IMG/VR virus record: IMGVR_UViG_3300049846_001507
Location: 1-33,410 of that record
Strand: one strand, 5' to 3'
Length of the DNA: 33,410 nucleotides
Source: a virus
Shown piece after piece: positions 1 to 33,410 of this stretch; the stretch's first letter is position 1, and the number at the start of each line of letters is the position of its first letter. Position numbers and translations under genes: made by a program. A model generated the notes under the pieces. That model saw only the letters and a list, made by a program, of their open reading frames with translations. It had not been told where the DNA came from and made no database searches.

Positions 1-150
1 GCGCTGTTTCATCTGCTCATGCATGCCAAGATTATCGAGGATGACGGGTTGATTCGGGATGTGACGTGGCGGTGGCAGGGGATCAGTAAAGTCTGCCCCA
101 AAGTGGAACTTACCATTTCACCGAGACCGAGTGAGAGAGGGGAACAATGA
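1..150 (+). CDS. 3' end of an unidentified gene (partial)
   Basis: An open frame enters from the left edge and gives the last 49 residues of a protein ending in SERGEQ. Its TGA overlaps the ATG of the next gene (ATGA at 147-150), the coupling used throughout this cluster, which supports it being real. The visible part is mixed hydrophobic and charged (LLMHAKIIEDDGLIRD, then TWRWQGISK) and shows no motif I recognise. It probably belongs to the same plus-strand operon. Function unknown. Confidence 0.6.
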   Translation, partial: ALFHLLMHAKIIEDDGLIRDVTWRWQGISKVCPKVELTISPRPSERGEQ

Positions 151-446
151 TAGTACCCGACAAACAACTTGATCATGTATCGCTCTGCGTCTGTGGCGGG
201 GACTCGATCGTGACGGATAGTCGAGACACCACAGAGGGACGCATTCGGCGAAGACGGGAATGCCTGAAGTGCGGCATGCGCTGGACAACCTACGAAATGC
301 GACGCGAACGACCAGCACCGGCGCCCAACATAACATCGGACCTCGAACAGTTGGCTGAGATTCGTGCGTTTCACACTGAGGCTATTCGTCGCATTGATGA
401 AGTACTGAACCGGGTTGTGGGTGTGAGCGGTTGCACGGCTGGGTAA
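147..446 (+). CDS. NrdR-type zinc-ribbon protein lacking the ATP-cone
   Basis: The 99-residue product closely resembles the N-terminal zinc ribbon of NrdR, the repressor of ribonucleotide reductase genes. It has TDSR, then GRIRRRRECLKCG and WTTYE at residues 23-50, the same order as in NrdR. Cys39/Cys42 form a CxxC pair. The first pair is compressed to C14-x-C16 instead of CxxC. NrdR then needs an ATP-cone domain of about 100 residues for nucleotide sensing; here only a short helical tail (residues 63-90) follows. It may bind DNA or zinc without nucleotide control. Start ATG overlaps the upstream stop. The 3' end overlaps a tRNA-like fold at 412-490. Family assignment is good; the role is inferred. 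Confidence 0.75.
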   Translation: MIVPDKQLDHVSLCVCGGDSIVTDSRDTTEGRIRRRRECLKCGMRWTTYEMRRERPAPAPNITSDLEQLAEIRAFHTEAIRRIDEVLNRVVGVSGCTAG

Positions 447-490
447 ACCAGAGGCCCTAGCAGGAGCCGGTTCGAGCCCGGCACAACCCG
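412..490 (+). tRNA. tRNA-like element with imperfect anticodon arm
   Basis: The acceptor-like stem 412-418/483-489 pairs perfectly over 7 bp and extends to 9 bp (411-419/482-490). The T-arm GCCGG/CCGGC (466-470/478-482) has the consensus loop TTCGAGC and abuts the acceptor exactly as in tRNA. A D-like arm GTGT/GCAC (421-424/433-436) carries GG in an 8-nt loop. A 12-nt variable region can form a short CCT/AGG arm. The anticodon arm is poor: only CTGG/CCAG pairs, round GTAAA, with no T33. If read as an anticodon, TAA (444-446) would mean Leu. No CCA is encoded. It could be a degenerate tRNA, an unusual tRNA, or an attachment-site remnant. Confidence 0.42.
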
Positions 491-504
491 ATAAGGAGGA
501 GATC

Positions 505-660
505 ATGCCACGACTGACGAAGCAGAAGAAGCAGGAGATTGTGCGGCGCTTTGCACACGGGGCATCACTGTTGGATCTCTACCACATCTATCGTATTCCA
601 ATAGCCAAATTTGAAGCCATTATCCGTGATGCCCTTCAAAAACAAGGGAGGACACCATGA
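505..660 (+). CDS. Small helix-turn-helix-like protein
   Basis: This 51-residue protein has a strong ribosome site (AAGGAGGA at 493-500) and its TGA overlaps the next ATG at 657. Residues 9-46 read as a trihelical HTH: a basic helix (KKQEIVRRFA), a turn at HGAS, then LLDLYHIYRIP and IAKFEAIIRDAL. The layout resembles sigma-region-4 or transposase-type HTH modules that bind DNA. It has no other domain, so it would act as a small DNA-binding or adaptor protein. The fold is assigned from pattern only. The DNA target is unknown. Confidence 0.6.
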   Translation: MPRLTKQKKQEIVRRFAHGASLLDLYHIYRIPIAKFEAIIRDALQKQGRTP

Positions 661-923
661 CCTGCTCAAAATGTGGCGGACTGTGTTACGTGGATCGCGA
701 CCTGGAGGCGGTCGGCTGGGCCTGTTTCAGTTGTGGCAGTCGGACCTTTCCACCGTTTCAACCGTATGAGGTCAAGCGGGATAACCTCCCCAGCGAACGG
801 TACTGTTCCTGTGGAGTCTATCCACCGATGAAGGGCCGGAGGGATTGCCGCTACTGCAATGCGGCGAAGAACCGGCGGCGCAAGCAGTTGCAACGGGCAC
901 GGCAGCAGGAGGCGCAGCCATGA
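657..923 (+). CDS. Small protein with two Cys-cluster (zinc-ribbon) motifs
   Basis: The 88-residue product opens with CSKCG (residues 3-7) and CFSCG (23-27), a four-Cys ribbon. A second cluster follows, CSCG and CRYC (around 49-68), with a very basic tail (NRRRKQLQRARQQ). The second half resembles the Cys/basic arrangement of small phage HNH-like or DNA-binding ribbons but lacks HNH histidines. ATG is coupled to the upstream stop and TGA to the next ATG (920). It is probably a nucleic-acid- or protein-binding zinc protein. Precise role unknown. Confidence 0.65.
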   Translation: MTCSKCGGLCYVDRDLEAVGWACFSCGSRTFPPFQPYEVKRDNLPSERYCSCGVYPPMKGRRDCRYCNAAKNRRRKQLQRARQQEAQP

Positions 924-1129
924 GATGGACCATGGAGAAGCCGACCGTGCCAGGGTGGTATTGGTTTCGCGGCAGTCAGAACGATACGCGTCCCTGGATG
1001 GTGAGGGTGCAAAAACTCGGTTTTGGACTGATGCAGATGTATCTTGTTGGCTGTGATGAACCGATCATTATTGGTGATGGCGGAGAATGGGTTGGTCCCA
1101 TTTTTCCTCCAGAGGAGGCGCAGCCATGA
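920..1129 (+). CDS. Small conserved-type phage protein
   Basis: The 69-residue protein begins MRWTMEKPTVPGWYWF, a start common among small phage proteins of unknown role. It continues with an alternating beta-type pattern (MVRVQKLGFG, MQMYLVG) and ends GEWVGPIFPPEEAQP. The ATG at 920 is preferred over an in-frame upstream start because it overlaps the previous TGA and has AGGAGG at 907-912. It is acidic and Trp-rich with no catalytic motif. Its final codons and the next start repeat the junction at 907-923 exactly. Confidence 0.65.
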   Translation: MRWTMEKPTVPGWYWFRGSQNDTRPWMVRVQKLGFGLMQMYLVGCDEPIIIGDGGEWVGPIFPPEEAQP

Positions 1130-1287
1130 CCGAGAATCCCTGTCTTAAGCCAGCATGCTTGAGTGATGTGCCGTTCTGGATCTATTTCGTTCGACACCAC
1201 GTCTTAAGTGGCGAAGAGCGTCGAGACGCATTAGCCTGCCTCTATGATGCTGAATGGAAAAAACGCGGCTATCGGGTATCACCATGA
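1126..1287 (+). CDS. Small hypothetical protein
   Basis: This is a 53-residue protein with two Cys near the N-terminus (CLKPAC) and a helical second half (GEERRDALACLYDAEWKKR). The ATG at 1126 sits 7 bases after AGGAGG (1113-1118) and overlaps the upstream stop. Its TGA overlaps the following ATG at 1284. No family is recognised. The gene-junction sequence at its start is a 17-base identical copy of the one at 907-923. Confidence 0.6.
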   Translation: MTENPCLKPACLSDVPFWIYFVRHHVLSGEERRDALACLYDAEWKKRGYRVSP

Positions 1288-1502
1288 CGATCCGTGACGT
1301 CATCGACGCCTTATCGCAATATCCAGCAGATATGGATGTCTATGTCCCAGATTTCAATCAGACGCTCCAGATTGCGAAACGAGTTGAGTCCTTTCAACAC
1401 TTGAATACTCCGCCTGGAATTAGTATTTCCGATGATGTCTGGATTCTTCCCTGGGAAGATCCTAGTGAGGCGCTTGACACCGAGGCGTCAGATGCGGTAT
1501 AG
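1284..1502 (+). CDS. Small hypothetical protein (TIRDVIDALSQYPADMDVYV type)
   Basis: The 72-residue acidic protein opens with a helix plus strand (TIRDVIDALSQYPADMDVYV) of a kind seen in many small phage and plasmid proteins, where a 'LxxYPxDxxV' motif precedes a small beta sheet. The ATG at 1284 is chosen for its ATGA coupling; an alternative in-frame ATG at 1254 has no better ribosome site. The last 30 bases overlap a sigma-70-like promoter that probably drives the downstream small RNA. Function unknown. Confidence 0.6.
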   Translation: MTIRDVIDALSQYPADMDVYVPDFNQTLQIAKRVESFQHLNTPPGISISDDVWILPWEDPSEALDTEASDAV

Positions 1503-1503
1503 A
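1474..1503 (+). promoter_or_regulatory. Sigma-70-like promoter
   Basis: A perfect -35 hexamer TTGACA (1474-1479) is followed after 18 bases by TATAGA (1498-1503, 4 of 6 consensus positions). It lies inside the end of the upstream gene and directly before a hairpin-rich non-coding stretch that ends in a terminator. Predicted transcription start is about 1510. Assigned by pattern only. Confidence 0.5.
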
Positions 1504-1509
1504 GTGAAA

Positions 1510-1626
1510 CACAATATGCACGGCTGATCGTCAGCAGCCAACCGTGTCTCGGCTAGACTCCAAGCTAGCCGCGCACAAAGAGGGAGCTTCCACGGTCTGA
1601 CGAACGTGGGGGCTCCCTTTCTTTTT
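1510..1626 (+). ncRNA. Candidate small structured RNA (three hairpins)
   Basis: Between the stop at 1502 and the ATG at 1637 there is no gene but three successive hairpins. Hairpin 1 is CACGG/CCGTG (1519-1523/1542-1546) enclosing CTGA/TCAG. Hairpin 2 is CGGCTAG/CTAGCCG (1550-1556/1565-1571). Hairpin 3 is a 13-bp stem (1582-1594/1605-1617) followed by a T-tract. With a promoter ending at 1503, the predicted transcript is about 115 nt. I recognise no known RNA family. The region could instead be only an intergenic terminator with fortuitous hairpins upstream. Confidence 0.5.
1582..1626 (+). terminator. Rho-independent terminator
   Basis: A 13-bp stem (GGGAGCTTCCACG with CGTGGGGGCTCCC, two T·G wobbles) with a 10-nt loop is followed directly by TTTCTTTTT. 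The next gene's ribosome site GGAGG (1627-1631) starts right after the T-tract. It would end the small RNA and reduce read-through into the 1637 gene. Confidence 0.8.
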
Positions 1627-1636
1627 GGAGGTCATC

Positions 1637-1921
1637 ATGCAAGGATTTTGGATAACATTCACTGATGGATCGGAAGGCTACTGTGAAGGCAATACTGCAC
1701 ATGATGCCATGAAGATTGCCGAGCACTTCACAAAGAAAACTGTGAAGGTTCTAAACGGGAACCAGTGGGACCCAGACATTCCAAGATTGCCGTATCCGGC
1801 AAGACCTGTAATTTGGCAGTTTGAGCACCCGGTGCATGGGAAGTGTCCACCGTTTTGTTACAGCCCAAAGAGTTGTAAGGGCAATACGTCGTGCCCGAAA
1901 GATTACGCATGTTCTGAGTAG
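1637..1921 (+). CDS. Small Cys-containing hypothetical protein
   Basis: The 94-residue protein starts at the ATG at 1637, five bases after GGAGG; a TTG at 1625 would lie inside the terminator T-tract and is rejected. The N-terminal half (FWITFTDGSEGYCEG, then a helix DAMKIAEHF) resembles a small alpha/beta fold. The C-terminus holds four spaced Cys (CPPFCYSPKSCKGNTSC, plus a final C) that could bind metal. No family is recognised. It follows a terminator and so may rely on read-through or its own signal. Confidence 0.6.
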   Translation: MQGFWITFTDGSEGYCEGNTAHDAMKIAEHFTKKTVKVLNGNQWDPDIPRLPYPARPVIWQFEHPVHGKCPPFCYSPKSCKGNTSCPKDYACSE

Positions 1922-2199
1922 GTAAATGGGGTGCTCAACCGCTCTCCACCCTGGGCGAAGAGAAACGAAGCTGAGCTGCTACGGATATAGCAGCAACACA
2001 CAATCCGGTCCTGATAGGTCCGTGAGGGGGATGCCGGTCCTGGCCTCTAAATCCGTTGGAACGTCAGTTACGGGGATCTGACGTTAGCCTCAGCTCAGTT
2101 GTTGTGCGCGTGTTAGTAGACCGGCGCAAAATCGAAATTCACCGATCTCGCTCTCTTAAGAGCTGAGTATCAAAATCCCTTCTTTGGGATGGATTGAAA
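1922..2199 (+). other. Structured intergenic region upstream of the HNH gene
   Basis: There is no convincing gene in these 278 bases, but there is clear secondary structure. GCTGCTA/TAGCAGC (1975-1981/1988-1994) and AACGTCAG/CTGACGTT (2060-2067/2078-2085) are perfect hairpins. CTGAGCTG (1971-1978) can pair over distance with CAGCTCAG (2091-2098), which competes with the first hairpin. CCGGTCCTG is directly repeated (2005-2013, 2034-2042). Another hairpin, ATCCC/GGGAT, sits just before the HNH start. It may be a regulatory leader or a mobile-element-associated RNA. I found no group I intron core. Confidence 0.45.
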
Positions 2200-2601
2200 A
2201 TGAATTGGGATAAACTCGGTTCTCAGATCTATCAACAACGTTCACGGATCGCCTCATCTAAAATTAAGCGGTTTACGGGTGAGACGGGTCGATGGAGAAG
2301 AATGTGTTTAGAGCGAGATGGGTTTGCTTGTGTGTTGTGCCACTCGAAAAAGAAACTGGAAGTACATCATATTGTTCGTTGGTATGACGCGCCATTGCTG
2401 CGATTAAAGAAGAATAACGGGGTAACACTGTGCCATGACTGTCATGCGCGGCACCATCAAGCAACGGGGGCGGAATTTCCAAAAGAAATTACGGCGCAAT
2501 TATTAGCGTATGTGTCTGGAAAGGCTAGTAGACAGACGCATTCTAAGCAATCAATCATTCTTATTAAGAAGCATTTAGGGATTACGCCACCAGAGTTTTA
2601 G
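2200..2601 (+). CDS. HNH endonuclease
   Basis: This 133-residue stand-alone HNH nuclease would cut DNA using a beta-beta-alpha metal site. Two structural-zinc pairs are visible (C44-x2-C47, C78-x2-C81). The catalytic motif is VHHI (H56/H57), Asn73, and the final His of CHARHH (85-86). Such proteins act as homing nucleases or as partners of the phage packaging terminase; no terminase is visible here. There is no clear ribosome site before the ATG at 2200 (a TTG at 2194 is possible). The gene is visibly more A+T-rich than its neighbours and follows a structured spacer, which suits recent insertion. Family assignment is strong; its job is not. Confidence 0.88.
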   Translation: MNWDKLGSQIYQQRSRIASSKIKRFTGETGRWRRMCLERDGFACVLCHSKKKLEVHHIVRWYDAPLLRLKKNNGVTLCHDCHARHHQATGAEFPKEITAQLLAYVSGKASRQTHSKQSIILIKKHLGITPPEF

Positions 2602-2636
2602 ACAGGTCTGTTCTGAATCTGAAATGGGAGGCGATG

Positions 2637-2813
2637 ATGATCACGACGCATCCGGTCGCAAATGTGAAAGGGTGTTGGTACGAGGTCTGGATTAAAGAGT
2701 GTGTGCTGTGTGGGAAGACGGATATTTATAAAGAGCGGCGGCTCCCGCCGAAACCTGAATTGCCGGAGTGCTACCACTTTGAACAAACCGCGTGCAGTCA
2801 ACACTTTCTGTGA
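2637..2813 (+). CDS. Small Cys-rich hypothetical protein
   Basis: The 58-residue protein (59 if the preceding ATG at 2634 is used) was placed at 2637 because GGGAGG (2626-2631) then lies 5 bases upstream. A CVLCG motif near the middle and later Cys/His (ECYHFEQTACSQH) look like a small zinc-binding knuckle. No family is recognised. The junction GAGGCGATGATG at its start recurs at the start of the next gene. Confidence 0.6.
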   Translation: MITTHPVANVKGCWYEVWIKECVLCGKTDIYKERRLPPKPELPECYHFEQTACSQHFL

Positions 2814-2820
2814 GGCGATG

Positions 2821-3057
2821 ATGGAGTCTCTGTGGGATGAATTTGTGCGAAAAACTATCACTGGAACCTGTCTTTGCGGTCATGCGCGGCGGTCGCATTG
2901 GTGGATTACTGACGGTCTGACCACACCAGCTCCGTGTAAGCACGGATATCCCACTGGTTATTTGTGCGATTGTATCGGGTATGTCCCAAGACGGAAGCAA
3001 GAGCGCAGATATTGGGAGGGATTTTATGGATCTGGACGCACGCTTGGCGGCGATTGA
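2821..3057 (+). CDS. Small Cys/His-rich phage protein (CxCGHxxxxH type)
   Basis: The 78-residue protein has CLCGHARRSHWW near residue 18, then CKHG and CDC further on. This spacing (C-x-C-G-H-x4-H...C...C-x-C) is common in small phage proteins predicted to bind zinc. The start at 2821 is placed 5 bases from GAGG; the ATG just before it (2818) is equally open. Its C-terminus (RRKQERRYWEGF) is basic and overlaps the start of the next gene. Role unknown; a nucleic-acid or protein-interaction zinc module is a fair guess. Confidence 0.62.
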   Translation: MESLWDEFVRKTITGTCLCGHARRSHWWITDGLTTPAPCKHGYPTGYLCDCIGYVPRRKQERRYWEGFYGSGRTLGGD

Positions 3058-3445
3058 AGCACGACTGGACAAGCTGGAAGGACGAAAACCTGTGCAGCCG
3101 GGGGAGTTTGAGCGATTTTGGGCGGCCTACCCTAATAAGGTTGGGAAGAGAGCTGCACAGAAGGCTTTCCAGAACGCAAAGAATCGGCCCAGCATTGACG
3201 TGATCCTTGCCGCCTTAGAACGGGCCTGTAAATCGGAGAAGTGGCGCAAGGATGGTGGGGAATTTATCCCCAATCCGGCCACCTGGCTGAACCAGGGCCG
3301 GTGGGATGATGAGCCGGTTCAAATTGTCCATATTATCCCGAAGGCGATGCGACCGATTGAATGCCAGCCGAAAGAGCAGCAACCGTATAGCCCACCGCCG
3401 CCTGAAGTGCTGGCACTCCTGAACCGGATTGGGAAAGGCATGTGA
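3026..3445 (+). CDS. Replication-protein C-terminal-type domain protein
   Basis: The 139-residue protein starts at ATG 3026 after GGGAGGG. Residues 1-19 form a short coiled coil (LDARLAAIEARLDKLEG). Residues 27-95 then match the module often found at the C-terminus of phage replication initiators: FERFWAAYPNKVGKRAAQKAF, an ALERA helix, W, and FIPNPATWLNQGRW. In those proteins it follows a winged-helix or DnaD-type part and is thought to contact DNA or the helicase loader. Here it stands alone with a Pro-rich tail, so it may be a split or reduced replication protein. The domain match is good; the function is inferred. Confidence 0.68.
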   Translation: MDLDARLAAIEARLDKLEGRKPVQPGEFERFWAAYPNKVGKRAAQKAFQNAKNRPSIDVILAALERACKSEKWRKDGGEFIPNPATWLNQGRWDDEPVQIVHIIPKAMRPIECQPKEQQPYSPPPPEVLALLNRIGKGM

Positions 3446-3455
3446 TGGAGGACTT

Positions 3456-3662
3456 ATGAACCAAATCGCGACACGTATTGCAGGTAAACGTGAAGGACTG
3501 GCCAAAAAGCTGGGTATTCCCAAGCCGCTGAAGGCGATTCGGCTTAAGTGCCTCAATTGCTCTAACGGTCAGCCCAGTGAAGTCTTGCATTGTCCGGTCA
3601 AAAACTGTGCCTTGTATCCATATCGGATGGGCCGATACCCCAAGGTAACAGCAAAGGAGTGA
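3456..3662 (+). CDS. Phage zinc-ribbon protein (KCLNC...CPVKNCALYPYRMG family)
   Basis: The 68-residue product carries a four-Cys signature: CLNC, CPVKNC and the trailing LYPYRMGRYP. This is a small protein family widespread in phages and prophages, usually near replication genes, with no established biochemical role. An N-terminal basic helix (ATRIAGKREGLAKKLG) precedes it. ATG 3456 follows GGAGG, and the TGA lies just before the next gene's ATG. Family recognition is good. Confidence 0.72.
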   Translation: MNQIATRIAGKREGLAKKLGIPKPLKAIRLKCLNCSNGQPSEVLHCPVKNCALYPYRMGRYPKVTAKE

Positions 3663-3664
3663 CC

Positions 3665-3925
3665 ATGCGCTACTTAGTCTGCTGTGATCATCGTAAGGTG
3701 ACGGTTGAGGCGACTGATTCAGTGCAAGCCAGAATGCAGATTGGATGTGACAAGTGCGCCCAGTATCGACTCAAGAAAAATGCGTGGAGTTTCAAGGATG
3801 TGCGGGTCTACGATGCGAATGACGTGCGCAAGGTGGATGCCAAGGTGCTGCCACGATCACGCGTGAAGACGAACGTGGCAAGCCAAACGGATTGGGTCAA
3901 TGAGACGATCAAGGAGGCGTCATGA
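3665..3925 (+). CDS. Small Cys-containing hypothetical protein
   Basis: This 86-residue protein begins MRYLVCCDHRKVTVEATD, with a later CDKC. Together these give a C-C-x-H...CxxC arrangement that could hold one zinc in a small beta ribbon with an alpha helix. The middle (WSFKDVRVYDANDVRKVDAKVL) is beta-rich and the tail is helical. AAGGAG precedes ATG 3665, and the TGA overlaps the next ATG at 3922. No family is recognised. Confidence 0.6.
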   Translation: MRYLVCCDHRKVTVEATDSVQARMQIGCDKCAQYRLKKNAWSFKDVRVYDANDVRKVDAKVLPRSRVKTNVASQTDWVNETIKEAS

Positions 3926-4125
3926 CGCGGAAGACGTTGGATGAGCGCATCAGGAAGCGTGACGCATGCGCCAAGTGGACGACGCGAGGGCAGATTTGCG
4001 TAGAACTGGACCGGCTGGCGCGGCAGATCAGGAAGCTGCCGACGACCATCGGACAGTTTTATAGTGAAGAGACATGCGTGCGATGGGGTGATGTCCTTGA
4101 TCTCATTAGACAGGCCAAGCGATGA
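3922..4125 (+). CDS. Small basic helical protein
   Basis: The 67-residue, strongly basic and mostly helical protein (ERIRKRDACAKW, VELDRLARQIRKLP, GDVLDLIRQAKR) begins MTRKT, like two other small proteins downstream. ATG 3922 has GGAGG and overlaps the previous stop. Its own TGA overlaps ATG 4122. It has two Cys but no metal-site pattern. Function unknown. Confidence 0.58.
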   Translation: MTRKTLDERIRKRDACAKWTTRGQICVELDRLARQIRKLPTTIGQFYSEETCVRWGDVLDLIRQAKR

Positions 4126-4199
4126 AACGGCCCGACTACTGGCTCGCCTGGGCGGTGTGGATCGTGGGGTTGCTGTGGCTCTTGGAACGGAGGGGATGA
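4122..4199 (+). CDS. 25-residue single-membrane-span peptide
   Basis: The very short frame encodes KRPDYW, then a Trp-rich hydrophobic stretch (LAWAVWIVGLLWLL), then ERRG. That is one membrane segment with basic residues on both sides. Both ends show ATGA-type contact with neighbours (ATG 4122 in the previous TGA; an ATG at 4196 in its own TGA). It could be a small inner-membrane or lysis-timing peptide. It is too short for family assignment. Confidence 0.5.
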   Translation: MKRPDYWLAWAVWIVGLLWLLERRG

Positions 4200-4206
4200 T
4201 ATTGAT

Positions 4207-4329
4207 TTGGTGCAGGGCGGCGTCACGCGGGCGCTGCGACCAAGTGCAGCCATCAGGTGTTCACTCACCGAAAAGGGCTACCACGGTCGGTATCCAATCC
4301 GGCCCCTGCACCTTAAGGAGGCGACATGA
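4207..4329 (+). CDS. Possible 40-residue gene (uncertain start)
   Basis: This frame ends in LTEKGYHGRYPIRPLHLKEAT with its TGA overlapping ATG 4326, the usual junction of this operon. Its start is unclear: TTG 4207 or GTG 4210, with GGAGGGG upstream at 4189-4195. A rival frame opens at ATG 4196 but runs 28 bases into the next gene. A perfect 9-bp inverted repeat (4209-4217/4304-4312) encloses the segment, so it may instead be non-coding. Low confidence. Confidence 0.3.
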   Translation: MVQGGVTRALRPSAAIRCSLTEKGYHGRYPIRPLHLKEAT

Positions 4330-4613
4330 CACCCAATCTGAAGCGGTTGTTTGACAAGAGAAGGCATGGAGGATTGGCTGGCGATCTGGCTGATCGTGAT
4401 CTTGACGCCCTCTTTGACAAGCACGGCGAAGCGCTGGTGGAGGCGCTGGAGCCGTTCAGGAAAGTCGGTGAGGCGTTGCGGGATCAGCCCTATGTAGAAT
4501 GGCTATGGGTTCAATCGCACTCTGACCCTAATCGCAATGTTGGCATTCATATCCAGCACATTAGGGCGATACAAGATCTCCTTACCACACTAGAGCAGGA
4601 GGCAGGCCAATGA
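4326..4613 (+). CDS. Small helical acidic hypothetical protein
   Basis: The 95-residue protein is mostly helical (LKRLFDKRR, DLDALFDKHGEALVEALEPFRKVGEAL), with a central strand-like segment (VEWLWVQSH) and a C-terminal helix ending LEQEAGQ. It has a strong ribosome site, AAGGAGG (4315-4321), and ATGA coupling at both ends. No domain is recognised. Confidence 0.62.
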   Translation: MTPNLKRLFDKRRHGGLAGDLADRDLDALFDKHGEALVEALEPFRKVGEALRDQPYVEWLWVQSHSDPNRNVGIHIQHIRAIQDLLTTLEQEAGQ

Positions 4614-4759
4614 CACGCAAGGCAGATCGGTGCAACAACAGGTTTGATATGAGTGTACGCTATAAAGGCGGCTACCGTGGGCCTGGGTTTCGTTTGCTCA
4701 AGTGGTATGGCGGAGCGAAGCATCCACAATTTGTCGCATGGTTTAGGAGACCGGCATGA
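4610..4759 (+). CDS. 49-residue basic protein, N-terminus shared with next gene
   Basis: It starts MTRKADRCNNRF, followed by a Gly/aromatic/basic body (RYKGGYRGPGFRLLKWYGG, FVAWFRRP). The first 13 residues closely match those of the next gene (STRKTDRCRNGF), and CAGATCGGTGC is identical in both (4623-4633, 4772-4782). ATG overlaps the previous stop and TGA overlaps ATG 4756. It is probably a real small gene created by a partial duplication. Function unknown. Confidence 0.5.
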   Translation: MTRKADRCNNRFDMSVRYKGGYRGPGFRLLKWYGGAKHPQFVAWFRRPA

Positions 4760-5004
4760 GCACACGTAAAACAGATCGGTGCCGGAACGGGTTTGAGCGG
4801 CGGGTGTTGCGTGCGCTGCAGATGTCGGATGAAAGAAACAACATGCTTAATTGTCTACTCACTCCGCAGGAAGTGGTGGATCTGCTGCGTGCCGAGCATC
4901 GGGCGGTCGTGAGGCTCGTGACTACAACGAAGGACGAATGGTGCGAGGAATATCACAAACCGTTTGAGGATCTCCTGGCGAAGTTGCACGCGAGGGCACA
5001 ATGA
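4756..5004 (+). CDS. Small helical hypothetical protein
   Basis: The 82-residue protein shares its N-terminal RKxDRCxNxF tag with the preceding gene, then becomes helical: RRVLRALQMSDERNNML, TPQEVVDLLRAEHRAVVRLV, KPFEDLLAKLHAR. A leader-like tag joined to an unrelated body suggests recombination at gene starts. ATGA coupling occurs at both ends. No family is recognised. Confidence 0.58.
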   Translation: MSTRKTDRCRNGFERRVLRALQMSDERNNMLNCLLTPQEVVDLLRAEHRAVVRLVTTTKDEWCEEYHKPFEDLLAKLHARAQ

Positions 5005-5207
5005 GCCTGAAGGATGCAGTGCAGTACATCGGCATCTATGACCCGTGTGGCGTGTGCAAGGAGGTGATCCCCTTACTTCCTGTCTGGGCGGTGCGGGAAT
5101 GGCTGGAGAGGAAAATCGTATGGCAAACACGTACCGCGACATTAGTACTTGATGAGGAACGGCTTGAGGTCTACAACGAACTGCTCGCGGAATTGGAGGG
5201 GCTATGA
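5001..5207 (+). CDS. Small hypothetical protein with CGVC motif
   Basis: The 68-residue protein has DPCGVC near residue 15, an LPVWAVREWLERK helix and a C-terminal helix (EERLEVYNELLAELEG). A single CxxC could be redox-active or half of a zinc site. Its ATG is coupled to the previous stop and its TGA to the coiled-coil gene. Role unknown. Confidence 0.58.
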   Translation: MSLKDAVQYIGIYDPCGVCKEVIPLLPVWAVREWLERKIVWQTRTATLVLDEERLEVYNELLAELEGL

Positions 5208-5536
5208 ACATGACCCAGGAAGAGGAGCGGTTACGGGCGGAAGTGGCGCGGCTGGAGGAAGAATCGCGGCAGTGGGACAAGGCGTCGCTGGTCAAGCTGC
5301 TCCGTGAGCGCGATCAGTTGCGCGAGACAATCGCAGGCCAAGAGACCAGAATAGACTCGCTTCGCAAATATCTCAGTGAAACGATTGCCTCAAAGGACGC
5401 CTTGCGCGAGGAGCTGGACAATCTCCAGCATAAGCTTAATGTGGAGACGACTGCTCGACAGATTGAGGCAATGGACTCTCGTAATGAATTGATAAAGGCG
5501 CAGGCCAGGATTGCCGAACTGGAGGGGTGGCCCTAA
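5204..5536 (+). CDS. Coiled-coil protein
   Basis: The 110-residue protein is an almost continuous coiled coil with heptad-spaced hydrophobics from residue 4 to the end (EEERLRAEVARLEEE, LVKLLRERDQLRETIAG, DSLRKYLSE, ALREELDNLQHKL, ARIAELEG). It has no catalytic motif. It is likely an oligomeric scaffold or partner protein. Its TAA overlaps the ATG of the next small frame (TAATG at 5534-5538). Confidence 0.65.
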   Translation: MNMTQEEERLRAEVARLEEESRQWDKASLVKLLRERDQLRETIAGQETRIDSLRKYLSETIASKDALREELDNLQHKLNVETTARQIEAMDSRNELIKAQARIAELEGWP

Positions 5537-5619
5537 TGTCTCCGTTCTGGATTGGCGTCGGTGGTGGTGATCTTGGCGTTGGCGTTCTTTGTGTGTTGCT
5601 GGAGGAGGTAGAATCATGA
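5536..5619 (+). CDS. 27-residue hydrophobic Gly-rich peptide
   Basis: The tiny frame starts in a TAATG overlap and ends ATGA into the next gene. It encodes MSPFWIGVGGGDLG, then VGVLCVLL, then an acidic EEVES end. It is one short hydrophobic stretch that could insert in a membrane. It may serve only to couple translation of the secreted gene that follows; the ribosome site of that gene (GGAGGAGG) lies within its end. Confidence 0.4.
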   Translation: MSPFWIGVGGGDLGVGVLCVLLEEVES

Positions 5620-5780
5620 GCAAACTGATACTTGCGGTGGCCATTCTGTGGGGTATTGTGCTGGTGAGTGAACCGGCGTTGGCGAACTGTACGTTCACCA
5701 CGGTCTATATGCCGGACGGGCGTGTGCTGACGTGCCAAACCTGCTGCTATGGCGGGAACTGCACGCAGAATTGTTTCTAG
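5616..5780 (+). CDS. Secreted six-cysteine mini-protein
   Basis: The 54-residue product has a textbook signal peptide: SK, then LILAVAILWGIVLV, then EPALA, with cleavage likely after Ala23. The mature part is about 31 residues with six Cys (25, 40, 43, 44, 49, 53) and could form three disulfides in the periplasm or outside the cell. GGAGGAGG lies 8 bases before ATG 5616. It is the last plus-strand gene and meets the minus-strand operon stop-to-stop. It could be a host-envelope effector, a toxin-like peptide or a receptor mask; nothing here decides among these. Confidence 0.65.
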   Translation: MSKLILAVAILWGIVLVSEPALANCTFTTVYMPDGRVLTCQTCCYGGNCTQNCF

Positions 5781-5993
5781 TTATGGTTTCTTATTGCCGT
5801 AGCAGGCGTCTAGATCGGCGCTAAGTGCGTCCAGATATTCTAAATTCAATGTAGCGTACCCTGGACGCACATTCCCATTCACATCATAGGCCCGCTGGAC
5901 GTGCCGCTCATACGGTTTGATCGTCGTTCCGCACCCGATCAAGCCCATCACGCAGCACAGTCCGATCGCGGTCCACCAGCGCATCCGTCGCAT
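5781..5993 (-). CDS. Lipoprotein, candidate outer-membrane spanin (Rz1-like)
   Basis: The 70-residue protein has a basic start (MRRMRWW), hydrophobic core and lipobox LIGC. The mature 48 residues begin CGTTIKPYERHV, so it should be a lipid-anchored outer-membrane protein. ATG 5993 is chosen because GGAGG lies 9 bases upstream. The gene overlaps 5908-6084 by 86 bases in another frame, recalling Rz/Rz1 nesting, and follows the endolysin and small membrane genes. In spanin pairs such a lipoprotein joins an inner-membrane partner to disrupt the outer membrane in lysis. Pro content is lower than in classic Rz1, so the assignment is tentative. Confidence 0.6.
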   Translation of the reverse strand: MRRMRWWTAIGLCCVMGLIGCGTTIKPYERHVQRAYDVNGNVRPGYATLNLEYLDALSADLDACYGNKKP

Positions 5994-6084
5994 GGTCACT
6001 GTCCTCCGTCTTCTTTTCCACTCGCCCCATGACGTAGTTGCCAACCCGGACCGCCAGATCAATGAGGGGGCCGAACCACGGCAT
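5908..6084 (-). CDS. 58-residue protein overlapping the lipoprotein gene
   Basis: It starts in a TAATG overlap with the preceding lipoprotein gene. It begins with a semi-hydrophobic N-terminus (MPWFGPLIDLAVRVGNYVMG) and continues as a charged helix (RVEKKTEDSD, DALVDRDRTVLRDGLDRVRND). Its last 86 bases are also read in another frame as the start of the 5781-5993 lipoprotein. It could be the inner-membrane or periplasmic partner of that lipoprotein, though the N-terminal segment is short and amphipathic for a membrane anchor. The small size makes this provisional. Confidence 0.45.
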   Translation of the reverse strand: MPWFGPLIDLAVRVGNYVMGRVEKKTEDSDHATDALVDRDRTVLRDGLDRVRNDDQTV

Positions 6085-6257
6085 TATTTCTTCTCTGGCA
6101 TCACGGCATCTTTCGCCGTGTTCGCATTATCTTTCACGTCTTCATAGATCTTGCCGCTGATATCAATGAGACTATGAGCGACCTGTTTGATCTGATCCAG
6201 GGTTTTCCCACAACCGGAAAGCGAGAGTGCTATAATGGTTGCGAGTACGAGCTTCAT
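6084..6257 (-). CDS. Small lipoprotein of the lysis cassette
   Basis: The 57-residue product has a lipoprotein signal (MKLVLATIIALS, lipobox LSGC at residues 13-16) and a 42-residue mature helix (TLDQIKQVAHSLIDISGKIYEDV) ending EKK. GGAGGAG precedes ATG 6257, which overlaps the upstream stop (ATGA). It sits between a holin-like gene and a second lipoprotein gene. It may act as an outer-membrane lysis component or a lysis-timing factor. The lipoprotein call is firm; the role is inferred. Confidence 0.62.
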   Translation of the reverse strand: MKLVLATIIALSLSGCGKTLDQIKQVAHSLIDISGKIYEDVKDNANTAKDAVMPEKK

Positions 6258-6430
6258 CGTGTCTCCTCCTTTTTGAATCGAGACAAAAACCCATGCACCA
6301 ACTGAAAGATGCTATTGGCCTGAATGGCCGGAATCGAGGCCAGTGCCTCACTGATGACCCACAACCCAAAGCCGAGCGCGGCTCCAGTCGGGGACGATAG
6401 AAAGGTCCATGCATCTTGGACGAGTTCCAT
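6254..6430 (-). CDS. Small membrane protein, holin candidate
   Basis: The 58-residue protein has one or two hydrophobic segments (TGAALGFGLWVISEALASIPAI, then SIFQLVHGFL) and a basic/acidic tail (SRFKKEETR). Its NSIFQL...FL ending resembles small membrane proteins encoded beside phage endolysins. AAAGGAG lies before ATG 6430, and the TGA overlaps the next ATG. Holins permeabilise the inner membrane to release or activate endolysin; this gene and 6445-6699 are the two candidates here. Confidence 0.55.
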   Translation of the reverse strand: MELVQDAWTFLSSPTGAALGFGLWVISEALASIPAIQANSIFQLVHGFLSRFKKEETR

Positions 6431-6444
6431 GGTAACTCCTTTGG

Positions 6445-6699
6445 TTAGTGAGGATCTTTCATGCCATTCATCCCCATTTGTGTTTTGACAACGGCGATGT
6501 GGGTGGTGTGTTCTTGAACGGTTTCGTAGAGGGTTTGGAATTCTTCATCACGGAAACGTTTGAGATCATCTTCAATGGTTTCGATACGCTTGATGATGGC
6601 TTTTCCGATCCACTGTAGGGCACCGAGAAGTGTGACCAGTAGAAACGTAAGGAGAGGACCAAGATTAAGATGGTTAAGACTACCGAGAATATCGTCCAC
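6445..6699 (-). CDS. Membrane-anchored coiled-coil protein, holin or inner spanin candidate
   Basis: The 84-residue protein starts with GTG at 6699, six bases after AAGGAGG. Residues 13-34 are one strong membrane span (GPLLTFLLVTLLGALQWI). A charged coiled coil follows (KRIETIEDDLKRFRDEEFQTLYETVQEHTTHIAVV). This single-span plus coil layout suits an inner-membrane spanin (Rz-like) or a XhlA-type holin accessory. An ATG two bases upstream (6701) opens a different frame of 77 residues, also with a hydrophobic start, which looks like a shadow. It lies directly after the endolysin gene. Confidence 0.6.
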   Translation of the reverse strand: MDDILGSLNHLNLGPLLTFLLVTLLGALQWIGKAIIKRIETIEDDLKRFRDEEFQTLYETVQEHTTHIAVVKTQMGMNGMKDPH

Positions 6700-6710
6700 A
6701 TCGTACCTCC

Positions 6711-7034
6711 TTAAGCTTCCGCAGGCTTGTCCGATTCTTTTGGATCAAATTCGACATGGATATGATCGGACTCCAGTACCACGTCGAATTGCTCACCCAG
6801 AGCATCCTTGAGACTTTGCACCACGAGATTCACCGACGCGGTCGGTAGATTATAGGTCCGCAGGTCAAGCGCCTTGCCTTTGTAGTGCAAGCTGTTCGCC
6901 CCGTGCTTGCCGTCACTGGCAGACGTAATGACGCACGGGACATTGCAGTGCCGTTGATAAATGTTGCTGGCAATCGTGTAGGCGATGGCCAGTTGCGGGG
7001 CAATACCTCGGAGATCCACGCCAGCTTTAATCAT
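6711..7034 (-). CDS. M15-family peptidase endolysin
   Basis: The 107-residue protein matches the core of zinc L-alanyl-D-glutamate or D-Ala-D-Ala peptidases (M15). SLHYKGKALDLR gives His50 and Asp57, the same 7-residue spacing as the zinc His/Asp of T5 endolysin. SDHIHVEF gives His93 as third ligand, with Asp90 in the usual catalytic position. These enzymes cut peptidoglycan stem peptides. It is shorter than T5 endolysin and lacks a separate wall-binding domain. It has no signal peptide, so it needs a holin. Its ATG lies inside the stop region of the upstream zinc-ribbon gene. Confidence 0.82.
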   Translation of the reverse strand: MIKAGVDLRGIAPQLAIAYTIASNIYQRHCNVPCVITSASDGKHGANSLHYKGKALDLRTYNLPTASVNLVVQSLKDALGEQFDVVLESDHIHVEFDPKESDKPAEA

Positions 7035-7203
7035 GCTGCCTCGAATCCGGTCCGTCTAACCGTTTGGTGATACTGCGTGACATATCTTCCGTCGTCCAGC
7101 CGCAGATCCCACACCACCAGGCGTAGTGATCAGCGGGGCGCTTCAGGATCGTCTGTCGTTTCGCAGCGATACACATCGGGCAGAGCCGCATCCAATACAG
7201 CAT
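7027..7203 (-). CDS. Small zinc-ribbon protein
   Basis: The 58-residue product has CPMC (residues 8-11) and CGIC (31-34), a four-Cys ribbon, with a basic linker and tail (AAKRQTILKRP, SITKRLDGPDSRQHD). It begins two bases after the stop of the 489-residue gene and overlaps the endolysin start by 8 bases (ATGATTAA). A DNA- or protein-binding ribbon is likely. It is unusual in being placed between virion and lysis genes. Unassigned family. Confidence 0.6.
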   Translation of the reverse strand: MLYWMRLCPMCIAAKRQTILKRPADHYAWWCGICGWTTEDMSRSITKRLDGPDSRQHD

Positions 7204-7204
7204 G

Positions 7205-8674
7205 TCATTGCTGCGTTGCGGCTCCCGCCGCCAATGGCGCCTGCCGCTTCATGAGTTCCTGTATCATCAGGTCATAGCGTGACGGCGGCTTTACTGCTGG
7301 CGATTGCAGAACGGCAGCCAGTTGATCGGGATGTTGATAGAGATTCGCCATATACCGATCAATTTTCGGTTCGATATGAGACGCATATCGTTCAGCCAAC
7401 CATTTCGTTGTTGTGACAGGCCGTGACAGCCAGGGCGGGAGGATTTGATGGGCGGCAGATGGGGCAATATCTACGCCTCCACGCAAGTCTGCCCGTTGAA
7501 TCGGTTTATACATTGCCTCTCGATTTTCCATGAGCGTATCCAGCACCTTACTACGGCCTGAATACTCAGCCAGATATGGTTTCCACAATCCCCCGCTGGC
7601 ATCGTCAATCGCGTCATCAATGGCCTTTTTGACCCCGATCAAGCGGGTAGCCCGGAAGGCTTCAGAGATTTTCGGGTCCGCCTTATCCATCGCGGCATCA
7701 ACCACTTGATCTAAGCCTTCTTTCTTGTACTGATAGAGCGTGCGGGCATCAATGCGCCCATACTGGTCTTTCATCTCAATCAGTTTGTCACGGATAGCAT
7801 TGAGGGCCTTTTCTGAAGCTGGAGCGCCTTTGACTTCAGGAGTCGCTAATTCTTGGTTGACTGCTTTCAGCACAGCATTCGCCTTAATCCCAAACTTGGC
7901 ATTGGCCGCATCCAGAGCCGCTTCCCGCATGGGACCAGTGACCGCATTTCTGGAATGAGCCCCCTGTTCTAACGCGAAGTCTTGAAACTTCTTCAACTTG
8001 GCAAATTCAGTCGAGATTCCGCCAGGGGTTTGCGCCACCGCCTGTTGATGGCCTTGAATCACTGGCCCAAACTCCGATCCGACCATCTTCTCGGCGGCGG
8101 TCTGCGGATACGAGGGCAACGGAGACGGTTGTGTCAGGACTCGTGCGGCATCATCGGTATATGGGCCAATCTTGTCACGTAACCAGGCATTGGACATCGC
8201 AATCGGGCCGAATTTCTCAGCCGTTTTGGCTCCAGCCCGCTTCATGATTTCTCCAGCCTTGACAACGGCAGGAATCACCGCAGGGGCTACGCCCGCAACC
8301 CCGATACGGGTCAGATCTGGCTGATTGGCTTCAGGGATAACGCTCTTGCCGTAGACGCCCAAACTTTGATTGAGGGTTTCCCCTAGGGCCGAACCTGCCA
8401 TCCCCCCAGGTAATCCCCCTAAAAACGTGCCCGCTGCGGTGGTCGCCATAGGAATTGCCATTTCCTTGACCGCCCTTCCTGCGTATTGCGGAAAGGTTTC
8501 AGTCGGTTTGACAGCCATGGCCAGTTTACCGGCGAGCGAGGTTTGCGGCTCACTGACCGTTTGTTTGGCTAAATCAAGGTTTTGGCGTTGAATTACCTGA
8601 ACGATTTGGTCGTCGGACATCGCGTCGGGAAACTCGACGTGCCCCATGCCAGGAACATCAATAATCTTCGCCAT
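7205..8674 (-). CDS. Putative internal virion / DNA-ejection protein
   Basis: The 489-residue protein starts with IDVPGMGHVEFPDAMSDDQI, an N-terminal motif frequent in large phage virion proteins. It follows with a Gly-zipper hydrophobic stretch (residues 75-110: TTAAGTFLGGLPGGMAG) that could insert in a membrane, then a long helical body with few Cys. Size, position next to another helical protein and absence of enzyme motifs fit podovirus ejection proteins, which leave the virion with the DNA and form a conduit across the envelope. Start overlaps the previous stop (TAATG). The role is inferred. Confidence 0.55.
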   Translation of the reverse strand: MAKIIDVPGMGHVEFPDAMSDDQIVQVIQRQNLDLAKQTVSEPQTSLAGKLAMAVKPTETFPQYAGRAVKEMAIPMATTAAGTFLGGLPGGMAGSALGETLNQSLGVYGKSVIPEANQPDLTRIGVAGVAPAVIPAVVKAGEIMKRAGAKTAEKFGPIAMSNAWLRDKIGPYTDDAARVLTQPSPLPSYPQTAAEKMVGSEFGPVIQGHQQAVAQTPGGISTEFAKLKKFQDFALEQGAHSRNAVTGPMREAALDAANAKFGIKANAVLKAVNQELATPEVKGAPASEKALNAIRDKLIEMKDQYGRIDARTLYQYKKEGLDQVVDAAMDKADPKISEAFRATRLIGVKKAIDDAIDDASGGLWKPYLAEYSGRSKVLDTLMENREAMYKPIQRADLRGGVDIAPSAAHQILPPWLSRPVTTTKWLAERYASHIEPKIDRYMANLYQHPDQLAAVLQSPAVKPPSRYDLMIQELMKRQAPLAAGAATQQ

Positions 8675-10086
8675 TATTCAATCTTCCCTGTTGCGGGGTT
8701 ATATTTTCTAATTTTCTCCGTCTGACTAGACGGAGGCGAAATAGACGGTGCAGCTCCACCGCTCTTATGTTTCATGTTATAGGCATCTTGCAACCGAGTT
8801 TTGGCATCATTGGAGAATGTAATAATGTCGTTCAATTGCTTCTTGAATTGGTCGATACCTTGTGTTGTATCAAGAGCGGCCAAATTCGATTCCAACCGTC
8901 TCCCTTCAGCATCGGAGACATTGCCTAACGCTCCACCTGTCTTACTGTTATTGCGCATGTCTTGCAGAACATCAAATGCAACTTGAGATTTGAGGGTATT
9001 GAGCAATGCACGGGCATCGGCAGCGTCAGTCCCAGGAATATCCGGGACTTTCCCGCGAATTCCGGTGATGCCAGCAAGACCAGGATGAGTCAAGATCGCA
9101 TTAGCCGTACTGGCCAATCGGTTCATATTAGCGGTGCTGGATTGCAATTGGGCTGTATCTTGATTGAAAGCTCCTTGCAATTTGGTGTCGGCAGGGCCTC
9201 CAGGAATAGCTTCAAGATTGCCGTCAGCAGTCATACGATACCCAGGAGGAATTTTTCCTTGCCCGCTCTGCGCCAGACGCGTTTTTGCTTCAAATTCCGT
9301 CTGCCACTTCTTAAATTCCTGATCCTTCGCTTGTTTTTCTCGTTCCAACCGTTCCCGATCTTCACGGGCAAGGGCCCGATCTCCAAGTTGGAGATTGAGG
9401 CTATCTAACTGCGCTTTGAGCGCATCGCCTTTTTGACCAAGCAAGAGTTTATTCATTTCTTCCCGTGATTCACGGTCTAGAGTTCGCTGTTCTCTGTCCA
9501 GTCCTTTCTGCTCTTCTATCTGTTGCCGTTCGGCCATAAACTTCGCTGCTTCTCGCACACGTGGATTCTGCCCCATCATGGCTTGCGTAATGGCTTGCTG
9601 GACTTCTTCCTTACTCCGTGGCTGCATGGTGGTCATGGTCGGGGCAGGCCCTTCCATGTCACCAGCCGGTCCAGCAACCGGCGCCCCAGGACCTTCGACG
9701 GGTTGTTCGACAGGCTTCGGCGCAAGGGATTGCTGAAATTCTGCCACTTCCTTTTTCTGCCGGTCCTGAATCGCTTTGGCCATCTCCATGCGCTTCTGGT
9801 CGTTGGCATGCATCAGATAGGCGCCCACCCCAGCTTGCGCAAGATTGCCCACATGCTGAAGCGGAGAGGGTGGGACATAAAATCGCCCGACCATCTGTCC
9901 TTGGGGCTGCTGCATGCCTTGGGAGAGCAACATCTGCGCAATCAGTTGTTTAGTGCGGTCGCCTTGAACCGCCGCATAGGCCTCAGGATCTTGGTCGTAG
10001 GCATTGGCGGCTTGCCCGATACCATAGAGTCCTATCGGCCCCATCATGCCTCCATACCCTCCACCATAGCCGCCTGCATAGTTCAT
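8674..10086 (-). CDS. Putative internal virion protein, coiled-coil rich
   Basis: The 470-residue protein has a Gly/Tyr/Met-rich start (YAGGYGGGYGGMMGP) and a Gln-rich helical region. A long coiled coil follows at about residues 165-275 (ERQQIEEQKGLDREQRTLD, REDRERLEREKQAKDQ), then a helical C-terminus with a Pro/Ser tail. It is coupled to the 489-residue protein by TAATG. Together they look like a pair of ejection proteins made in equal amounts. No catalytic motif. Strong as a virion gene by position; the specific role is inferred. Confidence 0.55.
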   Translation of the reverse strand: MNYAGGYGGGYGGMMGPIGLYGIGQAANAYDQDPEAYAAVQGDRTKQLIAQMLLSQGMQQPQGQMVGRFYVPPSPLQHVGNLAQAGVGAYLMHANDQKRMEMAKAIQDRQKKEVAEFQQSLAPKPVEQPVEGPGAPVAGPAGDMEGPAPTMTTMQPRSKEEVQQAITQAMMGQNPRVREAAKFMAERQQIEEQKGLDREQRTLDRESREEMNKLLLGQKGDALKAQLDSLNLQLGDRALAREDRERLEREKQAKDQEFKKWQTEFEAKTRLAQSGQGKIPPGYRMTADGNLEAIPGGPADTKLQGAFNQDTAQLQSSTANMNRLASTANAILTHPGLAGITGIRGKVPDIPGTDAADARALLNTLKSQVAFDVLQDMRNNSKTGGALGNVSDAEGRRLESNLAALDTTQGIDQFKKQLNDIITFSNDAKTRLQDAYNMKHKSGGAAPSISPPSSQTEKIRKYNPATGKIE

Positions 10087-10095
10087 AGTGTCCTC

Positions 10096-10335
10096 TTACT
10101 GAATGGGATTACCGTAGAGGTCAAAGCCAGCCATCGGATTAGACCGCTGCATTGGAGCGGTGTTCCCTTGGCCCATTCTCGCCATTTGCTGCGCTATCAT
10201 AGCCATGGCCACTTGCGTTTTCGGATCTTTCATGGCCTGTCCCATATTTGCCCGTGCCACACGCCACATTGGCGGAGATTGCGATTCAGATGACATCAAC
10301 AACGGCTGATCTGGATTATCATACGCGCTCAACAT
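10096..10335 (-). CDS. Small Met/Gln-rich virion-associated protein
   Basis: The 79-residue protein starts at ATG 10335, overlapping the stop of the diiron-type gene; longer in-frame starts would lie deep in that gene. It is rich in Met and Gln (VAMAMIAQQMARMGQG) and ends AGFDLYGNPIQ. It has no motif. Its position between the diiron-type enzyme and the ejection-like genes suggests a small structural or assembly protein. Confidence 0.55.
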   Translation of the reverse strand: MLSAYDNPDQPLLMSSESQSPPMWRVARANMGQAMKDPKTQVAMAMIAQQMARMGQGNTAPMQRSNPMAGFDLYGNPIQ

Positions 10336-10844
10336 GCTGTGCCTCCGTCCCATAGTCGTTGGGTAAGGACGTTCCAAATTGCCGCCTTCGTCCACTGGTA
10401 ATTCTTCATGATATGGCCTTGCAGCGTCACATCTTCAATCGCCAAGATTTCGTCTTTGACCATTTTGCCATGATCCAAGTCATGGATGGCATGATGCCGA
10501 AGACAGGGTAAAGGGCCATACAGTTCTTCGAGCGCATCTACCGTTTCCAGTGGCGTGGGGTTACATTCGAGGGCTGCCATATAGCCCAGGAGCATGCTCG
10601 GATGGTGATGGAAGATGTAATAATACTGGGCTCCCGCAATCGCCGCCGCCTCACAATCACACTCTGACGGCACGCCACCAAGACGCACAATGTCTTGCTT
10701 CAACCATTCTGCATGTTCCGTTTCAGTGGGGAGACGGTCCCACATATTGGCGGCAATCAAGAGTCCTTCCGTAGCCTGCATGAGCGCATGGTTAAACGTC
10801 ATTTGCACAAGCAGTTCATGTTTTGCGACAGGCATTGTCGTCAT
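10329..10844 (-). CDS. Haem-oxygenase-like diiron oxidase family protein
   Basis: The 171-residue all-helical protein matches the iron-containing redox / HDO family (CADD, SznF central domain type). The layout is N33-MWD, H44 and a following LGG; then YYYIFHHHPSMLLGYMAALE with Glu93; then LRHH-AIHDLDHGK, where His118-x3-Asp122-x2-His125 has the exact HDO spacing. In the family the first-helix Glu lies seven residues before the His; here that place is Arg37, with Asp36 beside it, so one ligand may be changed. HDOs activate O2 for oxidative cleavage or N-oxygenation. Placement inside a virion operon is very unusual. Fold is likely; activity is unproven. Confidence 0.68.
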   Translation of the reverse strand: MTTMPVAKHELLVQMTFNHALMQATEGLLIAANMWDRLPTETEHAEWLKQDIVRLGGVPSECDCEAAAIAGAQYYYIFHHHPSMLLGYMAALECNPTPLETVDALEELYGPLPCLRHHAIHDLDHGKMVKDEILAIEDVTLQGHIMKNYQWTKAAIWNVLTQRLWDGGTAC

Positions 10845-10845
10845 C

Positions 10846-11964
10846 TCAGAACATCATCGCTCCGGCCATGAGAGCGGCACTGCCCAACCCTGCGGCAGCT
10901 CCTTGCTGATTGCTCGCCGCAGCAGAGCGCGCATTAAACAAATCCGTATTATAGCCTGAGAGCGCATTCATCCCAGCAAAGGTCGGAGCTGGGGCAATCT
11001 GATTGCCGCCCTGGAACCCTGGGACAGCAAAGGGATTCTGCACTTGTGAACCCGACACGAGAGCCGTGATTTCGTTGATTGGCACTTCTCGTTGCGCCAG
11101 CATTTCCGTGATGGCCTGCCGTCGCCGTTCCGCATCGAGGCCAAAGTCGCGGGACGCTTCCTGGCCCGCCGACATGAAGGCGACATTCCTCGCATCGTTG
11201 TAGGCCCGGTCGATGGATCGCATGCGGTTGTCATAAGCTGTACTCCCTGGTCTGATTCCTGCCGCAATCAGTTCAGAATTGGCATTATCGCGGGAGACAT
11301 TGGTATCTTCATTGACACGGCTCATCATGGCATTGATGACTTTGTTGCGAGTGTCCTCAGCATTTCCAGGCATCGCGGGAATACCACTGTAGTCAATGCC
11401 TTTGCCGACGACACCTTGCAGCGAGGTTGCGCCTTGTTCGCCTAAGCCACCAAGGAGCTTCTTGACGCGATTGGTCTGATCGAAAATCGCCTGTTGTTCC
11501 GGCGAGAGGGTTTGCCGAATCGTGGCTTGATTGGGATTCAGGATGTAGTTGTCTTTAACAGGAGCGACTGGGGGTTTCCCTGACGGCCAAAAGGCTTCAA
11601 ACGGGCCTTCAAATGGACCACGATCCCCGCCACCGAAAAGACCGAAAATACTGGTGGGATCATGGACCTGTTTTACGGCATCTAGTATTCCACCCCCCCC
11701 ACCATTTCCACCGCCGCCTCCGGTCGCCCATTGGTTATAGGCTTTATCAAAGGCTGCTTTTTGGCTGGTATAATTCTGAAGCGCCTTATCATACCCAGAC
11801 TGGTCAAATCCTGTGCCCCATTCAACGGTTTGATTGCCATAGGGCGTAATGACGTTAGGGTTATTGAGCTTGGCCTGGGTTTGGGCGGCCTTGATGTTTT
11901 GAGCGCCCTGGGTTTGGGCGGCTCCGATATAATCAGGCGCAGGCGGTGGACTTGGCGCACACAT
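10846..11964 (-). CDS. Phage virion protein, Gly-rich, putative tail or ejection component
   Basis: The 372-residue protein opens MCAPSPPPAPDYIGAAQTQGA with NNPNVITPYGNQTV, a start shared by many podovirus virion proteins next to ejection genes. It has a poly-Gly linker (about residues 82-92, encoded partly by a G8 run), a helical middle (QQAIFDQTNRVKKLLGGLG, then NSELIAAGIRPGSTAYDNRM) and an Ala-rich C-terminus that is weakly hydrophobic. GGAGG precedes ATG 11964, which lies inside the end of the GNAT gene (32-base overlap). Likely a virion protein; the exact part is not certain. Confidence 0.6.
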   Translation of the reverse strand: MCAPSPPPAPDYIGAAQTQGAQNIKAAQTQAKLNNPNVITPYGNQTVEWGTGFDQSGYDKALQNYTSQKAAFDKAYNQWATGGGGGNGGGGGILDAVKQVHDPTSIFGLFGGGDRGPFEGPFEAFWPSGKPPVAPVKDNYILNPNQATIRQTLSPEQQAIFDQTNRVKKLLGGLGEQGATSLQGVVGKGIDYSGIPAMPGNAEDTRNKVINAMMSRVNEDTNVSRDNANSELIAAGIRPGSTAYDNRMRSIDRAYNDARNVAFMSAGQEASRDFGLDAERRRQAITEMLAQREVPINEITALVSGSQVQNPFAVPGFQGGNQIAPAPTFAGMNALSGYNTDLFNARSAAASNQQGAAAGLGSAALMAGAMMF

Positions 11965-12457
11965 CGGGGGCCTCCATAGGTTGAGATGGTGCGCTGTCAG
12001 CGCCAGCAGAGAGGAGTTTTCGGTACTGTTGTATCACAGGTTCATATTTGAGAAAAGTCAAGAGTTTGTTGGCCACAGTATTGTCCACTTCGCACGAGAA
12101 TAGGATTTCATGGACCCCCATGGCAGCCAGCGCCCGCTCCACATGCTTAATGAACCGGATAGCGTTCATACCGTCCCGATACTGAGGATGGATGAAGAAG
12201 GTGTCTTCCGTCGCCATCAAGAGCTGGCTGTGCATGGAGGGCGTCACGTAAATTCCGAAATAGCCGATGAGTTTGCCGTCATGCCGAGCGGTAAACGCAT
12301 AGAAACAGCCCTGTCGCTCATAGGCGTCATACCGAGCCAAGGAAGGATTTAAGGGTTCATGCCTACGAAATCCCTTAGTGCCCTCCCAGTGCTGACGGGC
12401 CAGTTGCATCGCTTCATCCCAGATAGCGGAAATCGGCTCACAGGCAAAGGCAATCAC
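11933..12457 (-). CDS. GNAT-family acetyltransferase
   Basis: The 174-residue protein has the GNAT order: N-terminal helices, a strand pair (FYAFTARHDGKLIGYFGIYV), then the acetyl-CoA motif region EDTFFIHPQYRDGMNAIRFI, and later VDNTVANKLLTFLKYEPV. The CoA pyrophosphate loop (QYRDGMNA) is looser than the classic R/QxxGxG/A. GNATs transfer acetyl groups to amines of proteins or small molecules. Similar enzymes occur inside virion operons of some podoviruses, with unknown targets. Start is GTG at 12457, coupled to the upstream TGA. Confidence 0.72.
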   Translation of the reverse strand: MIAFACEPISAIWDEAMQLARQHWEGTKGFRRHEPLNPSLARYDAYERQGCFYAFTARHDGKLIGYFGIYVTPSMHSQLLMATEDTFFIHPQYRDGMNAIRFIKHVERALAAMGVHEILFSCEVDNTVANKLLTFLKYEPVIQQYRKLLSAGADSAPSQPMEAPDVCAKSTACA

Positions 12458-14016
12458 GATAACGAATCTCCCGTCTCATAGATCATCGTGGAGCCCATCC
12501 ACTTCCCGCGAATCGAGTCGTTTTCAATCTTGAGCTTGCCGGAGAGCCAGCGCCCTTCCCAAGAGGCGGGCCCTCCCCATTGTCGAATAACCGTCGGTGA
12601 AGAAGTCCACAGATTTTGGTCCCATTTTGCAGTCCCCCACAACGAGGAACCTCCAGAGGCAAATATGGTTGATCCAACCATCGGCTCATCTTCAAAATCC
12701 ACATCAATATCAATAGAGTAAGACACGGTGCCATTCACCGTCAGGATTGGCATAAACAACCGACTTTTCTTGGGGCGACTATCACCAAAGTCCTGAAAGG
12801 CTTGTTTAGCATAGTAAATGATATTGTTATTATTATCGTGCTCGCCGGTCCAGGCTTTATAGACCGCTGTGGTCTTACAGAAGTATAACTCTTTATTAAA
12901 GACCGCGAAGTCCTCCGCATCCCATTCGGTGAACTTACACCAGGCTTTCGTATTCGTGTTCATGACATACTGTTCATGAGTTCCATCTTCGGCAAATGGG
13001 ACATTGACTAGCATGGCGTCACGAGCAGGGAAGCTAATCGCCTTCCAACCAAACGTGGACCCATAGGTGCGGGCGGTTTCCGTAAAGACATTCTGGATCT
13101 TGTACGACAGCGCAAACTTGGCCCGTTCATCGCCGCTCATCAGCAAGGCCGACAAAGGAAACGCGCCTTGTTCGGTGAGCACCACACACTCAGCGCCATA
13201 CTGCATAATACAGCGGCGTCCCAGCGGTTTGCCGATGACGTAACTGCCGACTTTGGCCCATGTCGTCGAGCTATTCGGATTAGTCCCCTGATAAACGATG
13301 GCTTCGCCTTCGCTCGTCACGGCCACGAAGAAGTCATCGACTCCGCTCCCGCCGTCACGAGTCCAGCTCGCGCATGCCATGAGAAACCCGCCTCTGGCCG
13401 CCTCTCCTGATAAGTCAAACTCAGAGAGCGCCCCACCCGCCGCGCCTGCGGCCAGATACCAGAAAGATAGACTGTTCTTCTCAATGAATATCAGACGCCC
13501 CTTAAACACACACACCCCAATAATGTTGGTGGTCGTGAGTCCAGTCAGAGCGGGAGTGCTCGCGCCATCTACGGCGGTCCAGGTGGTTCCATCAAAATAA
13601 GCCGGTTTATCCACACCATTAACAGCAATCAGCCAATTACTTGACCCATCACCAAACATCGTCCATTGGTGTTTGCCATTGGTCCGAGCTAGTTTCGAGG
13701 CGCCGACCGCCCCCGCACTAGTCACGTCATAAATCCCGCTGGACGTATAGGCATACATCGTACTGGTGCCCGCCATCGCGTTATGGACGGCGAGGGTTTT
13801 GATATTGCCGGTGGTGCCGGTCGCATGCGACGCATGCCCTCCGCGCATCTCCACATAAGAAGGCGTTGGGAACCAATTTTCCAGCGTCACGGCTTCGGTA
13901 GGTTTCATGGCCGCGAGTGCATCGCGTCCATTCCACCCACCTATCGGTGGTGCGTAGCTCTTGGTGGTGGAAACCCGTGTCCGCTGTCGAGTTTTACTGA
14001 GTAGTGCAGTTCTCAT
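12454..14016 (-). CDS. Tail hub / packaged-DNA stabilisation protein (P22 gp10-like beta-propeller)
   Basis: The 520-residue protein is beta-rich with repeated blades carrying Trp/Asp turn motifs (YFDGTTWTAVDG, VNGVDKPAYFD, IVYQGTNPNSSTTW, AWTGEHDNNNN). Its N-terminal segment (PPIGGWNGRDALAAMKPTEAVTLENWFPTPSYVEMR) is typical of podovirus tail proteins in the gp10 position. Such proteins close the head after packaging and sit between adaptor and needle or fibre. It lies next to the adaptor gene, as in P22 and BPP-1-like phages. ATG 14016 overlaps the adaptor stop. Confidence 0.75.
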   Translation of the reverse strand: MRTALLSKTRQRTRVSTTKSYAPPIGGWNGRDALAAMKPTEAVTLENWFPTPSYVEMRGGHASHATGTTGNIKTLAVHNAMAGTSTMYAYTSSGIYDVTSAGAVGASKLARTNGKHQWTMFGDGSSNWLIAVNGVDKPAYFDGTTWTAVDGASTPALTGLTTTNIIGVCVFKGRLIFIEKNSLSFWYLAAGAAGGALSEFDLSGEAARGGFLMACASWTRDGGSGVDDFFVAVTSEGEAIVYQGTNPNSSTTWAKVGSYVIGKPLGRRCIMQYGAECVVLTEQGAFPLSALLMSGDERAKFALSYKIQNVFTETARTYGSTFGWKAISFPARDAMLVNVPFAEDGTHEQYVMNTNTKAWCKFTEWDAEDFAVFNKELYFCKTTAVYKAWTGEHDNNNNIIYYAKQAFQDFGDSRPKKSRLFMPILTVNGTVSYSIDIDVDFEDEPMVGSTIFASGGSSLWGTAKWDQNLWTSSPTVIRQWGGPASWEGRWLSGKLKIENDSIRGKWMGSTMIYETGDSLS

Positions 14017-14720
14017 AGTGGCCAATTATATTCAGGAACCACAACCCCAGGACGCGCCTGCGTGAACCCATTATCCATGTAGAGTGTCGGTTTTCCGCCA
14101 TCTCGCCCCAGTGCATCCGCTACGCGCATTTCATAATCACGAAAGTCCTCGGCATATTCCAATCCGTGCTCTTTCTTCCAGCGCCAGCGGAGGCCCATAC
14201 GAACGAGTTCTTCCGGCAACAGCACGGTATCGGTGTCCAATGTAAAGGCGGATTTGTACGTGACGAGATCGGCGCCCAAAATCCAGTTCTTCGAGATGTA
14301 TTCAAAGTACACGCTATGGCCTGCCGTGGGCGTCGGGTGCATGAGCAGCTCCCCGCCACGAATGCGATAGTGATAACGCGGGGCTGTACTGACTGACGCC
14401 TTAAACCGTTGCCATTTGGTGGAATGCATCAAGGGGATAGGAAGTTTGTCCGTCCGATCCCACATCGTCTCGTCCTTAATGTACTGAAAGCCGTTTGTTG
14501 CAATCGAAGTCATAGCCCCCTGATCTTCGGTGGCTAGAGTCGTATGAGACGCTTCGAGGGTCAACCCTTCCCAGTCGCCACGCCGCGAAAGGGCTTCTCC
14601 TTCCTCCTCCAATAATGCCCGCACCTGCATGACTTGGGCATCGGACGTGCCCAGGACCGTCGAAGGCACCGGCAACTGGGTCCGTTCGCAAAAGGCTTGC
14701 ACGATGGTCAACAAGGACAT
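14013..14720 (-). CDS. Head-tail adaptor (tail tubular A / gp4-like)
   Basis: The 235-residue protein begins LTIVQAFCERTQLPVPSTVLG with LLEEEGEALSRRGDWEGLT, the characteristic start of phage adaptor proteins that dock under the portal. The middle is beta (YHYRIRGGELLMHPTP, SVYFEYISKNW). The end is helical (LLPEELVRMGLRWRWKKEHGLEYAEDF). It would extend the portal channel and bind the propeller protein encoded next. Family recognition is good. Confidence 0.78.
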   Translation of the reverse strand: MSLLTIVQAFCERTQLPVPSTVLGTSDAQVMQVRALLEEEGEALSRRGDWEGLTLEASHTTLATEDQGAMTSIATNGFQYIKDETMWDRTDKLPIPLMHSTKWQRFKASVSTAPRYHYRIRGGELLMHPTPTAGHSVYFEYISKNWILGADLVTYKSAFTLDTDTVLLPEELVRMGLRWRWKKEHGLEYAEDFRDYEMRVADALGRDGGKPTLYMDNGFTQARPGVVVPEYNWPL

Positions 14721-14723
14721 GCG

Positions 14724-14978
14724 TTACCCTTTCGTTGCAATCACCTGATCGAATTCAGCCAACTTGGCATCTGTGGCCGCTTCGAGCGTCTTGGTCAGCC
14801 GGTCGATGGTGGCACGGCGACGGTCTACAGACAGTTGCCGGATGAGTCCCGCAAACAGTTCTAGAATGGCCTGCTGGCCTTTAGGGTCAGAGAGAAACTG
14901 GCTAATCGCCGCAAATTCTTCATCAGTTAACTGCGCTCCTACCACTCGGTCGATATCATTTACAAATAATGTTGCCAT
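14724..14978 (-). CDS. Small helical virion-operon protein
   Basis: The 84-residue helical protein starts at ATG 14978, with AGGAG 9 bases upstream; a longer in-frame opening would lie in the previous gene. The body is LTDEEFAAISQFLSDP, QQAILELFAGLIRQL, VDRRRATIDRLTKTLE. No motif. It sits between the conserved Cys protein and the adaptor, so a small assembly or chaperone role is possible. Confidence 0.58.
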   Translation of the reverse strand: MATLFVNDIDRVVGAQLTDEEFAAISQFLSDPKGQQAILELFAGLIRQLSVDRRRATIDRLTKTLEAATDAKLAEFDQVIATKG

Positions 14979-15270
14979 TCGCCAAATGCTCCTCAATGGA
15001 ATGTCGCAGCATCGGAGTGATTGCAATTTCAGCTTTCTGATTTATCTTGACCATCTCATTCCGAAATGACTCAATAGCTGCGCCTGCCTGTCTCGTCTGT
15101 TGACTATTTTCGATGAGAAGAATCGGCAACCATTTGACGGCGCAATCATATTCGTCAATTAATTCCCCTGTATTCGGATTAGATCCTCGTATTTTCACGA
15201 ACCAAGCGCAGTGAAGTTTTACGCAATCTTTTTTCACGAGCGGACAATAAGTTCCCTGTTCCAGTTGCAT
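14956..15270 (-). CDS. Conserved phage Cys-motif protein
   Basis: The 104-residue protein has YCPLVKKDC, KLHCAWFVKIRG, ELIDEYDC and AVKWLPILLIENSQQTRQAGAAIESFRNEMVK. This is a conserved family found beside head-tail genes of podoviruses. Four Cys in the first half suggest a zinc or Fe-S site. The second half is a helix. ATG 15270 overlaps the fibre stop (TAATG). Biochemical role unknown; family recognition is fair to good. Confidence 0.68.
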   Translation of the reverse strand: MQLEQGTYCPLVKKDCVKLHCAWFVKIRGSNPNTGELIDEYDCAVKWLPILLIENSQQTRQAGAAIESFRNEMVKINQKAEIAITPMLRHSIEEHLANGNIICK

Positions 15271-16277
15271 TAGTCTTTGCTCGCAATAATAAGATCCACG
15301 TATTGAACTGCAATGTTTAATCCGTGCCCGTGTCCTCCATCGCCACCAACCGATGTCGATACAGCCCCATGGAGTCCCCATCCTGCACCATTGAGTACCG
15401 ATCCACCACCGGTACCATCAAGACACGTCGTTGTATGTGTATGCGATGGTATTTCAGCAGTGACCAGCGTATGACTTACCACGAACCCATCTTCTGTATG
15501 GTCGGCAAATACAGAGGTAAAGGTTCTCGTCCCTCCCGAACTTGCCGTTCCAGTCACAACGCGAAGTGCTTTATTGTTATGAGTCACTTGTTTTGTCCAT
15601 CCCGTCGGTGCTGACGTTTGCTGGAACAGCATCAGAGTGCCAGAAGGGATTGGGCTTACGGTATCGACATATTGTTTTGGGGCGATTCCCAGATTGGTGA
15701 CTGGATTAGCCGATACTGTGCCAGTCACAATCACTGGGCTATTGATCGTTGAAGTCGCTGCGCTTTCAAGGATAAACCTCGTGCCGTCGTAGGTGATCTC
15801 GACCATCATGCCGGATGGAATATCGCCAGCCGCCAAGGCTGTCGTCCCATTCTTGGTGATGGCCTTGGCGCCAAGTCCAGAGACATTGACTGTCACATTG
15901 GTCGTATTGGCCCCACTGGCAATGAAACGGAAAGTCTGACCTGCGGTGTAGGAGGTAATCGCAGGTGAGGGCGTTAAGGTGATAACATCGGCTGTACCGC
16001 CAACGGTCCCAACATAGACGCCAGTACCATCTTGGACATTACCGATGTTGGCCGCATCGGTTCTGGCCGTGCCCGCCGCGAGGCCGGTAATCTTATTGGA
16101 CCCCATTGGGATATTGGCCGTGACGGTGGTTTGGCCATCTTTGGTGATACAGGTCGAGAGCCCTGTCGCCAGATCGGCGGTCAAGTTATTGAACACTGTA
16201 GGGTCAATATCCGTACCGGCCACAACTGGCTGCCCCGCTGTATTGATCTGGAAAAGGCCCGATCCGTTAAAACTCAC
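15270..16277 (-). CDS. Tail fibre protein with collar-type C-terminus
   Basis: The 335-residue protein starts (GTG at 16277, seven bases after GGAGGTGTCCT) with FNGSGLFQINTAGQPVVAGTDIDPTVFNNLT, a virion-attachment segment common to podovirus fibres. Beta-rich repeats follow. From about residue 215 there is a collar-like tip: IPSGTLMLFQQTSAPTGWTKQ, KALRVVTG, GTRTFTSVF. A His-rich end (SHTHTTT, GGHGHG) could bind metal as in trimeric fibre tips. It should mediate host recognition. No reverse transcriptase or variable-repeat pair is visible, unlike the BPP-1 fibre. Confidence 0.78.
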   Translation of the reverse strand: MSFNGSGLFQINTAGQPVVAGTDIDPTVFNNLTADLATGLSTCITKDGQTTVTANIPMGSNKITGLAAGTARTDAANIGNVQDGTGVYVGTVGGTADVITLTPSPAITSYTAGQTFRFIASGANTTNVTVNVSGLGAKAITKNGTTALAAGDIPSGMMVEITYDGTRFILESAATSTINSPVIVTGTVSANPVTNLGIAPKQYVDTVSPIPSGTLMLFQQTSAPTGWTKQVTHNNKALRVVTGTASSGGTRTFTSVFADHTEDGFVVSHTLVTAEIPSHTHTTTCLDGTGGGSVLNGAGWGLHGAVSTSVGGDGGHGHGLNIAVQYVDLIIASKD

Positions 16278-16289
16278 AGGACACCTCCG

Positions 16290-16913
16290 TTAGCTTTGCT
16301 TGCCCGACTTCTTAGATTCGACCAGCTTGGACAAGCCCTCGACCTTCTCGGTCAGATTGGCAATCGTCTCTTTCAGCACATCGTTCTCCCGCTGCAAGGA
16401 CGCCATCTTGATCGTGGCCGGTTCCAATCCATCCTTCTGTGAGATCCAGGCTTCTGCCCGACGTTTTAGTTCCATTGCCCCCATGCCAATCCGTTGCAGG
16501 GCTTCAGCATTGGCCGTCGCCAGGGATTCCACAGTGAGGATATTGCATTCAATGACATTCTTCTGTTGGGCCCCAGACAGCATGTTCCAGCCTCGGATGG
16601 GCGTCCCGTCAATCGGCAATTCCAGCCCTTTCTTGTACTGGTCATAGGCGGTTCTCCAGAGATGCACCCATTCACGCAGGATACGGCCAGACTTGAAGTC
16701 AATTTCCAGTTTGTCGAACCATTGCGGGAGTCTCTCGTAATGCACATCCCGCGATCCTGGCGACGTGATCCGTGCATAGTCTCGGTCCACAAATACCATC
16801 CGGCCTTGTGCCTTCGTTTGCCTGGGGTCTTCCTCTGAGCGTGTTTCAAAGACCACATAGGGCATGTCCTTCTTGGAAAGATTCGGGGCGGTCTGCATCT
16901 CTGTAAACGACAT
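16290..16913 (-). CDS. Conserved podovirus structural-operon protein
   Basis: The 207-residue protein contains RMVFVDRDYARITSPGSRD, then LREWVHLWRTAYDQYKKGLELPIDGTPIRGW, then NILTVESLATANAEALQRIGMGAMELKRRAEAW, and a C-terminal coiled coil (QRENDVLKETIANLTEKVEGLSKLVE). This order is a recurring conserved phage protein family near capsid and tail genes, with no settled function. GGAGCC precedes the ATG. It is likely a virion or assembly factor. Confidence 0.65.
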   Translation of the reverse strand: MSFTEMQTAPNLSKKDMPYVVFETRSEEDPRQTKAQGRMVFVDRDYARITSPGSRDVHYERLPQWFDKLEIDFKSGRILREWVHLWRTAYDQYKKGLELPIDGTPIRGWNMLSGAQQKNVIECNILTVESLATANAEALQRIGMGAMELKRRAEAWISQKDGLEPATIKMASLQRENDVLKETIANLTEKVEGLSKLVESKKSGKQS

Positions 16914-16922
16914 AACGGCTCC

Positions 16923-17447
16923 TTAGGTGAGGGGATTCACGGCAATGGCCCGCATATCCCGCTGTTTAATGTGATAGCGCGGCTCCATAATGGACACCGG
17001 CTGAAATCCTGCCTTCTCCAAGGCTTCTTTGAGTAACCGTGCTGAATAACCCCACTTGTGCGTCATCTCCACACTTTTGTAGCGAGGGTCTCCATAGAGC
17101 GCCCACCAGCTCATTTGGGCATTGACCGATGCCCCACGCTTTTCGCATTGCGTGAGGTAGGAAAACACCTTATCCAAGCAGGGGACTTCCACGATCAAAC
17201 GGCCTCCAGGGACCAGAATCCGCTTCCACTCCTTGAGGACATCCACCGCTTCCCATTCATAGAAGTGCTCCAACACATGAATGGCTACCGCTTCTTGTAT
17301 CGTCTGCGACTCAATCGGCAGATCCCGTAGATCGGCTACGAGGTCAGCAGAGCTTCTGGCGCGCTCGCCATCGACGTTGATCCAGCCGGTCCAGGGCTTG
17401 TGCCCGCACCCCAACTGGACCCGTAGACCGTCACAAGGGTCTTCCAG
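16923..17447 (-). CDS. SAM-dependent methyltransferase (class I), start uncertain
   Basis: The product of about 174 residues has motif I LRVQLGCGHKPWTGW, the acidic NVDGE after strand 2, AVAIHVLEHFYEWEAVDVLKEWKRIL, and PGGRLIVEVPCLD. This is a small-molecule or glycan type methyltransferase fold. The C-terminus (GYSARLLKEALEKAGFQPV) is complete. The frame has no ATG or GTG near motif I; CTG 17447 is my estimate. The first 110 bases overlap the glycosyltransferase gene in another frame. Either it uses a rare start, or it is translated from the GT by frameshift, or a base error separates one fused gene. Confidence 0.72.
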   Translation of the reverse strand: MEDPCDGLRVQLGCGHKPWTGWINVDGERARSSADLVADLRDLPIESQTIQEAVAIHVLEHFYEWEAVDVLKEWKRILVPGGRLIVEVPCLDKVFSYLTQCEKRGASVNAQMSWWALYGDPRYKSVEMTHKWGYSARLLKEALEKAGFQPVSIMEPRYHIKQRDMRAIAVNPLT

Positions 17448-18217
17448 ACATTCGCCACGCGCGCCGGAGAAAATCGTTCCTGCACGTATGCCTGTGACTG
17501 GATCAACCGCTGATTCGCTTCCTGGTGATGTGTGGACGCCCATGCAACTCCTTCCAAAAGATTCCCAACCCATATGCCAGGAATGCCTTCTAAGCTCGGA
17601 TGCGGGGTGGCTACGACAAAGCACCCCTGCCGAATGGCTTCCACGGCGCGGTTGGCGGATTTCGTGGGGGCGGAATCCGGCAACAGCACAATGTCTGCCT
17701 TGATGAACTCGTCCCGCATTGTTTCTTTGCTCCACGGGATAAAGCCCTCGATATTCGAGACGAGCCGTAAGGGGTAGTCTTTCAGCGACTCTCGAAACAT
17801 CGCCATCCCGTCGTAGTTCTGGGCATGCCCGAACCACAGCAGGTTGTTGCCCGCCACATGCGGCAACACACATTCAAATTCGTAGGGATCATCAATCACC
17901 GATGCTTCACGTCCAAAGTCCTGCTCAATAAACTGTGCAAGGAGCACGCTGGAACATGTCACAGCATCGGCCTGTCGTATCGCCTCTTGATACCAAGGAA
18001 AACTCAAGTGCGCATCGCACACATCGACAATGACTCGCTTGCCGAGCTGCCGAGCCTTTTCCATTAGGGAAGGGGTTTGCTTCGTGATCTTGGCGATAAT
18101 CCAGACCTCAGCCTGTTCGTTATTCATGGGGATATTGAGAACTGCTGACGGAATCGCGGCACGATAGCGATAGCTCGCCTGCTGCGCACTGGTTTCATGG
18201 AAAAACGAGAATGTCAT
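17336..18217 (-). CDS. Glycosyltransferase (GT-B, family 1/4-like)
   Basis: The 293-residue protein starts FFHETSAQQASYRYRAAIPSAVL. The C-terminal donor half has LLWFGHAQNYDGMAMF, then ADIVLLPD and KSANRAVEAIRQGCFVVATPHPSLEGI, the typical nucleotide-sugar pocket of GT-B enzymes. It lacks a long N-terminal domain, so it is compact. The last 38 residues (after ANVWKTLV) read the methyltransferase gene in another frame and look non-homologous. ATG 18217 overlaps the upstream stop. It probably works with the neighbouring methyltransferase and MptE-like protein on a glycan. Confidence 0.72.
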   Translation of the reverse strand: MTFSFFHETSAQQASYRYRAAIPSAVLNIPMNNEQAEVWIIAKITKQTPSLMEKARQLGKRVIVDVCDAHLSFPWYQEAIRQADAVTCSSVLLAQFIEQDFGREASVIDDPYEFECVLPHVAGNNLLWFGHAQNYDGMAMFRESLKDYPLRLVSNIEGFIPWSKETMRDEFIKADIVLLPDSAPTKSANRAVEAIRQGCFVVATPHPSLEGIPGIWVGNLLEGVAWASTHHQEANQRLIQSQAYVQERFSPARVANVWKTLVTVYGSSWGAGTSPGPAGSTSMASAPEALLTS

Positions 18218-18987
18218 ACGGAATAGCCCCGCTTCTTTCGTGCGTCCAGAATCGCGGCAATCAAGCCCCCACCTTTGACCGTAATCTGCAAATCCGGCAT
18301 GACGTCGTAGTACTGCTGAAATTCATTCGCCTGTTGCGCCATCGCCCCGTTGGTCCAGAACCGCTTGCCATCGACAATCACATCGAGAATCTTAGTGGGT
18401 TCGACCCCTTCGCCGGTAAAGCGTTTAGTGGTCCGGTCTTTATCGAGGCAGGAGTCGTAGCCGTAGAGAATGAACTTACTGAACCCCAGCACATACCCTG
18501 CCGTAATGGCGCGAAGTCCGCTGGTCGAACCGCCACCCAGGAGCAGCTTCCCTTCATATTCTGGGCAATGCTCCTCTTGTGCCCAGGTATGGCAAACCAG
18601 CACCCGCTTCCCCTGGAGGGCATCAAAGATGCTGGCATCACAGCGAGAGGAGATGAGGTAGGCGGTCAGATCATTGGCTTCTTGAAGCAGGTTGGTTCGG
18701 TCCCGTGGGTCCACGCACATCCACAAATCCGGCTGAATGCCATGGCGACAGAGAAAATCATGCGCTCCTTTGACGGCAAAGATCGGGCGGCCTTGCGCTC
18801 GTTCCGCCCGAATCTCCTCAACGAGCCCAGGCATGGATGGTCCTGAGCCGACGCATACCATCGTCCCATCATGACGCACCAAGGAGGGCGTCAATTCGGG
18901 AAGGTGCCGGGCCAACGCCGCTTGGACATTGGCCCGAATCCCTTCCACTGTCCCGACAGGTTTCACCTGGAGAGCCAGTGGCTGCAT
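18214..18987 (-). CDS. MptE-like / DUF115 family protein
   Basis: The 257-residue protein contains VCVGSGPSMPGLVEEI, PIFAVKGAHDFLCRHGIQPDLWMCVDP, LISSRCDASIFD and LLGGGSTSGLRAITAGYVLGFSKFILYGYDSC. These mark the 6-hydroxymethylpterin diphosphokinase MptE-like / DUF115 family. Relatives include Maf-type flagellin glycosylation proteins, so in this context transfer of a nonulosonic or other sugar is more likely than pterin work. ATG 18987 is chosen, right after the upstream stop at 18992; a longer opening lies in that gene. Confidence 0.75.
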   Translation of the reverse strand: MQPLALQVKPVGTVEGIRANVQAALARHLPELTPSLVRHDGTMVCVGSGPSMPGLVEEIRAERAQGRPIFAVKGAHDFLCRHGIQPDLWMCVDPRDRTNLLQEANDLTAYLISSRCDASIFDALQGKRVLVCHTWAQEEHCPEYEGKLLLGGGSTSGLRAITAGYVLGFSKFILYGYDSCLDKDRTTKRFTGEGVEPTKILDVIVDGKRFWTNGAMAQQANEFQQYYDVMPDLQITVKGGGLIAAILDARKKRGYSV

Positions 18988-18991
18988 CAGA

Positions 18992-19495
18992 TTATGACCC
19001 CACCAACGGCTGCACAAATGGTCCGTTGTGAGACATGCACGTGACAGCAGTGGCGTTAGAAATAGAGACGGCGGCAAAGACCCCCATCACCATTCCGCCC
19101 GACCCTGACACTGTGGCATCGTCCAGCACGCCTGCCGTGGCAGTCGTGTAAAGCTGGACAAACGGCGCACAGTTGGTCGCCAAGTTCACCTTCGGCCTCC
19201 CTCCAAACTGCACCCAGCCGCAATAGCCGGTGCCAATCGAGGTCTGCGCGAATGCGACTTGATTGCCGCTCGACCGTGCATTGCCGGTCGTCAGCATGTT
19301 CGTCTTGTAGTTCTCGGCAATCACCACCGCCGCAAATGTCGAGACGGCAGAGATGCTGGAGCACACGAACATGGCACGTCCGCCATCGTTCAGGGCAGTG
19401 GTCACCCCCAACGCAAATGGCGCCACGCCGATGCTTGAATAGGTGGCAGTGAGATTCACTCCTGCCAATTCCGTTGAAAACGTATTCGCTGGCAT
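18992..19495 (-). CDS. Putative head decoration / minor capsid protein
   Basis: The 167-residue beta-rich protein (ANTFSTELAGVNLTATYSS, RAMFVCSSISAVSTFAAVVIAENY, GYCGWVQFGGRPKVNLATNCAPFVQLYTTATAGVLDDATV) lies directly downstream of the major capsid gene with GGAG before its ATG. Position, size and fold type fit a capsid-stabilising or decorating protein. It has no enzyme motif. A surface location next to three glycan-type genes makes it a possible modification target. Confidence 0.6.
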   Translation of the reverse strand: MPANTFSTELAGVNLTATYSSIGVAPFALGVTTALNDGGRAMFVCSSISAVSTFAAVVIAENYKTNMLTTGNARSSGNQVAFAQTSIGTGYCGWVQFGGRPKVNLATNCAPFVQLYTTATAGVLDDATVSGSGGMVMGVFAAVSISNATAVTCMSHNGPFVQPLVGS

Positions 19496-19523
19496 AATAC
19501 TTCTCCTTCGTTAGAGTCCGTGA

Positions 19524-20489
19524 TTACTCAATGATGACGCCCTGCAACTTCCGGTTGGAGCAGGTCAGGTTGCCCATCCACAAGATCGGCACCACTTCGC
19601 CATCCTGGTTCACGGGTTCTTTCTTGGACATTTCATCCAAGTCCGCATCCTGGTGCGTGACGAGTTTCAGGTAATTGGTGTTGAGCAGATACGCATGGCT
19701 CGACGGAATGCCGGACGCCGTGGTGTCATACAACACCGTGGCGGATTTATACTTCAGACCCAAGATCCCGGCCTGCAAGTCTTCGGCGCTCGCATACCGC
19801 TTGAGCGAGGTCTGCGAGGCTTCAAAGTACTTGTAGTACACGCTATCCATCACAATGAGATCGGGCGCATCGCCCATCCCACGGTCCAGGTCCAGCCAAA
19901 TCGGGAGCAACATCGAATTTTCAATCGTGTTGGCCCCCGATGTCACGCTGCTGACGCTACAATCGAACAACGTCCGCTCCCAGAATGTCCAGGTGCTGGA
20001 TGAAATGCCACCGAGGGTGCTGCCAGTGGAATCAGGCACAATGGCCTGCAAGCCCCCAATCTGGTTAGACAGCGAGCCAGACGAATACAAGTCGCTAGAG
20101 AAGTTGTTGTCGAAAGTCCGGTAGGCGTTCTTCATGCGAGCCGCTACCAGTTTCTCCAACTGCGCCTCTCCGCTGTTAATGCGGAGTTCGCGCCCACTCG
20201 CCACCACATGGATGGCAATCTGCTTCCAAGGAAACTCTGCCGCCGTCAACACATCGGAGGCAGAGATGTTCAGCGTATCCCAATCGGAATACCGCTGATA
20301 GGTGTTGTTCGAGGTATAGTCGAGCGGCTCCACAATACTCAGGCCGCCGTCTTCCGTCCGGTAGTTGCCCTTCTTGTAGATGTACTTCAAGAGCGCATTC
20401 CGGTTCGTCAAGTTATCCTTGATACCCTTTTTGTGCTTCCGGTGGGTCGTCGTGACCAACTCGGTAAAATAACTATTCGGTGATGGCAT
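19524..20489 (-). CDS. Major capsid protein
   Basis: The 321-residue protein begins SPNSYFTELVTTTHRKHKKGIKDNL and has SIVEPLDYTSNNTYQRYS, LTAAEFPWKQIAIHVVASG, QLEKLVAARMKNAYRTFDNNFSSDLYS, QIGGLQAIV, DAPDLIVMDSVYY, and NLTCSNRKLQGVI at the end. These are features of an HK97-fold major capsid family seen in podoviruses and siphoviruses. The scaffold gene precedes it and a decoration candidate follows. Size is normal for the family. Confidence 0.88.
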   Translation of the reverse strand: MPSPNSYFTELVTTTHRKHKKGIKDNLTNRNALLKYIYKKGNYRTEDGGLSIVEPLDYTSNNTYQRYSDWDTLNISASDVLTAAEFPWKQIAIHVVASGRELRINSGEAQLEKLVAARMKNAYRTFDNNFSSDLYSSGSLSNQIGGLQAIVPDSTGSTLGGISSSTWTFWERTLFDCSVSSVTSGANTIENSMLLPIWLDLDRGMGDAPDLIVMDSVYYKYFEASQTSLKRYASAEDLQAGILGLKYKSATVLYDTTASGIPSSHAYLLNTNYLKLVTHQDADLDEMSKKEPVNQDGEVVPILWMGNLTCSNRKLQGVIIE

Positions 20490-20506
20490 GATCCGTCCTC
20501 ATAAAG

Positions 20507-21502
20507 TTAGGAAGCACGTTGCTTCAGTTGCCGCATCGTGCCCCGAATGGTGTCCTCCAACGATCCGACCGGCTCTGTCGGAGCGGCCCCATCGTTTGCG
20601 GACTTGACATTCACACCAGCAGCTTTCTTTTTCGGCAAAGCTGCCAAGCGTGCGTTTTCTTTGAGCTTGGCTTCGTGATCTGTCAGAAGACGAGCCTGCT
20701 CTTTGGCCCTGGTCACGGGGTTGGCCCACACTGCCATGTCGTAGGCGTCCTGTAGGGACTTGCCTTGCGACACAAACGCCGCAATGTCAGTTGCGACTTC
20801 CTCGAAGTATGGGTGCGCCTTCGTGTCCGCTGCGAATGCATCAACTTCCTTTTGGACTTCCGTTTTGACGGATTCCAGTTCTCGTTGGGTCCGTTCCTGA
20901 ATCGCTGATTCCAGCCCACTCAATTTCTGCTGGAGTTGCTGAATTATTGGATCAACCGGAGCAGGCGATTGCCCTTGCGCTTGCGCCTGCTGCATCTCAT
21001 CAATGATCTTGAGGTTCTTGCCAAGCTGCTCATAGTATGCCCGCCGCTGCTCAATCGGGCCTTCAGTCAACATGCGGTGGGCTTTCAACAAGGAATCAAT
21101 CGCATACGGTGCTTGAATGTTTTGCTTATTGAGATACTCCATATGCGGTTGGAGCGCGTCACGGACAGGACTGAATTGCTTGAAGCCGTTCAGCAGCTGC
21201 TCTTCTCGTTCAACAAAGTAGCCCTGGACGGTCGGATCGAGCTTCGTCCAGTATTCATGCATCTCTTTCTTCCATGACTTCGGCGGATCATAAGTCTTGG
21301 CTTGTACGGTCGGCGTCACCGATTCTTTCGGCTGCTCTGGCGCAGGCGTCTCTGTTGCGACAGGCGTTTCAGGCGCCGTCGTTTCTTCCAGTCCTGGCGT
21401 TTCGTCAGGCTCAGACATCGGCCCAAACACCGATTTGCCGATCCGGTCGGAAATACTGTCAATGTCCATCGTGGGGGTACTGGTGTCGCCAGTGGGTTCC
21501 AT
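20507..21502 (-). CDS. Capsid scaffolding protein
   Basis: The 331-residue acidic protein has a Pro/Thr/Glu-rich disordered N-terminus and a conserved-looking segment (YDPPKSWKKEMHEYWTKLDPTVQGYFVEREEQLLNGF). A Gln-rich coiled coil follows (about 155-225: QQLQQKLSGLESAIQERTQRELESVKTEVQKEV). The C-terminus is basic (KLKENARLAALPKKKA, MRQLKQRAS), like the capsid-binding end of scaffolds. It lies directly upstream of the capsid gene. ATG 21502 has GGAGG just before it. A terminator hairpin immediately precedes that ribosome site. Confidence 0.8.
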   Translation of the reverse strand: MEPTGDTSTPTMDIDSISDRIGKSVFGPMSEPDETPGLEETTAPETPVATETPAPEQPKESVTPTVQAKTYDPPKSWKKEMHEYWTKLDPTVQGYFVEREEQLLNGFKQFSPVRDALQPHMEYLNKQNIQAPYAIDSLLKAHRMLTEGPIEQRRAYYEQLGKNLKIIDEMQQAQAQGQSPAPVDPIIQQLQQKLSGLESAIQERTQRELESVKTEVQKEVDAFAADTKAHPYFEEVATDIAAFVSQGKSLQDAYDMAVWANPVTRAKEQARLLTDHEAKLKENARLAALPKKKAAGVNVKSANDGAAPTEPVGSLEDTIRGTMRQLKQRAS

Positions 21503-21510
21503 GCATCCTC

Positions 21511-21554
21511 CAAAATAAAAAACCACTGCCAGGGATCACATCCCCAACAGTGGC
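21511..21554 (-). terminator. Rho-independent terminator before the scaffold gene
   Basis: On the minus strand, CCACTG/CAGTGG (21548-21553/21523-21528) encloses GGGAT/ATCCC, followed directly by TTTTTTATTTT. The scaffold's GGAGG starts right after the T-tract. It would lower read-through from the accessory block into scaffold and capsid, or mark an mRNA end. Good structural match. Confidence 0.75.
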
Positions 21555-21583
21555 TATAGGCTTCGCGTGTTCTGAAGCGTTAG

Positions 21584-21682
21584 CTATTTGTCAAGTAGGT
21601 CTTTTAACTTACGACGTAATCCTTCCAGCAAGCGTAGTACGTCGATGATAAACTTCCGCTCTTCGTCTGTCAATTTCATCAT
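21584..21682 (-). CDS. 32-residue helical peptide
   Basis: The small frame starts in an ATGATG overlap with the previous stop. It encodes one amphipathic, charged helix: MKLTDEERKFIIDVLRLLEG, then LRRKLKDLLDK. It ends 29 bases before the terminator hairpin. It may be a small assembly factor. Real by coupling and composition; function unknown. Confidence 0.5.
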   Translation of the reverse strand: MMKLTDEERKFIIDVLRLLEGLRRKLKDLLDK

Positions 21683-21984
21683 TCAAAGTCAGTATCTATG
21701 TACTGCGCAATGACTGTTAAGGCTTCCCGTTTCGCAGCGCACAGTTTCTTTCTATTTTTCTCTGTGAGAATCGTCTGTAAAACCCTAGCAACCCGCGCAC
21801 ATTCTAGCGCCTGAATCTCTTTCGCCACTCTCACTTCTTGCTGCAATCTTCCATTGGAATCGTTGTATTCCCTCAACAAATTGAACAACGCACGCGCTGT
21901 TTTGACCGGGATAGGCTTTGTCGGAGTCCCTCCCAATAAGAGGAGACAACCAATGTCAGGCTTAACATCTTCAAGGTGTATCAT
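21679..21984 (-). CDS. Small helical hypothetical protein
   Basis: The 101-residue protein starts MIHLEDVKPDIGCLLLLGG and is helical from residue 27 on (KTARALFNLLREYND, QQEVRVAKEIQALECARVARVLQTIL, REALTVIAQYI). ATG overlaps the upstream TGA and its TGA overlaps the next ATG. No family is recognised. Codon use is somewhat A+T-richer than in the capsid genes. Confidence 0.58.
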   Translation of the reverse strand: MIHLEDVKPDIGCLLLLGGTPTKPIPVKTARALFNLLREYNDSNGRLQQEVRVAKEIQALECARVARVLQTILTEKNRKKLCAAKREALTVIAQYIDTDFE

Positions 21985-22412
21985 TGCATCTCCGGGGTCA
22001 ATCGCACGGGTTCTGCCGTCAACCCTTGATGAATCACTTCTTTCGCCAACTGCGCCTTCTTCGCAGGCGGCATCTTGGCAATTTCGGTATAGACCGTTTC
22101 CTCGATCTTGGCCTCAAACTCCTGCTGGACTGCCTCACGGCGCCGATCCACGTCCTTTTTCATCTCCGGGTCATATTCGACACAGCCATGCCGAGCCATA
22201 TCCTCCCGCCGCGCCGCATGCGACTGCACGGGTTGTCCGGTAATCGGGCTGCGATAATGCACATCAGGAGCAATCGTAACCATTGGACTTGTAAAGAGTC
22301 TTTCGGATTGTTCGCCACAGGTTCCACATGGAACAGTCTCACGATAGCACTTCACTGGCACCATCTCTTCGGTCAGATGAGCCGCTTTACAGCGATACAC
22401 GTAGGTTGGCAT
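21981..22412 (-). CDS. FmdB-type zinc-ribbon protein
   Basis: The 143-residue protein starts MPTYVYRCKAAHLTEEM, with a second pair PCGTCGEQSERLFTSP. This is the FmdB/CxxC putative regulatory zinc ribbon found at the N-terminus of many phage and bacterial proteins. A helical C-terminus follows (KKDVDRRREAVQQEFEAKIEETVY). ATG 22412 is preferred over an in-frame GTG at 22421, as the family begins MPTY. The gene overlaps the end of the GT8-like gene by 26 bases. The ribbon call is good; its role in the phage is unknown. Confidence 0.72.
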   Translation of the reverse strand: MPTYVYRCKAAHLTEEMVPVKCYRETVPCGTCGEQSERLFTSPMVTIAPDVHYRSPITGQPVQSHAARREDMARHGCVEYDPEMKKDVDRRREAVQQEFEAKIEETVYTEIAKMPPAKKAQLAKEVIHQGLTAEPVRLTPEMQ

Positions 22413-23085
22413 AAGGTGCACTCATTAAGTCATATTCCGCATGCCACAGATTGGCATGGTCGCACGTCGCATACCCCTCAAAGCATGGCGTCCCAAGGGT
22501 ATAGTGCAACAGTTTAGCCTTCTCGTTCTGGTCATACTCTCCTACCAGCCAATTCCACTGAAGCGGCAAAGCCCCGATCTTGTCCTCAAACGTCCACTTG
22601 AATTGATGGAGGTCGAGCCCTGTCGCCGTATTGACATACTCTGGTGTCAATTGCCGACAGAGGGCATTATTGAACAGCATGACACTCGACCAGTTCTTAC
22701 AGCGGTAGGGTGTCTGGACCTGATTCAGAAACTTCCGATCTGATTTCGGAATATAGTCATGCTGCACCACCTGTACGGCCTTTTTAGGGTAGGCCAAGCC
22801 GTAGAAGAACAGCTCGCCAATATCCGCCTGACAGAGCATGTCACAGTCCAGAAACAAGGAATGGCCTTCGTATCCAGAGAGATACGGGACCAGGAACCGT
22901 GAGAGCGAGAAGTCCGTCGATTCCAGCGGACCTCGTGAACGACGATAGGTCTGTTCAATTTGTGAGCGCATGACCGGCGTAATGCTCACCGGAACAGACG
23001 CATGACGCAGAATGGAATGGCTTAGGACGTGATACGCCACGGTCTCTTTCTGGTCATAGCCAATAAAGACTTGCAATGGCTTCAC
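22387..23085 (-). CDS. Glycosyltransferase, GT8-like
   Basis: The 232-residue protein begins (GTG 23085, right after the upstream stop) KPLQVFIGYDQKETVAYHVLSHSILRHAS. It contains FLVPYLSGYEGHSLFLDCDML, where the DxD of the metal/nucleotide-sugar site lies, and later WSSVMLFNNALC, W-NWLVGEYD and LHYTLGTPCFEGY, as in GT8-type GT-A enzymes. It would transfer a hexose from a UDP-sugar. It lies among virion beta proteins and ends overlapping the FmdB-like gene. Confidence 0.78.
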   Translation of the reverse strand: MKPLQVFIGYDQKETVAYHVLSHSILRHASVPVSITPVMRSQIEQTYRRSRGPLESTDFSLSRFLVPYLSGYEGHSLFLDCDMLCQADIGELFFYGLAYPKKAVQVVQHDYIPKSDRKFLNQVQTPYRCKNWSSVMLFNNALCRQLTPEYVNTATGLDLHQFKWTFEDKIGALPLQWNWLVGEYDQNEKAKLLHYTLGTPCFEGYATCDHANLWHAEYDLMSAPYANLRVSL

Positions 23086-23087
23086 GA

Positions 23088-23366
23088 TTAGGACACCCCT
23101 GGCACTACAAAGAAGGTCACATCCAGGGTGTTCGCAATGGTGGCATGCAGCCCGCCTCGGCACCCTGCTGGAAACTTGTGCCATCCAATAGCAGGTGTAA
23201 TAGTCCCGCCAAGCACAGTCCCGCCAGATCCGCCTTTACGTAGAACGAGCGTACCACTCGTTGTGGAATTCACATAGAATCCCAACAGGATACAATTCGT
23301 AGTCAGAATCACATCCCCGGTTGCCGTTAGATTGACTGTTGTCCCATAGCCCTGCGTGATTGTCAT
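23088..23366 (-). CDS. Small beta-rich virion-type protein
   Basis: The 92-residue beta-rich protein (ITQGYGTTVNLTATGDVILTT, LLGFYVNSTTSGTLVLRKGG, TITPAIGWHKFPAG) has the composition of small fibre or decoration proteins and no enzyme motif. It lies between the repeat protein and the GT8-like gene. A GAGG site precedes its ATG. Likely a surface structural subunit. Confidence 0.58.
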   Translation of the reverse strand: MTITQGYGTTVNLTATGDVILTTNCILLGFYVNSTTSGTLVLRKGGSGGTVLGGTITPAIGWHKFPAGCRGGLHATIANTLDVTFFVVPGVS

Positions 23367-23378
23367 AGTCCCTCCTCG

Positions 23379-25097
23379 TTACAGAAACCATTCCCACTCA
23401 GCTTCATCCTCATCGAGTAACCACTGGTGATAGGCATCCAGCTCTTGCTGGAGTTGTTGAATACGTTCGGTATATACCTGCTGTTGCTGGGCCAACCCCA
23501 GAAGCCGACCCATCGCCTTGTCCACTTTCCGCTCAAGAACCGTGGGGGCATCAGAGCTGACGACCGGCAGAGGCGCCGTTGCAATCTCTGGCTCGCCCGC
23601 GATAAGCGCATGAATCGTTGCTTGAATATCACGGTAAATATCTTCGAGCGGTTTCGGTTTGCGACGTTTTCTTGGTGCATCATCGCCTCCCCGAACAACT
23701 GACGTAATAATGACATTTGGCCCATCTGGTGTAACAACCGCCAATCGTGCCGATGGCCATATTACTCTGACATGCTCTTCCCATTGCTGACGAATCGTGG
23801 CAGACCACGGCTGATAGCCTATTGGAGGATTATCAGTCTGCTCAGGATTGACTAAAGGCTTGGCTTCCTGGAACGCTGGATCAGGCGGAATCCAGCATGT
23901 CGCAATAATATCGAAGTTAGGGTGCCGTGACGTGAAGGGTGGATTATCGTGAACATCGGGAATGGGCGTCTTGCGTGTGGTTTGGCTGTCCCATTCCGGT
24001 ATAGTCCATAGAGTAATTGGCCCCGCAGCTTGTCGTGTAAATGCCTGTTGCGGAACAATCGCGGGCCCGCTCGGTGTGACGACGGCTCGGCGTGGTTGTG
24101 GATAATCCGCCTCTTTCCACGTCGAGACGATACCGTAGAGTGTGTCCAGTGAGGATGGAATCAGTGAGGATAGGTCAATTATCCGATTGAACCAGACTGC
24201 TTGAAGCGGACGTGGTTCCCATTGGTCGTAAATATGCGTAATCAGCGGGTCGCGTGGAGGCGGATTGTCAGCAGGTCCAACCGTGGGACCGTCTTGAAGC
24301 CCAACAGTTCCCTGCAGTGTACTGAGTGTGACCGCATTCCACCGGTCTATCGTGGCATAGTTGAGGACTCGCGCCGGTGGTTGATCGCCTGCTACGACGA
24401 CGGTGGGGATAGGCGTATACCGTTGCCCTGGAATCGTCCAGGTGGTGGGCTCCCATTGGGCAATGGGTTGCGAAGTGGCGTCAGACCAGGCCGCTGGATC
24501 ATGCCGATCTGGAATGGGTGTCTTGAGTGTAACCTGCGTAGGCCAATCCGGCTGTGGCCACATCCATACTGGTGCCGCCAACTCTGGCACATAGGGAACC
24601 GACGATGGGGCAATGACGGCATCAGGAATGGGCGTTTTGAGCGTAACTTGCGTCGGCCAGTCAGGTTGCGGCCACCGATCGACCAATAGTGGGAACGAGT
24701 AGGCCGCTGGGTCGTGACGATCAGGGATTGGCGCTTTCTCGGTCGTCTGACTTGGCCAGTCATTTTGTGGCCAAAGCGCCACCGCAGGCGAGGTCCCTGG
24801 TTTCTGCTGTACCCAATCATGTCGATCGGGAATGGGGGTCTTCCGCGTATATTGCGTATCCCAGGTGGTCGGCTCCCAGACCCGTATCACCGCTTGGCGA
24901 TGATCGGTCTTGGGCGGGGGGTTATCAACTCGTGTTTGATAGCCGACCGTGGCAAAGAGGGGTGTGACGGCAACAAGACTCCAGGTCGCCAGCACGCCAC
25001 CCATAATGGCGTTCCGCAACGCGGTCGATGGCTGAGAAGACGAGATGGGCCCGCCCTGAAAGGCATTCGGCTGGAAGGCATTCGGCTGAAAGCTCAT
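23379..25097 (-). CDS. Large Trp/Pro-rich repeat protein, putative virion appendage
   Basis: The 572-residue protein begins with an FQPNAFQ repeat (SFQPNAFQPNAFQGGP), a start known from some phage virion proteins. A hydrophobic segment follows (residues 30-50). About 11 tandem units of 33-40 residues then start at Trp74, 109, 142, 180, 215, 253, 293, 327, 364, 402 and 439. Best units read WPQPDWPTQVTLKTPIPD, followed by RHDP or DNPP. A basic hinge (RKRRKPK) and a C-terminal coiled coil (VDKAMGRLLGLAQQQQVYTERI) end it. No enzyme motif and no family that I recognise. Neighbours are GT and MTase genes, so it may be the glycan acceptor. Confidence 0.6.
   Translation of the reverse strand: MSFQPNAFQPNAFQGGPISSSQPSTALRNAIMGGVLATWSLVAVTPLFATVGYQTRVDNPPPKTDHRQAVIRVWEPTTWDTQYTRKTPIPDRHDWVQQKPGTSPAVALWPQNDWPSQTTEKAPIPDRHDPAAYSFPLLVDRWPQPDWPTQVTLKTPIPDAVIAPSSVPYVPELAAPVWMWPQPDWPTQVTLKTPIPDRHDPAAWSDATSQPIAQWEPTTWTIPGQRYTPIPTVVVAGDQPPARVLNYATIDRWNAVTLSTLQGTVGLQDGPTVGPADNPPPRDPLITHIYDQWEPRPLQAVWFNRIIDLSSLIPSSLDTLYGIVSTWKEADYPQPRRAVVTPSGPAIVPQQAFTRQAAGPITLWTIPEWDSQTTRKTPIPDVHDNPPFTSRHPNFDIIATCWIPPDPAFQEAKPLVNPEQTDNPPIGYQPWSATIRQQWEEHVRVIWPSARLAVVTPDGPNVIITSVVRGGDDAPRKRRKPKPLEDIYRDIQATIHALIAGEPEIATAPLPVVSSDAPTVLERKVDKAMGRLLGLAQQQQVYTERIQQLQQELDAYHQWLLDEDEAEWEWFL
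23718..24878 (-). repeat. Coding tandem repeat, about 36 residues (about 110 bases) per unit
   Basis: Eleven Trp-started units with a mean spacing near 36.5 residues lie within the 572-residue protein. Units 3 and 4 (from residues 142 and 180) are identical over 18 residues. Units 1, 2, 5 and 9 share W..(N/D/T)W..Q.T.KTPIP. Units 6-8, 10 and 11 are degenerate but keep the first Trp and often a following proline. The decay pattern suggests old duplication with local recent conversion. Confidence 0.7.
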
Positions 25098-25648
25098 GCT
25101 TTAATCAACGTCGCAATGAGTTGTTGGGCTGCTTCTTTGAAGAACGAGACTGCATGTTGTTGATATTCCGGCGTTCTGGCCGTCACGCTCTGATGGAGGC
25201 CATACCCTAATGTGTGCTCAAAGTTACAGGTATAGCCATCAGGGTCTTTGTAATTCTGTGCCTCTCGCCAGGCTTTATTGAGACGGGGATACCAGGCTTC
25301 TGTGACTGGCGGCCATTGCACCGTGACATCACCATAGGCTGCGCAGGCTGCCCAATAGGGGGTAATGATCGTGGCCTTGGCCCCAGGTTTGAGCACGCGA
25401 TAGAGTTCATGGACAAAATGGATCCGTTCGGTAGGCGTCAAGTAATTGACCAAATAGCCGCAATGGACTTCATCGACGGTGTTCTTCCCCCACGGCCATC
25501 GCTTCCGCAGATCCACGACGCGCACGCCAGGAGACGCCTGCTTGTCAATTTTGAGAAACCCGTCAGGAGTCACCGTGCCTTTTCCACAACCCAGATCGAG
25601 CTTGAGTAACGGTGAGTCCTTCACTTCGACGAACTTCTTTTTTACCAT
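25094..25648 (-). CDS. SAM-dependent methyltransferase (class I)
   Basis: The 184-residue protein has LLKLDLGCGKGTVTPDGFLKIDK (motif I and the acidic residue after strand 2), VRVVDLRKRWPW, VDEVHCGYLVNYLT, and HELYRVLKPGAKATIITPYWA (post-motif strand 5). This is the fold of glycan and small-molecule methyltransferases in phage clusters. ATG 25648 overlaps the GT stop, and its TGA overlaps the repeat-protein ATG (ATGA). It is translationally coupled between a glycosyltransferase and a putative surface protein. Confidence 0.78.
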   Translation of the reverse strand: MVKKKFVEVKDSPLLKLDLGCGKGTVTPDGFLKIDKQASPGVRVVDLRKRWPWGKNTVDEVHCGYLVNYLTPTERIHFVHELYRVLKPGAKATIITPYWAACAAYGDVTVQWPPVTEAWYPRLNKAWREAQNYKDPDGYTCNFEHTLGYGLHQSVTARTPEYQQHAVSFFKEAAQQLIATLIKA

Positions 25649-26364
25649 GTCGTATCCGTCTCCACGTCGTAATGCCCGACCTTCACCGAACAATCAATGG
25701 CGACCCGATAGCCATGCTTCCTGAAGTCGGTCCAGGCATAGAGGTCTTGTGTGGCAATCCCATCCTTCTTCTGGGTGACAAACCAGGGACGCCGCAGCCG
25801 TTTATCCTTGAACATCTTGAGCCGCCACAGGTTAAATCCCATCCCGCTCCCGCAGCATTCCACCAATCCCCCGTTTGGGTCGGGTAACTGTGGACGGAAA
25901 TTCAGCACTGGATCACGAGGATCACCCCAGATTTGCGCCACGCCGCCTTCGCCCTTGGTGTAGTACAACCCGCCGATACAGTCGAAGCGGGGATTGGCTT
26001 CCATCCGTTCCAGTAACTTGATGACGCCATCGGCTGGCGGCATATTGTCATGTTCCATCGTCAACAGGTATTCCCAGGTCGAAAGTTCAGGGTGTGCAAG
26101 AATCTGGTCAATCGCCGTCGAATAGGCTTCGCCTACTTCCATCCCAATCGCCAGTAGCCGTGCGACCCCATTGTTGGGCGGGAACGCCAAGTTCCAATGG
26201 GAGAGGGCGACTTTAGCAGGAATGGTGGCACTGGCCGGTAAGAGGACGATAATCCGTTGCCGCTTCCAGCTTTTGCTTTTATCCAGCCGCGCACGCGTCT
26301 TGCCGACATCGCCATTATGGCGTCCAGCGGTCGGCATCTCTTGAATGAGCAATTGCGGTTTCAT
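25642..26364 (-). CDS. Glycosyltransferase-like protein (GT-A, family 2-type)
   Basis: The 240-residue protein has RIIVLLPASATIPAKVALSHWNLAFPPNNG, EAYSTAIDQILAHPELSTWEYLLTMEHDN (acidic site equivalent to DxD), ERMEANPRFDCIGGLYYTKGEGG, GSGMGFNLWRLKMF and DLYAWTDFRKHGYRVAIDCSVKVGHYD. The order fits GT-A phage glycosyltransferases, with a C-terminal His after the catalytic loop. ATG 26364 overlaps the fibre stop (TGATG). It lies between an appendage gene and a methyltransferase. Confidence 0.74.
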   Translation of the reverse strand: MKPQLLIQEMPTAGRHNGDVGKTRARLDKSKSWKRQRIIVLLPASATIPAKVALSHWNLAFPPNNGVARLLAIGMEVGEAYSTAIDQILAHPELSTWEYLLTMEHDNMPPADGVIKLLERMEANPRFDCIGGLYYTKGEGGVAQIWGDPRDPVLNFRPQLPDPNGGLVECCGSGMGFNLWRLKMFKDKRLRRPWFVTQKKDGIATQDLYAWTDFRKHGYRVAIDCSVKVGHYDVETDTTW

Positions 26365-27461
26365 CAGTACGTACTCAACCAATTGTGCCAGTACATTTGT
26401 CCGGTCGTCCCGCGAATATCAGCGGTCCCCAAGCTCGCGGTCGCTTGCGTCGTGCTGGTCGCCAAGAATCCGTGGAAGGGCCTGACGTTCGTGGTGCTAT
26501 TACTCACCGACAACCCTTGCCGTTTGTAGGCGTTGACCAATCCATCGACCTGCCCTAGGACGCTCCCTACGCCAAAGTTTGTGCCGAGGGCAGCGATGCC
26601 ACCAGACGTGCCCGCACTGGCCGAGGTCGAAAAAGTCATGCGCCCGACCCAGAAAATAGTGGGTGGAAGCGTTGTGGACATTCCAAAAATCGCCATAATC
26701 GACCCGCTCAGGTAGGCTCCAACACCTGAAATGAGCGAATCGTATCGTGTCGAGGCCATGGTACTGGCGGACAGATTGCTGGTGCCGCTGGTGGCGGTTG
26801 AGGTATAGGTCACGCCGCCATTAGAGTCCCACTGCCCTGGGAAACTAAGAGTCAGATAATTGGTAAATGAGCCTGAACTGGTGTTGGCCGTCGAGAGCCG
26901 CATTTCGTTCGTAGCAATCCACGAGTTCTGCGCCGTCCAGTAGGATTCGAGTCGTGTGGTATTGGCTCCTGACGCTTGCGTGTAAATGGCCCAATGATTG
27001 TATTGCGTGATCGTGCGCGTGACTGAGCCGGTTGACGCGGCTGAATACGCTGCGCCACCCGCAAAGTTGGCAGGGAAGGCAAAGAGAGCGTGAATCTGCC
27101 CCTTCGCCAACGCTTGATCGTTTTCATAGGGACCGTCAAAGTACCACGTGCCGTTCGACATCGAACTGAGGGACATCTGTGTGGACGCCGTATTGAAGAG
27201 GGGGAACGGCACAAACCACGGGTCAGATTGAATCCCCACCGAGATGCCGCCCGCTGCCGTGGAACTGGACAGGCCGCTCCCAAACTGAAACACCGGCGCC
27301 ACTTCAGACGCCGACAGACTCACCACATGGTTGGAGTTCCAGTCGATAGGGCGCACGAGGTTCGAGGCTTGATCGGTGGTGGTGCCACCAGTACTGTTAT
27401 TGATCGTGACAACGCCAGACCAGTCGGCAATGGTATCGCTTTTGGCATGGGTTACCGGCAT
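26364..27461 (-). CDS. Putative virion appendage / fibre protein
   Basis: The 365-residue protein starts PVTHAKSDTIADWSGVVTINNSTGGTTTDQASNLVRPIDWNSNHV, an N-terminus recurrent in phage appendage proteins. It is then rich in Ser, Thr, Gly and Ala with beta strands (SSMSNGTWYFDGPYEND, TITQYNHWAIYTQASGANTTRLE, FWVGRMTFSTS). High Ser/Thr content would supply many O-glycosylation sites. GT and MTase genes lie on both sides. Structural class is fair; exact location in the virion is unknown. Confidence 0.62.
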   Translation of the reverse strand: MPVTHAKSDTIADWSGVVTINNSTGGTTTDQASNLVRPIDWNSNHVVSLSASEVAPVFQFGSGLSSSTAAGGISVGIQSDPWFVPFPLFNTASTQMSLSSMSNGTWYFDGPYENDQALAKGQIHALFAFPANFAGGAAYSAASTGSVTRTITQYNHWAIYTQASGANTTRLESYWTAQNSWIATNEMRLSTANTSSGSFTNYLTLSFPGQWDSNGGVTYTSTATSGTSNLSASTMASTRYDSLISGVGAYLSGSIMAIFGMSTTLPPTIFWVGRMTFSTSASAGTSGGIAALGTNFGVGSVLGQVDGLVNAYKRQGLSVSNSTTNVRPFHGFLATSTTQATASLGTADIRGTTGQMYWHNWLSTY

Positions 27462-28036
27462 GCGAGTCCCAAGTCCTTTCGCTGTTGGAGCGTCGGCCTC
27501 GTCAAGAACGCCAACGCCTCAATGTTCCATTGCTCCGACGACACATAGACCGAATGAAATCCGGCTTCACGTAACGTCGCCGCCAGCGACTTCACGGTAA
27601 ATCCGCACTTATGGGCGTAGTACAGATTCCCGCGTTCCATCTGCGCGCCCCATCCATACAGGACATCGTGGAAGCGAATCGGCCCGCCATTACTGATGTA
27701 CCAGGTATCCATGAGGTCTTTCTTGCCTGTGACCACCGCGTCCATCAGTGCACCCAGATCGGGCACTTTGATATGGGCAAAGCCTTTCGGCTTCAGGACA
27801 TGCTTGAACCCCTGCAAGACCGTAGGCACATCATGCCGATAGAAATGTTCGAGATTATGGGAGCAATACACTGCGTCATACCGCGCACGCGCCAATGACG
27901 CCATGTCTTTCGCATCACAACAAATATCCGGGTGGACAGCAGGATCAATGTCCAGCACGTCCTGCTGCCACCCCTGATAGGATGAAGGCAACACACGCGA
28001 GGCGCCGCCTCCCACATTGAGTACGTGCTTTATCAC
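27452..28036 (-). CDS. SAM-dependent methyltransferase (class I)
   Basis: The 194-residue protein has HVLNVGGGASRVLP (motif I), QDVLDIDPAVHPDICCDAKDM (motif II acidic residues), YDAVYCSHNLEHFYRHDV and FKHVLKPKGFAHIKVPDLGAL, and a C-terminal GFTVKSLAATLREAGFHSVYV. The start is GTG 28036 after AGGGG; two alternative hairpins cover that site. It overlaps the appendage gene by 10 bases. It is the third such methyltransferase in the operon and has the same LEHF core as the one at 16923. Confidence 0.8.
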   Translation of the reverse strand: MIKHVLNVGGGASRVLPSSYQGWQQDVLDIDPAVHPDICCDAKDMASLARARYDAVYCSHNLEHFYRHDVPTVLQGFKHVLKPKGFAHIKVPDLGALMDAVVTGKKDLMDTWYISNGGPIRFHDVLYGWGAQMERGNLYYAHKCGFTVKSLAATLREAGFHSVYVSSEQWNIEALAFLTRPTLQQRKDLGLACR

Positions 28037-28038
28037 GA

Positions 28039-28072
28039 GCCCCTAGGAGTGGGGCCAGCCAAAGCCAGCCCC
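28039..28072 (-). promoter_or_regulatory. Mutually exclusive hairpins over a ribosome site
   Basis: On the minus strand GCCCC (28055-28051) can pair upstream with GGGGC (28072-28068), extended by four more pairs round TTTG. It can also pair downstream with GGGGC (28043-28039), which includes the AGGGG ribosome site of the methyltransferase gene. Only one can form at a time. No T-tract follows, so it is not a terminator. The switch role is inferred. Confidence 0.35.
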
Positions 28073-28085
28073 CTCCATCAGCGAA

Positions 28086-28583
28086 TTACTCTTCTGCGTA
28101 GATCAATCCTGCCGACCAGTTCGCCAGAGATGAGGGAGTCGTCAGTAGACCTACTCCTATGCCACTGGTTGAACCCGCAGGCATCGAAATGACTTCTTTG
28201 GGTGTCGCCACCCACAGATACCCGTTCAGGTTGTTGAAGTTATCGGTGATGAAGTTCACGATGGTGCCGGTGGCCGCTACGCTTGAATTGGTTCCTGAAG
28301 TCCCGGCGGCTCCCGCCGTACCACCCGTGATGGTCGAGGCCGGTCCTGCCTGCTTGAGTGCAACAGGAGACGTGTTCGTATATGTGCCAAAGGCAGTGCT
28401 GACCTGCTCGATCACGACCGCTAACTGGGCGCTGGTCGCCGTGCTGCTCTGAGTCATCCACGCCCGAATAAAGTTGAGATTGGGCTTTGGCGCGGCAGCC
28501 GGGTTAATAAAGACCTGGTACACCTTGGTCGCCGGTGTCAGGGCAATAGTGGCGTTCTTCATCGTCACGCTATATTCCATCAT
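28086..28583 (-). CDS. Small beta-rich virion protein
   Basis: The 165-residue protein (MEYSVTMKNATIALTPATKVYQVF, FIRAWMTQSSTATSAQLAVVIEQVS, VNFITDNFNNLNGYLWVATPKEVISMP, SLANWSAGLIYAEE) has the pattern of a recurrent phage virion protein family with an 'RAW(I/M)TQS' core and a C-terminal 'NAGLIF' strand. It is probably a surface or appendage subunit. It may start at either of the two first Met codons. No enzyme motif. Confidence 0.62.
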   Translation of the reverse strand: MMEYSVTMKNATIALTPATKVYQVFINPAAAPKPNLNFIRAWMTQSSTATSAQLAVVIEQVSTAFGTYTNTSPVALKQAGPASTITGGTAGAAGTSGTNSSVAATGTIVNFITDNFNNLNGYLWVATPKEVISMPAGSTSGIGVGLLTTPSSLANWSAGLIYAEE

Positions 28584-28652
28584 ACTCGCACCCTCCTTGT
28601 GAAAAGAACTGACTCCAGGTGCGCCACGCCTGGAATAATTGGGCGCAAGTTT

Positions 28653-28940
28653 CTATACAAACTGATTGCCGTTCCACACCTTCCAGCCCTGCCGTGTAAA
28701 GATCCGCACTTTATTATTGCGTCGTTCGATCCGACTACCCCATTCGCCGGTCTGGTGTCCATTACGAATGATGGAGAAACTAAACTCCCCATTGGGCGCA
28801 TCGCGCTGCTGTTGATATTCAGTCCCCAAGGTAAAGACATCGCCCCGTTCATCATGCACCCAGGCGGCTGGAGGCGAAGAGACATAATTCTCCGTGATGA
28901 ACAATTGTTCTTTCGGCTTGAGCATATAATCAAAGATCAT
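28653..28940 (-). CDS. Small beta-rich hypothetical protein
   Basis: The 95-residue protein (IFDYMLKPKEQLFITENYVSS, DERGDVFTLGTEYQQQ, GEFSFSIIRNGHQTG, KVRIFTRQGWKVWNGNQF) is strand-rich and charged, with paired strands typical of a small barrel. ATG 28940 starts just after the upstream stop. A competing minus-strand frame at 28580-28933 has a composition unlike protein and is rejected. Unassigned, probably virion-associated by position. Confidence 0.58.
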   Translation of the reverse strand: MIFDYMLKPKEQLFITENYVSSPPAAWVHDERGDVFTLGTEYQQQRDAPNGEFSFSIIRNGHQTGEWGSRIERRNNKVRIFTRQGWKVWNGNQFV

Positions 28941-28943
28941 GAA

Positions 28944-29618
28944 TCACCCTTGTGAGTAAATGAAGCCTTGAAGACGTTTGCCGAGTCCGGTAATCGTCGT
29001 GCCGCCGCCAGCCGCCACTTGAGCGATATTGACACCAGAAGAGACCCATGCACTACTGGTAATTGTCCATGAATGGACATTAGACGCAGAACCGGCAGCC
29101 GTGCTCCCGGCAATTGTCGCAAAGTCATTTGTGGCCCATCGTTGAGTTTGACTCGGAGAAGAAGGAATATCGTTAGCACGATCTCCGGTCACATCTTGCG
29201 TCATATCGCCAGAAGTGCTTGAAATAGTCACGCTGGCGGTTGTGCCGCTCCCATTGGCAAAAGTTCCGTTCGTAAACGGAGTGGTCTGATCGGCTCCAGT
29301 TGCCGTCATGACAGCAATATCTGCAGTACAGGCATTCGTCCAAGACATCGTACCTGTTTGGCTGCCAGTTGGAGGCGCAATGACCCCCATTATGTTCGTC
29401 TGAACTTCACTCTGAAGTCCGGTATTGGTCCCCGTGATTTGCGTGGCTGAAACCCCTCCGACGCTCCCACTAAATCCTGTACAAGCTACCGTAATCGCCC
29501 ATGCACTGAAACTGATGGTAGCAACACGATTCGATCCAGAAATCGTAAAACTGCCGGTGGTCAAATTAGTTACTCCATCGCCACCTGTTGTCACACTATT
29601 ATCATATGCGACAGCCAT
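28944..29618 (-). CDS. Ser/Thr/Gly-rich beta protein, putative appendage
   Basis: The 224-residue protein is Ser/Thr/Gly-rich with regular strands (NRVATISFSAWAITVACTGFSGSVGG, GTMSWTNACTADIAVMTATGAD, NVHSWTITSSAWVSSGVNIAQV), like adhesin or Ig-like fibre domains. It has two Cys but no signal peptide. It lies among other beta proteins between portal and scaffold. Likely virion surface; the specific part is unknown. Confidence 0.58.
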   Translation of the reverse strand: MAVAYDNSVTTGGDGVTNLTTGSFTISGSNRVATISFSAWAITVACTGFSGSVGGVSATQITGTNTGLQSEVQTNIMGVIAPPTGSQTGTMSWTNACTADIAVMTATGADQTTPFTNGTFANGSGTTASVTISSTSGDMTQDVTGDRANDIPSSPSQTQRWATNDFATIAGSTAAGSASNVHSWTITSSAWVSSGVNIAQVAAGGGTTITGLGKRLQGFIYSQG

Positions 29619-29620
29619 TG

Positions 29621-29950
29621 TTACTCCACTATCAGTGTCACACCAAATGTAACTGCACTAGAAACCCATAGAAATGCCTTGGCTTTCCGCCCCTGTCCAG
29701 TAGGTAACGCAATAGTAAGACGAGAGGCTGAGCCACTTTGAGGTCCACCCGTACCGGCTGATCCCCAAGGCATCCAGGTGGTTCCGCCATCCAGGGACCC
29801 CATCACGCCCCAGCACACGCCAGGCATATCAACCCCACCATGGTCAATGGCGATTGTCGCACGCGAAAGACCATCAGGAATCGTAATGGGTCCAAATTCT
29901 CTCACGCCCTCCGATTGCAATGCCGTAGATACTAATGTCGTCGTTGCCAT
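29621..29950 (-). CDS. Small beta-rich virion-type protein
   Basis: The 109-residue protein (TTTLVSTALQSEGVREFGPITIPDGLSRATIAIDHGG, CWGVMGSLDGGTTWMPWGS, AKAFLWVSSAVTFGVTLIVE) has 'SLDGGTTW' of the kind seen in beta-sandwich or BNR-like turns. Probably a small sandwich subunit. It follows the membrane beta-helix gene directly (1-base gap). Role unknown. Confidence 0.56.
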   Translation of the reverse strand: MATTTLVSTALQSEGVREFGPITIPDGLSRATIAIDHGGVDMPGVCWGVMGSLDGGTTWMPWGSAGTGGPQSGSASRLTIALPTGQGRKAKAFLWVSSAVTFGVTLIVE

Positions 29951-32146
29951 TTACGATTTCCTCTTCACAAGAGCCGAGAGAAGTACATTGACCGTTTGCA
30001 CTGTCGAAACGGTCGTCTGGTAGGTCAGCGCCTTTGTTCGCGTGGCTGTCGTGGCCATCACCGAGGATGTTCCCACTGCAACACACATGACACCAGCCAT
30101 AATGGGTTTACGAAAATGCCACAACGCTCCCAATATGCAGGCACCCCATTCCATAAATATGACAACTCGTATCAATTGAACATTAGATGACCCAGTAGAG
30201 ATAGGGGTGATGGTGTAGCAGACCTCAGGATCAAAAAGGAGAAAGCCACTTGAATCAAATGGCCCTGCGTTATAACAGGCTTGAGCCGGGTTTGAGGCTG
30301 TCAGCGAAGCATGCCCACCAGGGCCGCTCCCCCCTGTCACGTCAGGGCCAATAGCAGGCCAGGGAATCGTATTCCACCACCAGGACGGCTTAGACGATTT
30401 ATAGAAGGAGGCTGGGAGCGTATCGTTTGGATTCGCTGGATTATGCCCAGACGGGATATTGTAATCATACTGGGTTGCGGCATCTGCATGAGTATAATTA
30501 CCATGCGTCAAGGACGTGGCAAACGGCATACAATTCGCTCGCACAGAACCCGTACATGTTCCACTTCCGTTCGTATCTGTGATGTCATAATAGCCATACG
30601 AAATGTCGTACCCATCCACGTACGTATCTCGTGATGTTTCCGTTGCCACAATGTATGCAATATGATTTCCGCCTGGTGGTTTCGTCACTGTTGCAACATT
30701 CCCGACAATGTTTGATTGATACGAGAGAAAATCCACTTCAATCGCTTCAATCCCTTGTGTGGCCGTATGGCACGCACCCGCTGTGCCACGTGCATTGTAG
30801 GGCAAGCAGATTTCCGTGGTGCCTGTTACATAATTCCGAAAGAGAGTTTCCCAACTCCCTGACCCCCAGTAGGATTCCACGCGAATCTGATCGAGGACAT
30901 TCCCTTCCCATAGATTCATCTGATGGTGACTACCATGCATGGCCATATCAAACATCAGCACATTTTGCGCGGTAAAGTCGTAGTGCTTATCTGAAAAATT
31001 ATAGCCCACGACATTGCCAGCCGGACCTGCATTCAGATCCACAGCTAGGTGCATGCGAGTGAGAATGTTATTTTCTACTAACGTGCCGGTCGTACTCTCG
31101 CCAATCCAAATATCGCTATCAGACGAACCGGATTGATGTAGAAAGGAATCATGAAAATAACTGTCACGGATTTCATTCCAGAGTGAGTACCAGCACTGAA
31201 CGTGATCGGCATCAGAGAAGTTCGACTCAATCCCTTTCACCCAACAATTCAAACATGAGCCCATGCGAATATTTTTATCGAGTCCGGTGTTATTGGCGAA
31301 CACCTGCACAAGTTCAAGCCCTGCCAACTGTGCCGCAGGCGCATAGGCAGACGCCTGTGGGGTATGCGTATAGCCATAGTACAAGCCAGGACTAATTCCA
31401 ATGGTTGTTCCACTAACGGACGTAATCTTTGAAATCTGCCGACGCACACGGCCCCCGCTAAACCATTCATCGCACCACGTACAACCATTATTATCAACGA
31501 AGGCGGCATCGTTTAGTTCGTTGATATGAATCAGATTCCCCACCACCATATTCGTGGTAGCCGACACGGTAATGGATGTTGATCCAGCGGAGGTACCTCC
31601 TGTAATCGAGACCACATTGGCGCTCACGTCCTGATCGCTTTCCGTTCCCAGTACGATTGCTGCACCACTTGTCCGATGTAAATCTAGAATCGTATTACGT
31701 GGGCCAGCCCCGCGCAATGTCACATTAGATGGGATACTCAATGATGTATTGATGCGAAAGGTTCCTGCCGCCAAGAGGACATAGCCTCCCGCTCCACTCA
31801 AGGGATGGGACGAGGCGCAATCTGTCAGTGCCGTCTGAATGGTTGACGTGGCATCAACTCCCGCGCCAGGGGAATTGATGGTACTCCCGCATTGCGTCCG
31901 ATTGGTTGGGATGCCTCCTTGAACTCCGGCGGAAGTCCAATCAGTTGTCGCTCGCGAGGCATCAAGCACTCCGCTCCATAATTGGGCCTGCCCGTGCACA
32001 TCAGGGGACAAGATCATCCCCATCAGGATGAGCGGGAGCCATTTCCGTGACTGCCGGTAGCGTTGCACCAGCGCCACCAGATTCAGAATGATATAGATGG
32101 CGGCCACAATCGCGGTCACACTCTCGGCCACCCGAATCACCCACAT
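29951..32146 (-). CDS. Membrane-anchored right-handed beta-helix (pectate-lyase-like) protein
   Basis: The 731-residue protein has an N-terminal membrane span (about 8-30) and a second signal-like stretch (WLPLILMGMILSPDVHGQ, 36-53). A parallel beta-helix domain follows from about 55 to 640 with GGYVLLAAGTFRIN, SNVTLRGAGPRNTILDLH, MHLAVDLNAGPAGNVVGYNFSD and NLWEGNVLDQIRVESYWGS. Cys pairs (CTWC, CLNC) suggest disulfides outside the cytoplasm. Two more spans lie near 657-676 and 682-698. Such folds bind or cut polysaccharides. The Sec-type ends are odd for a virion tailspike; it may act on the host envelope. GGAGG precedes ATG 32146. Confidence 0.66.
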   Translation of the reverse strand: MWVIRVAESVTAIVAAIYIILNLVALVQRYRQSRKWLPLILMGMILSPDVHGQAQLWSGVLDASRATTDWTSAGVQGGIPTNRTQCGSTINSPGAGVDATSTIQTALTDCASSHPLSGAGGYVLLAAGTFRINTSLSIPSNVTLRGAGPRNTILDLHRTSGAAIVLGTESDQDVSANVVSITGGTSAGSTSITVSATTNMVVGNLIHINELNDAAFVDNNGCTWCDEWFSGGRVRRQISKITSVSGTTIGISPGLYYGYTHTPQASAYAPAAQLAGLELVQVFANNTGLDKNIRMGSCLNCWVKGIESNFSDADHVQCWYSLWNEIRDSYFHDSFLHQSGSSDSDIWIGESTTGTLVENNILTRMHLAVDLNAGPAGNVVGYNFSDKHYDFTAQNVLMFDMAMHGSHHQMNLWEGNVLDQIRVESYWGSGSWETLFRNYVTGTTEICLPYNARGTAGACHTATQGIEAIEVDFLSYQSNIVGNVATVTKPPGGNHIAYIVATETSRDTYVDGYDISYGYYDITDTNGSGTCTGSVRANCMPFATSLTHGNYTHADAATQYDYNIPSGHNPANPNDTLPASFYKSSKPSWWWNTIPWPAIGPDVTGGSGPGGHASLTASNPAQACYNAGPFDSSGFLLFDPEVCYTITPISTGSSNVQLIRVVIFMEWGACILGALWHFRKPIMAGVMCVAVGTSSVMATTATRTKALTYQTTVSTVQTVNVLLSALVKRKS

Positions 32147-32194
32147 ATACCTACCTCCGACACCACCACCAACACCCCCATCGCTTCCACCAAC

Positions 32195-32575
32195 TTAGGG
32201 CGTCACACCGACGACACGGAGATTCGTCGGGGCCTGGGGAGGGTTTACATTCACACTTGTCCCTACACTATTTGAAAACAACGATTCATTATTGGCGGTA
32301 TCAAAGGCCGTCAGGCGATAGCAATACTGCCCATCAGCCGTCACGGTATCACTACCTGTCGTCACTTTCCCAAACGTCTGCACCGTCGCAAACGCGCCAG
32401 GGGTCGCACAGGCGCCAGGAGCGCGGTAGAGTTTATAGCCCGCGAGATCGCTTTCGGTGTTCGCGTCCCACGCGAGGTTCACGGTGGCGGCGTGCGCGCT
32501 GAACGTCATCATCCACAGGATGCCCACAAAAATCACACTGAAGCGTGCGAGCCTTTCGAGGCGTTGGGTCCACAT
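32195..32575 (-). CDS. Secreted fibronectin type III domain protein
   Basis: The 126-residue product has a signal peptide (basic [12 protein letters not shown], then [13 protein letters not shown], then SAHA) and one FN3 domain: [43 protein letters not shown], and a [11 protein letters not shown] tail. Two Cys may pair. FN3 modules bind carbohydrate or protein. Cellular homologues are exported; finding one in a phage late operon implies host-envelope work or recent host origin. TGGAGG lies 9 bases before ATG 32575, which is inside the preceding zinc-ribbon gene. Confidence 0.72.
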
Positions 32576-32666
32576 GCGGCAGTTCCTCCAGTAATTTATT
32601 AAGGCACTTCAAACATAACTTAGCATCACTGCCATTGTCCGGTTCATGCCAAGGGCACCACGGCAT
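32433..32666 (-). CDS. Small zinc-ribbon protein overlapping the FN3 gene
   Basis: The 77-residue protein starts in a TAATG overlap with the portal stop. It carries CPWH (4-7), CLKC (18-21) and CDFCG (44-48), enough for a zinc site, and a very basic tail ([20 protein letters not shown]). The last 143 bases also encode the FN3 signal peptide in another frame. The C-terminal tail looks like a by-product of the overlap. The Cys part through residue 52 looks genuine. Role unknown. Confidence 0.5.
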
Positions 32667-33410
32667 TACGCCATCACTTCTTCCTCGACTCGTTCAATGC
32701 GTCCATCACGTCCACGCACGGCTTTCTTGACGCGAGGTTTCGAGATCACTTCAACCAGCCGTTGATTGTCAGCAGCTTGTTGACCCACCGCTTTGACGAG
32801 CTGCTCGACGAGTCCTTGCATCGACTTCAAACCTTGTCCCAGCGCCGTATCGGCCTTTTGATTGACCGCATTCTCAGTTTTATACTTCTTATTCTCCAAA
32901 TCGGCCACTTTCTGCTTCATCCCGATTTCATTCGAGGCGTGTTGTTTCTGCATATCCAACGTGGTCTTCTCGACTTGCTGCTGCATCCCGAACTGTTGCT
33001 CCTTGGCCTGTAAGGCCATTTCACGCATCTGCAAGTCGATTTCCCGCTGCTTATGCTCCATCTCCGCTTGCATTGCCTTTTCCTGTAAGGCCATTTCAGA
33101 CTGTTTCTGTTTGAATTGCACTTCCTGTGTGGCCTGTTGCTTCTGCATCTCCAACTGCTTCATCTGCATGTCGGCTTCTTTCCCGTCATTCTCCGGCGGC
33201 GGCGGCTTCATCGCCTTCAAGGAATCTTCAATCTCCTGACCGAATCGGAACCGCCGCGCAATCGCCAACATCATGGACTGCGCCGCTTCAAACGGCATGA
33301 CGCCTTTGGCCACCAACGGCCCCACTCCATTGAGGTACTGACCGAGCATGCCCAACAGGTCGGCAATCGCTTTCTGATCCTCGGCGGCTTCGGGTTCGAC
33401 CGTGCTATTC
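32666..33410 (-). CDS. Portal protein, C-terminal part (runs off the window)
   Basis: The open frame continues to the right edge, giving 247 residues. LLGMLGQYLNGVGPLVAKGVMPFEAAQSMMLAIARRFRFGQEIEDSL is typical of the C-terminal region of podovirus portal proteins. It is followed by a Pro linker (KPPPPEN) and a Gln/Met-rich coiled coil of about 110 residues (MKQLEMQKQQATQEVQF, KTTLDMQKQHASNEIGM), the portal barrel extension. The portal forms the 12-subunit DNA channel at the head vertex. It is expected to lead the late operon. Confidence 0.75.
   Translation of the reverse strand, partial: NSTVEPEAAEDQKAIADLLGMLGQYLNGVGPLVAKGVMPFEAAQSMMLAIARRFRFGQEIEDSLKAMKPPPPENDGKEADMQMKQLEMQKQQATQEVQFKQKQSEMALQEKAMQAEMEHKQREIDLQMREMALQAKEQQFGMQQQVEKTTLDMQKQHASNEIGMKQKVADLENKKYKTENAVNQKADTALGQGLKSMQGLVEQLVKAVGQQAADNQRLVEVISKPRVKKAVRGRDGRIERVEEEVMA

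Follow-up and report, generated by a model that had tools for sequence, protein, structure and literature searches.

The stretch of viral DNA analysed here (IMG/VR record IMGVR_UViG_3300049846_001507, 33,410 nucleotides; hereafter the window) contains on its minus strand, at positions 10329-10844, an open reading frame (ORF) encoding a 171-aa protein (P0001) that resembles the haem-oxygenase-like diiron oxidases (HDOs); the plus strand of the same interval is interrupted by stop codons. The original prediction placed an ORF here but left its strand unstated, and both the frame and every residue named at that time are confirmed in the translation, which includes N33-x2-D36, R37, H44, L55-G56-G57 and E93, as well as Y74-Y75-Y76-I-F-H79-H-H-P-S-M-L and H118-x3-D122-x2-H125.

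The gene lies in a virion operon, all of it on the minus strand. Upstream are genes for a tail adaptor protein (14013-14720, 235 aa; profile matches to phrog_6013 and SU10_adaptor-like), a nozzle or tail-tubular-B-like protein (12454-14025, 523 aa; matching phrog_5107, which carries an 'amidase' label, with homologues annotated as tail tubular B or stabilization proteins), a GNAT acetyltransferase (11933-12457, 174 aa; PF00583, E=7e-7) and a virion structural protein (10846-11964, 372 aa; phrog_6121, E=8e-39), the last of which is separated from the HDO gene by a single base. Downstream follow a small ORF (10096-10395) that probably starts inside these limits and has a similar counterpart in the nearest relative (L001), an ejection-protein-like gene (8674-10086, 470 aa; phrog_2534, 'released from the phage upon host infection', E=3.6e-20) and a gene for a second large late protein (7205-8674, 489 aa), with a homologue in the same place in L013. 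The surroundings were thus correctly described from the start as a tail or virion protein upstream and an ejection-protein-like gene downstream. The order of late genes in T7 is adaptor-nozzle-gp13-gp14-gp15-gp16, which the order in the window resembles. In the window and its relatives, the GNAT gene stands between the nozzle and phrog_6121 genes with or without an HDO gene, a position like that of T7 gp13. Other genes on the same strand include one for a 316-aa protein with a methyltransferase PHROG match (16923-17873, E 1.2e-7) adjoining the tail genes, and one for a tail-fibre-like protein (15270-16277), whose homologues (L013, 9756-10694; L012, 1098-2243) are found on different sides of the nozzle-ejection block among relatives.

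Family assignment and predicted metal site

Profile matches, the predicted fold and the conservation of the ligands all support the assignment to the HDOs made in the original prediction. The Pfam search proposed along with it was positive above the cut-off of 28.9 bits for relatives, with PF14518 (Haem_oxygenas_2) scoring 36.6 bits against the copy in a Herminiimonas prophage and 36.9 bits against a Streptomyces relative, but the window copy itself remained below the cut-off (20.3 bits, E=5.4e-4). The same profile matched 8 of 10 relatives, with a best E value of 1.5e-7. A profile including the bacterial kin matched 3dde, a structure with the haem-oxygenase fold, at 3.9e-9, and all six predicted ligands were aligned to equivalent residues. 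The AlphaFold2 model of the window protein (pLDDT 91.6, pTM 0.85) predicts a haem-oxygenase-like fold, and the top Foldseek matches in the PDB were 3dde, CADD, the CADD-like 3b5o, TenA proteins, UndA, BesC, HrmI and SznF, with probabilities of 0.96-1.0, TM scores of 0.46-0.71 and modest E values (4e-3 to 0.2). The model of a Streptomyces relative (pLDDT 92.3) reached E values of 2e-5 to 3dde and 1.6e-4 to UndA. The best match by both profile and fold is therefore 3dde (Sden_3740 of Shewanella denitrificans, annotated as TENA/THI-4), which differs from the phage protein in being bacterial, uncharacterised and longer (232-239 aa), with about 17-18% identity. No family for the protein was found in PHROGs or NCBIfam, and no viral protein in the BFVD structure library was a convincing match. 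A ferritin-like reading was raised by short, weak bacterioferritin profile matches around E-x2-H; it was dropped since the fold search ranks haem-oxygenase-fold proteins first and Glu26, the would-be helix A ligand of a four-helix ferritin fold, is not conserved.

Six residues on three separate helices of the model are predicted to bind metal: Glu41 and His44 on helix 35-54 (codons at 10713-10724), Glu93 at the terminus of helix 82-93 (10566-10568), and His118, Asp122 and His125 on helix 113-134 (10470-10493), where H118-x3-D122-x2-H125 aligns with the H-x3-D-x2-H of 3dde. All six are identical in 40 of 40 viral and 8 of 8 bacterial relatives, down to about 33% identity, as are Asp51, Tyr75 and Gly87. 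The original prediction described the metal site as altered, Arg37 being taken as a replaced ligand because a Glu was sought seven residues before His44, the spacing in CADD. This part of the prediction does not hold, as the predicted first ligand is Glu41, three residues before His44, and the ligand set is intact in all 48 homologues. Position 37 is His in 37 of the 40 viral and all of the bacterial homologues and Glu in none, and it is therefore not an eroded ligand.

Judged from the alignment, the ligand order E/D-x2-H, E, H-x3-D/E-x2-H appears in every viral (40/40) and cellular (8/8) homologue. The same order and spacing occur in AetD, whose ligands are D76-x2-H79, E140 and an H-x3-E-x2-H motif (PMC11611611). 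Three histidines and three carboxylates ('3H/3C') define the majority class of HDOs, in which the Fe1 site is open and, in five members with structural data, the substrate binds directly to one iron (PMC13108848). The fourth carboxylate of the SznF type (3H/4C), an extra Glu on an auxiliary helix, was not seen, the only upstream candidate examined being Glu26. That residue was invariant in the first three sequences and was rejected as a ligand, as it is Gly, Ala, Asp, Val or Pro in others; the column holds Glu in 29 of the 40 viral copies and Val in all eight cellular ones. The six residues would hold a pair of metal ions, either Fe/Fe or, as in CADD, Fe/Mn, between the three core helices, with one metal keeping an open site for substrate and O2 as in the 3H/3C class, and we infer metal binding and O2 activation on this basis.

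Like the members of the HDO superfamily (UndA, AetD, BesC, SznF, HrmI and CADD, covered in part by PF14518), the phage protein is thus predicted to be a haem-oxygenase-like helical bundle with 3-His/3-carboxylate ligands on three core helices. It differs from them in that the group is phage-encoded, located in a virion operon and about 164-230 aa long. The window copy is some 50 residues shorter than its bacterial kin (171 versus 223 aa) and lacks their N-terminal helix; in addition, its loop before core helix 1 is shortened, as in L001 and L004. It also has Asn33, Arg37 and Thr40 where nearly all other homologues have Tyr, His and Glu. None of the three is a ligand position, yet the pocket or partner of the window copy may differ.

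Relatives and the shared genomic slot

Searches of IMG/VR recovered two relatives from the single sequence, ten loci from an alignment and 39 loci from a 12-row alignment, the last of which also identified a prophage of Herminiimonas contaminans and eight bacterial genes from Streptomyces and Acidobacteriota. The non-duplicate set comprises 40 viral sequences, with the Herminiimonas prophage counted among them, and 8 cellular ones. An annotated phage collection searched by tblastn with two queries contained no close phage relative, and a first scan of genome contigs gave no match, the prophage and bacterial kin being revealed by the wider alignment. In a survey of 300 Burkholderiales genomes, 38 matches were found, of which only the Herminiimonas prophage was of the phage type; the other 37 were far weaker (E 1e-6 to 1e-13) and are apparently ordinary chromosomal HDOs.

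The viral copies form one clade (support 100/99). Pairwise dN/dS values, for the pairs where they were measurable, range from 0.06 to 0.27, and the viral HDOs are under purifying selection; residues invariant across 48 relatives together with this low dN/dS exclude chance. The nearest cellular relatives found, the HDOs of Streptomyces and Acidobacteriota (L139-L146; E 1e-30 to 1e-38 to the phage profile), share with the phage proteins the six ligands and a QYY...H...LLGY core and form a separate clade (100/99). All six Streptomyces genes (L140 and L142-L146) lie directly downstream of a conserved radical SAM gene, a pairing that could belong to an uncharacterised peptide or natural-product pathway.

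The position of the gene is nearly constant. A phrog_6121 homologue lies directly upstream of the HDO gene in 38 of the 40 viral copies, and nearly all of these gene pairs overlap or abut (gap of -4 to +2); the largest gap among carriers with a phrog_6121 gene is 261 bases (L110, 5665-5925). No phrog_6121 gene was detected in L116 and L125, and in the latter the HDO gene (2846-3418) overlaps the end of the nozzle gene with no GNAT or phrog_6121 gene between them, so that among the well-seen carriers it alone departs from the usual order. The presence of the gene, in contrast, is patchy. Six annotated relatives, namely Manatee Spring, EBPR, Rhizobium, Sulfitobacter, Bradyrhizobium and Microcystis phages, have the same gene order without an HDO (the annotation of the Microcystis phage includes no GNAT), and only 4 of the 51 nozzle relatives with enough downstream sequence carry one; IMG/VR contains at least 585 nozzle relatives. 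The nozzle tree implies at least eight changes between presence and absence on well-supported branches and 15 by parsimony. Within the window's own set of five on this tree, an HDO is present in three, the slot is empty in L029, and L033 holds another gene. Distances between HDOs are correlated with those between nozzle proteins, but loosely (Mantel r 0.41; 0 of 2000 permutations). A single clade, patchy presence and loose co-variation with the nozzle therefore indicate one viral HDO lineage that has been inherited, lost and exchanged, and the exchange is nearly always at the same site.

The other gene in L033 (5803-6468), found also in L069 (9551-10252), encodes a PAPS-reductase-like protein (PF01507) in the place of the HDO. 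Further loci with this gene are L151-L230, and among the 82 best loci examined a phrog_6121 homologue lies upstream in 79, nearly always abutting. Cys-Cys and Cys-x2-Cys are typical of the 4Fe-4S site of APS reductase, and these positions are kept in at least 95% of the slot proteins. With positive controls run and some of the records being incomplete, the PAPS-reductase-like gene was absent from 22 of 22 HDO records, and the HDO was absent from all 15 records with the PAPS-reductase-like gene and all 9 with an empty slot. The phage cysH morons (JC1 gp65 and BcepIL02 gp67) are comparable to the HDO in occupying an equivalent slot after GNAT and virion protein genes and in their late position, accessory nature and predicted iron cofactor; however, their fold and chemistry are unrelated (PP-loop, CC...CxxC) and they are far more widespread. 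It is conceivable, though we consider it unlikely, that the slot holds one of two unrelated iron-cofactor enzymes, an HDO or an Fe-S PAPS-reductase-like protein, and never both, because they serve the same late-infection need, for example redox or sulfur/amino-acid chemistry or the modification of a late protein. If true, the slot would represent a novel type of oxidation/reduction module for late infection, with interchangeable occupants.

Possible roles during infection

The reading that we favour, with a probability of roughly 0.7, is that the protein is a genuine compact HDO serving as a late-expressed accessory oxidase encoded in an exchangeable enzyme slot, rather than a part of the particle. 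It would be produced late from the virion operon, with its translation probably coupled to that of the phrog_6121 gene, and would act inside the infected (or lysogenic) cell, its site being one that in related phages is empty or holds the PAPS-reductase-like Fe-S protein. Late expression and action outside the virion are inferred. Given its membership of the HDO class and the open Fe1 site, the protein would be expected to oxidise a molecule bearing a carboxylate or an amine, and by analogy with the class the likeliest substrate would be a small molecule of this type, such as an amino or fatty acid.

Whether the protein is packaged bears directly on this reading. An HDO packaged in the particle and released together with the internal proteins could act as soon as infection begins, either in the envelope of the host or in its cytoplasm, as might be suggested by the position of its gene between phrog_6121 and ejection-like (phrog_2534) genes in nearly every carrier and by its overlap with or abutment to the upstream gene. 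However, close relatives with the same operon can lack the HDO (L029), and a parallel comes from Burkholderia phage JC1, in which the genes for head-closure gp61, gp62, GNAT gp63, virion protein gp64, PAPS reductase gp65, gp66, gp67 and gp68 follow one another, and in which four of the products (gp61, gp64, gp67 and gp68) were identified in purified virions by mass spectrometry, whereas gp63 and gp65 were not (PMC9144972). The analogous slot protein and the GNAT were thus not found in a particle in which their neighbours were, which argues that the slot is for late enzymes outside the particle. The phrog_6121 profile showed no detectable homology to gp66 of the JC1 relative BcepIL02, the equivalent of JC1 gp64, and the parallel with this other phage group is therefore one of gene order only. 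Packaging is rated as rather improbable, and by analogy an accessory oxidase acting in the cell is preferred over a packaged one. The suggestion in the original prediction of a repurposed structural helix bundle, which would retain the HDO fold without catalysis, is disfavoured more strongly and considered very improbable: the protein is compact (171 aa) and encoded in a virion operon, but its 3-His/3-carboxylate set is intact in 48 of 48 homologues, whose identity otherwise falls to about 33%, and its patchy presence is unlike that of an essential structural part.

Several other activities would be compatible with a catalytic HDO. A rather unlikely possibility, suggested by the GNAT neighbour and the abutment to phrog_6121, is a protein-modifying oxidase that acts on a side chain in a virion or ejection protein of the phage, or in a host protein, with the GNAT as a second modifier. 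Radical SAM neighbourhoods are common for peptide maturation, and since a radical SAM gene precedes all six of the Streptomyces relatives described above, a peptide or protein substrate is possible; in addition, HDOs have been linked to ribosomal peptide modification (PMC13108848). However, the phrog_6121 and ejection genes occur more often without an HDO than with one, no partner protein tracks the HDO as far as examined, and the role of the radical SAM protein in Streptomyces is itself putative. Protection of the infected cell or its DNA, by iron sequestration or removal of reactive oxygen, is improbable. It has a precedent in the HDO-family protein DtpC of Acinetobacter, for which such a role has been proposed and which is needed, redundantly with KatE, to survive oxidative stress on drying, with ligand mutants being unprotected (PMC13232832), and the alternative slot occupant is also predicted to bind iron (CC...CxxC); however, no reaction has been assigned to DtpC itself, and a protein with two irons is ill suited to iron storage. 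Finally, a self-sacrificing p-aminobenzoate synthase of the CADD/NePabS type, which would supply folate to the phage, was considered in view of CADD being among the top structural neighbours and of the invariant tyrosines (Tyr75, Tyr88). It was rejected as extremely improbable, as this reaction requires, besides a sacrificial tyrosine, an amine-donor lysine (Lys152 in CADD; PMC11965152) and there is no conserved Lys column, with Lys in at most 16 of 40 members at any position of the phage-family alignment.

HDOs form a rapidly expanding class of enzymes; those known so far produce antibiotics, alkenes and cofactors in bacteria. The original statement that such an enzyme is not part of any known phage module still stands, there being no PHROG, no good BFVD match and no paper: a literature search, with subscription papers mostly outside its scope, found no report joining HDOs and phages. 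We rate the viral HDO as belonging to a known class of enzymes, of which it forms a new branch specific to viruses, in an unexpected genomic niche. A phage-specific clade with an intact predicted active site and under purifying selection extends the HDO class to viruses and raises the testable question of which oxidation a phage needs late in infection. Additionally, because the slot is shared with the well-known phage 'cysH' genes, two swapping enzymes can be compared in one phage background. The carriers are very diverged, uncultured short-tailed phages, and in their cultured relatives the HDO is missing from an otherwise identical gene order. The prophage-like region of Herminiimonas contaminans (L138, NZ_JADOEL010000005.1) has the full adaptor-nozzle-phrog_6121-HDO order and is a possible laboratory source of a carrier phage.

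Follow-up and report, generated by a model that had tools for sequence, protein, structure and literature searches.

Gene content of the locus

The window (the whole 33,410-nucleotide stretch of viral DNA analysed here) carries P0001, a real, uncharacterised phage protein that is a very long form of a widespread group defined by an N-terminal FQ leader. Its gene is a genuine open reading frame of 572 codons at 23379–25097, the coordinates given in an earlier sequence-only reading, and lies on the minus strand. One direct homologue was found in IMG/VR, in the unannotated virus L187 (IMGVR_UViG_3300049924_000176). The features of P0001, followed by those of its neighbourhood, are:

23379..25097, minus strand: P0001, 572-residue FQ-leader protein with Trp/Pro repeats (open frame from ATG to stop, ATGA overlap, L187 homologue 44% identical)
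25056..25097, minus strand: FQ leader MSFQPNAFQPNAFQ, residues 1–14 (Tandem Repeats Finder, motif scan, synonymous codon variation)
24948..25010, minus strand: hydrophobic stretch, residues 30–50 (Kyte-Doolittle, alignment with L187)
24399..24923, minus strand: five-unit Trp/Pro array, residues 59–233, with W74, W109, W142, W180 and W215 (profile and shuffle tests)
24054..24398, minus strand: region with W253, W293 and W327, regularly spaced, repeat status unproven, colinear in L187 (shuffle tests, alignment)
23949..24053, minus strand: sixth certain unit, W364, residues 349–383 (profile and shuffle tests)
23691..23948, minus strand: Trp/Pro-rich region with W402 and W439, indistinguishable from shuffles (shuffle tests, L187 alignment)
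23382..23690, minus strand: C-terminal part, residues 470–572 (AF2, layout shared with short FQ members, marginal sequence homology)
25094..25693, minus strand: methyltransferase MT1, directly upstream of P0001 (Pfam Methyltransf_11; homologues at the corresponding position in L073 and L187)
25642..26382, minus strand: glycosyltransferase-like gene GT2like (weak PHROG glycosyltransferase match, E 0.0035)
26364..27461, minus strand: p365, 365-residue fibre-like protein with VRPIDWNSNH near its N-terminus (77% identical L187 protein, DWNxxH motif)
22387..23184, minus strand: GT8 glycosyltransferase, downstream of P0001 (Pfam Glyco_transf_8, E 4.3e-6)
19524..20489, minus strand: major capsid protein, Mx8-like (phrog_9953, E 1.6e-72; 35.8% to Myxococcus phage Mx8)

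The gene order is p365, with its DWNSNH motif three genes upstream of P0001, then GT2like, MT1, P0001, p92, GT8, ZnRib, p101, scaffold and capsid; the setting described earlier, with a methyltransferase on one side and a small beta-like ORF and GT8 on the other, is correct. Between portal and scaffold, at 22387–32575, genes for fibre proteins, glycosyltransferases and methyltransferases take up about 10 kb; the related phages L003 and L005 have none there. Positions 10846–16277 contain a phrog_5107 match (labelled amidase, E 6e-108) together with tail and virion structural matches. Only the C-terminal part of a portal protein is matched, at 32666–33355, and no terminase was found among the proteins searched; the record is probably a fragment.

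Architecture of P0001

The leader coincides with a 15-bp DNA repeat of 2.5 copies at 25056–25092, detected by Tandem Repeats Finder. An explanation of the leader at the DNA level was set aside in view of synonymous codon variation at conserved positions. The hydrophobic stretch at residues 30–50 has a Kyte-Doolittle 19-residue mean of 1.74 in P0001 and 1.96 in L187. Its conservation between the two would suit a membrane segment, and hence an intracellular accessory protein with a membrane or host-takeover role, but the operon position amid fibre and modification genes speaks against such a role and the stretch, compared in P0001 and L187, may be a divergent repeat; this explanation is very improbable. 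The C-terminal part comprises the basic stretch GGDDAPRKRRK, helices at 484–499 and 518–571, and an acidic-aromatic end, DEDEAEWEWFL, so that an acidic-hydrophobic tail, LLDEDEAEWEWFL, follows the last helix.

The Trp/Pro repeat

The sequence-only reading had proposed eleven repeat units, the later ones decayed but in phase. All eleven tryptophan positions and the steps of 33–40 residues are as it gave them, and in every array unit (W74, W109, W142, W180 and W215) a second tryptophan follows five residues after the first. Its statement that the best units are identical also holds, with the W142 and W180 units sharing WPQPDWPTQVTLKTPIPD residue for residue. The DNA of these two 18-residue stretches matches at 44 of 54 bases (10/54 differ) and 8 of 18 codons are shared, and this divergence despite protein identity indicates an old duplication kept at the protein level rather than a fresh one.

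A profile trained on the best units picks out six (W74, W109, W142, W180, W215 and W364) with i-Evalues of 1e-17 to 1e-21, values that are circular for the units used in training. In leave-one-out, W-anchored, ungapped tests the same six beat all shuffles. With the P0001 profile, the units at W253, W293, W327, W402 and W439 do not score above composition-matched shuffles (p 0.10–0.65). With a profile from L187 units alone, W327 reaches p 0.03 and its L187 counterpart p 0.0025, and W253, W293, W402 and W439 remain at p 0.30–0.68. Taken over both profiles, six of the proposed units are certain, one is weak and four are unproven. Residues ~215–415, which hold most of the weak units, are well conserved and colinear in L187.

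At the thresholds used, no Pfam, PHROGs or NCBIfam family matches the protein, and its best PDB match has an E-value of 0.73, in agreement with the earlier remark that the pattern fits no known repeat class. Whole-protein searches of IMG/VR and INPHARED found nothing, and a scan with a two-sequence alignment of P0001 and its L187 homologue returned the L187 contig and nothing further. That same alignment was the input for an AF2 model of P0001, which has a mean pLDDT of 29.6, shows coil at pLDDT ~20–35 through the repeats and is confident in the last C-terminal helix only (block pLDDT 71–81). The solenoid or propeller fold suggested earlier is unsupported, being neither favoured nor excluded by this low-confidence model.

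The homologue in L187

The L187 protein, reached through a search with the neighbouring GT2like gene, occupies the same slot and is 44% identical to P0001 over 465 residues. Like P0001, it has the leader, the hydrophobic stretch, the Trp/Pro array and the same upstream genes; unlike P0001, its units have different ends (TGPEVYP), and it lacks the C-terminal ~150 residues, including the helical acidic tail. Nothing in P0001 beyond about residue 415 has a counterpart there. The array comprises six units in L187 and five in P0001; unit number, which the sequence-only reading had proposed to compare among phages, thus differs in the one homologue compared. The whole module p126-p95-p165-MT2-p365-GT2like-MT1-P0001 recurs in L187 at 44–84% identity. 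The window's capsid protein is absent from the L187 phage, which has a Phage_capsid_4-like capsid protein below the Pfam cut-off.

The FQ-leader group

The sequence-only reading had noted the FQPNAFQ leader, which is indeed present, and had missed that it marks a widespread group with a neighbourhood of its own. The N-terminus of P0001 fits the pattern FQ.NAFQ..AFQ, which a pattern scan found in at least 119 viral loci; most FQ proteins were gathered by this motif, so the conservation of the leader partly reflects how they were selected. Among the matches listed, an acidic-hydrophobic tail is present in 81 of 111 leader proteins, whereas the figure for background ORFs is 90 of 3,882; the 111 include P0001, and many are closely related to each other. 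The group is common and appears to be undescribed: it seems to be absent from the family libraries searched, annotated phages in the collection gave no meaningful match, no useful relative emerged from a genome_contigs scan for the leader, and literature searches for the motif returned no relevant paper.

Short members are ~157 aa long and are predicted to consist of a disordered leader and two helices. P0001 has a similar layout, except that several hundred further residues separate its leader from its helices. Homology of its C-terminus to the short members is weak and, at the sequence level, at best marginal: comparison with the largest short-member cluster gives p 0.014 by global shuffle and 0.087 by local shuffle, and comparison with L082 gives p ~0.002–0.004 as the best single case of 12 profiles tried.

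A common leader with very different middles is found in L173, L174, L188 and L264. The L174 protein (1356–3455) has 700 residues with ~40-residue KWFxPLSEPVR repeats, lies directly after GT2like and MT1 homologues, and has no PHROG or NCBIfam match. A 688-residue Pro-rich FQ-leader protein is encoded in L264 (1334–3397), with a spike-like gene, a DWNSAH gene and a GT2like homologue upstream. Loose leader variants, NFAFQVSGAFQ and NFAYQVTNFAYQ, follow a methyltransferase in L240 and L249, and the L240 protein also has basic and acidic stretches; these variants suggest that the leader is broader than the pattern scanned.

Association with fibre-like genes

In the main FQ group terminase and portal come first, then a fibre-like gene of 500–850 aa and the FQ gene; one or two small or glycosyltransferase-like genes separate the latter from scaffold and capsid, and the capsid protein is homologous to that of the window. 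A DWNxxH gene lies at most four genes upstream in 51 of the 72 leader-plus-acidic-tail loci among the matches listed, against 1 of 457 background genes, and none lies within four genes downstream of those 72 loci. For about 29% of these leader-plus-tail loci, the genes examined upstream include no DWNxxH gene. Several DWNxxH proteins encoded upstream of FQ genes have matches among PHROG tail or tail-spike families.

That the FQ gene follows a fibre-like gene, and that short members are predicted to be two helices with a disordered leader, would also fit a chaperone or scaffold-like helper for the upstream-encoded fibre, absent from the mature particle. Repeat middles of several hundred residues that vary among phages are hard to square with a chaperone, and such an assembly factor is improbable.

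The main-group slot between portal and scaffold/capsid could instead point to a head decoration or head-fibre protein on the capsid or portal. The modules of L187, L173 and L174 lie elsewhere, by tail-like or head-tail joining-like genes, and L187 has another capsid type, which makes a head location decidedly improbable. The glycosyltransferase-methyltransferase-FQ triad adjoins tail-like genes in L173 and head-tail joining-like genes in L174 (both judged from the sequences, with no profile match).

The FQ gene varies among phages related to that of the window. The slot relative L073 encodes an FQ protein of only 82 aa and the capsid relatives L003, L005 and L008–L010 have no FQ gene in the slot, which argues that the P0001 gene is accessory. 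In phages whose portal or capsid is related, the portal-scaffold stretch examined contains no FQ gene.

Neighbouring modification enzymes

The P0001 array may be mainly an acceptor decorated by GT2like and MT1 that shields or alters the particle surface, an account that is compatible with a place in a fibre module and is itself rather doubtful. The MT1 and P0001 genes overlap by ATGA, the order GT2like-MT1-FQ recurs in several phages, and threonine makes up 10% of the middle region of P0001. In addition, FQ proteins exceed 200 aa in 6 of the 8 clusters preceded by GT2like or MT1 and in 1 of the 13 others (Fisher p 0.003; 21 clusters), although this test is biased in that several pair-positive loci were fetched by glycosyltransferase search. 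Long FQ proteins may thus be associated with an upstream glycosyltransferase-methyltransferase pair, a correlative pattern. Against the acceptor account, the pair-positive clusters L055 and L122 are short, many of the GT2like loci (63 related loci in all) have no FQ gene, and the enzymes could act on the fibre, host sugars or DNA instead. Glycan acceptor, as the sequence-only reading suggested, is a plausible candidate role for the protein.

Proposed role and comparison with known systems

P0001 is quite possibly an accessory virion protein of the host-contact apparatus, part of a fibre or spike module. FQ genes usually lie downstream of a DWNxxH tail-fibre-like gene, and the whole module is found in phages with different capsids; from this we infer a location on the virion. 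The leader would dock the protein to the particle or fibre base, and the helical acidic C-terminus of many members may dock it too, although this tail is missing in L187 and other long members and is therefore not a universal anchor. The middle would stand free and extended, and phages would lengthen, shorten or replace it. In P0001 this middle is the Trp/Pro/Thr-rich array of ~35-residue units; it would serve as a spacer or interaction surface, and the enzymes of the neighbouring genes may modify it. The best reading is that the FQ protein travels with the fibre module and that the Trp/Pro array is an extended spacer or a modification substrate.

A broader and doubtful proposal is that the FQ leader serves phage appendages as a general docking tag. 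Such a short N-terminal peptide would attach interchangeable, often enzymatically modified repeat proteins beside the DWNxxH fibre in phages of different kinds, with the glycosyltransferase-methyltransferase pair travelling as a matching modification cassette. If true, it would offer a handle for annotating many phage proteins and finding fibre modules in metagenomes, as well as a route to test how phages diversify and modify their surface.

The head module of Myxococcus phage Mx8 (Mx8p44–p48) resembles that of the window in its homologous capsid and in the order terminase, portal, small gene, scaffold and capsid, but its FQ slot has no gene. Tail fibres and spikes have a conserved N-terminal anchor and a variable body. 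P0001 differs from them in that it matches no tail-fibre family, has no predicted fold and has a 14-residue FQ motif as its conserved element. Like them, it combines a short conserved N-terminal element with an exchangeable, repeat-rich body and a position in a fibre module.
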